This document shows positions 1 to 64,000 of a DNA stretch of 64,000 nt, piece after piece. This stretch comes from Sabellastarte sp. h YS-2021 (lineage: Eukaryota; Annelida; Polychaeta; Sabellida; Sabellidae). The notes below the pieces were generated by a model, which was given only the letters and a program-made list of their open reading frames with translations, was not told the origin of the DNA and did not search any database. Both the position numbers and the translations under genes were made by a program. Every line of letters starts with the position of its first letter. The first letter of the stretch is position 1. Location: NCBI GenBank assembly GCA_964017235.1, contig OZ024938.1, forward strand, positions 14,065,454 through 14,129,453, written 5' to 3'.

Positions 1-190
1 ACTTGGCAGATGTGATGTTTGTGCAGATGACCAGTTTTATGCTTACATCTCTTGATGCTCTCTTGGACCATCTTAAGCCAGGGGTCAGGAAGATAATTAG
101 TCAAGGATTGTCAATCCTGGGCTGCTCAGGAAACAAGACAAGGGTGGGCTTCATTCTAAAAGAAGGCTACACCCTACCCTTTTAAGCTAA
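1..190 (+). mobile_element. Possible DIRS-type retroelement fossil fragment
   Basis: A short open stretch running to about position 185 ends in a GY.LPF-like motif resembling part of the reverse transcriptase region of DIRS-type (tyrosine-recombinase) retroelements. The match is short and the window edge cuts it, so the family call is weak. It is treated as a broken fossil. Confidence 0.25.
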
Positions 191-479
191 ACCACATCTA
201 ACCAGACTTCCTTCACCTGTAGTATCTTGCCCTGGCCACCATAAGGTTTGGAATGTTGACACTCATCGGGGACAATGGTTGGGGATGTAGCTGTGTGATT
301 TCATTGTTTGGCTTGATTTGACCTTTGACACTGTTGTACTGACCTGACCTTAAAAATATTGTTCGGACTATATTATCTTATGCCGGTGGCCTCTTGTGTA
401 TATGTGTGCATACATGCATCACATTTTCTCCAATCTGGAAGGCTATAGGATATTTTGGTTAAATCATTTTAGTTTTGTT
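191..479. other. No gene seen; TGACCT-rich flank
   Basis: No coding signal. The stretch around 310-350 contains several TGACCT-type half-sites, a feature it shares with repeats near 18440 and 24950. Its origin is unknown. Confidence 0.3.
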
Positions 480-1285
480 TCTTAGATTATTTTAGCTAAG
501 TTTCTAGCTGAGTGAGTGATACCACCAGCCACTATTTTGAGTAAAATGCTTATAACTCAATAATGGCTGCATTTAAACAATTTCGCAAAATATGATGTTC
601 AGCTACTTTCTCTGTGCTTACATGATGATACCTGCTTTTGAGGTCTACCAAGCCAAGTAAATATTTTCCTATTTTAGTAGTGGGGAGAATGAGTAAATGC
701 TTTTTTCTTTGTAACTAATAGTTTAACTAATAGTTTCAATGTTTTGGTGAAATCTGTTGTTCAGCTACTTTTTGATGTTCTGTGTCATTGTAAGAAGAGT
801 AAATATAGTTTTGTAAGTACTAACCACTTTGACACTTTGCAACTGAGTAAATCACTTGTAACTTCAACACTTGACTTTAGAAGCTTTTTTTGTGCTGTGG
901 GGACTCTTGCTTAATAATATTTGGTTCTTCAGTTCCTCTCTCCTCAATATGTTTGCTGCTTTTGCAGATCTAGTTCCATAACTAAGGGAGTAATAGCGCT
1001 GATATCGTCTTTGAGTAAAATGCTTATAACTCCAAAACGGGTGCATTTACAGCATTTCAATAAATATGTTGTTCAGTTACATTGTCTGTACCCTCAAGAT
1101 AGTATTTGTTTTTGAGGTATGCCTCAATAGTTAAATGAGTAATAGACATTTTTTCTCTGTCTAAGACTGAGGAAAATGAGTAAATGACTTTTCTCTTTGT
1201 AACCATTATTAGTTACATTTTTTTGGTTACATATGTAATGTACCTACTTTTTGATGTTTTGTGTCATGACGAATTTTTTAATAGT
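480..1285. repeat. Two diverged tandem units of about 474 bp
   Basis: The words gagtaaaatgcttataact at 539 and 1013 start two diverged copies of one unit. Each is followed by a 'gcatttaaa/ca.catttc' stretch, a 'gttcag.tac' box and later a 'tactttttgatgtt' box. The same order of boxes recurs in the ~300-bp repeats at 6651-7759 inside the LINE, so the two arrays are probably one family. Short open frames here look spurious. Confidence 0.55.
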
Positions 1286-2218
1286 AAAATAAATATTTAA
1301 ATTAGAAAAAAAATAATTAGTAATATTCCATCACATTTTAATATGTTAATAACTAATTTGTTAATATCTGATTGAACAGACTGGATTCCTATCATCGCCA
1401 CCAGTTTACCTTACTCAGAACCTTCAATATGTGTTACCATGAAGAAATGAAGTCACGTGATTAGTGGAGAACTAGAGATAAAACCAACTTGCGAGTCGTT
1501 TTGGGGAAACTATCGGATTGGCTGGAGCATAGCTCAGGATGCCTTTTCTGATGTTTGGCTGGACTGGCTGATGCCAGATTATAGTTAGTGTCTGTTAAGA
1601 AATTAACTTAAAAAAATTAAGTTTCAATAAAATCTTTGGAAGCTACAAACTTGCCGTTTGAGCTCCCCCGTCCCCACACTGAATTACAGCTGAGAGGTTA
1701 ACGGTAATTCAAGTGAGGAAGAAGTGAGTATCACTCTATCTAGATCATCCCAACTGCATACGCAACCTTGGCTCTGGAAGTTTCATAGAGTTGGCAGAGT
1801 TGTGAGACTGTTGCATACAATAGCTACATTAAGTAATTAAAATTTACAATTTCACTCATGTTGGCCTCTTGCTTTCTTAAGTTTGTTAAGCCACGGTGGG
1901 AATAAGGCAATACCATAGACTGACACTTCCTATGGAAGAGATTTTCAGTGGACTTAGGTGTATTTCTTATTTTCATGAAGACATCTTTCAACGTGGATCA
2001 AAATTAGTTACTTCAGCTTAAAAATGCTACAGCACAAATAAACTTGGCTTTAAAACAAACCAAAGATAACGGTAGTGTGAGAAATATAAATTTTGCCACA
2101 GTAATAGCCTAAAAGTCACAAACAAATGATAATATTTTCACAAAACTGATCATTTATTCACGGTTTAGTTTCTTTTTTTGCTTTCCATATTTTGTATTGG
2201 AAAGTAATGTTTTACTTC
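1286..2218. other. No gene seen; left of duplication boundary
   Basis: No coding exon or RNA gene is recognised. The stretch ends where copy A of the duplicated block begins (about 2219). It does not match the sequence left of copy B (before 28451), so one side has been replaced or has taken an insertion. Confidence 0.35.
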
Positions 2219-2663
2219 AGTCAAAGTCTTGGGCTCTGGGACTTGTAGTTAAAGTATTTAGCGGATTTTTCATAGTGGAATTGACAGAAACTCTTCTGTC
2301 TCGAAATTTGGTGAAAAAGAACCTGTTATTGCCTGGGGCGACTTTCACATTGTCTGATCATTACAGCCTCATTAAAAGCTGATACACTGATTTAAGAGAA
2401 ATTTTTTAAACTTAATATCTCATATTGTTTGACCAAAGAGAAAACACTCATGTCAAAATTGTACCGTACAAGTTTATAGAAACAGATTTATCTTTTTTGT
2501 CAGTACTGTTTCTAAATGTAACTGCAAAACCTATGGCCTAAACAATACCATTTCTACAGAGAAAATGGATACAGGAACAAAGCCATAAACAATGGCTGCC
2601 CCATATCCATACAGGCACATACATTCAAGAAATGATTGAAAAATGACATACCAAATGTCTCCC

Positions 2664-2681
2664 AAGTTTTCCAGTGGTCAA
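2664..2681. repeat. 5' target-site duplication of the 10-kb LINE
   Basis: The 18-bp word aagttttccagtggtcaa recurs at 12681-12698 with one mismatch. The pair brackets the LINE. Copy B has a single, uninterrupted version at about 29025-29042. Confidence 0.93.
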
Positions 2682-3389
2682 GTGTGATGTGTGACATGGA
2701 CAGAAGTGTATTTCCACAAGAGAGAAATGTTTCACTAATTTTGAGATGAAGTTTTGTATTAGTCTTTACAATGAATGTGGGATATTTATTATAAAGATAT
2801 ATAGATCAACATGACTCAATTAGAACATGATATAAAAATAAGGATTTAGAGTAAAAAGGAAAAGTTATAAACAGCATGAAGTTTTTAATATTCCTACAAC
2901 TGTGTGGAAATGACCATATTTGGATAAACAAACTAATTAGTATTTTCCATTGAATGTGTGTACCAGGAAGCTAATTAAATCAGTATAATTAACAATATTA
3001 CACAAGGAAATTGAAAACTGGGGACTAGTGTCACAGGTGCATTGAAGGTGTGAAAATTCTAAAAAAGGAACATACAGAGTATATTTTCTGAATATTGAAA
3101 AGTGTTGTTTTCTTTTCTGAGGACTGCATGCTGGGAGTGTATTGGTCATATATTACTGACCTTAATTAAACAAGTGAAAGTTGTGATCTGGGGTTCAGCC
3201 TCATAAACAACAAAAGTAATGTGTACCAGATGACTTTTCAAGAAAGTGTTTTTTTTTACAGAAAGTTATAAAGATTGTATATATAGACTCTGGGATTATT
3301 GAACACCCATTAGACAAACAAGAAGAATAAGAGATTATAAAGTGGAGATAAACTGAGAAGTTTTAAAAGGCGAAACAAAAGAAACATGG
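2682..3389 (+). other. LINE 5' leader (untranslated)
   Basis: 708 bp of A/T-rich sequence between the target-site duplication and the first ORF1 ATG, with no open frame of note in sense. A tatatata word lies at about 3279. The internal promoter expected of a LINE should be here, but no element can be defined by eye. Confidence 0.55.
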
Positions 3390-4694
3390 ATGGAAAATCT
3401 GCATCTCTCAACAGAACTTAACAAAAAGAGAAATTTAAGCCAGGTTTCAGCGAGTAGCTCTACTCCAAGCCCTATGTCAAAGATGGCTAATGTTAAAAAA
3501 CCATGTTTTCCTGATGCTGATGACTTGGATAGCTGCACGGCAAATGAAAAAGATGAATGTCATTTTAATCCCTTGAATAATGCTGCATTTCTTGCATTAA
3601 CTGATAATGCAGAAACATCTGAGACTTCACTACATGAAAAAATGGATACTATTATTGTACTGTTAAAAACTTTGACAAGTGCCTTTTATTCTCAAAAAGA
3701 AAGTACACAACAAGATATTGTTGGACTGCAGGAAGAAAACAAAACCCTAAAATTGTCTTTGAGACAAATCGAAGGCAAGGCTATAAGGATGGAGAATGAA
3801 ATTGACCTACTGAAAAGCAGATATGAAGACCTGCAACTCAGATCAATGAATCAAAATATACTAATCCATAATGTGCAGGAAGAAAGAGGTGAAGATATAT
3901 ACAAACTTGTGTGTTATATTTTTGTGAATAACCTGAAGGTACCAGAGCAGCTTCTCCACTCTGAAAAACATCCAGCAGGCCCAATTTTTATTGACATTGC
4001 CCATCGTATTGGAAAACCCGGCTGGAAACCACGACCGATTGTTGTAAAATTTGCTCTTAGAAGAGGAAAGGACATTATTTTTAAATATGTTAAAAACCTC
4101 AAAGGTCAAGCAATATCCATCAGTGAGCAACTGCCAGGATCAATGAGGGAGAGAAGGGACATCTTGTTTCCAAAGATGCGACGCCTACGTGACCAACACA
4201 AAAATGACATTGGTTATAAGGTGCAACTATCAAAAGACAAACTCTTTGTGAACAATTCTCCAGTAGCAAGCACTTTCAAGGTTAACCCACTGCCAGATGA
4301 GATGTCAACCCCAGTTAGTTACGACACTCTGCTGCATACTGATGTTCTAGAACACACAAAAAGTTACTTTCAAGGTCACCTTATGCAAGTGAAATCTATC
4401 CAGGAAGCTAAAGCTGCTTACTCTGCCTTACTGCAAAACCACAGTGTATCAAAGGCACATCATATCATGTATGCTTATTGTGTTGCTGGGGATTCTCCAA
4501 ATCAGTTTATCCAAGGAAATGATGACGATGGTGAATATGGAGGCAGTGAGATTCTAAGGGATACTCTCAACAAACACTCCTTGACAGGCTGCTTTATTGC
4601 TGTATCCAGACTCCACAATGGGCCAAACATTGGTAAAAAACAGTTTGAACTTATTCAATCTTGTGCACAATTGGCAATTGATAAACTTTCTTAG
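3390..4694 (+). CDS. LINE ORF1 protein with C-terminal IMPACT/UPF0029-like domain
   Basis: A 434-aa open frame. Residues ~1-90 are Ser/Asn/Asp-rich and probably disordered. Residues ~100-150 form a heptad-like coiled coil. Residues ~153-230 match the L1 ORF1 RRM (QNILIHNV; PRPIVVKFALRRGKD). Residues ~235-292 match its C-terminal nucleic-acid-binding domain (EQLPGSMRERRDIL; VQLSKDKLFVNN). This is the RNA-binding chaperone that coats LINE RNA. Unusually, the protein continues for about 115 residues. Residues 318-434 read like the N-terminal domain of IMPACT/YIH1 and bacterial YigZ: FQGHL at 327-331, AHHIMYAYC at 356-364, NDDDGEYGG at 377-385, and SRLHNGPNIGKKQF at 406-419 in place of the family's SRW.GG..LG..RF. 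The ATG at 3390 was chosen; an ATG at 3386 is in another frame. The fusion is read from a single uninterrupted frame. The domain's role in the element is unknown. Confidence 0.9.
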   Translation: MENLHLSTELNKKRNLSQVSASSSTPSPMSKMANVKKPCFPDADDLDSCTANEKDECHFNPLNNAAFLALTDNAETSETSLHEKMDTIIVLLKTLTSAFYSQKESTQQDIVGLQEENKTLKLSLRQIEGKAIRMENEIDLLKSRYEDLQLRSMNQNILIHNVQEERGEDIYKLVCYIFVNNLKVPEQLLHSEKHPAGPIFIDIAHRIGKPGWKPRPIVVKFALRRGKDIIFKYVKNLKGQAISISEQLPGSMRERRDILFPKMRRLRDQHKNDIGYKVQLSKDKLFVNNSPVASTFKVNPLPDEMSTPVSYDTLLHTDVLEHTKSYFQGHLMQVKSIQEAKAAYSALLQNHSVSKAHHIMYAYCVAGDSPNQFIQGNDDDGEYGGSEILRDTLNKHSLTGCFIAVSRLHNGPNIGKKQFELIQSCAQLAIDKLS

Positions 4695-5938
4695 ACACTG
4701 ATAAATTAAACTAACGCTACCATTCAAGGATTAAAAACTGTGGTTAAGGTGGAATTAAATATAAATTACCATTAATGGATCACACTAATGCTGCAATATA
4801 GGTTAAAATTTGCAATAATTTGTGGACATAAATGTTGTCATGAAGGTTAAAAGTGAACAATAATAAGTAAACTTAACCAGAACTTTAATTAATGATGTAG
4901 AGAACATATGGTTTCAATAAATAAAAGCCAAAACAAATGTCAAACTTAAAGTCATTGAAAATATGATTTTAATTAATTGATTTTGACATAAGCTAAACCT
5001 TAACTGAGTGTCACTAAAAGGGCGATGGGCCCTTGTAATGTCATGTAATGACTGACGGTTGAAAATATGCATTTTAGAAAGATAATGCCGTGATATAATT
5101 AAGAGAAATGTTTATGATTTGTGTGCATAAATGTTGCAATAAAATTTAAAAGTGTGCAATAAGTGCAATAAGTATTCATTATTCATCAGTAATAATATGT
5201 AAATATAAAAGAAGCAATAAAGGTGCAAATTTTGCAACAATGAATAAACAAAAATGCTGTAATTAAAGTAAAATACATTAAATGCGGAAAGATAAATGCT
5301 GATATAAAGGTTAAGAATATGTTAATAATTTGTAAACTTCAATGCTGCAATATAATTCAAAAGTATGTGATAAGAACTCGTTATTCGTTAGTATTGTTGA
5401 AAAGATTATAGTCACATTGGTGTACTAGTGTGTAGTGACTGTGAAGTGTTAATTTCTGAGTATCGTTGTGCATATTTTCTGACATGCTGAAATAAGTACT
5501 CTTTATTCATTAGTATTGTTGAAAAGGTAATAGCCACTTCTGTTTTGTGGCTGTAAAGTTTTAATCTTGAGTAGTGTCATACATATTTTCTGACATGTGG
5601 CAATAAGTACTCATGACTCATTGGTATTCTTAAAAAGGTAATAGCCACATTTACTTTTATTTAAATTAGTGACTGTAAAGTTTTACTTTTGACTTTTTTA
5701 AGTTTGTAATTTTGACATGTGGCATGTAGCCATTAATTGTTCCATGACATAATCCAAACCTTAACCCTCATTATATGGTAAAAATATACAATAATATGAA
5801 AAATTAATGTAAATGCTACAATTAAGGTTAAAAGCATGTGATAATAAGTGAATTTAATTAAAGCTGTGATAAAGGTGTAGTAGAACAAAGGCATAATTGG
5901 TACATTGTTCTAGTTAATGGTGTCTTTTGAACTGTTTT

Positions 5939-6190
5939 TTGACATGTGGCAAGTTACCTTGTTTTTATATGATTTAACTAAAACTTTACCTAGCAGTATG
6001 TGGTAAAATATGGCAAGTAACCTTGTTTTATATGATTTAACTAAAACTTTACCTAGCAGTATGTGGTAAAATATGGCAAGTAACCTTGTTTTATATGATT
6101 TAACTAAAACTTTACCTAGCAGTATGTGGTAAAATATGGCAAGTAACCTTGTTTTATATGATTTTCATATGATTTAACTAAAGATAGTAT
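5939..6190. repeat. 63-bp minisatellite, about four units
   Basis: The word gatttaacta recurs at 5971, 6034, 6097 and (after a short duplication) 6171, with an exact 63-bp step. The units also share 'cctagcagtatgtggtaaa' and are almost identical, so the array expanded recently. Confidence 0.9.
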
Positions 6191-6228
6191 GTGGTAAAAA
6201 TATGCAATAAAACGTAAACTTTAATGCT

Positions 6229-6302
6229 GTAATACAGGTTAAAAGTATGTAACATCCAACAACATGTAATACAGGTTAAAAGTATGTAACATCCAACAAC
6301 AT
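6229..6302. repeat. 37-bp tandem doublet
   Basis: A 37-bp unit beginning gtaatacaggttaaaagta at 6229 is repeated without change at 6266. It lies in the inter-ORF spacer of the LINE. Confidence 0.85.
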
Positions 6303-6650
6303 GTAAATCATGCAGCCATAAATGTGCAGTGAAGGTCTGATATTGGATATAGTAAAAATATTAAACGGTTAAGATATAGGTAAAATATAATATATAACCA
6401 TAAATGCAATCTTAAAGGCCTTATATACAAAGTAGGTAATAGTTAGTAAATTTAATAAGTGCTATAATAACTTTTGTTATCGGTGCTGGTTTAAAAGTTA
6501 CTGTTATTGTGTCGTGATTAAAGCTAAAATTCTGGTTTAAAAGTTACTGTTACTGTGTAGTGATTAAAGCTAAAATTTTGTGTACTGGTATTGAGATTTT
6601 TGTCAGGAAATGGTTTCATATATGTTATACATCTCGTTTTTGATAAGCTA

Positions 6651-7759
6651 TCATATAGTAAACTTTCAGAGCTATTGCACATTGGATAGCTGAGTAATAG
6701 CTACTTTGACATTCTTACTATTGAGTAAATCCATTGTAACTCCAAAACTATTGCAGTTACAGTATTTTCATAAATACGCTGTTCAGCTACTTTGTCCTTA
6801 GGTAGAAGATGGTACATAGTTTGGAGTTCCATTGCATGCCATAAGTAATAACTATTTTCTTATTTGTAGTAAAATAATGACACAAGTAAATGTGAAATAT
6901 CTTCAAATATTAAAATTAAGCAAATCCTTTCAATATGCTATTCATCTAGTTTCTTTTACAGGCTACCACATAGTAAAGTGTCAGGCCTGTTGCACTTTGG
7001 ATAGCTGAGTAACAGCTACTTTGAAATCCTGACTGTTGAGTAAATCCTCTGTAACTCCAAAACTATCTCAGAGTATGTCTTGTCGGATGTCCTCTGAGGT
7101 GTCGAGGTTGGGGAAATCTTTTCAGGTATGTTATTTCACGTAGTTTTTTTGATAAACTATCACATAGTAAAGTTTCAGACCTGTTGCACGTCAGATAGCT
7201 AATTTATAGTCACTTTGAAATTCTGACTGTAGAGTAAATCCTTGAAAACTTCAAAACTATTGTGGTTAGAGTATTTTCTTAAAATAAATTGTTCAGCTAC
7301 TTTGTTCTTAACTATAAGTGAGTAATAGCTATTTTCTGATTTGTGGCAAGATAATGACAGAAGTAAATGTCATATATCTTCAAAAGTATTAAAGTTAGGG
7401 AAATCTTTTCATATATGCCATTCATCCAGTTTTTGATAAGCTATCACACAGTACAGTTTCAAACCTGTTGCCCATTGGATAGCTGAGCAATAGCTACTTT
7501 GAAATTCGGACGGTTGAGTAAATCTATTATAACTTCAAAACTACTGCAGTCAAGGTGTTTTCCTAAAATACGTTCTCCAGCTACTATGTCCTCAACTACA
7601 AGATGGCATATAGCTTGGGGTTCAATTGCATGCTGTGAGTTAAAGCTATTTCCTTTTTTGTAGCAAAATAATAACAGAAGTAAATGTAAAATATCATCAA
7701 AAGTATTAAAGTTAGGGAAATCTTTTCCCATATGTTATTCATCTAGTTTTTGATAAGCT
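6651..7759. repeat. Array of four ~190-320-bp units in the LINE spacer
   Basis: Units start at about 6651, 6962, 7149 and 7441, each with a 'tatcacatagtaaagtttcag' type box. They continue through a 'gatagctgagtaatagctacttt' box, a 'taactccaaaact' box, a 'gttcagctactttgt' box and 'ttcatctagtttttgataagc'. The second unit is internally shortened. A fifth start at 7760 is cut off. The order of boxes matches the array at 480-1285, outside the element. Confidence 0.8.
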
Positions 7760-9000
7760 ATTACATATATAGTGGGGCTGCGGTTTTAAAGGATTAAGTA
7801 TGGTTAAAATTATCAATGTATTAGGCCATAGTCTCTGGGTGTACTACGATACCATAACAAAAACTAAAAGGTCTTCAGAGGATAAGTAAAGACAAATGCT
7901 GTAATAAAGTTAGGTTGTAATGATGATGCAGTTCAAATTACATTGGTTTTTATGAAAAAATCCTTATTATGATAATGTTGATAATATTTAAAGACTATTA
8001 CAACTTCATCTTTGAAACTTAAAGTTACTGTTGCTACACGCAACAAATGTACATGATGTATAATATGTTATCCACTTTTTTAAAGAGCATGATCTTTTTG
8101 TTACAAGCAGCAAATATAATGCACATATTTACTTTGTTACCCAATTTTTTAAAGTGTGCGATCTCAATTTTGAATGATCAATGTTTTGTGTCCTATTGTA
8201 TCATTAATGGGATGTATACTGTCTCAATAGATTCCACTGCTTTGCCATATTTATTTGAAACAAAAAAATGTCTGCAAGAACTTTAGAACATTAAAAGATG
8301 CCTGATACATCAAGTATTAAAGTGTTATCTGCAAATTGCCAGGGTCTTCGCAATATGGAAAAAAGGACAGATGTCCTTTCGTACTTTAAAGAAACCGGTG
8401 CTTCAATTGTTTGTCTGCAAGACACACATCTGTTACCAAAAGATGTAGGTTCTGTTAAAAATTATGGCCTGATTGTTATTTAAATGGTTCAAAAACCAAT
8501 CCACGTGGGGTAGCTGTACTGCTAAATAATAACTTTGATTACCAAGTCTCTAAATACAATACAGATCATAATGGCAATTACATACAGCTTCTATTAACTT
8601 GTAGCTCTCTGAAAATTAATCTTATTACAATCTATGCATCAAATCATGACTTTTTTGATAAATAAAAAACTTAGCAAATAATGATGAAACAGATTATGTC
8701 ATAATCTGTGGAGATTTCAATTTGGTGATAGACCCACAAAAAGATTCTCACAACTATGTAAAATTAAATAATCCAAAAGCAAGATCAATTGTCCTAGACA
8801 CTGTAAATGACCTTGATTTGATAGACATTTACAGAACTCTTAATCCACAAACTAAACGTTATACATGGAGAAGAAAAAATCCACTGAAACAGTCAAGATT
8901 GCATTTATTTTTGATGTCAAACTCAATGTGTGACTTAATTTCAAAATGTGAGATCCAGTCAAGCTATAGATCAGATCATTCTGTCCTCGAACTTAATATA

Positions 9001-9231
9001 GGGGGCCACGGTGGCAGAGTGGTAACACTCTCGCCTCCCACCTCTGCGGCCAGGGTTCGATCCCCGTCATGGCCGTAAGTGGGAAAGCTGGTAGTTGCTT
9101 GCCGTTGGTCGGCAGTTTACAGTACAGAACCCTAGCGAACTCTATGTACTGGTTTCCTCTGCCCTTCCAACTACCCGTCGTGATATGACCTGTACAGTGT
9201 TGAAAGCGACGTAAAACCCCAAATAAACCAA
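9001..9231 (+). mobile_element. tRNA-derived SINE (family 1) inside ORF2
   Basis: The head reads as a tRNA-like pol III promoter: box A TGGCAGAGTGG and box B GGTTCGATCCC. A body with 'cagtttacagtacagaac' and 'gtactggtttcctctgcc' follows, with tail 'aaaccccaaataaacca'. A perfect 14-bp target-site duplication, tcgaacttaatata, lies at 8987-9000 and 9232-9245. The same family recurs in reverse at 45536, 53478, 55620 and 58300, and as a headless piece at about 20850. Confidence 0.95.
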
Positions 9232-9802
9232 TCGAACTTAATATATCACTTCATAACTTTAAGGTGGGTAAAGGAATTTGGAAATTCAACAATAGTCTAC
9301 TTAAAAATAAGGATTATCTAGATACCATTAACATGTGTATTGAGGAAGAAAAAATGAAATATGCTGTTCCAATTTATAATCTTGATTACTTAATGAACAA
9401 CCAGGATACTATTGAATTGATAATTGAAAAAGATATGTTTTTAGAAATGCTCTTTATGCGTATAAGGGGAGAAACAATAAAATTTGCTACGACTCTCAAA
9501 AAAGAAAATAAAATTAGGGAAAAAATTCTGTTGGAAGACATAGATCATTTAGAAAGAATTCAGGATGAGACTGGAACAAACTCAAAATTAATGGAAGATA
9601 AAAAGCTAGAACTTCAAAAATTACGTGAAAAAAGAATCAACGGTCAAATGGTAAGATCACATTTACAATGGCTAGACCAGGGGGAAAAGCCCACAAACTT
9701 TTTTTGCAAATTGGAAACTAAAAATTTTGTTGATAAGACCATTAAAAAATACAAACAGCAGACGGTTCTATTATAACCGAACAACACAAGATATTAAAAG
9801 CA

Positions 9803-12337
9803 GTGCAAAAATTCTATAGTAATCTTTTTAAAAGTAAGGATAATTCACTCGATACACCAGACATTTCTGAAATGCCTGAATTACAGAACATTAAGAAAAT
9901 CTCCCAACCAAACCTAGGCAGAGAAATGTCAACTAATGAACTAGGAAATGTATTAAAAAAGATGAAAAACAATAAATCGCCGGGTATTGATGGGCTTTCA
10001 GCTGACTTTCTGAAAGTATTTTGTGGAAAACTGAAAAATCACATTACAAATGCAATAAATATCTCCTACAACAAAGGTATATTACCAATATCATGGCGAC
10101 AAAGTATTATAACTTGTTTGCCAAAAGGTGACAAGGCCAAACATTTTTTGAAAAACTGGAGGCCAATATCTCTCTTATGTGCAGTACATAAGTTAGCATC
10201 TGGTGTCTTAGCTGAAAGAATGAAGCCCTATCTTAATAATTTAATCTCAAAAACACAAACTGGCTACATCAAAGGACGATATATAGGGGAAAGTATTCTT
10301 ACAGTTTATGACTTGATGAATTTTACAGAAAAGTATAACATTCCAGGGATGATCATACTAATAGATTTTGAAAAAGCGTTTGATTCTGTGTCATGGAAAT
10401 TTTTATACTCAACTTTAGCTCTGTTTGGTTTTGATAAAGCTTTTATTGACTGGATAAAAATATTTAATAATAATGCTACTGCATTTGTTTTACAATGCGG
10501 CGTTCTTTCAGATCCAATTCATATTGGCCGTGGATGTAGGCAAGGTGACCCAATTTCACCTTATCTTTTTTTACTGGTGGCAGAAATCTTAAATATAATG
10601 ATTGAAAACAATATCAGCATAAAAGGAATTTGTGTTGGTTGGCAAGCTTTAAAAATGACACAATTTGCAGATGACACTACACTACTACTTGATGGAAGTC
10701 AAAGTTTCTTGCAGACAGCTTTAAACATTATGGAGCTTTTTGGTTCATTATCAGGTCTCAAAATGAACATCGAAAAAACTAAAATAATATGGATAGGTAG
10801 CAAGAAGCACTGTAAAGAAAAGCTAAATATTTCAGCAAAACTACATTGGGGAGATACAGAATTCTCATTTTTGGGTATTGATTTTTCAGTGCATCTAGAG
10901 AATATACCTGAGCTAAATTTCATTAGAGCAATGAACAAAGCCAAAAAAGTACTAAATTGTTGGAAGAGTAGGTTTCTAACACCTATTGGGAGAATAACAG
11001 TGATAAAAACTATGATCCTGTCTAAATTCAATCATTTATTCATGTCTATTGTGACGCCTCAAAAAATCTTAGATGATTTAAACAGAATGTTATTTTCTTA
11101 CCTATGGGGAGGGAAAACACACAAAATTAAAAGAATAAATGTCTGTGCTGATTATTTAAAAGGTGGACTACGTATGGTTGATATTTATAAATTTGAAAAA
11201 TCTTTAAAACCTGGGTGGATGAAACATATTTTGACAAAGCCGGAGTCGCCATGGAACTTATTGCTACATGAAAGCTGTAAAAACATATTCAAAATGTTTT
11301 ATGTTGGGTCAGAGTGGTTTCAACAACAACTTCCAAATCTTAATCCCTTCTGGTGTAATGTATTTGAAAAGTGGATAACATTCTGTAGAAATCAAAAAGT
11401 CAAAACAGACAAAGACCTCTTAAGTAGTAGCATTTGGTATAAGAGTCAAATATCTCCAGAAAGTCTGTTTTATGGAACCTGGTTTAAAAAAGGTATAACG
11501 ATTGTGGCAGACCTACTTAACTCAGATGGAACCATTTTTGGCCCAGATGAACTAAAAACAAAGTATAAGCTCAATGTGAATATATTACATTACTACAGAA
11601 TAAAACACCTGATAGCAAAATTCAAAGAGAGGAAAAATGTTTTTTCTAAAGTTAATTTGGAAGGACCACATGTTCCATTTCATATTAATGTTCTGTTTAA
11701 TCCTGAAAAGGGAAGTAAAAAGTTCTACACAATACTTTGTTGTGATGTTTTTGAACAACCGAACAATGAAAAAAAATGGTCACTTGAATTAAATGTGCAA
11801 CTACATAGTGAATTCTGGAGAACCGCTTACAAGATATGTTTTAAAGCAGTTTTGGATAACTCGTATATATGGTTTCAGTACAGAACATTGCATAGAATAC
11901 TTGGTACAAAGGACCACTTACATAAATTGAATCTCAGTGAATCTTTTATCTGTGGAATATGTAGTCAGCAACGTGAAAACATTATCCATTTATTTGGCAG
12001 ATGTCAAATTGTGCTTGGTCTTTGGAAAAACATTACAAAATGGTTTGAATTGAAACTCTCCATTAAAATAAAGCTCAATGAGTTGGATTTCATATTCGGG
12101 TATCAGAAGCATGATCAAAATTTTTGGTCTTTGAACATCATACTTTTGATCACTCGAAGCTATATATTTCATTGCTCAAAATACAAAAATTGTGTTAATA
12201 TATACCATCTGCAAAATCTTATAAAAGAAAAGTACTTAGAACAACATACTCTTTCCAAATTAAACAACACACAACACATATTCAGCAAAAAATGGTTGAC
12301 CTGGAAATCATTATTTGAGGAAGAGAACAATAAGTAA
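9803..12337 (+). CDS. LINE ORF2 reverse transcriptase part and C-terminal knuckle
   Basis: This uninterrupted frame of about 844 codons is the largest surviving piece of ORF2. Reverse transcriptase motifs appear in order: KSPGIDGLSADFLK, NWRPISLLCAVHKL, TGYIKGRYIGES, LIDFEKAFDSVSW (catalytic Asp at frame residue ~188), GCRQGDPISPYLF, FADD (288-291, catalytic Asp pair), GLKMNIEKTKIIW and FLGIDFS. Near the end CGICSQQ...HLFGRC is the CxxC...HxxxxC knuckle typical of L1/Tx1 ORF2. The first codon is GTG and is not a true start; the piece is the downstream part of the broken ORF2. No RNase H domain is seen, consistent with L1-like elements. Confidence 0.92.
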   Translation: MQKFYSNLFKSKDNSLDTPDISEMPELQNIKKISQPNLGREMSTNELGNVLKKMKNNKSPGIDGLSADFLKVFCGKLKNHITNAINISYNKGILPISWRQSIITCLPKGDKAKHFLKNWRPISLLCAVHKLASGVLAERMKPYLNNLISKTQTGYIKGRYIGESILTVYDLMNFTEKYNIPGMIILIDFEKAFDSVSWKFLYSTLALFGFDKAFIDWIKIFNNNATAFVLQCGVLSDPIHIGRGCRQGDPISPYLFLLVAEILNIMIENNISIKGICVGWQALKMTQFADDTTLLLDGSQSFLQTALNIMELFGSLSGLKMNIEKTKIIWIGSKKHCKEKLNISAKLHWGDTEFSFLGIDFSVHLENIPELNFIRAMNKAKKVLNCWKSRFLTPIGRITVIKTMILSKFNHLFMSIVTPQKILDDLNRMLFSYLWGGKTHKIKRINVCADYLKGGLRMVDIYKFEKSLKPGWMKHILTKPESPWNLLLHESCKNIFKMFYVGSEWFQQQLPNLNPFWCNVFEKWITFCRNQKVKTDKDLLSSSIWYKSQISPESLFYGTWFKKGITIVADLLNSDGTIFGPDELKTKYKLNVNILHYYRIKHLIAKFKERKNVFSKVNLEGPHVPFHINVLFNPEKGSKKFYTILCCDVFEQPNNEKKWSLELNVQLHSEFWRTAYKICFKAVLDNSYIWFQYRTLHRILGTKDHLHKLNLSESFICGICSQQRENIIHLFGRCQIVLGLWKNITKWFELKLSIKIKLNELDFIFGYQKHDQNFWSLNIILLITRSYIFHCSKYKNCVNIYHLQNLIKEKYLEQHTLSKLNNTQHIFSKKWLTWKSLFEEENNK

Positions 12338-12680
12338 AGGTTTAATTTAAAATATTTAAAAAAACGATCAATGCTAATATGCATTTGTTTCACATACATC
12401 TTGCTATATCATGGTGTGTGGAGTCAGGCAAGGAAATGTGTTATTTGCAGTGTATTAATAGTTATGGTATGACTCTTTCATTGTTGTTGTTACACACTTC
12501 CTATATTGGTGTTCAGGGTAGAATTACTTAGATGGTAAAGTGGATTCTCTTTCTATTAAAAATGAGTGAAAATATGATTGTATTGTACACAGAATATATT
12601 GATTGTATTGTATGTCTGATAATGTTGTCACACTTTTGTATATGTAAATATCTATATAAATAAATAAAAAAAAAAAGAAA
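12338..12680 (+). other. LINE 3' UTR and A-rich tail
   Basis: About 320 bp of non-coding sequence followed by an 'aaataaataaaaaaaaaaag' type tail that runs into the downstream target-site duplication at 12681. The A-rich tail fits L1-like target-primed reverse transcription. Confidence 0.85.
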
Positions 12681-12698
12681 AAGTTTTCCAGTGGACAA
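12681..12698. repeat. 3' target-site duplication of the LINE
   Basis: aagttttccagtggacaa, one mismatch from 2664-2681. The copy-B locus then continues in register with 'aatgttatc.att'. Confidence 0.93.
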
Positions 12699-13438
12699 AA
12701 TGTTATCCATTGGTAAAAAATGTAATTTAATCGTAGTGTCTGGACTGCAGCAGTGGTGGGTCTAAAGTTTATGGGTGTTCCACAGCCTAAATTCATACAT
12801 GGATTTTCACATTTTCATGATACGTTTAGTTGTTAGCATTTTTTTGGCTTTAATCTTTGTGGGTTTTCCACAGTTTAAAACCATGCATTTCTCCAAGCTT
12901 TAGGATATGTTTAACCTCAGAGGATCTTGAGCTGAATTGGTTTTGGGGAGTATCTAGCAATGACTATTGTAATGGCAAGACTTTCCTGTCTTAAACGCCA
13001 TAGTTGAAAAAGCTTATAGAATTTCTTTCATTTTATATGTGTATCAATGCTACCGAAAGTGGTGCTTCATAATAGGCTTCCATGTAAAGTGACACCTTCC
13101 TGTCGTTAAAAGAAATCGTCACATGGTAAATGAATAAAATCAAAGTTTTTGCCCCCCCCCTTCTTTAACTGCATGAAATCTCATACATTTGTTAGGATGA
13201 CGTGAGTTCTGCTTAGTTGTTATATTTGAATGCAATTTGATGTACTCAATGATTACTTTGGAGCAAAACCTTTTAAGTTATAATCTATGTATAGATGTAT
13301 GATTGCACCATTGATCATTCCACTTTTTCATAGAAATGACTTGTGTCATGCAAACCTTTGGTGAAAGAATGAAAATCACAGAAAAGACCATGTAGAGGTC
13401 CTTATCTTTGGCTTCATGAAACTAGTTCAATATCCTAC
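12699..13438. other. Intron between FMO-A exon 2 and its unseen exon 3
   Basis: No coding signal. The sequence matches 29043-29803 in copy B closely. A C-run of nine lies at about 13151. Exon 3 of this copy is not found between here and position 1 and is presumably left of the window. Confidence 0.6.
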
Positions 13439-14050
13439 CTGCATTTCCATCAGTTGGAAAGCTGAACCAGAAGCCGGACCACTCATCACAAAAGCAAGGC
13501 CATCCATTTCAGCATCTGGATGCAGTATATGTTTGTACAGCTCGCACTTCATCTGGTCCTCTGGTTTCCAGATTTCATCAAGGAAGGAGTATTTTTGTAT
13601 AAATCCAATTCCCATGACAACACAATCATTATTTCTCAATGTGGTTCCATCTTTTAGTGCCACGTCTTTACATTGAAAATGATCAATAGGACCTACTTTT
13701 TCTACTTTGCTGGATTTCACTGCAGCTAAAAATGCATCTGTATCAGTTATTGCTACTCTGTCTTGAGGTAGGGTCAAAGTTGCCTCACAATCCTTCAAAG
13801 CCACTGGGTAAACCAAATTTCATCTTTTGGTGAAATATGTTTTGATTTTCTAGACTTGCAAACCTTGTATAGATGTAATCATGTGGTATAAGGTGTCCCT
13901 CTGAATCTGGATTTAATCTGTTCATTACCCAGTAGTTTCTTTTCCCTGGATTATCGGTGAAGCAGATGAATACTTTGCTGCCTGGTCTTTTAGCATGCTG
14001 ACCACGATGATCAGTACTCTCTTGTCTTTGAACATAACTCCATCTTGAAT
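13439..14050 (-). pseudogene. FMO-A exon 2 (damaged)
   Basis: 612 bp against 639 bp in copy B. The deletion removes the NADPH dinucleotide-binding loop. GT donor (minus strand) follows 13439 and AG acceptor precedes 14050. Confidence 0.85.
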
Positions 14051-15671
14051 CTAAAAAGATTGTATACCAGTGATTTAAGAGTGCTATTTTGATTTAATTT
14101 AAATACATGGGTTAAGTTATTTACACAGACAAATGAATGTTGGACCGTTTATAAAAATACATTCAGTGAAATTTTAAATTCAAATTACAAAGCTGTCTTC
14201 ATGATGCTGAATTTCATGTCTATTGGCTGCATTAATTTTTCTGTAAATTATTATTAATTATAATAATTATGCATTAAATTATTAAATATTTGAAATTATC
14301 CAGCATTAAATAATGCCATTAGTTATTTCTCCAGGCCAAAGCTGGGGATATCCTTGTTTAAGACCTATTGCACTGCTATGGCATGTTGTGCACTGGGCCA
14401 GGAAAGAAAGGCTATTTTAAGGTGATTTTAAATTCCCAATGTCAATAAATTTGTTGTAATCTTAAGTTTACAAATGTGGTTAATACAGTGAAAATTTGAA
14501 AAAAAAAAACATATTGTTGTGATCAGCTAAAACTTGAGACTGCTGCAATAAAATTACAGGGGCATAGGAAGCAATTTTTGGTTGGGGCGAGGAACTAGAT
14601 TGCATTGACTTGACACCTGTATTCCCAGACAGGCCATCTCTCATGCAATAGGCATTCAATGGATATTTTTGTAGAACCGATTTTGTGTGATTCACAATTA
14701 TTAATTATCACAATTAACTAAATTATTTTGTTACGATGTTATGTAATGATGATGACAGTGTGACTGACATTAATCCTAAGTTTCCCCAACCTTGTGCGGG
14801 TGTAAAAATACATATAGTTACCTCTGCACTTGAAAGGCATTTCAAATATCTTGACTACATGTTTCCACAACATGTGACCTATCCATCAAGTGCCGAGCTG
14901 ATACAAGATCTATTTTTAGCAAGGTTAATCCTCAAACTGAGGGGGATGTATAATCATTGGACTAGCTAGGTCCAATAAACACACAGTAAAGAAAGAAGAG
15001 TTTTCTGGGAAAATTCTTATCAGCTGACAAATTGCTGTGATAAACCGTTGCTCTGTGTGAATTTGAAAATACATATCTAAGTTCTAAATAATTAGCAATA
15101 CTAGAAATTAAATGTAGAAGATTCCTATATGTATGATTTTGGTCTGCATAAGTGATACATTTCACAGAATTTTACAAATCCCATGACAGCTTAACTGAAA
15201 ATGTTCCTTTTAAAAATCATAAAAATGAATATTTTATAGTTCAAATGGTAGTTTACACAATGGTACATGTGAACTGTGAATAGGGCAAAAGTGTAATTTG
15301 ACCACATATTAGTGAGTTACCTGTGCAAATTTACAAAAACTTTAAAAAGTTGCAAAAAGTTCCAGTTCCTACACCTATGTCAAATGTGAAGAGACTTACA
15401 AAAAACCTCCAGCTGTAGCCTTTTTAGCAACATTTATCGAATAGTGTTGAATTTGAAGTAACATATTTGGAATTTAGAAATGTCACATATAAAATTCTGT
15501 AATGCCTAAAGTTTGCAAGATATAACCTCAATCCAAGTATGCACCACTTAGTCTGTTAACAGTACCTTCCAGAGCAATTATAAATGATGATATTTTACAC
15601 AATAGACAGTTAATAACAGCCTAAACCTTCGGGACCACATTTCTCATTCATAACGTCTTCAAGTGAAACAA
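14051..15671. other. Intron 1 of FMO-A, no gene
   Basis: Non-coding, closely matched by 30443-32146 in copy B apart from small indels. No RNA gene or ordered repeat is seen before the 5S-derived SINE at 15672. Confidence 0.55.
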
Positions 15672-15800
15672 TGCCATAAGATGTTTCGGTCTACTAGCGC
15701 GAGCTGCAAAGCCATCAGAGACACAACTAGTGCACCAAAAGCGGTCACCAATCTAAGTACTAATGTAGCCCATTGCCGCTTAACTTCAGGGAACAGAACC
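15672..15800 (-). mobile_element. 5S rRNA-derived SINE (SINE3-like), copy A
   Basis: On the minus strand the head reads gttaagcggcaatgggct, then attagtacttagattggtg and accgc. This follows the 3' half of 5S rRNA, including the intermediate element and box C of its internal promoter. A body containing tctctgatggctttgcag follows. Copies lie at 32147 (duplicate), 46945 (+) and 49384 (-). It is too short and diverged to be a 5S gene. Confidence 0.75.
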
Positions 15801-15840
15801 ATACTCATCATCCTGTGCTACAATTCATAGAAATCTCTTG

Positions 15841-15990
15841 TGACCCAGTGGTTAGCATTTTTGGCATCCAAGTATTGATCGTCACCTCTGTGTGGGTTTG
15901 ACTTACACAAGTGGCAATGCTAATGACCCTGGTTGTTGAGCATGACTTAAAACCCTTACTTTGACTGGCACAAAAAGTGAATGTAAAACT
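15841..15990 (+). mobile_element. tRNA-like SINE family 2, copy A
   Basis: The head has a 'cagtggttagca' box-A-like word and 'gtgtgggtttgactt' near box B, then 'acaagtggcaatgct', 'gttgagcatgacttaaaaccc' and 'actttg'. The same modules recur at 19802, 32339, 36245, 47751 (-), 52474 and, as a piece, 45467 (-). The box B is cleanest at 19858 (gggttcgactccc). Confidence 0.65.
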
Positions 15991-16037
15991 ACCCATGACA
16001 CTCTGCCAGTTTTTCGCTACTTTTATTAAGGCATTAC

Positions 16038-16581
16038 CTCTGATGTATGAAGCATGATTCCCCCATATAAATCACTCAATCCTTTGAATGTCGGCATCTT
16101 TGGAAACTTGGAAGCACCCTGAGGCTATTTTGACAAAATCATACTGTTCTCCATTCTCCTTATCATGAGCAGTTTCCACAAAGTATACCGTCCACTTGTT
16201 CTTGCTTTTGCTTAGTCTGGTTACCTTGCAATTCAATTTGATATGGTGGAAAAGCTCAAAATGTTCACAGAAACTCTCCAAATAGCTACGATAATCCCAG
16301 TGATCAAGAAGTATTTTCTTTGTATCCCTGATTGGAAAATCAGAGAATCCAGACATATCTCTCAGCTTGTATTGGGTGGTCATAGCCATCCCACTTTTGG
16401 TAACCAGAATCAGTTATGAAAGCTTCATAATTCCACTGACCACCAATGGTGGAACTGCAATCATAGCAGTGACATCATAAGAATCTTCCAGTAAGATTTT
16501 TGTGGATACTAACCCAGCAGGGCCAGCTCCAATAACTGCCACACTTTTACGAGCCATAGAGTCTTTATACTGTTGAGTCAT
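16038..16581 (-). pseudogene. FMO-A exon 1 (damaged)
   Basis: Carries the start and the FAD-binding GAGPAGL, but the frame is broken at three points relative to copy B. The end keeps a GT donor after HTSE-type codons. Confidence 0.85.
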
Positions 16582-18677
16582 TTTACCTACCAATAGCCTT
16601 TAATGTATGAGTCATTTGTTTCTAGCCTATGTCTAAAAAGTAATATCTATTTCGAGGACATTGTCCCATTAAAACATTCAGAGCTTATACTTTGTGTCAT
16701 TTTCACTTTCAGTGTTGCATATACTTAACTTCTGCTTCATGATGTCCAACTGGGGACATTGTCTTATAAAACATTCATTACATAGACTTTGTGTCTTCTT
16801 CAGCTTCAGTGTTACATACTTAATTTCTGTTTCACATTGTCCCACTGAGTTGATAACAACTGGTTTCATTGCTTGGCTATCGCTTCTGTTTTCAAGGCTT
16901 TGACTCCAACTCATAGCATCATGATGCACTGATGGTCAACCCTATGGTGGTTTTGAAAGAAACATAAAATCCCCAACTTCTAAACTTTTGATATCAAAAG
17001 CTGCATAGTATATCTCCATTTTGAAGGCACAGTGGTTGCATTTTTTTTCCAAAAATGAGAATAAAATCTAAAAATTTTAAAATATAAAGATGAAATACAA
17101 TATTTGAAAGTTTTAGGTGGGGTAAAATCAAGGGTAAACATTCACTTTGACATTTTCCAAACGATACAATGATATGCAACATCACAGTTTTTTTCAAAAT
17201 ATTTGTATAAACATTGGTTGCAGAAATATTTTAGTAGCATTTGTATAATGATTTCCAAAACTCTATATATTCTTTAATATTCATGGAGGAAAACCTAGAA
17301 GGTTATTTTACATTTATAGCAGATGGGGTGTTGATTGTGGGCTCTGTGCTGGATATAGGAAAACTTATGCATTAAATTTTGAAGCATTAAACCTTTGCTA
17401 TAAACTAATTAATTTCCACAAATAGGTTGCTCGCCAATGACCAAATGAGTGTGGAATCCTGACCAACGTGATGTATTTTCATATTTCTACTGTTCTGTTA
17501 ATACCATGTTGAAAGCATTATTTAACCCACGTCGATACTTGAATTGGAAAAGGCTATTCAAACTTATATTATAAATACCGTAGGTTTTTTACATTTATTT
17601 TGACATTACCCTTAAGTTTAATTTGGCATTTTGCTGGCATTTCACACAAAAAAATAGTAAACAGTATGACCAGACGATTCGGCTCCATAATCGTGTATTA
17701 TTTGGGTCATTTAAACAAACTGTCAATAGAATGGGACAAATGCATTGCCAGTTTGTTTGTGACATGTGATAAAATTAAAGTGCATGTTTCTTGTATTTGG
17801 GACAAATATTTAAACTGAAGACAAATGAACATGAGGACAAATTCACCAAACGTTTTGTATCTCCAAAGTGTTTTTTTCTCTCTCAGATCTAAAATGCTTC
17901 TTAAGTTAAATGCTGAGTTTCATACAGTGTCATTAAGTTTAAATGATTAAGCTTAGCTTGCAAGGTACGTTATGCCAGTGTTCACAGAACCGTAGCAATT
18001 CATCAATGAAAATATGAGATGACCGACAATAAAAGTGGCACTAATCTTAGAATAATCCAATGTTCCTGTTCTGTGAGATTACGTTTCTAGCGGAAGTGGT
18101 ACTTGAGCCAAGGAACCAAGTTAGCTGCCACAGCTTAATTCAAGTGGTAAATAAACACTCCCTTAAAAGGGTTAACTTGGGATCATAAAGCTGAATGTAT
18201 TTTCTAGTGTATCATCAAAACTATTACATGAAACTCTACAAAACCTGATTGAATTATTCTTTATGACTATTAAGACCCAGTGACAAGATTGTTGGGTTTG
18301 GCAAAGTGTAGCTTGTGACGTGAAAGTGTGACATTAATTTGCTCTGTTATCTTGCTGTAGTGACCCAATCTTCAAAATCCTGCCTTCATCTCGGAAATCT
18401 TTGGGTGCAGTTGTGTAAAGTGAATGTGTTACCTTGATGTGACCTTTGACCTTCTCTAAACAGATCCATAAATCGATTTTACAACTCTTTATATTAAGCT
18501 CACTAAGTAATGGTGCTGTTAGCTTACTGTTGTCTTCTTGTAATAATTGTTTTTTACTTACTTTTCCAGTATGTCCTAAAAGACTCTTTATATTTGTACT
18601 TTTTTATTTCTTCTATATCTTATGGTGTCCAGCCATCTTTCAGAGGCTGTGGTGCAATGGCATCTGTGATGCGAGAT
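16582..18677. other. 5' flank of FMO-A
   Basis: No gene seen. It matches 33116-35129 closely and 46458-49350 as a diverged relative, so it is the shared 5' flank of the array. A direct-repeat motif tgacctttgacct lies at 18440-18452. It is the DR1 layout of nuclear-receptor half-sites, but sits in repeat-like sequence. Confidence 0.5.
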
Positions 18678-19660
18678 ATTCTAAATCTAATTCTAATTGG
18701 ACTTTTATAGTGCTTAATCTCCTCAAATAAGAGGACTCTAAGGCACCACAAAACAAAAAGCAGACATCAAAATTTCCGTATCCAGGGGCATAGCAGGGGT
18801 CAAGCACCATGGAGAACGCCAGGGGAATGATCCAGGCTAAGGTGGGTATGCTTTGGTGTACAGGTAGGTTTTGAGCTGCTTTCTGAAGGAGGCCAGCGAG
18901 GGAGAGGCACGAATCTCATCAGGGAGAGCATTCCACACAGTGGGAGCATCAAACGCAAAACTATTACCAAACTGTTTGACAGATTTGTGAACGGATGGGC
19001 AGAACTTTGGAATCACAAGGAAATTACCACCACTTTGACTGCGCCTAGTACTATAAGAACTACTGTAGGAGGAAAGATATGGAGCAAAATACCTGGGAAA
19101 GCCTGTGTGAAGATACTTATAAACAAGTGTGGCCAACTTGAACACTGTGCACTGTTCAACAGGAAGCCAATGCAGTTTCTTTAGCACAGGAGTTATACTG
19201 GTGTATCGACTGGTGTTTGATAAATTCTAGCTGCACTATTTTGGATGCACTGTAATTTGCGTAGATTGAACTTGGAGAGGCTCCTGAGAAGTGAGTTGCA
19301 ATAATCCAGCCGACTACTAACCAGAGCATTAGCCACAAGCACAGAAACATCATGAGTGAGAAACCGCCTGACATGTCTGAAATCACGGAGTTTAACAAAA
19401 CAACTTTTGCAGACATTCTGAACATGCTTGGACAAAGAAAAGTCTGAATCAAACCACACCCAGATTTTTTACTGAATCAGCAGGGCAGAGTGAGTTGCCC
19501 AAGATATCAATTGGAAAACATGCTTTCAACTTGTCCCACTGTCTCTTCGAACCAAAGATGATAAACTCGGTCTTGTCTGGATTCAATTTGAGCTTACTAG
19601 TGGACATCCACTCTTTGACATCGTCTAGGCACCTATTTAGCTTTTGATTACTATAACAAG
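18678..19660 (-). mobile_element. CR1/L2-like LINE 3' fragment, copy A
   Basis: Minus-strand frames encode the end of a CR1/L2-type ORF2: LNPDKTEFIIFG, NLGVWFDSDFSLS, SSRLDYCNSLL, LHWLPV, FDAPTVWNALPDEIR and SFRKQLKTYLY. A 3' UTR with 'ctataaaag' and an ATTAGA-type repeated tail follows. It is 5'-truncated inside the reverse transcriptase. Relative to the duplicate at 35130 it lacks 2 bp near 19468, which splits the frame. It predates the segmental duplication. Confidence 0.9.
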
Positions 19661-19801
19661 GGATTATTGGCAACAGATTCACATGAAATAATATCCCTTG
19701 GGTGAATATTACAAAATTTTATTGACTTCCCACTACTGTTAATAAGATATTATGTATAAGTACAATATCAAACTTATTTGAGTGTAATAAGATCCAATGT
19801 G

Positions 19802-19990
19802 ACTTACTTAGTGCTTTGCAAGTTTGGCATCTAATCACTGGCTGTCACCTCTGTATGGGTTCGACTCCCAAAAGTGGCAATGCCTAAGTTCTGTCAATTT
19901 GTGGGGTTAGTTCGTTAAGTATGTTATGATAAGAAGTTTTTTTCTTTGCCCTTTGATTTAAGTCCGAACTCCAAGAAGAAAGAAAAACCA
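19802..19990 (+). mobile_element. tRNA-like SINE family 2 copy (19.8 kb)
   Basis: A head with gtttggcatctaatcactgg and box B gggttcgactccc, then 'aaaagtggcaatgcc'. The tail differs from other copies after about 19890. Confidence 0.55.
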
Positions 19991-20412
19991 CGGAACATTA
20001 TTTATTAGTGAATTGTTAACATGTTTGCAGCTTATTTTTACTAAAACATTACAACAATTTGTTACATAATCTTGAAACCATAATAATTTTAATAATATTT
20101 CAGTTTCAACACACAAAGAATACTTTAGTTATCCGTAACTCAGTGAATGGCGACTATTTTTTTAAATTGTTGTTTCACAAAACACTAATTCAAACAACTA
20201 ATTTCATTCTGAGTGGTACAAAAACAGTTTTACTAACGTGTGTTTACTTTGTTTAGCTAAATTGTACAGAAAGCGAAAAAAAACAGATGTGTTTTTAGTC
20301 ACAACTGAAGTTCACTATTGAAACTATAATAAAGTGGCCTGATACTGTTGTAAATTAATGGTTACAAATGTATTTGTGAAAGTATATCATCTTTCTCATC
20401 AGAGGCCGGAGT
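19991..20412. other. No gene seen
   Basis: A/T-rich intergenic sequence with a close copy at about 36430-36871. No structured element recognised. Confidence 0.5.
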
Positions 20413-20653
20413 CAGGGGCGGATCCAACCTTTAAGTAAGGGGGGGTTCACATCAGACATACCATAACTAAGGGGGTTGGGGGGCATGCCCCCCGGGAAAA
20501 ATAATTTTTGGTAAAAATATATATATTTCCTGTAAATTTAACACCACTCTCAAGAAATAATTTTGTACTTTGGGTTGAACCCTTAACATTATTTTTCGGG
20601 GGGTGGGGGGAGGGGTGTTCGAACCCCCTGAACCCCCCCTAGATCCGCTAGTG
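20413..20653. mobile_element. Small TIR element (MITE), copy A
   Basis: Ends CAGGGGCGGATCC and, inverted, CACTAGCGGATC, flanked by ggagt at 20408-20412 and 20654-20658. The interior is G/C-run rich with an aggggggcatgcccccc-like palindrome near 20480. A non-autonomous DNA transposon is likely; the superfamily is uncertain. Confidence 0.65.
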
Positions 20654-20849
20654 GGAGTGTATATGTAACCTACTCCCTGAAGTACTTTTTAGTGAATTAC
20701 TGGTGCGCTGTACAGTAGCAATGCACTGTCTGTAGTGCAATGAAGTGGGTACATCAGTGCAGGTAATGGCCCGGTAAGCACTGACATACAAATTCATGTT
20801 TTGAATTAACGGGAGATATTCCTATACATGATTCATAATGCAATCAAAC

Positions 20850-20995
20850 CCGTTGTCTCCTACATTCTTTCGGGTGTTTAAAGTACAGAACCTTGACCAA
20901 CTGTATGTACTGGTTTTCTCTGACCATAAAACTACCCATGGGGGTGACCCATAAAGTGTGGAACGCGACGTTAAAATCCAAAATAAACATATCAT
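20850..20995 (+). mobile_element. Headless SINE family 1 fragment, copy A
   Basis: Shares the body and tail of the SINE at 9001 (taaagtacagaaccttg..., tgtactggttttctctgacc, gcgacgttaaaatcc, aaataaac) but lacks the tRNA-like head. Duplicate at about 37305-37465. Confidence 0.7.
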
Positions 20996-21036
20996 ATGCT
21001 GTAATAGGATTTAGAACAAAGAATATTTCAATTTCT

Positions 21037-21146
21037 GGGGCCGTATTCATGAAAGGTCTTAGCCAAGTCTTAGGCTTAAGTTGGCTATATTTTTATACAA
21101 AAGTTAAGCCTAAGACTTGGCTAAGACCTTTCGTGAATACGGCCCC
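21037..21146. mobile_element. Hairpin MITE, near-perfect inverted repeat, copy A
   Basis: Two ~43-bp arms, starting ggggccgtattcatgaaagg and ending as its reverse complement with one arm mismatch, enclose a loop of about 25 bp. The arms also contain aagtcttaggcttaa. A foldback DNA element; the duplicate is at 37508-37617 and a related longer element lies at 51912. Confidence 0.85.
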
Positions 21147-22050
21147 TGGTTTGTATGATAAATGTATACTGTGTTAAATGTGATTAATACTCAGTTATAT
21201 TAGGTCCTTGTGCATTTGTTTTGACATGAAAGCATAAAAGTCTCTATTTAATTTTTGAATTTATATGCCACAGTCAAGAATTTTCAGTAACTATAATATT
21301 CTAAATTAAATGCAATTGTTTTTATTTACTTCTTACTACTTGCTGTACAGTATGAAAAGGTTTGCAAGTTATCCCTGTTAAATTGTACACAAAGGTAGAC
21401 ATAGAACTTGGAAGACACACCACGACATACTTGCCAAAATAGGCTCAAAATTTGGTCAGTGTCCTTGTGTTACAGTCTAAAAATAGTGAACTTGAAAACA
21501 ACTGGGGATTCAGTCAAGTGTGACATTTTTTTCCAAATAGACCCAAAAACTGATTCAAGGGTTTTGGTCAATTAGAGACAGAAAGAGTAGTATTTTTAAT
21601 ATTTGCCTAAATATTGGGGAATTAATATTTGGCACAGCAATAGACAGATAACACACCTATTATTTGAGGTATTAACATTGAAAATATATGAAATACTCTT
21701 TGTGTTATTCAGGTTCAAAGTCGTTTAAAGTCAAAAATTCAGCAAAATTAGACCCATGAACTGATTCACGCTTCAATGACATATGAAAGAAAGATACAAT
21801 TGCATAAAACAGAAGTATTTAAGAAATGCTCTAGGAATAAAGACTCCCGTGAAATCAACCAAGGTGTTTGTATTTGCAAACATCATTAAATCTTTTGGGC
21901 TTTCTTATTTCAAAGTGTCGGCTTATATGTCTGTGACAAAAAGATAATTTAACCATTAAAACAAACCTGTGCCTGTTTAACATATTTGTGGCATACAAAA
22001 AGTGCTAAGCCGAAGAGTATCCACTATAAGAAGAATATGTTTTCCGTTTA
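21147..22050. other. 3' flank of FMO-B exon 3, no gene
   Basis: Non-coding. The matching stretch in copy B is interrupted at 38328-39430 by a LINE fragment. The site at about 21857 here is empty. Confidence 0.55.
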
Positions 22051-22449
22051 TTACATAGAATTCATGTATTCTTGAATCTTCTTTGATCCAAGTGCCCTCT
22101 GACATACTTCAATAATCCAGTCTTTTGCACCTTCCCATTTCCCTGGTCCCTGTAGACGATAATGAGAACCAATGATTGGACCATGTTTTACAGCGACAGC
22201 CAATAACTTGCCATCATCCCCAGACTTTTGAAGCTCTTCATAAGATGGTGGCATACACCCTATCTCCGTTGATAGGTTCTGCACATACTCAAAATTATTT
22301 CTCACATTATTATATGGTATATCTTTTTTTTCATTAGTTTTGCGTGTGTCTTTAATATGTTTCAACATCTCCTGACGCTCTTCTGCAGTGAACAATTCAC
22401 AACTCTCTCCGTAATTTCTGGGGATCACTTTATTACAGATCCACCTTGC
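22051..22449 (-). CDS. FMO-B exon 3 (recombinant)
   Basis: Encodes ARWICNKVIPRNYGE... to the end ...IQEYMNSM and stop. The 3' half (from the YVQNLSTEIG codons) is almost identical to copy C exon 3, while the 5' half differs in many codons. The stop codon runs directly into an overlapping AATAAA (tgTAATAAAc). Confidence 0.88.
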   Translation of the reverse strand, partial: ARWICNKVIPRNYGESCELFTAEERQEMLKHIKDTRKTNEKKDIPYNNVRNNFEYVQNLSTEIGCMPPSYEELQKSGDDGKLLAVAVKHGPIIGSHYRLQGPGKWEGAKDWIIEVCQRALGSKKIQEYMNSM

Positions 22450-25400
22450 CTACAAAGAAGCAAAATTCTACAATATGAAAAAATTAATTCCAAAATTAAA
22501 CCAAGTACATTTTATCATAGTGTAAAAAATTCACAATACAATTAGTTGCTTAATTCGAGACATTTATTGGGCCACAAATCAATGTTTGTGACTCCTATAA
22601 AGCCATTTTGTAGTTGCCATGAAACTTGACTTGGAGGAGGACGATATATTTGTTAAAATGGACATTTCACTGTTCTACATAATCTTGCCATCTGGGACTC
22701 GATGCTATTCTCAGGAGGCCACTCCTGATGCCCACTATAGGAAAAAGAGATCTGTGGTCGAGCCAGAAATACTAGGTGGCTCTAGCTGTTTAGCTGACAT
22801 AGTCTGATGCTTGCTCTGTCCTCTTTATATTTTGCTGTATATTAGATATGCACATTTTTGGAGTAAGATTTTCTGCAAAAAGCCATTTTATTTTGTGGAA
22901 ATGTTTTTTGTTGGTGTGTATTGGGATACATGGACATTTTCTTTGCAAAGATGGTGAATTTTGAAAAAAAAACAAGTGTTCTGACATTTAACTGTTTCTG
23001 CTGCCACTTTGACACCTATAGATATTGTCAAAATGTGCAACGAGAGTGGCAGGTGTGATGAACTGTGTGGCCTGGGGTTTCCCCCCCCCATAGTGCTCCA
23101 GCTTCACAGAAGAACGAAAAAGAAAGAAACCTAGGTCTCACTGAAGATACCAAAAAAAGGAAAACTCAAACCAAAAAAAAAGGAAAAATCAAAGCACTCA
23201 AGTCAGACATTTCTAAAGATGAATCAGAATTTTTGGAAGACCCTGATGTGGTGGGGTGGGTGGGTGGTTATTTTTTTGCATTTCTTGGGCTAACAGCTGG
23301 AGCTAGAAAATGTGGCATGGGATGTATATCAGTCTCCATTCAATAAATGTACTGTGCTCATCTTGGAGGCATTAATTTTGAGCCTGCCCATCCTAATGCA
23401 AGAAACACAGCACCATTCTACTGGAGAGTTTCTGAAAATATCTGGGTACTACTACCTGATCATCATAGATCTTCAAGTGCTGACGACGGTCATAGATGGA
23501 AAGGCAATTAAGCCCAGACCCAATTCTTCAATCGGTTGACCTCTCAGAGATACCCTCGCAATGTGAACTGGGCATTGACACACTTAAGCACTGCTGAACA
23601 TTCTTGATCCCAAGGAGAGTACGCCTGTCTACACAACCACTGGTGTGGGTCACAATCCATTAACCCCCCCCCCAAAAAAAAGGAATCTGGACCATAAGGC
23701 TCTAAAAATTTCTTCCCTCCCAACCTTCTCTGAAAGGCACTCTGAATCTTTGGGAGTAAGAGATTAACAATTCAAGTCTTCCTGAAGGAAAAATTCCCCC
23801 AAAACACCAAGCCACAGGAGTGTGGTATAAAATGTTCCATCCAGGTTTTGAGGAGAAAAATGCAACAGTAAACATTGGGCTGTACATCTCTTATGTTTTT
23901 AAAATAAAGGACCCCCCAAACACCAAGCTCTTCAAGCATCCGCACTATCCACTTCTCTGCAGCATTTAACAAAGTGATTTCTGAATCAAATCTCACAATG
24001 GCTGTGGGCAGGAATACTATTAAGGTAAAACCAAATAAGAAAGAGGAGCTAACCCTAATCCAAATTCAACAACATGCCTTACCCTGCCAAAGTAATGCTA
24101 TGACTGATATCCTGCAGAGTGTTGAGTGTCATAGGAAACCTGGTGTTCATTCGGAAGGACAGAGACTTTTGACTTAAACACTTGTTAGGGTCAAAATTAA
24201 TGTTAGGAATTAGGAAATTCCCCATTTTTGCTCTCCAACCTGTTCAACTGTCAACTAGTTCAAGAAAGGGAGGAATTCCTACTGAAAAAGGTACCTCCAG
24301 CCCTAACTGCGTCACCCTTTTGTGGCATGCCTAGAAACAGGGGTCAGTTGAGACCATAACTCAGGCAGTAGCCAGTCGTGAAGCAGACAAAAATGATCAT
24401 ACAAAGGCAGCAAAGCTCCCTTCAGATCTTACTGCAGAGGGTGTGGTGCCACCACAAAGCAGTAACTCCCTTAACAATGGACATAGAGCTTGAAGGTCTG
24501 TTGCAACTTTTTAGGGTAGGCTGGCCAGAAGAAAATTGCATATTACAGATTTTATGTATAGCTACACTACCATTCAGCCAAAACTGCAGCTTAAAAAAGT
24601 GATCAGGTCAGGATACAGAAAAAAAAGAAAAAAAGACCTAGCCTCCTGCATCCATTATCTCCTGAAAAAAGCAATAGAATAAATCTGCAAGTAATCCAAT
24701 TTATACTCCACAGCCCTTCAGAACTTTAATTAGAAAATTTAAAGTCACATAGTGCTATATGTCTCTGAAACCGTAAGGTGTTGATACAGCCATTGGTAAG
24801 GGGGGTGTAGGTGTGCAACGTCATGGTGTGACCTTGCTGTAGTGATTTTGACCTATAAAATCTTGTCTGAGCTATATCTCAAAAACTAAGGTGTAGGAAG
24901 TTGATACTTGATAGGGACATTGGTTTGAGGTTGTAGGTGTGCAGTGTCATGGTGTGACCTTGATTTAACCTTTGACCTTGCCGTGGTGACCTTGACCTAT
25001 AAAATAATTATTTCAAATTTTTATTGTGTACATATTGTTATATTAAAAACTGTTTTAAAACTAGAATTTCATCATTACATATCAAAGTGCAACATTCAAA
25101 CAATTACAATAATGATAGACCATTCCATTTATCCATATGTTTACTTTTTTATATAAAACAACACAATTTCCTAACTCCTAGTAATGTTTTATCACTCCAT
25201 AGAACACAATTGGCTCCCACTAGATTTTGTTATGAAGACAAACTTTTATCAAGGTAATTAGAAAGTTTTTATGGGTTGATCTGCTGGTATAGCCGATTAA
25301 AAATACCACTGCCAATCCTGTTTTTTTTTATTCACAAGGAACACTGATTAAAACATTTATTTTATCCATAATAGTAAAAACAAAGTTTCTTATGACAAGG

Positions 25401-28400
25401 ATCTTATGACAAGGCATGACTAAAAAAATGTGTCGAGTTGTTTCTGGATGTATTTGGCAGAAAAATATTTTTCTGTAATTACTAGATTACATCCAAAGAG
25501 GTAGATATCAGTTGGTATTTTTCAAAGTAAGATACTATATCAGAATGTCTTTACAGAGGGCTTGATGCAGCTTTCAAAATTGATAGTGTATATTTTCTTC
25601 CATTTTCCCTCTATATCCACATCCAAAACCAATTTCCACTTAGTCTCATGACCTCTATTTATTTTGACCTGTTCAACCAGATTTTGATATACAAATTTAC
25701 AAACTTCAAGGGGCAACTATAACTTTCTCTAGGATATTCTGTTTCACTTCTGTTGGCTTTAATTTTGCAGATGTACTAAGATCCCAGTGTCTTGGGATAC
25801 TGTACGTGCAATCAAACTGTAAAAATTTAAACTTCATATGAAGTTTTATACTTTTGTTTAAAATCCATGCAACTGTAAAAGCCACTACTTTCCATTACAA
25901 GGTCATTTATATATAAAGCTCCACAAGTATTTTCACCACGTCCCAATTCATGGGATTGTCATTTACTAGGACTTTTATGGGGAGATTTCAAGGGTCAACA
26001 CCATTTGGCATTGTTAATTTATAGTTTTTTCAGCTTTCTCTGACGTTTTTCCAGAATTGATTTTTATACCCAATTTAAACCCAAGTAACCCAAGTAACGC
26101 TATATATGTTGCCAGCTTCCAGATGTTAATAATTTTTTAATCCATGTCAATTTTACTGACTTATTAAATACATTAAGATTAATTAGTTTTACACCTCTGA
26201 AACTGAATGTTTTTCAAGCTGCATGTCAGTGATTTTGGTCTGTCCATCTTCCCATAAAATTTCTGTAAATATACTTTTTGTTTATTAATTAACGCTCGAC
26301 GATAGGAGAGGGTTATTGTGATCAGTTTGTTTTTGTCTGTCTGTCTGTCTGTCTGTCAGTCTGTCTGTGCACCGTTTCACCCTTATAACTCAAAAACTAT
26401 AACACCAACCGAGCTCAAATTTGGTGGGCAGGTATTTCATGGGGTACAGATGGATTCTTCCAAATTTGGTGTAATTTGAAAATTAAAGCAAGGAGAGAGT
26501 TTTTCTTATTTTTAATTGGGATTTTACAGTGAAATCTGCTTCTTTAATCAATCAATAATCCATATTGTTATGCTTGGTCACACATGTGAAAAATCAATAT
26601 CATGACATCATGACAGGATTTCTTCCTCATGAATTTTTGTGCAAAAAGAATTCCTCTGTGGCTATATAGAGTGTAAAGTGAAGAACTTGTAATCCCATGT
26701 TTGGGGTTCAATACCACTCACTACTTTTTTTTTTTTTTTTTAATAGTTTTTCTTTTTAAGTATTTTTTAGGCTTTTTAAAGAATCTCTTAAAGGTTTTGC
26801 TAGAAAGAAATAGAAAATTAAAACAACATTTAAATTTTTGCTGTCCAAAAAAAAAACTTAACCAAGATGAGATGTCTACTCTTCATCACATAATGTAAAA
26901 AATCAATATTTTGTTTCTGATGATGTCATTACTTAATGATGTCACAATGCAATTGTCATTGTGAGGTCACAAACCCTAGCTTGTGATACTTGCTCTCTTG
27001 AAGTAATAATATTTCTTCTCATTAAATTTATGTCTTGAAATTGACATAAAGAATATTAAGAGGGAGGTGGTGTATTCATCATGTTTATTTATTTCTGGTT
27101 TTTTTTTTTTTTTTGCTTCAATTTCTCGACAGTCCACAAAAAATTTACCCTGAGTGATTTACACCAAGAACAGGCTTTTAACCAATATTTTTACCTCTAC
27201 CAGGAGTTTATGTTTTTGTGTGCTTTTTTGCCAATTTTTTTTTTTTTTTTGGTGTTTAGATTACTCCAGAACTAATGAACAGATCTTTATAAAAATTTTT
27301 GTGGATAGGACCTGGTCAAAGGAAGAAGACTTGTGACACTTGTGAGACTGGTCACATTGAGTCGAGCGTTTTGCTCTCTCTGAGTGCATCTTCTTCTGAT
27401 TTGACCCCTCCTTCAAGGTCAAATCAGGATAGCCAAATTTAAAAGTGCTTATAACTTTCTTATTATTGGTCCTAGAGGTTTGCAATATGAAAACAACCTA
27501 TAAGAAGCATGGGCTAGCAATCTTCTTATGTGGTCAGATTTGACCTTGGGCTTCTCCTTCAAGGTCAAACAAGGATAGCCAAATGTAAAAGTGCTTATAA
27601 CTCGCTTATTATTGGTTCTAGAGGTTTGCAATGTGAAATGAACCTATAGGAAATCGTAATCAAATCACGAAAACTGTGGGTACTATGGATCATCAAATTT
27701 TTTGTCTTTTCCTGTTGCAACTTAAAAGCAACTGGTAACAGAAGAGAGATATGATTTTAGGCCCTGAAGATGCGACTTGTTGGTAGTCTCGAGCAGGCCA
27801 CTTCCACCTTAAAGACCCTTGGGTAAAGTAGAAGGCTGCTTACTTATGTATTAGCTGGTGGTAAACCTACTGGGCATCCACCACCAGACCCAGATGAAAA
27901 AGCTCTGAATCAGCCCAGGCCACATTTTTCAAGTAAAACTGTTTGAAGGTGTTGTGTGATTTCCAGTGACAGACTGATAATAACTGTTCTGAGGAGACGC
28001 CTGACTGAAAGGCCTTAGAAGCATCAACACCCTTACCTGGTGTAGGATAAGGGAATCTTGATCAGAGAGGTCATAGCATATGATCACAGTCTGCTTGATC
28101 CAAGCTGAGATAGTTGGAGGAGGTATGTCTTTGTCAAAGCCTTTCTTGAAATAGACAAAGATCAGTTCTTTTTTCTGCCTGAGGTCCTGTCCATATAGTA
28201 GCACAAGGCTCTAACTGGGTATTCAGACCTATCGGTGATTTGTCCAGAGTTGGGACCAGGCTATGGAAAATATTCAGAGAAGTGAGATTTTAGTCTTTAT
28301 TGGCATTAATGGGAGAATTTTTCAGTTTATCTAGTATGGCTGATGTGTGGCCATCTATAGTACTAAGCTGTAATTTCCTGTTCCAGAAAAGATACCAGAG

Positions 28401-31400
28401 GAAGTCGGCTATGAATTGTCAAAATGGCTCACTCTGGACTGATCTACCAATGTCAAAGTCTTGGGCTCTGGGACTTGTAGTAAAAGTATTTAGCGTATTT
28501 TTTGTAGTGAAATTGACAGAAACTATTCTGTCTTGAATTTTGGTGAAAAAGAAATTGTTATTGCCTAGGGTGACTTTCACCTTGTCTGATCTGCAATACA
28601 ATATGGAACTGATTGTTGAATCAAGATTATAGTTTAATCTGTATTTTCATTACAGCCTTAACTATTAATATTGCAATAAAGTGGAGGAGTCTAAACCTTA
28701 AGCTGATACACTTTTTGATTCAAGAGAAATTTTCTAAACTTAGTATCTCATATTGTTTGACCAAATAGAAGAAACTCGTGTCAAAATGTGCAAAATACAA
28801 GTTGAAAGAAACAGATTTATCCGTTTTTTGTCGGTACTGTTTCTCAATGTAACTGTAAAAAATAATTACATGTATCTAAAACCATGGCCTAAGCAATACC
28901 ATTTCTACAGAGAAAATTGATTACAGAAACAACGCCTAATCATAAACAATGGCTGCCCAACATATATCCATACAAGTACACACATTGCAGAAATGATTGA
29001 AAAATGACATACCACATGTTTCCCAAGATTTCCAGTGGTCAAAATGTTATCAATTGCAAAAATGCAGTGTAGTGCAAAATTTAAGTGTGGTTAGTAGATA
29101 CCTACAGTGTCTGGACTGCAGCAGTGGTGGGTGTAAAGATTATGGGTGTTCCACAGCCTAAACCTATACGTGGATTTTCACATTTCATGATGTTTAGTCG
29201 TTGGCATTTTTGGGCTTTAATCTTTGTGGGTGTTCCACAGCTTAAAATCATGCATTTCACCAATTTTTAGGTTATGTTTTATCTCAGAAGATCTTGAGCT
29301 GAATTGATTTTGGGGAGTATCTAGCAATGACTATTGTAATGGCAAGACTTTCCTGTCTTAAACTCCATACTTAAAAAAGCTTATAGAATTTCATTTTATA
29401 TGTGTATCAATGCTACTAAAAGTGGTGTTTCATAATAGGCTTCAATGTAAAGTGACACCTTTCTGTCGTTAAAAGAAATCATCACATGGTAAATGAATAA
29501 AATCAAAGTTTTTGCCCCCTTCTTTAACTGCATGAAATTTCATAAATTTGTTAGGATGACGTGAGTTCTGCTTAGTTGTTATATTTGAATGCAATTTGAT
29601 GTACTCAATGATTACTTTGGAGCAAAACCTTTTAAGTTATAATCTATGTATAGATGTATGATTGCACCATTGATCATTCCACTTTTTAATAGAAATGACT
29701 TGTGTTATGCAAACCTTTGGTGAAAGAATGAAAATCACAGAAAAGACCCTTTAGAGGTCCTAATCTTTGGATTCATGAAACTATCGCTGGTTCAATATCC
29801 TACCTGCATTTCCATCAGTGGGAAAGCTGGACCAGAAGCCGGACCACTCATCACAAAAGCTAGGCCATCCATTTCAGCATCTGGATGCAGTATATGTTTG
29901 TACAACTCGCACTTCATCTGGTCCTCTGGTTTCCAGATTTCATCAAGGAAGGGGTATTTTTGTATAAATCCAGTTCCCATGACAACATAATCAATATTTC
30001 TCAGTGTGATTCCATCTTTTAGTGCCACGTCTTTACATTCAAAATGATCAATAGGACCTACTTTTTCTACTTTGCTGGATTTCACTGCAGGTAAAAATGC
30101 ATCTGTATCAGTTATTGCTACTCTATCTTGAGGAAGGGTCAAAGTTGCCTCACAATCCTTCAAAGCCACTGGGTAAACCCATTTCATCTTTTGGTGAAAT
30201 ATGTTTTGATTTTCTAGACTTGAAAACCTTGTATAGATGTAATCATGTGGTATAAGGTGTCCCTCTGAATCTGGATTTAATCTGTTCATTATCCAGTAGT
30301 TTCTTTTACCTGGATTGTCGGTGAAACAGATGAATACTTTTGCTGCCTGGTTTTTTATAGTGCTGACAGCAATCTCAAAACCTGAATGACTTCCACCGAT
30401 GATCAATACTCTCTTGTCTTTGAATATAACTCCATCTCGAATCTAAAAAGATTGTATACCAGTGATTTAAGAGTGCTATTTTGATCTAATTTAAATACAT
30501 GGGTTAAGTTATTTACACAGGCAAATCAGTGTTGGACCGTTTATAAAAATACATTCAGTGAAATTTAAAATTCAATTACAAAGCTGTCTTCATGATGCTA
30601 AATTCCATGTCTATTGGCTGCATTAATTTCTCTGTAAAGTTTAAATATTTGAAATTATCCAGCATTAAATATTGCCAGTAGTTATTTCTCCAGGCTAAAG
30701 CTGGGGGTACCCTTGTTTAAGACCTGTTGCACTGCAATGGCATGTTATGACTTTTGTACAGGAAAACAGCTTTCATAAATTTCATTCAAATTAAGTACAT
30801 GCACTGGGCCAGGAAAGAAAGGCTATTTTAAGGTGATTTTAAATTCCCAATGTCAATAAATATGTTGTAATCTTAAGATTACAAATATGGCTAATACAGT
30901 GAAAATTTGAAAAAGAACATATTGTTGCAATAAGCTAAAACTTAAAGACTGTTGCAATAAAATGACAGGGGTATAGGAAGCAAACCGACTCAACACCCGT
31001 ATCCCCAGACAGGCCATCCCTCATGCCATAGGCATTCACTGGGTATTTTTGAGGCTCCCATTTTGTGTGATTCACAATTATTAATTATTAAAATTAACTT
31101 AAGTCTTTTATTAGGATGTTATGTTGTGATGTCTAAGAATTTTGGTTAATTTTACTGAATGTATTGCATGTAGGTGTAATTCAAATGGTCCAATTAAAAT
31201 ATGTTTAAGTTCTTTACCAAAGGAAATCTTTGTGATGACAGTGTGACTCATATTAATCCTAAGTTTCCCCGACCTTGTCCGGGTGTAGAAATACATATAG
31301 TTACCTCTGCATTTGAAAGGTATCTTGACTACATGTTTCCACAACTTGTGACCTTTCCATCAAGTGCCGAGCTGATACAAGATATATTTTAGCAAGGTTA

Positions 31401-33115
31401 ACCCCAAACTGAGGGGGATATATAATCATTGGACTGGCTAGGTCCAATAAACACACAGTAAAGAAGAGTTTTCTTGGAAAATTCTTATCAGCTGACAAAT
31501 TGTGCTAAATCGTTGCTCTGTGTGAATTTGAAACTACATGTCTAAGTTCTAAATAATTAGCAATACGGTAAATTAAATGTGTAGATTACTATATGTATTA
31601 TTTTGGTCTGCATAAGTGAAACGTTTTACAGACTTTTACAAATCATAAAAATAAATATTTATAGTTTAACTGGTGGCTTACACAATGGTACATGTGAGCA
31701 GGGAACAAGGTAAAAGTGTAATTTGACCACATGTTATTGAGTTACCTGTACAAATTTACAAAAACTTCAAAATTGGGGTTGCAAAAGTTGGGGGGGGGTG
31801 TGTGTGTGTGTGTGAAAAGATATCCCTGCTGCCCCCCAGTTCCTATGCCTATGTCAAATGTGAAGAGACTAATAAAAACCCTTCAGCTGTGCCCTTTGTG
31901 GCAACATTTATCGAATAGTGTTGAATTTAGAAATAACATATTTTGAATTTAGAGATGGCACATATGAAATTCTGTAATGCCTAAACTTTGCAAGATATAA
32001 TCTCAATCCAAGTATGCACCACTTAGTCTGTTACCAGTACCTTTCCAAAGCAATTATAAATGATGATATTTTACACAATAGACAGTTAATAACAGCCTAA
32101 ACCTTTGTGACCACATTTGCCATTCATCACATCTTCAAGTGAAACAAGGCCATAAGATGTTTTGGTCTACTAGCACGAGCTGCAAAGCCATCAGAGACAC
32201 AACTAGTGCACCAAAGCGGTCACCAATCCAAGTACTAATGTAGCCCATTGCCGCTTAACTTCAGTGAACAGAATCATACTCATCATGCTGTGCTACAATT
32301 CATAGAAGTCCCGAGACAAAAAAAAAAACAACAAAAAACCCAGTGGTTAGCACATTTTGCATCTAAGTATTGGTCGTCACCTCTGTGTGGGTTAGACTCA
32401 CACAAGTGGCAATGCTAAGGGTTTTTCTAATATCACCCTGACTGTTGAGCATGACTTAAAACCCTAACTTTGGCACAAAAAGTGAATGTAAAACTACCCA
32501 TGACACTTTGCCAGTTTTCCACGACTTTTATTGAGTCATTACCTCTGATGTATGAAGCACGAGTCCTCCATATAATTCACTCAATCCTTTGAATGTCGGC
32601 ATCTTTGGAAACTTGAAGCACCCTGAGGCTATTATGACAAAATCATACTGCTCTCCATTTTCCTTATCATGAGCAGTTTCCACAAAATGTACCGTCCACT
32701 TGTTCTTGCTTTTGCTTAGTCTGGTTACCTTGCAATTCAATTTGATATGGTGGAGAAGCTCAGAATGTTGACAGAAACTCTCCAAATAGTTACGATAATC
32801 CCAGTGATCAAGAAATATTTTCTTTGTATCCCTGATCGGAAAATCAGAGAATCCAGACATATCTCTGGATGTATTTAATATCAGAGATTTATAAACAGCT
32901 TGTATTGGGTGGTCATAGCCATCCCACTTTTGGTAACCAGAATCAGTTTTGAAAGCTTCATAATTCCACTGACCACCAATGGTGGAACTGCTATCATAGC
33001 ATGTTACGTCATAAGAATCTTCCAGTAAGACTTTTGTGGATACTAACCCAGCAGGACCAGCTCCAATAACTGCCACACTTTTACGAGCCATAGAGTCTTT
33101 ACACTGTTGAGTCAT
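22051..33115 (-). CDS. FMO copy B, flavin-containing monooxygenase
   Basis: Three exons, 33115-32543, 30442-29804 and 22449-22051, all joined in phase 0 with GT/AG splice sites, give 536 aa (528 aa from the second ATG at 33091, which matches the start of copy C). That is the normal FMO size. FMOs oxygenate soft nucleophiles (N, S) using FAD, NADPH and O2. Seen: FAD-binding GAGPAGL (18-24), an FMO-type Y-x-G-x-x-x-H (182-188), an NADPH-site motif GGSHSG (207-212), and VMGTGF in place of FATGY. The middle Gly of GxGxxG is Ser here, while copy C has Gly, so NADPH binding may be weaker. No C-terminal membrane anchor is evident. Intron 2 is 7.35 kb and full of retroelement debris. Exon 3 looks recombinant. 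Confidence 0.88.
22282..22638. other. Beyond the duplication edge: exon 3 5' half and intron
   Basis: Similarity to copy C falls from near identity to that of an older paralogue at about 22281. After the acceptor at 22450 no further close match is seen. Confidence 0.6.
22639..24600 (+). mobile_element. Probable DIRS-type retroelement fossil, 5' part
   Basis: A stretch near 22685-22760 (LPSGTRCYSQEA) parallels one at 42845-42910 (LPSGTQRYTQEA) that leads into a clearer DIRS-type fossil on the same strand. A lysine-rich stretch follows at about 23095-23230. Broken throughout. The family assignment rests on the parallel and is uncertain. Confidence 0.35.
24770..25000. repeat. TGACCTTGACCT-rich repeat
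   Basis: Two diverged ~170-bp units share 'gttgatac', 'gtaggtgtgca', 'tcatggtgtgacct' and 'tgaccttgacctataaaat'. A similar sequence class occurs at 240-350 and 18300-18460. No gene. Confidence 0.5.
25010..26290 (-). mobile_element. Decayed L1-like ORF2 remnant
   Basis: Minus-strand translation has scattered L1 ORF2 landmarks in the right order: a GFKLGIKINSGKT-like stretch near 26080 (the GLK.N..KT region after the FADD box) and a KWKLVLDVDIEGKWKKIY-like stretch near 25640, typical of the L1 C-terminal region. The rest is riddled with stops. It is much older than the LINE at 2682. Confidence 0.6.
26291..26720. repeat. (GTCT)n repeat and flanking dispersed repeat
   Basis: A short (tctg)n run at 26335-26368 is followed by 'ccgtttcacccttataactcaaaaactataac', 'gagctcaaatttggtgggcagg' type sequence that looks like a dispersed repeat. 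No gene. Poly-T runs follow at 26725 and 27100. Confidence 0.4.
27380..27660. repeat. Two tandem ~150-bp units
   Basis: The words 'ccttcaaggtcaaa.caaggatagccaaa', 'aaaagtgcttataact' and 'ttattattggt.ctagaggtttgcaat' occur twice, about 150 bp apart. Non-coding. Confidence 0.75.
27740..28440 (-). mobile_element. DIRS-type retroelement fossil, tyrosine recombinase part
   Basis: Minus-strand stretches resemble the recombinase of DIRS-type elements, including a core-binding region near 28380 and a TISAWIKQT-like catalytic-domain stretch near 28090. Broken. Its upstream edge coincides closely with the left boundary of duplication copy B (28451). Confidence 0.6.
29804..30442 (-). CDS. FMO-B exon 2
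   Basis: 639 bp, 213 codons, from IRDGVIFKDKRVL to ...PLMEMQ. It carries the NADPH-site GGSHSG and the VMGTGF motif. AG acceptor at 30444-30443 and GT donor at 29803-29802. Confidence 0.92.
30443..32146. other. Intron 1 of FMO-B, no gene
   Basis: Counterpart of 14051-15671 with small indels. It includes a short (tg)n run at about 31799-31814. Confidence 0.5.
32147..32272 (-). mobile_element. 5S rRNA-derived SINE, copy B
   Basis: Duplicate of 15672-15800, with 5S-like words accgctttggtgcac, ttagtacttggattggtg and gttaagcggcaatgggct on the minus strand. Confidence 0.75.
32339..32496 (+). mobile_element. tRNA-like SINE family 2, copy B
   Basis: Duplicate of 15841-15990, with an extra 'gggtttttctaatatc' stretch near 32429 and an A-rich run upstream. 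Confidence 0.65.
32543..33115 (-). CDS. FMO-B exon 1
   Basis: 191 codons from ATG 33115 (MTQQCKDS), or 183 from the ATG at 33091 (MARKSVAV), which aligns with the start of copy C. It holds the FAD-binding GAGPAGL and ends ...YGGLVLHTSE before GT at 32542-32541. Confidence 0.9.
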
Positions 33116-35129
33116 ATTACCTACCAATAGCTTTTAATGTATACGTCATTTGTTTCTAGCCTCTGTTTAAAAAGTTACATCTATTTCGAGGACATTGTCC
33201 CATTAAAACATTCATAGCATATACTTTGTGTCATCTTCACTTTCAGTGTTGCATACTTAATTTCTGCTTCATGATGTCCAACTGGGGACATCGTCTTATG
33301 AAACATTCATTACATAGACTTTGTGTCTTTTTCAGCTTCAGTGTTGCATACTTAATTTCACAATGTCGCACTGAGTTGATAACAACTGGTCCCATTGCTT
33401 GGCTATCACTTCTGTTTTCAAGGCTTTGACTGCTGTGGTGTTTTTAAAAGAAACATAAAGTCCCAACTTTAATTTTTTGATATCAGAAGCTGTAGAAGTA
33501 TATCTCCATTTTGACAACACAGGGGTTGCATTTTTCCAAAAAAATAAGAATAAAATCTAAAAAGTTTAAAATATAAAAATTAAATACAATATTTGAACGT
33601 TTCAGATAGGTGAAAACCAAGGGTAAACATTCACTTTGATATATTTTCGAATAATGCGATGATATGCAACATCACAGTTTTTTTTTCAAAATATTTGTAA
33701 AAACCTTGGGTTGCAGAAATATTTAAGTAGTTTTTGTATAATGATTTCCTAAACTGTATATATTCTTTAATATTTATGGAGGAAAAAATGGAAGTTTTTT
33801 TTCACATTTATAGGAGATGGGGTGTTGATTGTGGGCTCTGTGCTGGATCAAGGAAAACTTAATGCATTAAATTTTGAAGCATTAAACCTTTGCCATAAAC
33901 TAATTAATTTCCACAAATAGGTTGCTTGCCAGTGACCAAATGAGTGTGTAATCCTGATCAACCTGACGTATTTTCATATTTCTACAGTTCTGTTAGCACT
34001 ATGTTGAAAGAATTATTTAACCCACATCGATACTTGAATTGAAAAAGGCGATTCAAACTTATGTTATAAGTACACTAGGTTTTTTATATTTATTTTGACA
34101 TTACCCTAAGTTTAATTTGGCATTTTGCTGGCGTTTTACCAAAAAAAGAGTAAACAGTACGACCAGACGATTCGGCTCCATAACCCTGTATTATTTGGGT
34201 CATTTAAACAAACTGTCAATAGAATGGGACAAATACATTACCAGGTTGTTAGGACAAATATTTAAACTGAAGACAAATGAACACGACAAATTCACCAAAC
34301 GTTTTGTATCTCCAAAGTGTTTTTTTTCTCTCAGATCTAAAATTCTTCTCAAGGCAAATTCTGAGTTTCATACAGTGTCATTAAGTTTAAATGATTAAGC
34401 TTAGCTTGCAAGGTTATAAGGTTATGTCAGTGTTCCCAGAACCGTAGCAATTAATCAATGGAAATATGAGATGGCTGGCAATAAAAGTGGCACTAATCTT
34501 AGAATAGTACAATGTAATTGTTCTGTGAGATTACTTTTCTAGCGGAAGTGGTAGTTGAGCCAAGGAACCAAGTAAGCTGCCACAGCTTAATTCAAGTGGT
34601 AAATAAACACTCCCTTAAAAGGGTTAAATTGGGATCATAAAGCTGAATGTATTTTCTGGTGTATCTTCAAAACTATTACATGAAACTCTATAAAACCTGA
34701 TTGAATTATTCTTTATGACTATTAAGACCCAGTGACAAGATTGTTGGGTTTGGCAAAGTGTAGGTTGTGACGTGAAAGTGTGACATTAATTTGCTCTGTT
34801 ATCTTGCTGTAGTGACCCAATCTTCAAAATCCTGCCTTCATCTCGGAAATCTTTGGGTGCAGTTGTGTAAAGTGAATGTGTTACCTTCATGCGACCTTTG
34901 ACCTTCTCTAAATAGATCCATAAATCGATTTTACAACTCTTTATATTAAGCTCACTAAGTAATGGTGCTGCTAGCTTACTGTTGTCTTCTTGTAATAATT
35001 GTTTTTTACTTACTTTTCCAGTATGTCCTAAAAGACTCTTTATATTTGTACTTTTTTATTTCTTCTATATCTTATGGTGTCCAGCCATCTTTCAAAGGCT
35101 GTGGTGCAATGGCATCTGTGATGCTAGAT
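33116..35129. other. 5' flank of FMO-B
   Basis: Close copy of 16582-18677; no gene. Any promoter of FMO-B should lie at its left end, but no core element can be assigned with confidence. The DR1-like word at about 34893 has one mismatch against the A copy. Confidence 0.45.
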
Positions 35130-36113
35130 ATTCTAAATCTAATTCTAATTGGACTTTTATAGTGCTTAATCTCCTCAAATAAGAGGACTCTAAGGCACCA
35201 CAAAACAAAAAGCAGACATCAAAATTTCCGTATCCAGGGGCATAGCAGGGGTCAAGCACCATGGAGAATGCCAGGGGAATGATCCAGGCTAAGGTGGGTA
35301 TGCTTTGGTGTACAGGTAGGTTTTGAGCTGCTTTCTGAAGGAGGCCAGCGAGGGAGAGGCACGAATCTCATCAGGGAGAGCATTCCACACAGTGGGAGCA
35401 TCAAACGCAAAACTATTACCAAACTGTTTGACAGATTTGTGAACGGATGGGCAGAACTTTGGAATCACAAGGAAATTACCACCACTTTGACTGCACCTAG
35501 TACTATAAGAACTGCTGTAGGAGGAAAGATATGGAGCAAAATACCTGGGAAAGCCTGTGTGAAGATACTTATAAACAAGTGTGGCCAACTTGAACACTGT
35601 GCCCTGTTCAACAGGAAGCCAATGCAGTTTCTTTAGCACAGGAGTTATACTGGTGTATCGACCGGTGTTTGATAAATTCTAGCTGCACTATTTTGGATGC
35701 ACTGTAATTTGCGTAGATTGAACTTGGAGAGGCTCCTGAGAAGTGAGTTGCAATAATCCAGCCGACTACTAACCAGAGCATTAGCCACAAGCACAGAAAC
35801 ATCATGAGTGAGAAACCGCCTGACATGTCTGAAATCACGGAGTTTAACAAAACAACTTTTGCAGACATTCTGAACATGCTTGGACAAAGAAAAGTCTGAA
35901 TCAAACCACACACCCAGATTTTTTACTGAATCAGCAGGGCAGAGTGAGTTGCCCAAGATATCAATTGGAAAACATGCTTTCAACTTGTCCCACTGTCTCT
36001 TCGAACCAAAGATGATAAACTCGGTCTTGTCTGGATTCAATTTGAGCTTACTAGTGGACATCCACTCTTTGACATCGTCTAGGCACCTATTTAGCTTTTG
36101 ATTACTATAACAA
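35130..36113 (-). mobile_element. CR1/L2-like LINE 3' fragment, copy B
   Basis: Duplicate of 18678-19660. Here the upstream frame (35645-36136, 163 codons) is continuous, with LNPDKTEFIIFG, NLGVWFDSDFS and SSRLDYCNSLL. The downstream frame at 35289-35639 carries LHWLPV and WNALPDEIR. Same ATTAGA-type tail. Confidence 0.9.
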
Positions 36114-36871
36114 GGGATTATTGGCAACAGATTCACATGAAATAATATCCCTTGGGTGAATATTACAAAATTTTATTGACTTCCCACTACTGTTAATAAG
36201 AAATTATGTATAAGTACAATATCAAACTTATTTGAGTGTAATAAGATCCAAAGTGACTTACTTAGTGCTTTGCAAGTTTGGCATCTAATCACTGGCTGTC
36301 ACCTCTGTATGGGTTCGACTCCCAAAAGTGGCAATGCCTAAGTTCTGTCAATTTGTGGGGTTAGTTCGTTAAGTATGTTATGATAAGAAGTTTTTTTCTT
36401 TGCCCTTTGATTTAAGTCCGAACTCCAAGAAGAAAGAAAAACCATGGAACATTATTTATTAGTGAATTGTTAACATGTTTGCAGCTTATTTTTACTAAAA
36501 CATTACAACAATTTGTTACATAATCTTGAAACCATAATAATTTTAATAATATTTCAGTTTCAACACACAAAGAATACTTTAGTTATCCGTAACTCAGTGA
36601 ATGGCGACTATTTTTTTTTAAATTGTTATTTCACAAAACACTAACTCAAACAACTAATTTCATTCAGAGTGGTACAAAAACAGTTTTACTAACGTGTGTT
36701 TACTTTGTTTAGCTAAATTGTACAGAAAGCGAAAAAAAAAAACAGATGTGTTTTTAGTCACAACTGAAGTTCACTATTGAAACTATAATAAAGTGGCCTG
36801 ATACTGTTGTAAATTAATGGTTACAAATGTATTTGTGAAAGTATATCATCTTTCTCATCAGAGGCTGGAGT

Positions 36872-37124
36872 CAGGGGCGGATCCAACCTTTAAGTAAGGG
36901 GGGGTGGGGGTGGGGGGTCACATCAGACATACCATAACTAAGGGGGTTGGGGGGCATGCCCCCCGGGAAAAATAATTTTTGGTAAAAATATATATATTTC
37001 CTGTAAATTTAACACCACTCTCAAGAAATAATTTTGTACTTTGGGTTGAACCCTTAACATTATTTTTCACGGGGTGGGGGGAGGGGTGTTCGAACCCCCT
37101 GACCCCCCCCTAGATCCGCCAGTG
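36872..37124. mobile_element. Small TIR element (MITE), copy B
   Basis: Ends CAGGGGCGGATCC and, inverted, CACTGGCGGATC. The right end is closer to the left end than in copy A. A G-rich insertion near 36899 lengthens it. ggagt lies on both sides. Confidence 0.65.
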
Positions 37125-37507
37125 GGAGTGTATATGTAACCTACTCCCTGAAGTACTTTTTAGTGAATTACTTGTGCGCTGTACAGTAGCAATGCACTAT
37201 GTGTAGTGCAATGAAGTGGGTACATCAGTGCAGGTAATGGCCCGGTAAGCACTGACATACAAATTCATGCTTTGAATTAACGGGAGATATTCCTATACAT
37301 GATTCATAATGCAATCAAACCCGTTGTCTCCTACATTCTTTCGGGTGTTTAAAGTACAGAACCTTGATCAACTAAATGTACTGGTTTTCTCTGACCATAA
37401 AACTACCCATGGGGGTGACCCATAAAGTGTGGAACGCGACGTTAAAATCCAAAATAAACATATCATATGCTGTAATAGGATTTAGAACAAAGAATATTTC
37501 AATTTCT

Positions 37508-37617
37508 GGGGCCGTATTCATGAAAGGTCTTAGCCAAGTCTTAGGCTTAAGTTGGCTATATTTTTATACAAAACTTAAGCCTAAGACTTGGCTAAGACCT
37601 TTCGTGAATACGGCCCC
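37508..37617. mobile_element. Hairpin MITE, copy B
   Basis: Duplicate of 21037-21146 with the arms preserved. Confidence 0.85.
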
Positions 37618-38327
37618 TGGTTTGTATGATAAATGTATACTGTGTTAAATGTGATTAATACTCAGTTATATTAGGTCCTTGTGCATTTGTTTTGACATGA
37701 AAGCATAAAAGTCTCTATTTGATTTTTGAATTTATATGCCACAGTCAAGAATTTTCAGTAACTATAATATTCTAAATTAAATGCTATTGTTCTTTTTATT
37801 TACTTCTTACTACTTGTTGTACAGTATGAAAAGGTTTGCAAGTTATCCCTGTTAAATTGTACACAAAGGTAGACATAGAACTTGAAGACACACCACGACA
37901 TACTTGCCAAAATAGGCTCAAAATTTGGTCAGTGTCCTTGTGTTACAGTCTAAAAATAGTGAACTTGAAAACAACTGGGGATTCAGTCAAGTGTGACATT
38001 TTTTTCCAAATAGACCCAAAAACTGATTCAAGGGTTTTGGTCAATTAGAGACAGAAAGAGTAGTATTTTTAATATTTGCCTAAATATTGGGGAATTAATA
38101 TTTGGCACAGCAATAAACAGATAACACACCTATTATTTGAGGTATTAACATTGAAAATAAATGAAATACTCTTTGTGTTATTCAGGTTCAAAGTCGTTCA
38201 AAGTCCAAAATTCAGCAAAATTAGACCCATGAACTGATTCACGCTTCAATGACATATGAAAGAAAGATACAATTGCATAAAACAGAAGTATTTAAGAAAT
38301 GCTCTAGGAATAAAGACTCCCGTTAAA

Positions 38328-39430
38328 TTCTAATTCTAATTCTAATAGTACTTTTATAGCGCTTAATCTCTATCTAATGATAGACTCTAAGACGCAGAAA
38401 GCCAAAATCAGAGATCGTAATCGTTAAATCAGGGACATTGCAGGGGTCGACACCATGGAGAGACAAAATGAAAAACTAGGGATAATCTAGGGTGGGTAAG
38501 CTTTTTCAAAGAGGTAAGTTTTCAACTTTTTTCTGAATGAGGAGAGAGATTTAGCTGAGCGTACATCATCAGGAAGATCATTCCAAATCCTTGGGGCATC
38601 GTATGCAAAGCTAAGGCCAAAATGCTTTTTAGACTTATATATTGAAGCACAATGTGGGACCTCAAGCAGCACACCATCAGATTGACTTCTGCGTGTTCTA
38701 TACACACTATGCCTGGGTTTAAGGAAAGGTTCAAAGTATTTTGGATGGCCACTATGTAGAAACTTGTACACCAACAGGGCTGTCTTGAAGACAGAGCGAT
38801 GCAAGACAGGCAGCCAATGAAGACTCTTTCTTACAGGAGTGATATGTGAGTATTTGGTGGTATTAGCCACAATTCTTGCTAGACTGTTCTGAACACATTG
38901 GAGCCTCCGAATGTCTAGAGCAGAGAGACCTCTGAACAAGGAATTACAGTAGTCAAGACGACTTCCCACCAAGGCATTTGCAGCTAAAAGAGCAGCTTCA
39001 CGTGTAAGATATCCTCGGAGTCGCTTTAAATCCCTGATATGAACAAATCTAGCCTTACAGGTATTCCTGACATGGCAAGAGAAGGAAAAATCAGAGTCAA
39101 ACCAGACACCTAAGTTCTTAATTGCATCAACAGGTGAAAGGAGGTTGCCAAGTATATTAACTGGGAAAAATTTCCTGAGTTTTGTGCGGACATTTCTTGA
39201 GCCAAACAGAATAAATTCTGTCTTGTCTGGATTTAGTTTAAGCTTATTTGCAGAAAGCCACTTTCTGACATCATCCAAGCAGTTTTTCAGTCTATCAAAG
39301 GCCTGAGTGGCATGGTTATGTGTGAGATGAACATATAACTGTGTGTCGTCTGCATAAAAGTGGAAACATATGCCAGGATGATTTTGAATAACTTTACTGA
39401 GGGGGGTAGTGTATAATGAGAACAAGATCG
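38328..39430 (-). mobile_element. CR1/L2-like LINE fragment, inserted in copy B only
   Basis: A continuous minus-strand frame (39452-38487) runs from the reverse transcriptase YADD box (FHFYADDTQLYV) through KLNPDKTEFILFG, NLGVWFDSDFS, GSRLDYCNSLF, LHWLPV and IWNDLPDDVR to KTYLFEKAYPP. The 3' tail is an ATTAGA-type repeat at 38328-38346. Copy A is empty at about 21857 (cccgtgaaatca|accaagg). It is 5'-truncated, with no clear target-site duplication, as is usual for CR1-like elements. Related to, but not the same subfamily as, the fragment at 35130. Confidence 0.93.
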
Positions 39431-39623
39431 ACCAAGGTGTTTGTATTTGCAAACATCATTAAATCTTTTGGGCTTTCTTATTTCAAAGTGTCGGCTTATA
39501 TGTCTGTGACAAAAAGATAATGTAACCATTAAAACAAAACTGTGCCTGTTTAACATATTTGTGGCATACAAAAAGTGCTAAGCCGAAGAGTATCCACTAT
39601 AAGAAGAATATGTTTTCCGTTTA

Positions 39624-40019
39624 TTACATAGAATTCATGTATTCTTGAATCTTCTTTGATCCAAGTGCCCTCTGACATACTTCAATAATCCAGTCTTTTG
39701 TACCTTCCCATTTCCCTGGTCCCTGTAGACGATAATGAGAACCAATGATTGGACCATGTTTTACAGCGACAGCCAATAACTTGCCATCATCACCAGACTT
39801 TTGAAGCTCTTCATAAGATGGTGGCATACACCCTATCTCCGTTGATAGGTTCTGCACATACTCATAATTTTTTGCCACCTTGTTATATGGTATACCTCTT
39901 GGTTTAGTCTTGCGTGTGTCAGCAATATGTTTCAACATGTCCTGACGCTCTTCTGCAGTGAACAATTCACAACTCTCTCCATAATTCCTGGTGATCACTT
40001 TGTTACAGACCCATCTTGC
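39624..40019 (-). CDS. FMO-C exon 3
   Basis: 131 codons plus stop, starting ARWVCNKVITRNYGE. Acceptor AG at 40021-40020 preceded by a T-rich tract (A-run on plus). The TAATAAA stop/AATAAA overlap matches copy B. Confidence 0.92.
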   Translation of the reverse strand, partial: ARWVCNKVITRNYGESCELFTAEERQDMLKHIADTRKTKPRGIPYNKVAKNYEYVQNLSTEIGCMPPSYEELQKSGDDGKLLAVAVKHGPIIGSHYRLQGPGKWEGTKDWIIEVCQRALGSKKIQEYMNSM

Positions 40020-43000
40020 CTACAAAAAAAAAAAAAAAAGAATTCTATAACATGAGATGAAGTCCGTTGTAAAATCACAGTTCAGTCATTATATTTCGAA
40101 ATCTAGAAATCAATAACCACTGTAGGAACATATTATAATCATCAATAGAAAATGCCAGATCTTTAAGGTATCTTTAATATAATTTACATTAAATATTGCC
40201 AGACAATATGTACATATATATGTTACAATATTTTATATTTCCTTCAGTTATTTCATTAATGAAATTTAGATGGTAGTTGTTTCTGAGTAAAACTATTATT
40301 TATTTTCCATGTACCCTGGCCAGAGACAAAGTCAATTATGGATAGCTTTATCACAGTTTTTGAATGAATTTATGAGTAAGTTGGTCTAGTGTCACATGAA
40401 TACATCATATCCATCATTGTTTGTGAAGTGAGAAAGTAATTAAGAAATGCTTTCTTTAGCTGACTTTTTTTCTCCTTGAAAAGCACTTGAAATTATTATT
40501 CAGATAGTGAAAGGAATCAGTTAAATTTAAGTCATTCATCATTTGTATAATTTTTTTATCTCACTCATGGGTTATTAATGTTTGTATAATTAGGAGAATC
40601 AATAGAAGGGTTACGGATCAGGTTGAAATCATCACATATGATCACATGGCCAGCAATTTCATTCTCTGATAATTGCAAAATTTTCTCAAAGAACTTTGGA
40701 CTATCTCTGGAGCATAGATGTTGACAAGATTAAAAGTACCCAAGTTAATCAATGGCTGAATTATATTCCTATCCTAATCTTTGCAATTATATAATTTGTC
40801 ATATTTAAATTATTATAAATAACATTCCCATCCTAATCTTTGCAATTATTATTATAAATAAGGGGTATTATATCCTGTGAATTAGTTTTTGAACCGTTTA
40901 TGCAGCATTCTGATAGAGGAGATATCACTTTCTAATAGACAAGTCTCTTGCATGCAGACACACCACAGATACTTAATTTAGTATCCTTAAGGTAACTCAA
41001 AACACCTGGTGTTTTCTCATAACTTCGACGCCCTGACAATTTACAGATAACAGAGTGATCAATATGATTGGGCTGGAGTATTTTAATTTATTACTCATAA
41101 GCATTGAGTACATAGTATTTCAGAATTCTTTGAACACAAAATTTCACTAGTAAAGTTCAATAAAGTTAGGATTTGTGTCACTGATATTATAGCTACTGAA
41201 CACCACATAAAAACCAGAGTGTAAGCTTTTAAAATTGTTGTCACTGTAACAACAGAATAGCTAAAACCGTTGTTGACATTTCACAATAAGTAGGCATTCC
41301 ACCGGATCTGACACTCCCTGACTCAATGGTATAACTTTGAGCATTGACCTTAAGTTTGTCAGTGACTCATATAATCAGTTTTATGTTATGACAAAGTTAA
41401 AAATACCAGAGCATATATAGTTCAAATACGATTTTTCATAAGAAGCCATTCTTTATCCCAAATATCACGAAAACAATATCCATGTGGGAAAGTGTTAATT
41501 AAAACTCCCAAAATAACATAACAGATACTTTGTGTGAATGAATAATCTGTGTAACACTGTTGTCCCTTTGATTAAGTTTTGTTGGCCAAAATGTATTATT
41601 TTTTGTTTAGCCAATGGAACATTTGACGACTGCATGGTCATGTAAATAAAAATAATTTTAATATTAACAGTACCAGTAGCATCCTGATCAGTGAGAGATA
41701 TAATGAGGTCGAGTATATAACCATGCAGACGGGTGCTTAACAACTGGTTAAGATAATATGAAATTCAGGAGGGTCATAAATTTGTAACCGTCACCACATG
41801 TATGTCAACGTGGATGTTAATGTCATCACATATATAATACACAATCAATGAATGAAAATACTGATGCAAGAATACCACCATGCTAAAATTACTAAATGTA
41901 CATACATAAAATGTTATTATGCTTGAGAAGCATCTGATTAATTTGAAACAACCTTTCATATTCTGATAAAAATAAAAATACTGCTGCATTAACTTTTGTG
42001 ATATGGACTTTTATTAGGATTGAGAAAGCGGAGAAAAACATTTTATCAATATGAAATAAGGCTTTTTGAAACTAGTTTTATTCTACCTGCATTTCTATCA
42101 CTGCAGTAGGTGAAAGACCAGATGGACCAGTCATCACAAAAGCCAGGCCATCCATTTCCACATCTGGGTGAAGCATGTGCTTGTACAACTCGCACTTGAT
42201 CTGGTCATCTGGTTTCCAGATTTCATTGAGGAAAGGATACCTTGGTCTGAATCCAGTTCCCATTACAACATAATCAATATTCTCAAGTGTGGTTCCATCC
42301 TGAATTACCACATATTCAGATTCAAAATGACCAATCGGACCTACTTTTTCCATTTGGTGTGATTCCATTGCAGCAAATAGTCGGTCTGTATCTGTTATTG
42401 CAAAACCGTCTCCAGGAAAGGTCAAGGCTGTCGCACTGGAATCCATTGGGTATAACCATGATTTCATCTTTGCTTGAAAGCTCTTTGGATTTTCTAAACA
42501 CAAAAATCTTGTAGTCTGGTAATCATATGGTGTAAGATTTCCCTCTGAATCTGGATACAGTCTGTTCAAAACACAGTGGTTTCTTTTCCCAGGACCACCG
42601 GAGAAGCATATGAACAATTTTGCTACCTGGTTTTCCAGAGCGCTGACAGCAATCTCACAACCTGAGTGACCTCCTCCAATGATCAGCACTCTTTTGCCTT
42701 TGAATATAACACCATCCCGAATCTACAAAATAGATTGCATCTAGCTAGTGTATTACATATCTGCATGAGTAAACTTATTTCCATTGTACAGACTAATGTA
42801 TTTATTGAAAATATTTATTTTAGTTTCTTGCACTACAATCACTTACCATCTGGGACTCAGCGTTATACCCAGGAGGCTGCCCCTGACTCGACCAACCCTA
42901 GGAAAAGAGTTCTATGACCAAGTCGGCTGCTTGGTGGCCCCCAGCAGCATGAACTACAGACCCATTTGCAAACATTAATCTGCAAGAAAAAAACTAAGGT

Positions 43001-43817
43001 GGGTTTTGAGTGTAAGGTTGCTTGATGTGTGTAATTGGGTTGCTAGCATCAACTGAAAAAAGGGTAGCAGAGGACCACATGAGACACTCTCATTGGTATC
43101 TCAGTCACTGGACCAGGTACTTTCCTGGTCTGACACAATACTAGCTCTTTTGAACTAGTAGCAGAACCCACAAATGTACTGATATCTGCAGAACTGCATC
43201 CAAAACAATGCAACATCCAGAGCTTTACTGACATCTCAAATGTAGGTTTAGGCACTCATGTAAGCGAACACTCGGTAAAAGAGCTTAGGTCATACATGTA
43301 TTTGGAAGAAAATTTACAAATATATGTTTGAGAAATAAGGCAGTGATCTTAGCCCTACAAACAGTTCAAAAATCGGTGTCAGAACCAAGATTGTTAGTTA
43401 CCATGGGTAACTCAATGGAAGTAGCTTATATAAACAAATCAGGAGGAGCCCGCTTAGTGGAGATGTGCTCTTTCCTGTAGAAAATTCACTGTCAACTAAG
43501 CCACAATCAACAGAGTGGTTACTGCACCTTCAAGTGTTCAACAAACTATGGCAAACCTGGGTCGGTCCTCAGGGGGACATCACATAGAAAAAACACATGT
43601 CCAGATCATTAAGCTTAGAGAATATTGACCCTAAACATGAACACGTCAGAGTTTGCCAGCTATGCCCTGGTTCTGGGCTCTAGTGCAACTATCAACAGAA
43701 ATTCCACATATTGCTCAGTCTAGTAGCCAGATGTTCACAACAACCCAAAGAATCTCAATGTTCATGCTTGATGTCTAGGAGTGACCAGTTTCAATAGCAA
43801 TGTTTCTCTGTTGAAGT

Positions 43818-43859
<42 letters not shown>

Positions 43860-46457
43860 ATTGCTGCCTATAAAAGGACACAAGAGTCAATTATTAAAGA
43901 GAGTGTGCCAAAGTGAAAATTGGTCTCTAGCAAACTTCTTTATGCATGTGTAGGCATCTTTCAACAGTTGATTGCTATAGGACTGCTATAAAAGGCTCCT
44001 TGGGATCTACAGGTCAGAGTTTGGGATTTGTTAAGATTCTGGCAGATTTTAACAGAGACCCAAAAGTGTCAGTAATATACCAAAGTGGAAGTTACCTGCT
44101 ATGTTAAATGAACTAAGAATGTAGCGTTTGAGCCGATGAAAATGTGGATATCAAACATGGAACTTTAAAAGAACCTTCCTGGTAGCTCTATCCTCAGTCC
44201 AACAGTGAAGCCGAATCCATACTTTGGCGACATAAAAAGTGCCAAACTTAAGTAAGCAAGAAAAGGTTTCCTTGCTCCTTCATATGAATTCATAACCAAG
44301 TACTGGTTGGCTTAAGAAGGGGCACAGGGGATGACAAAAGTGAATTATACTACATTAAACAATAAAGTTGATAGACAATTCATAGCCGACAGAACTCTAT
44401 GCTCAGTACGTACCCTGAGATATTATTTGGATAATACTCAAGACCTGAGAGATAACATATCTCTCCTGTTTATATCTTTGTCTTGCGGACTAAAACAATC
44501 ATGATTGCAAACAAGCATCCCAATAGACCTTGGTCTTGGCCCAATTAAAAGCATATGTTATTAAATCCTTTGCATTCTCCAAAGCATTCTTTGTTAGGGT
44601 CTCAGTTAACCAGATCTGTAGATTTATTACTGGAAGGTGCTCAACACGTTCATAAACTATTATTGACTTGACCTGGTCGGATCATGATAATAACATGTAT
44701 GTATGTACAGTAGTGGAACCTCAACTGGTTTTTGACACCTTCCCTGCAGCAAAGTCATCCTCGGGGGTGGGGAGAGGAGACACAGCCTCTTCAGTCAATG
44801 TTTCAAGAGCCCAAGGGATCCGGGTACATCCATTACCTCAATGGATACCAATACTTAGATATTTGGTAAGACTGTTCTCTTCTCTGTCGGTCTTAAGACA
44901 TGTGTATATCATTATTGATGATATTGATGATACAACTTGAAAAAGGACGAAGTAAGGATTCAACTATGTTACCTGGGACTGCTACTGCCACCTCACAGCC
45001 AGACTCAGTCATTTAACGTTGTTTTTCTACCGACTTGCTGAGTCACAAACAGCCTCCCCAGTATAGTACTAAGTCCCAGATGGTAAGTTTGTAACTTATA
45101 CAAGCTACATAAAAGAATTGAAATATACAATTGTAAATTCAAAATGCAAAGGTATTTTCATGCAAGCAGCACAACCATCCCTCTTGGCTACTGCTTTGTA
45201 TTTCATTTAATGCTCCAGCTTTCAGCATGTTCATTCATCCCTGTTAGTTTTGGGAGTAAATAGTGAATCATATTTCAACTTTTATATTAAATTTTCCATG
45301 TTTGTAGTATATGAGATGTGATTATTTGTCAAAATAATATTGTTAAATTTTTGAACAACACATAACATGGAAACACTTGTTAACATACTTAATATTTCAT
45401 GTGAAAACAGTCTTTCACTGATAATTGTGACAGTGACCTCTTTTCTAATTAAGGCAAAAGCCAAGGTTCAAAGTTATAGTTTTACATCCAGATGAACAGC
45501 CAGGGTCACATTAGGACAGGCATGTATTACTAGTGTTGGTTTATTTGGGTTTTAACGTCGCTTTCAACACATTGTATAGGTCATATCACGATGGGTAGTT
45601 TTATAGCTAGAGGAAACCAGTACGTATAGTTGGTCAAGGGTCTGTACTGTAAACTGCCAACCAACTTCAAGCAACTACCAGCTTAACCACTTGAGGTTGG
45701 GTCAGGAATCAAACTCCAATCTCAGAGGTGGGAGGCGAGAGTTTTACCACTCTGCCACTGTGTACTGGGCCACCGAGTACCTCTATAAAGTACACGAGTC
45801 CCTGTTACACTATTTTCATAATCTGATCAGCTTTATAAAATCCTTAAAGGACAATATAATACAACTATGTGCACAAGCAAACTATAAGCTTTTTAAATGG
45901 ACACCTACCTCTGATGTATGAAGTACAACTCCTCTGTATGCATCACTCAGTCCCTTGAAGGTTGGAATGTTTGGATATTTGAAGCATCCTGAAGCTATTA
46001 TGACAAAGTCATATTGCTCTTCTTTTTCCTTGGCATCAGCAGTCTGCATATAATGTACTGTCCACTCGGTGTTCTTCTTGCTTAGTCTGGTAACTCTGCA
46101 TTCAAATTTGATATATCGCTGAAGCTCAAAATGTTGACAGTAACTCTCCAAATAGTTGCGATAATCCCAATGATCAAGAAACATTTTCTGTGTATCTCTG
46201 ATTGGAAAATCTGAGAATCCACTAATATCTCTGGATGAATTTAACACCAAAGATTTATAAACAGCTTGAACTGGCTGGTCACTGCCACCCCTTTTTTGGT
46301 AACCACAATCAGTTTTGAAAGCTTCAAAATTCCATTGACCCCCAATGGTGGAATTAGTCTCATAACATGTGACGTCATAAGCATCTTCCCGTAAAGTTTT
46401 TATGGTTACTAATCCCGAAGGGCCAGCACCAATAACTGCTACTCTTTTATGAGCCAT
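39624..46457 (-). CDS. FMO copy C, flavin-containing monooxygenase (intact)
   Basis: Exons 46457-45909, 42722-42087 and 40019-39624, phase 0 at both junctions, encode 526 aa, the standard FMO length. Start ATG 46457 gives MAHKRVAVIGAGPSGL; the codon at 46472 is GTG. Seen: FAD GAGPSG (10-15), Y-x-G-x-x-x-H near the end of exon 1, canonical NADPH GGGHSG (199-204), and VMGTGF followed by a PFL stretch. Expected role: NADPH- and O2-dependent oxygenation of N- or S-containing metabolites or xenobiotics; the substrate cannot be read. No C-terminal membrane anchor is seen, unlike vertebrate FMOs. It is the best preserved member of the array and the likely functional reference. Confidence 0.93.
40020..40319. 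other. Start of FMO-C intron 2
   Basis: A/T-rich, with a 16-base A-run next to the splice acceptor. No element recognised. Confidence 0.5.
40320..41085 (-). mobile_element. Decayed L1-like endonuclease remnant in FMO-C intron 2
   Basis: Minus-strand translation from about 41085 reads SYEKTPGVLSYLKDTKLSI, then NGSKTNS and near 40660-40630 CDDFNLIRNPSIDSPNYTNINNP. These follow the LINE endonuclease at 8298 (KRTDVLSYFKETGASI; CGDFNLVIDPQKDS). Many stops: an old fragment of the same clade. Confidence 0.65.
41086..42086. other. Rest of FMO-C intron 2, no gene
   Basis: A/T-rich non-coding sequence. Short open frames near 41500 and 41800 show no family resemblance. Confidence 0.45.
42087..42722 (-). 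CDS. FMO-C exon 2
   Basis: 212 codons, IRDGVIFKGKRVLIIGGGHSG to ...AVIEMQ. Acceptor AG at 42724-42723, donor GT at 42086-42085. Confidence 0.93.
42840..45000 (+). mobile_element. DIRS-type retroelement fossil in FMO-C intron 1
   Basis: Short sense-strand stretches resemble, in order, a 5' ORF piece (42845-42910), reverse transcriptase/RNase H of DIRS type (about 43200-43640, including an AYINKSGG-like run) and a tyrosine recombinase piece (about 44390-44600). No long frame survives. An old broken copy; boundaries are approximate. Confidence 0.55.
43828..43856. repeat. (GA)n microsatellite
   Basis: About 14 GA repeats, uninterrupted, inside the DIRS-type fossil. Confidence 0.97.
45001..45535. 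other. FMO-C intron 1, no gene
   Basis: Non-coding. A reverse fragment of SINE family 2 (cagccagggtcacatt...) lies at about 45467-45526. Confidence 0.45.
45536..45762 (-). mobile_element. SINE family 1, reverse, in FMO-C intron 1
   Basis: Reverse complement of the 9001 element: tail ttggtttatttgggtttt, body 'gaggaaaccagtac' and a tRNA-like head ending 'ttttaccactctgccac'. Diverged; no clear target-site duplication. Confidence 0.85.
45909..46457 (-). CDS. FMO-C exon 1
   Basis: 183 codons from ATG 46457. Ends ...YRGVVLHTSE before GT at 45908-45907. Carries the FAD-binding GAGPSG. Confidence 0.93.
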
Positions 46458-46944
46458 AGTGTATTTAATCACTGGTATTAATAAACAGTTTTATGTCTTA
46501 AAGGTACCAACATCTACAAATGATTGTTACATTTATGGTAAAGTACTCTGTGGTAAGGAGATTGTGTATTATATACTTATCTTACAATGGGCGTCTATAC
46601 TGAAGACTTTGTCCTATAAAATAGATCATTAAGTTGCTGACTACTGAGTGTCTATATTTTTTTTCTTTAAAATACCACATGATGTATTCGTGACACAAAC
46701 TCGTCATGTTCAGGTTCAAAACTGTGTACTTCACTTCTGGTTTAAGATGCCCAACAGAATGGTTAATGAATTTGGTGTTACATCATCATCTTGCTATCAT
46801 TTCACTTTTCAAGGCTTTAATCCCAGCTTATGGCGTCGTGTGAGACGTACTGGTACCCGGCCCTGATAAGACGTGCTGGTTTTTAAGCATGAGATCTAGT
46901 GAGGCTCTCGTTTCTAGTGATCACTTTTTTTTTGTCTGTGGACT

Positions 46945-47105
46945 TTCATGAATTGGGTGTGGCCACAGTGACTGTCAGTCTTTAACAGAAGTTAAGCGGC
47001 GATGGGCTACATTAGTACTTGGATGGATTACCGCTTCAGTGCACTGCTCATGTCTCTGATGGCTGTGCACTCATACTAGTAGACCAAAACCCCTTTTGGC
47101 CTTGT
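46945..47105 (+). mobile_element. 5S rRNA-derived SINE, forward copy
   Basis: gttaagcggcgatgggct, attagtacttggatggatta and ccgc follow 5S rRNA (intermediate element TTAGTACTTGGATGG and box C region). Then comes 'tctctgatggctgtgcac'. It best preserves the 5S-like part among the four copies. A second piece (ctgcaaaaccatcagc) lies at about 47175. Confidence 0.75.
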
Positions 47106-47750
47106 TTTTAAAGAAACATAAATCCTTACTTTGACATAAACAAGGCTGAAAAGTCTTTCCATCTACAGTCGTTAGCTGCAAAACCATCAGCAGGACACAA
47201 CAGTAGCACCCAATTGATTAAAGTCTAAAAAACCCCGAAAAACTAGTGTTCACTAGAAGCCAGAGCCCCCTTTGAGAGCTCGCAGTTAATAACCATACAA
47301 ATATATCTTTATTGTGACATAGTTTACAAGTAGCATAATTTTCAAATGATTAGGCAGATATGTACAAAATCTACTCATTTTACAAATAAAAGCAAGTTCA
47401 AAATTTAAAAAAGAAAATTGAGGTAGGTAGAAACCAAGGATAAATATTCACTGTGACATTTATTTACACAAATGATTTTATGCACATCTATTTGAAGAAA
47501 TTTTCGTTAGAAAAAAAAACATAAAACACCACATGGTCTTATTCTTTATCAGTTTTGAGACTGCTTGCAGAAACTAATTTAGTAGCATTTGTATAATGAT
47601 TGAACTTTTTATAACTGTGTATGTTCATCAATATTTATGAAAAATCAGAAAAAAGTTTTTATAGACTTATAAGATATCGAGTGCTGACATCTGATTGTGT
47701 GCTGCAGGTCGAAAGACTCTCACATCTTAAGGGCTGTCATACTTAAAGTC

Positions 47751-47893
47751 AAAGTTGTGGTTTTTACGTCTCGTTCAACAGCCAGGGTCATATTGGGACA
47801 GGTCCTCAGCATTGTCACTTGTGGAGGTCTAACCCACACAGAGGTGACAGACTGTGATTAGATGCCAAATCTGCTAACCCACTAGGTCACTGG
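47751..47893 (-). mobile_element. tRNA-like SINE family 2, reverse copy
   Basis: On the minus strand: gtgacctagtgggttagcag, tttggcatctaatcacagtc, 'gtgtgggttagacctcc', 'acaagtgacaatgctgagg', 'ctggctgttgaacgagacgt', 'aaaaaccacaactttga'. The fullest copy of the family in the window. Confidence 0.8.
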
Positions 47894-48097
47894 GAACCTA
47901 TCTCACACTTCAATTTTCTTTCCCATAGCCAGTTGAGTGTATTTAATACTGATCAACTGATATGTACTATTTTTCCATATCTACGAAGATCCATGATTGC
48001 ATTATATCCATTATATGACTTCTTAACTATTTAAAAGCAACATTTAACTTAAGTGGTATGAAAATCTACTCATTACTGAGTAATACAATAAGCTACT

Positions 48098-48175
48098 GTG
48101 GCCTGTTGGGTGACAAACGCACCTATAAACACAGAGGACATGGGTTCAAACCCAGGTACAGGCAGATACATAGTG
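48098..48175 (+). mobile_element. tRNA-like sequence, probable SINE head
   Basis: A tggcctgttgggtgac word as box A and gggttcaaaccc as box B are spaced as in a tRNA. No acceptor-stem pairing is obvious. The downstream 'gtataaatatacgatacaaa' may be a tail. Single copy in the window. Confidence 0.4.
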
Positions 48176-48839
48176 GCGCCCATGACGTCATGGAGATTTT
48201 GTGCCGAGTATAAATATACGATACAAAAGGATAACTAAATCAAACAAAGGAATAAAAATGTACACTATAACTACCAGACTTTATACGTTTTATTACATTT
48301 ATCACATCACCTTTGTCTTTAACTTTTCATCCAGTTGCTGACATTTAACAAACACGTGTAAACAAATATTAAGACAAGATGATTGGAGTGAAAACTTCAT
48401 ATATTTGTCTCATTTAGGCAAACGGCCAATAGAAAGGGCAAAACAAAAACAGTGAAATTTTGTTTATGACATATGGACCAAATGTGTATTTCTTGCATTT
48501 GGTACAACTGTTTTTAAGACAAATGAATATGAGGGAAGATTCACCACCAGTCTCAACAATCCCCAAAAAGTGTTTTTCCTTCAGTCAAAAATCTGTCTTA
48601 CCTCCAATACTGAGTTTTGTACAATCCCATCTTAAATTTCAAGGGTGGACGTAAGTGTTTTATCACCTTGTAATAGTACTTTTATAAATATATCACAGGA
48701 GATTCTGATGTGGAGGTAACCCTTCAGCAGAGTGGTCTGTTTTTGGGTAATAATTCTTTTGTGGGTTTCAACTTGACCAAAATATAAGATAAAAATCTAC
48801 TATATGAGAGAAAAATGGTCTTATTTTCTGCTGAGACTT

Positions 48840-49135
48840 GTGTCCTTTAGTGAATCTGGCCCTAGAACTTCGGGGGAGGATAGAAAGGAGGGTGGTTCAT
48901 TTCTAGGTGTCCAAAAGCAGGGGGGTCCGGGGTATCACCGACATTACATTGTAATAAAAGGTGTGAAAAAGTACATATAGTATTATTATAACCTTGGATG
49001 AATCTTACTCCAGTACAGGATGCTCCACTTTTTAACCCGTGTTTGTTGATTTTGGTTCACTCTTGAACCCCCGTCCCCTTTACATTCTTTAAGGGGCCAG
49101 TCTGAATCCCCTGACCCCCCATTTTAATGCGCTAG
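48840..49135. repeat. G/C-run repeat, possibly a degraded TIR element
   Basis: G-runs at the left and C-runs at the right (gggggggtccgggg; gaatcccctgacccccc; ...gcgctagtgaagc) resemble the element at 20413. No clean terminal inverted repeat remains. Confidence 0.35.
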
Positions 49136-49383
49136 TGAAGCTTTGCAATTCATTACAGTAATCCTGAATTGGCCGAAAACTGTCATTAAACTTGGAATAG
49201 CATAAACTCTATGCCTTTGTTAGATGACGTTTTTAAACAGGTAATTGACACCAAGAACCAAATAAGCTGACTGCCACAGTTTAATGCAAATAGCAATTCT
49301 ATTTTCTACTCCAGGATTATTAATATCTTTCTTCATCAACCCAATTGATCACTGTTTACTAGAGATCAAAAATTTGAAAATAA

Positions 49384-49500
49384 CAAGGCCAAAAAGGGGT
49401 TTTGCTCTACTATTGGGAGCCACAAAGCCATCAGAGACAACAAGTAGTGCATTGGGCGGTCACCCATCCCAGTACTAACATAGTGCATTCCTCTAAGTCT
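49384..49500 (-). mobile_element. 5S rRNA-derived SINE, reverse copy at 49.4 kb
   Basis: Minus strand: ttagtactgggatgggtgac, 'cgcccaatgcac' and 'gtctctgatggctttgtgg'. Truncated at the 5S-like end. Confidence 0.65.
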
Positions 49501-50019
49501 CTGATGTCCAAGAAGGTGGAATACAGAGTACTTTCGCAGAAAAGATACAAACACAAGTTTTACACCATTTTATTATACGGAGGTCAAATGTTCATTTTGC
49601 AAGTTATTGGGTAAAAGCTGGCAGAAAAAAGTACAGTCTTAATTCAAACAGAAGACTGTATATATGCAGTATTTTTACATTGGGACTGGCTATAATTTAA
49701 AAATAAACTATATCTTTCAGCATGACCTGTTTACAATTTCTTATTTATGCACATCTTGTATAATTCACAATGGGCATATGCCAGATATCATACATTCAAC
49801 AAATGAATATAAAACTTCACACATGTATACCAGTAAAACCATTTGAGTTTTACCATTGATTTCTTGTATGTACCAAAATCATGCAGCCACAACACTGGTA
49901 ACTAGGTCAGTAAACTAGCGTGGATGATATCCCAATCATGTATGATATTGTATATACAGGAGAACCTCTTTAAAACAGAAATAGTGCAAGAATGAGATTT
50001 TCTTGGGATAAACATTTAT
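49501..50019. other. No gene seen
   Basis: A/T-rich intergenic stretch between the FMO array and the hAT-like element. Confidence 0.5.
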
Positions 50020-50027
50020 ATAATGAG

Positions 50028-51271
50028 CAGGCCTGGGGTCAAGTACATGGAGCCAAGTACAAGTACAATTACTTTGCCAAGTTGCAAGTACAAGTACAAG
50101 TACTGATCTCAAGAGTCAAGTACAAGTACTTTGAAAAATTGCAAGTACAAGTACAAGAACAAGTACTTTTATAACGTACGACCCCAAAACTATAATAACT
50201 AGATAATCACTTTTTATTCAAAATTAATAAACACTGATGAGCTAAATCTGCTCCATTACTTTTCTGGTTACACTTAATAAATACAGATCTTTCAAAAATT
50301 TTGTCTGTGAGACTCACAGTGTGAGTAAACACCTGAATGCATGGAAATCCTGTCTTCCAATGCTAAAAAATCTGATTTCAAAAGATCCACTTGGACATCA
50401 GTATGCTTGTGTTGACAGATAATGAATTAGTTACTTGGGGCACATAAAACGTTTTTAAAGGGTTTGTACCAGTCCTTTATGTAAAACTGATGTTACATAT
50501 GGTTGGTGTTTGGAATACATTTAATAAATGAATGAATGAACAAATGAAATAAAACTTTATATTTAAGGGCAATTGTATAGTGTAAAAAGCCAAAGCAGAT
50601 ATACTAAACATTGATATTTGTTTATAAAGGGGTGTATTGAAATGAATGAGTCAGCAGTTTATTTGTGTAAGGGATTAGCTTGTTTGTCTTACATACACAA
50701 GTAATTGGCCCTCCTGTCCACTAAGCTTGGCATCAACACCCAGGCTGAGTGGGTCTTTTGTGTGAAAATGAATAAGGGTAGGTATATGACAAAAGCTAAG
50801 CTATGCTGTGACTGAGTGGATCTTTTGTGTAAAAGTGAAAAAGGATAGATTAAATGCTGCACCTTTATGATTAAAACACAGCTATATTCTGAATGAGTGG
50901 GTATTTTGTTTAAAATGTGAAAAGGGGTTGTTTAAATGCAGCCTTGTTATAATTAAAGAAAACCAAAGTTCTGGCTAACTAAACAGCCCTTTGTACTTTG
51001 ACAAAACAACACAAACTATAATCTATCTACACTCTGCTGAAAGAAACAGTAAAAATTTACACCTAATAAGTCACTTAATTAAAGTTATAAAACTAAAAAA
51101 ACAATGTACTTGGAATGTACTTGAAAGTAATTGAAAAGTACTTGGATATTTTAGCCAAGTACAAGTACAAGTACTTTTAATTTTCAGCTGTCAAGTACAA
51201 GTACAAGTGCTTGAAAAAGAGTAATTAAGTACAAGTACCAAGTACAAGTACTTGTACTCGCCCCAGGCCTG
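50028..51271. mobile_element. hAT-like non-autonomous DNA transposon with AAGTAC subterminal repeats
   Basis: Terminal inverted repeat CAGGCCTGGGG (right end inverted: CAGGCCTGGGG) and an exact 8-bp target-site duplication ATAATGAG at 50020-50027 and 51272-51279 point to the hAT superfamily. Both ends, about 150 bp each, are packed with the palindromic word AAGTACAAGTACTT in direct and inverted order. The 900-bp interior has no transposase frame. Length 1,244 bp. Confidence 0.92.
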
Positions 51272-51279
51272 ATAATGAG

Positions 51280-51615
51280 ATATAGCATGGTACCCATATG
51301 GTACTCTTGTGGTCACAATTGTGTCCAGTTCATAATAATGTCTGATTTTCATTGAAGTTTATTTTTAAAATGTTGCAATTAGAATTTTGAATAGTTTTTT
51401 TCCCACATTATTCCCTTTGAGATCGATTTTATTTCATGAAAATTAAAAAAAAAAATTGAACCAAACACCCAAACTGAGTACATTCACATTTAGTAAGAAA
51501 ATTAAAGGACACAACTATGATCCGGCCATATTTGTGATCACCCCGTGTAGGAAATTGAACATAAGGTCATATAACATACAATATATAATCAGAATAACTG
51601 AACTTCTACTGAAGT
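51280..51615. other. 3' flank of the MOB4-like gene
   Basis: Likely 3' UTR plus flank on the minus strand. No further gene seen. Confidence 0.45.
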
Positions 51616-51741
51616 TTAAGCTTCACTCTCTCTGATTTCAGTGTCTTCATCTTTTATCACAGGAACCAGTAAACTGTCTTTTGGCATCAGGTTATACTTG
51701 ATGATATAGGATGTGAATCTTTGGCACATTGATGTCTCTGC
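51616..51741 (-). CDS. MOB4-like: MOB4-like exon 6 (last)
   Basis: 41 codons plus [23 protein letters not shown] then KDSLLVPV and an acidic end ...RESEA, like the GESEA end of MOB4. Acceptor AG at 51743-51742. Confidence 0.88.
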   Translation of the reverse strand, partial: AETSMCQRFTSYIIKYNLMPKDSLLVPVIKDEDTEIRESEA

Positions 51742-54700
51742 CTGTCAATGCATAAATAAGGGAACATATAACTGAACATGTACAAGTTACATCAACAGAA
51801 ACACTGAACTAATGATGTAGATATATTTAACTTGTATGATATGAAATATCTCAAAATAGAGAAAATGTCAATGGTTTATGTAGAGATGCATTGATAACTT
51901 TTGGATATTCAGGAGCCGCTTTCACAAAGAGTCTCTGATTTAGTCTGGACTTAGGCTAAGTCAGGAACTCAAATCTCAGCCTTTTGTCTATGCTAAGTCC
52001 TGGACTTCAATGGATTTCACAAAGGTTACCTTAGCTAAGTTCAAGCTTATCATATAACTACAGTGGTTTTCTAAGTCATGTGACCCTTTATATCTAGTCG
52101 AAATATTTCAGTGGTGACATGTATCCTTTGTTTAACTCACTTTGTCTTTTGAATTAAAATGCTGCTTTTCAATGAAAAGCCTTGTAACCACATAAATAAG
52201 CCTTAAAAGACTAATTTAGGGAGGTGTTCTGTGTATTTATTATTTATTGTCAAGTATTTCAAATTTTGAAGTGAGAAAAAATACATGGCGGCCATTATAA
52301 GGCTTTGTCTACAAAAGTTAAGCTCAATCCCAATTAGACTTAGCCAAAATGTAGACTTAGGAGCCCTTTGGAACACTTTGAAGTTTAAGACCACAGAGTT
52401 AACCTTATTTTAAGTCAGAAGTCTTAATTTTATTCTTAAGTCCGAGCTAAGTCCTTTTGTGAAACTGACCCCAGTAGTCTAGCGATCAGTAAGTTTGTCA
52501 TCTAATCACAGGCTGTCACCTCTGTGTGGGTTAGACTCCCACAAGTGACAAAGCTGAAGACCTGTCCCAATATCACGTAAAACCAAAACTTTACTTGTTT
52601 TTATTGATATTGTGTAGGTGGAAATTTCAGCCAGAAGAAAATTTCTCTAATTTCTCATTTTTAAGAAATTCAAAGAAATAATTTTCACTACTAGCTAGTT
52701 TATAAGTGAGTTATTAATACAGATTTAAAATCTCTCCAGGAATTAATTTGACTATTCAAGTTCATTAGCTAAACTGGCTACAATGTCAGATGAAAAGCTC
52801 AACTTATACAGTAATTGTTGTCTATGAGGTGAAGATATTTATTGCAACTTCTATTTCATTTAAAATATTTATGGTAAGTAAGTGTCTTTGTATGCATATT
52901 TTTCGTGATCGTATTAAAAAGTAAATGCATTATTTATTTACCTTATTTACTCTGTGTATGAATTTTAAGTAATGATGATGATGATAATAATAATAATAAT
53001 AGTGATGATAATTCTGTTTTAGAATTTCCTTAAAAGACCTCCAACGTGTTAATTCAAACGTTTTGTGTCTAAGTTAAATTACACTGAAAACAAAGTGAGA
53101 CAAAATGTAAGATTATGCAAGTATTTCAAGGGCAAATGTCGTTAACAGTAAATGACGGAGTGGGGTCAAAATCTAGGAGTTTTTATGCTGCAGGATAATT
53201 CAGAACAGAGACCTCCACTGTATCTAGTTACATCGTACTGCATGTATATGTAACATTAAACTTATGTCACACTTAGCTGTTTAGCCTCCATGTATAATTT
53301 TGTTAGGAAATATCTCCTGAATGTGTGACTCTCACAAAAGGCCTAGCATCATAAAGGACTTGAATACGTTTTTAGAGTTCTGACAATGTCTGAAAAATTA
53401 TTAGTGCTTGTAGTTTTTGGTTCCAGTGATTGTCATATTCTGATTACTAAGGTGACTGCTGCATTGTATAACATTTATTTTTTTATTTTTTTTATTTGGG
53501 GTTTTACATTGCTTTCAACACTGTAGAGGTCATATCACGACGGGTAGTTGGAAGGGTAGAGGAAACCAGTACATACAGTTTGTCAAGGGTCTGTACTGTA
53601 AACTGCTGACCAACGGCAAGCAACTACCAGCTTTCCCACTTGAGGCTGTGCTGGGAACCAAACCCCGGCCTCAGAGGTGGGAGGTGAGAGTGTTACCACT
53701 CTGCCACCGTAGCCCCCTGTATAACATTTAATCTCTGTTAATGAACATATTTTAAGGTACAAGACAAAAACAAAGGTCCAGAGACCCTGAAAATACATGC
53801 CCCTGAATACGTGTATGCCTTACCTTTATTGAGATAGTGAAACATCCGGTCAAAACTATGTCAAAGTTATTTTCAAGTTTTGTCTACTAAATTTCAGACT
53901 GACACACTATTGTGAAGCAGACAGCTAAAATAATAAAATGTGAAAAATATAAACATTACCTCATGTTCTTCAAAGAGTGCTCTGTGGTAGAAGTAGGCAT
54001 GGGAGAAGATCTTGTAGATACACTGACACACTGAACACAGTTTGGAAGCCGGGGATTTCTTGATGCTTACCCTGTTTATTGAGGACAAGATGTACAAAGT
54101 GTATTCATTTCAAGCTAACATATACACAGGGCAAATACATTCCAGCAACATTGTCACACACAATTACTTCTAATGCAAAATAATATATTTTCTAGCTTTC
54201 TTTTCCAACTATTAAATCTGCTATAATATAAATGTATATCTAAAGTTGTATTAACGATTTGCAATATACATGAGTAGTACAAAGAAATATTTTGATGTTC
54301 TTTACATTGATTAAAGTAATGTGTGTGTACTTCAACATTACAATACCATACCCCACAGGTAAAGTTAAAAGGTCTGGTGGATTGTATATCATGTGATCAT
54401 GAGTCCTGTGGGAAAGCTAGTAGCTACTGATTTAGAGAGCAGAACTAAACCTAACTAGTTCACATTGCTTGACTCTGCCACCAAACCTGTGATGTAATAC
54501 AATATCCAAGTTGTGAGCGACAAAATCCAGAAACATTAATTCCATACCAACATTTACCACGCCTAATGTTATGAGATAAAAAAAACTTATATCAAAACTA
54601 GAAAATGAAAGAAATAAATTGTATGTCTAAAAGCAATGGCATACATCTTACCTGTTGGGGAAATACTTGGTATTCAGTAACCGTGCAGCCACATCTGCTG

Positions 54701-57634
54701 TGTGTTTGGTGTAGTCAACAACTGAACACTACAAAGCAAGTAAACAGAATGTTCAGATTCACACAGCAATATAATATATATCACAGGTATAAACAAAAGC
54801 AGGCATCTTGTCAAATGATATTGCAGATATTGCCTAGAAGTCACAAAAAACAAAAAAAAAAACCCCAACAAATTCTGGATTCGTGATCCAGATTCAGACC
54901 ATCTTTGAGGACAGTCCACTGTATTTCAGAGACACTGAAAGGATGTTAAGCAGTTATTACTATTATAAGTCAGAGACAGTTCAAAGATATTTCTCTTTAT
55001 TTTGTCTGCATAACTTGTTTGATCTGCATTGTTAAAAGGGCTTTGGAATTAACCAATCTATCTTTCCTATACTTTATTGAGGTCATCAGTTGTGACTTTG
55101 TTTCTTTCTTTATTAAGACAGTAAACTTCCAAATGCATTTGTGTTAGTTATTGGACGAAATTCACTAAGATTGTCAAATTATATCTAAAGGCGTTACCCT
55201 ATTGAGCTTTTGTTACACTTGCATACCCTGTAAAAATTGTTGTGGTACTATTTATTTACAACAAGAGTTAAATTCTCATCAAAAGAAGTGTTTCTAGGTT
55301 CCTTGTATTGTCAAAGTACTTGTAACCCTTGTACAATAAAACTAGTATTGTCTCTTGTGGTCATCATATATCTCCCAAAGATGTGTAAAGTCCATCAAAG
55401 AAGGTCAACATCAATATGAACAGTGAACCAACAAACAAGCTACAGTCACTATCACAGTCATTAATTTGAATGGCTTTATCCAATCTATAGACATAGTACA
55501 AGGTTCTTCCTGAGTGCACTATGATTCTGTAAGAACAATTCCCTCCATTGAGAGTATAAAATTCAGACTATTGAAAAAATGCACTCATTCAGAGGATACA
55601 AAATTTGCACGATGTAAATTTATTTATTTATTTGGGGTTTTTACGTCGCTTTCAACACTGTACAGGTCATATCACAATGGGTAGTTGGAAGGGCAGAGGA
55701 AACCAGTACATACAGTTCGTCAGGGTTCTGTACTGTAAACTGCCAAACAACGGCAAGCAACTACCAGCTTTCCCACTTGAGGCCATGCCGGGAACCGAAC
55801 CCCGGCCTCAGAGGTGGGAGGCGAGAGTGTTACCACTCTGCCACCGTGGCCCCTTGCACGACATAAATGTTTGTGAGAAACTCTATTCAGTCTGGTGTAT
55901 TTGAGCAAAAAAGTAAACAAATAGTAATCCTAGACAATACTCTAATGAAAAACCTTATTCCTTTTTCCACCATTAACTCCACACTGTGACAGTTACCTCT
56001 TTGTGACTGGTTCCCACGCCTCTCATAAACACCCACTGTTCACTGGCTGTTCTAGTCTGTGTACACTGCACTGGACTGCATTCTGCCTATATTAAAATAA
56101 GAAAGCAAAATATAAGGATTTTCCAATATAGTACAAATAAATCTACAAGTTCTCACCAAATCCTTTTTTTGTGTGTGTACTATATGGGTACAGTATGATT
56201 TCATGAGAAACAGACAGCCCTGACCTGTAAGTAGTTTCCAATTCATATTGAAATGGTCAGGTTAATGAGGGTTACAAAGACTTGGAGCAAGTTCAGAAAG
56301 AAAAGTCCTAGGCCAAAACAAGCAAGATAATGATCTTGACTTGCCAAGATTGTCAAAAACTCAGGGGAAACTCGCTTGATTTACCAGGAGTATAAGTAGA
56401 TATATAAGTTGATAATTCAAGAAAGTTTTCTCCACTTATGTAACACCTCAGTTAATAATGACTATTGTGGAGTTAATAAGTTGACAGATGTAAGAGTAGT
56501 TTTGTTTGTGGTGCTTACGCTTTCATACAGTTCTGAAACCATGCTTTTTTGTAGCACTGGGATTATAAGCAAAGGGATTAATCACTATAAACGTGTGATA
56601 AGATTAATGTAGATAAGATATGCTTTACAGTCACAACCCAGCCCATCATGTGTATACGAGTTATATCGAAATCAAACTCTCACAGGACTTTGGGGGGGTA
56701 TTTGTTGCATTGATTATCATCAGTTTAGTTTTATTATCATTTGAAATTGAAGTACATTGTTTCCTCATTGGAGGAGATATTTTATAACTGTTTATTTGTC
56801 GGTTTGTCAGTTTGTCTATTTGTTAGCAGGTAGTGTAAATATTACTGCTTGGAACTTCATCGAAAAAATCAGAAGGGTCTAGTTGGTTCAACTTAGATAT
56901 CCCATTAAAATTGAGAGTGATTTGGATCACTGCCTAGATACATGCTTGGCGGAGGTCTATACTCTCCTAGTGCTCTTGCTACTTAAAATATATCAAATTC
57001 ATTGCCTTATATATACAAATCTATTTATTGTCTCATATATTTAAGTAAAAGTGTTCTGTTTCATAATCTGGTTAAACTTACAATTAAAACTTTGCCTTTC
57101 CATCTTCATGAAACCTAATATTAGGTTGGTATTTCAGGAAAAGCCTTTTGTCTAACCATTTTTTCTAGAGTGTGCCCTTCCTGAAATTGAGAGTTTAAAG
57201 GTTAAGGCTTACGCTTACCATCTTAAATTTGTATCTCATCTTATCAAACTTTCATAACACTTTATGTTTGTACCAACAGAGTGTAGTTCACATTACATAA
57301 AGAAAAGTACAAAGCACTTCTACAGCGCACACCTTAGCCAAGGCAAGCGAATATCCCCATCTGGTAATGTCATCCAAATACTGCTTTTCTATTTTAACCC
57401 TCATAATCAGAAGCAAGACCATGGTGAAAATTACTGAAACTCAGACTGTTGAAACTTTGGGATTTTTCATATCCATAGTATAGTCCGGATCTTTATCCAA
57501 ATCCAATCAGTTATCTTTGGTTCAGGTGGCAGTGTGGCACACACATAAAAGATCAAAAAGATGTGATCATTAGTGTTGGAATAATTGTGAATACAGACAG
57601 ACAGACAGGCAGACAGACGGGCAGACAGGCGGGC

Positions 57635-57703
<69 letters not shown>

Positions 57704-60700
57704 GGCAGGCAGGCAGATGAACACACCTCAAAACATACCCTCCTTGGTTGAGGTAAGTATGGTTCAAAGCCAGATAGCCTTGCGACACACAAGGGCAAAT
57801 AGGGCATTTAAAAATTAAAGGTTAACAAAAATCTGGTTGAATAATAAAATGATATAATATTTTATGAATCTAAAAACGATATTTACAAAACAGTGAATAG
57901 TAAAATTCCCTGAAATACTTAGTTCATAGCCTCAGGGAAAACATATGTTTCTGCATATATGTTGTTAGTTGGAACTGTTTGAGAATTCTAAATAAATGTT
58001 ATTTAGAAAGCCTACACCTAACTTACTGAGTGTGACTTAAAAGAGACTATTCCACGCATAAATTACCATATTCTTACCGGATGAACTTTGCCTGATTATG
58101 ATTCTTTGATTTAATAACACATTTTCTGTTTAAGAATAGTTTTTTGTACCTCGTACATTTGGGTACATGTAAATATATACGTATTGGCCTTGATAAAGGC
58201 TGAAAACTAGTGCTGCTATCACCTATCAATATCATCTTTAATGGTTCTAAGTATCAATATTCATATTTAAAGTGTTAAGTTGATTTCATTTATGTAAGTT
58301 TTATGTTATTATCAACACACTGTATATGTTATATCATGATAAGGGCAGATACAAGGTCAGAGGAAACCAGTATGTACTTGTTGGTTAAGATTCTGCATAG
58401 TAAACTGAAAGGTATCAGTCAGCTACTACCAACTTTCCCACATGGGTTTGGTGTTTGAGCCACCGACCTCAGGTATGGAAGGCGAGTGTGTTAACCACTA
58501 CACGACCAAACCTACCCCAGCCCCTTGCATTAATCTCTGCCCCGATCCCACCCTCTCGCATTACAAGTGTCAAAGTTTAACGTACTTTTGTAATACATAG
58601 CAGTTAAATACTAGAATCATTAACTAGTATTTTGTGTGATTTCCTTTTAGACAGAAATTGAAATTTTTAAGGTTGATTCAAATATTTTTAAAAGCTATTG
58701 GATAAACGAAGCATAAATGTAGAAGTAATGAGAGGCATTTTGTGGCAAGAAACCATCAATTGGTGTTGATAATAGGCCCTGACTTTGAGGAATGCATTTT
58801 CAGTCCAACTTATAACTTAGTTTCCCACTATGAAATAAATAGTCATATCTCAGAGGCGAAATTATGTGGATTTAGTATTGATAACCAATCCTGGCATTGG
58901 TGATCGCATTTTCAACACTAACTGCACTAGTACTATAGTTAGTTTTCTGATATAACAAATGCAGTTAAACTTCAAAACAAGAATCAATAAAAAACATCGA
59001 AGTACACTTTTCGACATGAAAAAAAGTAATTCTTTTTAGATCACAAATCATGTAGAAAATAGGAAAATATGTGATGGAAAATGCTAGTTGCTAACACTTG
59101 CGATAATCATCCACTTGGTAGAACAAACGGGAACAACTGCTAGATTTTAAAGATCTATTTGCAAATGAGAGCTATAGACTTATGGGGTGTATTGGCGAGA
59201 AAATGTGAGCGGAGATTAACAAAGAGGAAAATGTTTATAAAAATATTCAAAGCATAATTCGAAGGTCGCTGTTCGTTTTTTTTTCTGAGAGTCAAAGCTG
59301 ATAAAGGAGTGTAACATTTTGTCATATTTTATATGCCAGAGTAAATAAACTGTCTTTCTTTGCGTAAATTCCATGTCTGATCAAAGGTACTTGTATTTCA
59401 GTGTAAGTTTGAACAGAGAAGTCAAATCAAACTGTGTGTGTAATGTGCTTTAGACATAAGTGTGAACCAACACTGCTCTACCCTTATTGTAGCCTTGCTT
59501 AAGGCTCAAATTTGTACCATATGTTTTCATACTTCTACACAGATACATGTATTTGGTATTAATAAAGTCCCCATACATGCTAGGTTATATAAACTGGGCA
59601 GACTGTAAATCCAGTACATCTAAATGTAAGAGTGCATTATGCAAAATAAACATTTTTTTCCCGTGTATTTTCTCTTAATTACAAGGGTACTTGAGCCTTA
59701 CGCAAGGTTACACTTGTTGTACATGACACATCATACAGGCCTTGTTATTCATCACAATTTAAACTCTTTTAGCCTATTTCAGGCACAAAAACTTCAACAA
59801 ATTCATCATAAAACAAGATCACTCGGATAGTGCATACATCCGCCAAGGTATGTGATAATAAGTAAATGGGAAAATTTAAAGTTTGTTTGCATCCAGAAGG
59901 TGATCAAGATCACTCTCAAAATTTTATGGGTTAAACCAAGACCCATCTTCTGACTTTTTCTTTGTTTTTTGGTGGGGGGGGGGGGGGGGGGGGGATTCAA
60001 CTAGTAGTATTTGCATATTCCTTTTTTTGCACATAAACAGGCAAACGAACAAACAGACAAATGGTCATGAAAATAATATCTCCTCTGAGGTAATAAATCT
60101 AAGAAAATTAAAATTGTGCATTAAGATTTAGAAGGAAGTAGCATTGAAACAAAGACAAGTAATTGGATTTTTTGATCTATTTATCAGTTTCCTGTCATAT
60201 TTTGGACAAGCCATAATTATTTCCAAAATATTCTGTTATGGACTCGGTTTGAACCCACCATCGCAAAGGCGAGAGTCGGGTTGTCATTTGCCAAACTGAC
60301 ACTGAGAAACGAATAGTTTATTATTAGTTTAGTTTATTATAGTGACATGTATTATGTTGACAAGGATTATACAAAAACTATTAAAGTAATACCCAGCCCA
60401 GAATAACAGGTATTTTGTAAGGGACCATTTCTTAAAGCACCATGGTATGATCTAGTCTTGAGTTGAAAATCAGTCACTTACCTCTAATTTTACTGCAAGA
60501 CCACTGAGTTCCACACAGAATTGCCTGAAATAAATTAAAAAAAAATCACTGGACATATTATGTCACATATATAGCTTGGAAAGTGAAATGTTGAATGTTA
60601 TATATATTATGCACAACAAACTTGACACAGACGATTGAATTTTGGACAATGGTCCCAGCCTGTATTGTGTGAAAGATTAAAGAAACAAGACTGAAATATT

Positions 60701-62527
60701 ACCAGCATATGTGTGATGTAATCCCCCTCATTACATATCTTAATGCTTAAATTGTCATTGGCAACACTACTATATTTCCGGGAATGTGTCAAAACCATAA
60801 CAGCTGGACAAGTGGTAGCCGAAATGACAGAAATAAATAAAAAAATTTATCTGGAAGAACTATTTAGTAATGATTCCGATTTTTTGTCAATTTGGGGTCC
60901 TGATTTTAAGTAGACAATGCATCATTGCCTTAAAAAGCACGGAAAAATAATATTTGATTTGAATTTCTTTTGACAAAATACACTTATAGGTTGTAATCAC
61001 TTGAGTCAATGCATATTTTAATAACAAACCCACATAATTGTTTTCATAACAAGCAGAAATGAAAGTTTTATGTTGAAGTTGAGACAACCTAAGGAAGTTA
61101 GCAGTAATATACATTCCATAAAATAAGGATGGGTTGAAGTTATAAGATGCTGGTACAGAATGCAAATGACTAAATAACTTATTCAGAAATGTGATACCTT
61201 TTTAGCTTTTTTTACAAGATGTTACTTTAGTGTGAGGTTTGCCTGTTTGCTTGCAGATGTGTTTTTGTTCCAGAGTTATGACAAATACAGTATTGATTGT
61301 AACATGAAAAAAGCCTAAGTCCTGCATTATGTTATACAGGATGCGTCTGAAAACATCTGTTCTTTTATATAACTGTCATCGGATGACGGATCTTAAACCA
61401 AATAACTTTATAACCGTAAAACATTGTATACTTTTAGATTTCAGGAGTAGTCGATTACTTGTGAACATCATTCAAAATTATGTCATACAGTTGTATCAAA
61501 GATTACAAACTGATAACACTGACACACAGATGATCAAAATCCACCCATAAATGAAGATTTTATGGTTATTTGGATTTCTGAATGAATGGGGCCCGGCCAA
61601 GTTTACAAAACAAATGTAGATGGGTCCGAGTTGGCGGGGCCCAGTTGACCAGTTTCTAATCTTCTTCCAGACATCCTTAATTGCCATATACAATGTATCT
61701 CAACTTTGCAGAGTTTTTATGCAAACAGTAAATTCATGATTTATGTAATCAGGATAATTGATAGAAAAAATAGGTTTTTTTTGCAAGCTGTATGCTGATT
61801 GGATTTACATGCAACTCATGACCAACAACTCGTACACAAACAATTTATAAGAATAAACATTATTTCTGCTTGAATATCAAATACTTGTATATGCAGCTCA
61901 TAATATTTATGAAGAAATATAAGATCACTCAATTATGTGGGGTTTTATCACAATATTTTACGTTTAACAAATAGGAACACTGCTTAAACAGACAGAAGTC
62001 CGTGGAGTTTACTTCAATATTTTAAAATAAAATATGCAAATTGGGAGGGAAAAAACGTGAGCAGACAGAGTCAGTTGTTTCCTGCAATATTTAAAAAAAA
62101 TCTTGGTAACGAGTTGTTGGTAACGAGCTGCCATGGTCACGAGATGCTCGTATACCGCTGATTGGACATGTGCCTATTTGGAGATTGATTTCACTTAGAA
62201 AGTACCTTAATTATATATCGCACAAAAAAGGCATGTAAAAAGTTATATGATTATTTCTCCTTTAAAGTCTGTTTCTTATATTCACTTGTAACAATGCATG
62301 TTTTAAATCAAAGAAATCTACGTCTTTAGAGATAAAACAAACAAAAATAAGGCTTCTGTATTTAAGCTATACCAATTTAAGGGAGCAGTATTTAGACTGT
62401 AAATTTACACAACACTGTCAAATGCTTACCATAGCTCCGCCTCTCTGGTGGCTTGTACTTGAGGAAGAGTCACTTTTAGTCCAGTTTTCTGGATATTTCT
62501 CTCTGACGTCATCTGGATATCTGGCAT
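51616..62527 (-). CDS. MOB4-like: MOB4/phocein-like protein, six coding exons
   Basis: Exons 62527-62430, 60524-60482, 56086-55997, 54728-54652, 54071-53960 and 51741-51616 splice with consistent phases and GT/AG ends into 181 aa. From residue 34 on, [74 protein letters not shown] and [15 protein letters not shown] follow MOB4 in order and, as recalled, match its exons 4-8. The MOB zinc ligands are kept (C50, C55, H127, H132). MOB4 is a scaffold of the STRIPAK phosphatase-kinase complex. The usual N-terminal ~80 residues (through ...YEHLR) are absent; an unrelated 32-residue exon replaces them. MOB4 is normally very conserved, so this reads as a diverged paralogue. A missed exon is possible. 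Confidence 0.82.
51912..52473. mobile_element. MITE in MOB4-like intron
   Basis: Left end ggagccgctttcacaaagag and right end (inverted) ggggtcagtttcacaaaagg are imperfect inverted repeats. The interior has several 'gacttaggctaagtc'-type palindromes. Related to the hairpin element at 21037. Confidence 0.7.
52474..52602 (+). mobile_element. tRNA-like SINE family 2, forward copy
   Basis: Starts against the MITE end with 'agtctagcgatcag'. Then 'gtcatctaatcacaggctg', 'gtgtgggttagactccc', 'acaagtgacaaagctgaaga' and 'aaaaccaaaactttac'. Confidence 0.7.
52603..53477. other. MOB4-like intron, no exon; (GAT/AAT)n run
   Basis: Non-coding, with a trinucleotide run (gatgatgataataataat) at 52972-53009. 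Confidence 0.5.
53478..53717 (-). mobile_element. SINE family 1 in MOB4-like intron
   Basis: Reverse copy with a full tRNA-like head (ggggctacggtggcagagtgg on minus). A perfect 13-bp target-site duplication, tgtataacattta, lies at 53465-53477 and 53718-53730. A fairly young insertion. Confidence 0.94.
53960..54071 (-). CDS. MOB4-like: MOB4-like exon 5
   Basis: Completes Arg103 and encodes [20 protein letters not shown] and [17 protein letters not shown], with the two zinc-ligand His. Acceptor AG at 54073-54072, donor GT at 53959-53958. Confidence 0.9.
54072..54651. other. MOB4-like intron 4, no gene
   Basis: Plain A/T-rich intron sequence; no element recognised. Confidence 0.5.
54652..54728 (-). 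CDS. MOB4-like: MOB4-like exon 4
   Basis: [25 protein letters not shown] plus two bases of Arg103. Matches the CPAIDYTRHTLDGAACLL region of MOB4. GTAAG donor after 54652. Confidence 0.9.
54729..55619. other. MOB4-like intron 3, left part
   Basis: Non-coding up to the SINE at 55620. No element recognised. Confidence 0.45.
55620..55853 (-). mobile_element. SINE family 1 in MOB4-like intron 3
   Basis: Reverse copy with a complete head (ggggccacggtggcagagtg on minus). 15-bp target-site duplication ttgcacga..taaat at 55605-55619 and 55854-55868 with two mismatches. Confidence 0.93.
55997..56086 (-). CDS. MOB4-like: MOB4-like exon 3
   Basis: Exactly 30 codons: [20 protein letters not shown] then [10 protein letters not shown]. 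It holds the two zinc-ligand Cys (C-x4-C). The MRGVG stretch departs from the LCAAH of MOB4. Confidence 0.9.
56087..56759. other. MOB4-like intron 2, right-hand start, no gene
   Basis: Non-coding; a G-run lies at about 56691. No family element recognised. Confidence 0.4.
56760..56985 (+). repeat. Dispersed repeat family X, forward
   Basis: Shared boxes with the reverse copy at 59805: 'gaggagatatt', 'tttgtc.gtttgt', 'attgagagtgat.t.gatcac' and 'cttggcggaggtctatactctcctagtgc'. No coding content. Confidence 0.65.
57594..57716. repeat. (CAGA)n microsatellite
   Basis: About 30 tetranucleotide units with CAGG and CGGG variants at both ends and a pure core at 57637-57700. Long cysteine- and leucine-rich frames across it are artefacts of the repeat. 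Confidence 0.98.
57717..58299. other. MOB4-like intron 2, no gene
   Basis: A/T-rich, nothing recognised. Confidence 0.45.
58300..58515 (-). mobile_element. Old SINE family 1 copy
   Basis: Reverse and strongly diverged. 'atcaacacactgtatatg', 'gaggaaaccagtatgtact', 'cagctactaccaactttccca' and 'gcgagtgtgttaaccact' match the family in order. Confidence 0.8.
58516..59804. other. MOB4-like intron 2, no gene
   Basis: Two ~110-bp diverged units near 58760-58945 share 'ttg.tgataa', 'gaatgcattttca' and 'actta'. Nothing else is recognised. Confidence 0.4.
59805..60115 (-). repeat. Dispersed repeat family X, reverse, with a 21-base G run
   Basis: Reverse relative of 56760-56985 ('atagtgcatacatccgccaagg', 'gatcaagatcactctcaaaat', 'aatatctcctctgaggtaata'). 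An unbroken G run occupies about 59974-59994. Confidence 0.65.
60116..60481. other. MOB4-like intron 2, next to exon 2
   Basis: Non-coding; no element recognised. Confidence 0.4.
60482..60524 (-). CDS. MOB4-like: MOB4-like exon 2
   Basis: A 43-bp exon: one base completing Trp33, then [15 protein letters not shown]-rich tract and CAG acceptor at 60527-60525; GTAAGT donor at 60481. Confidence 0.9.
60525..62429. other. MOB4-like intron 1, no exon recognised
   Basis: A search by eye for the missing MOB4 exon (ending ...WKYEHLR) on the minus strand found nothing. No ordered repeat stands out. Confidence 0.4.
62430..62527 (-). CDS. MOB4-like: MOB4-like exon 1 (atypical N-terminus)
   Basis: ATG 62527 begins [20 protein letters not shown] and runs 32 codons plus two bases, so that TG+G makes Trp33 across the junction. 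GTAAGC donor at 62429. The phase fits exon 2 exactly. No resemblance to the MOB4 N-terminus. A CRE-type palindrome TGACGTCA lies within it at 62504-62511. Confidence 0.6.
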
Positions 62528-64000
62528 TTTCAGTTTGATAAAATCCCGCCGGGTGAAATTTCTTGTCAAATTATGCCACAGAAATGCGACAAAATAAATC
62601 TCTTGACAAAATCAACCAAGTATGTGATTGAAGTTTTCACTCAATAAATATCCAAACCATATGCAAATAACCAATGTAAATAATCCATAAACTTTGTAAG
62701 TTACTTTGTTTTGATAATACTATCACAGTACTTATGTCACTACAACCTATGTATGTAGAACATATTTTATTGAAACTGTTTTTTTTTCTGAAATAGAGGG
62801 CTTCAAGCACTACACCCACTCACTTATGCAACTCTTTCGTCAGCTAAGACTATGTGTCAGCTAGTCTATTAGATCATACAAAATATGTCATCAGTTAAAA
62901 CCGTTATAAGTCTATCTTAATCTGACACAGTCAAACAGCACATTAACACGACATTAACATCACCACTTATTATCACAGCATGAACACAACTTTCAATAGC
63001 ACAGTACCTGCCCAGGTTGTTTTGTGTATTCCTAATTCTGTCATTTAAGTAATCTCTTTATACAATCTCCTCTCATTCAAGTGTCCCGTTTATGAATACA
63101 TCCAAGCAAACTGTGAATATTCTGCCTGCAAAATAATATTTCTATAAACTATTGTTTCAGAAGACTGAATTCCCTTCTGTATCATATATTGAATTGTAAT
63201 TAGAATTTAACCTCATTGAATGTTAATTCAGTGCAATATATATTAGCATAAAGTGTGTTTGCTATCAGTAAAGATTGCAATTTCACAGTTCCAATACACT
63301 ATACAAACTGTAAATCTCCATGTTTTATTCCTGTGTAATATCTGTTTATCCCAGGAAAATTATGAAACGGAACTAATGGAGACTAATAGATAATAAAAAG
63401 CCACTTTTTGTTGTTTATTATTCATCTATGTTTAGTGAGATAAACAAATATTTACGTTTTTCCGACTTTAGGTTCTATCATCCATTACATAAATATCAAC
63501 AAGCCCACATGTTTATAGAAGTCTGTCTCAGTTTGCTTTTCACTGTCCAATCAAATAACCTCTTACCTATGGGTCATCACTTCCGTGTGAGAGACTGTTT
63601 ATCACAATACACCATTAAAACAAAATCTTAAACTTGGTTGTTACAAACTTACTGACAGTATTAAATTTCATTAAGTAAAACTCCAAATCTAATTTGAAGA
63701 TAAATTAGTATAAATTCTTTTCACTTGTTTCAATATGTTGAATGTAAATAAAAAGGTTTAAATGATTTATCATGAAAAAAAAGACATCTTTGAACTTAGG
63801 GCTGGGTCTTAATCTGGGTTTAAGTAATTCGAGCATAGTTTCCCTTAATGGCGTGAGAAAATATCACCTAATAAGTAATGACATATTTGGCAAGAATTCC
63901 CCAGTGGCATTATGTAGATTGGCTTATATTTTCTTCCGCCTGACAAAAAGGGGTCTGTGAATGGTATGTCTATTTAGTTTTATAAGAACAAATAATTGAA
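62528..64000. other. Right flank, no gene seen
   Basis: A/T-rich. A GCCGGGCGGG-like patch (cccgccgggtg) at about 62546 lies just upstream of MOB4-like exon 1 and may belong to its promoter region. No exon, RNA gene or ordered repeat is recognised to the end of the window. Confidence 0.4.

What the first reader, a model, noticed from the sequence alone, without database searches (positions are those of the whole stretch)
4341..4694. LINE ORF1 protein carries a C-terminal IMPACT/YigZ (UPF0029)-like domain
In one uninterrupted 434-codon frame, a standard L1-type ORF1 (coiled coil, RRM, CTD) continues into about 115 residues that follow the IMPACT N-terminal domain from end to end: FQGHL, AHHIMYAY, DDDGEYGG, then SRLHNGPNIGKKQF where the family has SRW.GG..LG..RF. 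IMPACT/YIH1 binds GCN1 and damps GCN2 stress signalling, and YigZ-type domains are thought to bind nucleic acid. A selfish element carrying this fold could touch the host translational stress response or add an RNA-binding surface. I know of no described L1 with this architecture, but cannot search.
Basis: partly seen in the sequence, partly recalled or inferred. Interest (0 to 1): 0.9.

Follow-up and report, generated by a model that had tools for sequence, protein, structure and literature searches.

The report
Jumping gene with captured IMPACT domain
A 10-kilobase jumping element of the LINE type makes a protein whose tail end is a complete domain of the cell's own IMPACT/YIH1 family, an unusual capture of a host protein part whose use to the element is not yet known.

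Summary
An uninterrupted 434-codon frame (3390-4694, +) ends in a complete UPF0029 domain: Pfam PF01205, E 4e-16, residues 324-430, profile 2-107 of 107. Of 500 PDB fold matches at E<=10, three have E<=1e-3: YigZ, Yih1 and a Thermus homologue. The domain is of the eukaryotic IMPACT/YIH1 type. The frame lies inside one LINE insertion of about 10 kb (2682-12680), bounded by an 18-bp target-site duplication that a paralogous empty site at 29025-29042 confirms. Downstream on the same strand is a damaged L1-like ORF2 (E 5e-50 to human ORF2p). A coiled-coil helix was predicted with confidence; RRM and CTD were not (no Pfam hit, pLDDT 36), so 'standard L1-type ORF1' is plausible but unproven. The GCN1/GCN2 idea is weak: published mapping puts GCN1 binding in the RWD region, and no RWD was found here. 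Scans of viral, phage, plasmid and prokaryotic collections found no relative of this ORF1, and no host genome is held, so whether the fusion is family-wide could not be tested. I read it as a new ORF1 architecture: a host IMPACT 'ancient' domain captured as the C-terminal module of a LINE RNA-packaging protein.

The parts
2664..2681 (.). Left copy of the 18-bp target-site duplication
   Evidence: Differs from 12681-12698 at one base and from the empty site 29025-29042 at one base
2682..12680 (+). Whole LINE insertion, 9999 bases with A-rich 3' tail (a later SINE included)
   Evidence: Flanking duplication and paralogous empty site in the neighbouring duplicated unit
2682..3389 (+). 5' untranslated region
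   Evidence: Stops in all three frames; lies between element start and ORF1 ATG
3390..4694 (+). ORF1, 434 aa
   Evidence: the ORF listing; chance of such a run about 3e-17
3621..3851 (+). ORF1 coiled-coil helix, residues 78-154
   Evidence: AlphaFold2 helix, blocks of 81-150 at pLDDT 86-93; heptad 13 of 22 a/d hydrophobic
3852..4325 (+). ORF1 basic middle region, residues 155-312, presumed RRM and CTD (unconfirmed)
   Evidence: pI 9.8, charge about +10 for residues 155-316; RRM-like motif order recalled only; fold prediction failed
4359..4679 (+). UPF0029 / IMPACT-type 'ancient' domain, residues 324-430
   Evidence: Pfam PF01205 E 4.2e-16; PDB Yih1 E 1e-6; Foldseek YigZ 2.8e-6 and Yih1 4.7e-6
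4695..8297 (+). ORF1-ORF2 spacer, 3.6 kb, rich in internal repeats
   Evidence: No frame of 100 codons or more on either strand; repeats
8298..12337 (+). ORF2: endonuclease part (broken by frame changes and a SINE), reverse transcriptase and zinc-binding end
   Evidence: EN pieces weakly match Exo_endo_phos families, below cut-off; RVT_1 E 1.1e-30, zf-RVT E 5.6e-7; human L1 ORF2p E 4.6e-50
9001..9232 (+). SINE inserted later into ORF2, flanked by the 13-bp duplication 8988-9000 / 9233-9245
   Evidence: Copies elsewhere in the window; duplication
12681..12698 (.). Right copy of the target-site duplication

Best explanation
This is the first protein (ORF1p) of an L1-like LINE in a eukaryotic, probably invertebrate, genome, carrying at its C terminus a complete, divergent copy of the 'ancient' UPF0029 domain of the eukaryotic IMPACT/YIH1 family. 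Shown: the fused intact frame, the domain, its fold and eukaryotic type, and that it sits with ORF2 inside one insertion with a target-site duplication. Inferred: an ancestor of the element captured the 3' coding part of a host IMPACT gene (for instance by template switching during reverse transcription) and has kept it. Working model (inferred): the coiled coil makes ORF1p a trimer, the basic middle part coats the element's RNA, and three IMPACT-type domains project from each trimer as a docking surface for a conserved host partner, most likely of the translation machinery or of cell-cycle control, rather than as the main RNA binder, since the domain is slightly acidic. I give the architecture about 0.9, family-wide maintenance about 0.65, and the docking role about 0.3.
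For: PF01205 E 4.2e-16, profile 2-107 of 107. Yih1 is the only PDB sequence match at E<=1. YigZ, Yih1 and the Thermus homologue are the 3 of 500 Foldseek matches with E<=1e-3. Against 26 prokaryotic rows (25 Pseudomonadota by how they were drawn, 1 Thermus) the domain shares with Yih1 a net loss of two residues behind DDGE, one residue lost in the GGLV loop, and 10 residues that differ from the prokaryotic majority; it keeps 15 of 29 columns that are at least 90% conserved in those rows, Yih1 keeps 17. Element boundaries with 18-bp duplication and empty site. L1-type ORF2 downstream on the same strand. Coiled-coil helix. Middle region pI 9.8 and about +10, IMPACT-type domain pI 6.3 and about -2. 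A domain identical to Yih1 at only 27 of 108 places, yet stop-free and fitting the profile, has been under coding constraint for most of its history (inference). Precedents of extra modules in ORF1p: PHD and esterase (PMC4120745 and PMC3905857 passages).
Against: One copy only: no second copy in the window, no host genome, no relative in viral contigs or, with the ORF1 query, in genome contigs, and none of the domain in phages or plasmids by tblastn. RRM and CTD unconfirmed. The R[YW][YF]GG motif of the family is RLHNG here, so a conserved binding face may be changed. Eukaryotic type rests on one eukaryotic reference, Yih1, and no archaeal row was in the comparison. One of the 26 rows fits poorly (13% and 14% identity). 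The structure was predicted with 14 YigZ rows in its alignment, which may lean it towards YigZ. The 3.6-kb ORF1-ORF2 spacer seems unusually long (recalled yardstick), so a nested event between them cannot be wholly excluded. No passage read gives the ancient domain a function.
Confidence: 0.68

Rival explanations
1. Private chimera: only this copy, or a few, carries the domain, picked up from a host IMPACT-like transcript or paralogue, with no role in the element's life cycle.
For: A single copy is seen; no relative of the ORF1 or its domain was found in viral contigs, nor of the ORF1 in genome contigs; ORF2 of this copy is broken.
Against: The domain is far from Yih1 (27 of 108 identical), joins ORF1 in frame, ends with ORF1 and is intact; a recent capture should look like the host gene, unless the source was already a divergent paralogue. 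The host's IMPACT gene could not be compared.
Confidence: 0.2
2. The domain is an added nucleic-acid-binding surface that helps ORF1p coat or chaperone the element's RNA.
Against: The domain itself is slightly acidic (pI 6.3, about -2); none of the passages read reports RNA binding by the ancient domain; the three significant Foldseek matches are only family members without an assigned nucleic-acid role in their titles.
Confidence: 0.22
3. The domain dampens the host GCN2 stress response by binding GCN1, as IMPACT/YIH1 does.
For: Same domain family as IMPACT/YIH1.
Against: In Yih1 the GCN1-binding evidence points to the RWD domain and linker, and the RWD alone inhibits when overexpressed (passages); this ORF1 has no RWD match at E<=1.
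Confidence: 0.08
4. The frame is a host gene or a separate element nested inside the LINE and not its ORF1.
For: A long 3.6-kb spacer before ORF2, with repeats; one 12-base match between 2682-3390 and 4695-5200.
Against: Same strand and canonical order; coiled coil followed by a basic region, the order expected of a type II ORF1; no 12-base match between 4600-5100 and 7700-8297, nor between 2682-3390 and 7700-8297 (shorter or mutated duplications would be missed).
Confidence: 0.07

Closest known systems
Type II (L1-type) LINE ORF1p: coiled coil, RRM, CTD
   Same: N-terminal coiled-coil helix, basic middle region, followed downstream by an L1-like ORF2
   Different: Carries an extra C-terminal UPF0029 domain; RRM and CTD not detected by Pfam or PDB sequence searches
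IMPACT / YIH1 ancient domain (UPF0029, PF01205)
   Same: Complete domain, same short gaps as Yih1, DDDGE motif, fold
   Different: No RWD match in the protein; R[YW][YF]GG is RLHNG; part of a retrotransposon protein
Bacterial YigZ family
   Same: Same fold, 1vi7 E 2.8e-6
   Different: Ends with the first domain; lacks the prokaryotic residues behind DDGE and in GGLV; TIGR00257 only 23.6 bits against a cut-off of 168
LINE ORF1p with PHD or esterase domains (CR1/L2 types)
   Same: An accessory domain added to ORF1p (PMC4120745, PMC3905857; passages)
   Different: A different domain; esterase ORF1ps in Repbase lacked RRMs according to PMC3905857

Membership tests
UPF0029 / IMPACT-type ancient domain (PF01205) | Match above Pfam's curated cut-off over the whole profile | tested here: met
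   59.3 bits against 27, positions 2-107 of 107
UPF0029 / IMPACT-type ancient domain (PF01205) | YigZ/Yih1 fold | tested here: met
   Foldseek 1vi7 2.8e-6, 6bqi 4.7e-6, 2cve 7.5e-5; the model was built with 14 YigZ rows
IMPACT/YIH1 protein | N-terminal RWD domain that binds GCN1 | tested here: not met
   No RWD match in the 434 aa at E<=1
Bacterial YigZ family protein (TIGR00257) | Score over the NCBIfam cut-off | tested here: not met
   23.6 bits against 167.95
L1-like LINE | ORF2 with L1-like reverse transcriptase | tested here: met
   RVT_1 1.1e-30, zf-RVT 5.6e-7; human L1 ORF2p 4.6e-50 over about 750 aa, R2 proteins 5.4e-21 or weaker
L1-like LINE | ORF2 with APE-type endonuclease | tested here: inconclusive
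   Two separate pieces match Exo_endo_phos families at E 0.0069 and 0.0011, both below cut-off
L1-like LINE | Target-site duplication and A-rich 3' end | tested here: met
   18-bp duplication with one mismatch, empty site, A-rich tail
Type II (L1-type) ORF1p | Coiled coil upstream of a single RRM | tested here: inconclusive
   Coiled-coil helix yes; RRM not found
Type II (L1-type) ORF1p | Transposase_22-type CTD | tested here: inconclusive
   No Pfam hit at E<=10, for which hmmscan filters are blunt; fold prediction failed
Type II (L1-type) ORF1p | Trimerisation and RNA binding | not testable with these tools
   Bench work needed

The most novel reading that the evidence does not exclude
A whole LINE lineage has taken the host IMPACT ancient domain as a fixed part of its RNA-packaging protein, so that every ORF1p trimer displays three copies that dock the element's RNP on ribosomes or on a translation or cell-cycle regulator: a retrotransposon interface with host translation control, and a natural handle on a domain whose partner is unknown.
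Probability: 0.15. Interest if true: 0.85.

Novelty: new variant of a known kind. Interest (0 to 1): 0.62.

Why it matters
ORF1 proteins of LINEs are known to carry extra modules (PHD, esterase), but I found no described case of an IMPACT/UPF0029 module in the papers held. The ancient domain is conserved from bacteria to eukaryotes, and papers of 2015 and 2020 still call its function or partners unknown (passages). An element that keeps it outside its usual RWD context would separate the two halves of IMPACT and offer a way to find what the ancient half binds.

Tried and rejected
Searched for relatives without success: ORF1 in viral contigs (7 pattern matches, 0 confirmed), the RT part of ORF2 in viral contigs (16, 0), the domain alone (6, 0), a mixed domain alignment in viral contigs (24, 0), ORF1 in genome contigs (19, 0), domain tblastn in phages and plasmids (no match). 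These are viral, phage, plasmid, bacterial and archaeal collections, not animal genomes, so the misses say little about how widespread the fusion is.

Chance origin of the frame and of the domain: rejected. Bacterial contamination or direct bacterial transfer: thought unlikely, since the gap pattern and 10 residues are of the Yih1 type and the frame sits inside a LINE insertion. Viral relatives by fold: 0 of 494 BFVD matches at E<=1e-3. PHROGs: nothing better than E 0.066. Intact ORF1 as evidence of selection: not used, because with a few lesions in about 4 kb of ORF2 an intact 1.3-kb ORF1 in one copy is not surprising. dN/dS could not be computed with one copy. Single-sequence fold of the RRM/CTD part failed, so no fold search was made with it.

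Literature: UPF0029 with retrotransposon or with transposable element, 0 papers; 'IMPACT domain' with ORF1 and LINE, 0. By the titles and abstract openings shown, searches listed nothing on an IMPACT-type ORF1; others (30 of 348 listed; 15 of 33; 5 of 770; 8 of 12,675) were cut short, so they are weak evidence. The one 'IMPACT domain' passage looked at (PMC11281659) is ordinary English. Repbase, Dfam and InterPro could not be searched.

Full report
OBSERVATION. The frame 3390-4694 (+) reads 434 codons without a stop; with the base composition of the element a run of 445 open codons (its stop-to-stop length) has a chance near 3e-17. Pfam finds UPF0029 (PF01205) in residues 324-430 over profile positions 2-107 of 107, 59.3 bits, cut-off 27, E 4.2e-16; as a fragment 63.0 bits, E 3e-17. 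Among PDB sequences only 6bqi ('Protein IMPACT homolog', Yih1) matches the C-terminal 131 residues at E<=1, with E 1e-6.

FOLD. AlphaFold2 on ORF1 with 14 YigZ rows gives mean pLDDT 62: a 77-residue helix at 78-154 (blocks of 81-150 at 86-93), a C-terminal domain with order E325-333, H337-352, E358-364, H384-395, E401-409, H417-431 (blocks of 331-434 at 67-89), and an unresolved middle (155-247 and 273-298 under 50). Foldseek against the PDB reports 500 matches at E<=10 (50 shown); three have E<=1e-3: YigZ 1vi7 (2.8e-6), Yih1 6bqi (4.7e-6), TT1547 2cve (7.5e-5); the fourth is 0.12. Against viral models 0 of 494 reach 1e-3. The YigZ rows may lean the model towards YigZ; the sequence evidence does not depend on it.

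WHICH TYPE OF UPF0029. In an alignment with Yih1 and 26 prokaryotic rows (18 loci, 7, and TTHA1053), the LINE domain and Yih1 both have a net loss of two residues in the stretch behind DDGE where the prokaryotic rows have xGTAG, both lack one residue in the GGLV loop, and share 10 residues that differ from the prokaryotic majority. The LINE domain keeps 15 of 29 columns conserved to at least 90% in the prokaryotic rows, Yih1 keeps 17. Identity LINE-Yih1 is 27 of 108; LINE against the prokaryotic rows is 13 to 27%, so raw identity alone does not separate the two. One row fits poorly (13% to LINE, 14% to Yih1), five loci were not recovered by my pattern, and no archaeal row was included. The family's R[YW][YF]GG is RLHNG here. 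I take the domain to be of the eukaryotic IMPACT type, and divergent. NCBIfam's YigZ model scores it far under its cut-off (23.6 against 168 bits).

IS IT PART OF A LINE? Yes. A stretch with flavin-monooxygenase-like coding pieces (named from recall) is duplicated in the window, and the second copy supplies an empty site at 29025-29042. In the filled copy an 18-bp stretch occurs at 2664-2681 and, with one mismatch, at 12681-12698 behind an A-rich tail; the 9999 bases between are absent from the empty site. Inside lie a 5' untranslated region of 708 bp, ORF1, a 3.6-kb repeat-rich spacer, and ORF2 (8298-12337) with RVT_1 (E 1.1e-30) and zf-RVT (E 5.6e-7). ORF2 is closest, among solved structures, to human L1 ORF2p (E 4.6e-50 over about 750 residues; R2 proteins 5.4e-21 or weaker). 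The endonuclease part gives only weak matches below cut-off (E 0.0069 and 0.0011) and is broken by changes of frame and a SINE with its own 13-bp duplication, so this copy can hardly be active.

IS ORF1 L1-TYPE? Partly shown. The coiled-coil helix is there; its best heptad register has 13 of 22 hydrophobic a/d positions, although the 3.5-residue periodicity alone is matched by 479 of 5000 shuffles for residues 78-154 and by 342 to 1214 for the other three stretches tried. The middle part is basic (pI 9.8, about +10) and, from recall only, reads like the L1 RRM and CTD (an AHRIG...RPIVVKF stretch). No search supports this: no Transposase_22-type hit at E<=10, no L1 ORF1p among PDB sequence matches, failed single-sequence fold (pLDDT 35.9).

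MECHANISM. Shown: architecture and membership of the domain family. Inferred: ORF1p forms a trimer, coats RNA with its middle part, and presents the IMPACT-type domain at its C terminus. Because that domain is slightly acidic (pI 6.3, about -2) I favour a protein-docking role over RNA binding. What it docks to is open. In Yih1 the main Cdc28-binding part (RWD and linker) overlaps the regions sufficient for GCN1, actin and ribosomes; RWD helix-3 substitutions lower GCN1 binding; a C-terminal fragment 133-258 that holds the ancient domain still bound Cdc28; the ancient domain's function and partners are called elusive (PMC4503747, passages) or unknown (PMC7140605, passages). ORF1 shows no RWD. 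So direct GCN1 binding is the least likely route; a ribosomal or cell-cycle partner of the ancient domain is possible.

COMPARISON. ORF1ps are sorted into five types, with type II = coiled coil, RRM, CTD, and with PHD and esterase additions known (PMC4120745 and PMC3905857, passages). Searches of the held library showed no IMPACT-type ORF1 (0 papers each; weaker, judged by listings: 18, 19, 40, 44, 60, 72); the passages seen of two mollusc surveys (PMC11203168; PMC10294476) do not mention one, and their text has no 'UPF0029' (searched as 'UPF' in the first). I could not search Repbase, Dfam or InterPro, where it may be recorded without comment.

LIMITS. One copy, no host genome, and collections without animal genomes: whether the domain is family-wide and selected could not be tested. 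That it is intact, in frame, at the very end of ORF1 and far from Yih1 makes a recent accident less likely, but a capture from an already divergent paralogue would look the same.

VERDICT. A real, unusual domain fusion; a new variant of LINE ORF1p; functional claims open. Interest 0.62.

Noticed in passing
12735-21855 and 29106-38328: Two long duplication units, 87-92% alike, with FMO-like (flavin monooxygenase-like, by recall) coding pieces on the - strand; a third set lies at about 42-46.5 kb.
   Followed up: partly
4695-8297: The ORF1-ORF2 spacer of 3.6 kb holds internal repeats (5947-6164, period 63; 6606-7065, 7112-7543 and 7399-7774 about 74-80% alike).
   Followed up: partly
9001-9232; other copies about 45536-45762, 53491-53722, 55627-55853: A SINE family with a tRNA-like head (recalled motif; ARAGORN finds no tRNA gene in the window), one copy inside ORF2 with a 13-bp duplication.
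   Followed up: partly
18678-19631, 35130-36085, 38327-39281: Reverse-transcriptase-like fragments, best seen on the - strand at 38490-39455, that appear to belong to a different LINE (FYADDTQLYVH stretch) and recur in the duplicated units.
   Followed up: no
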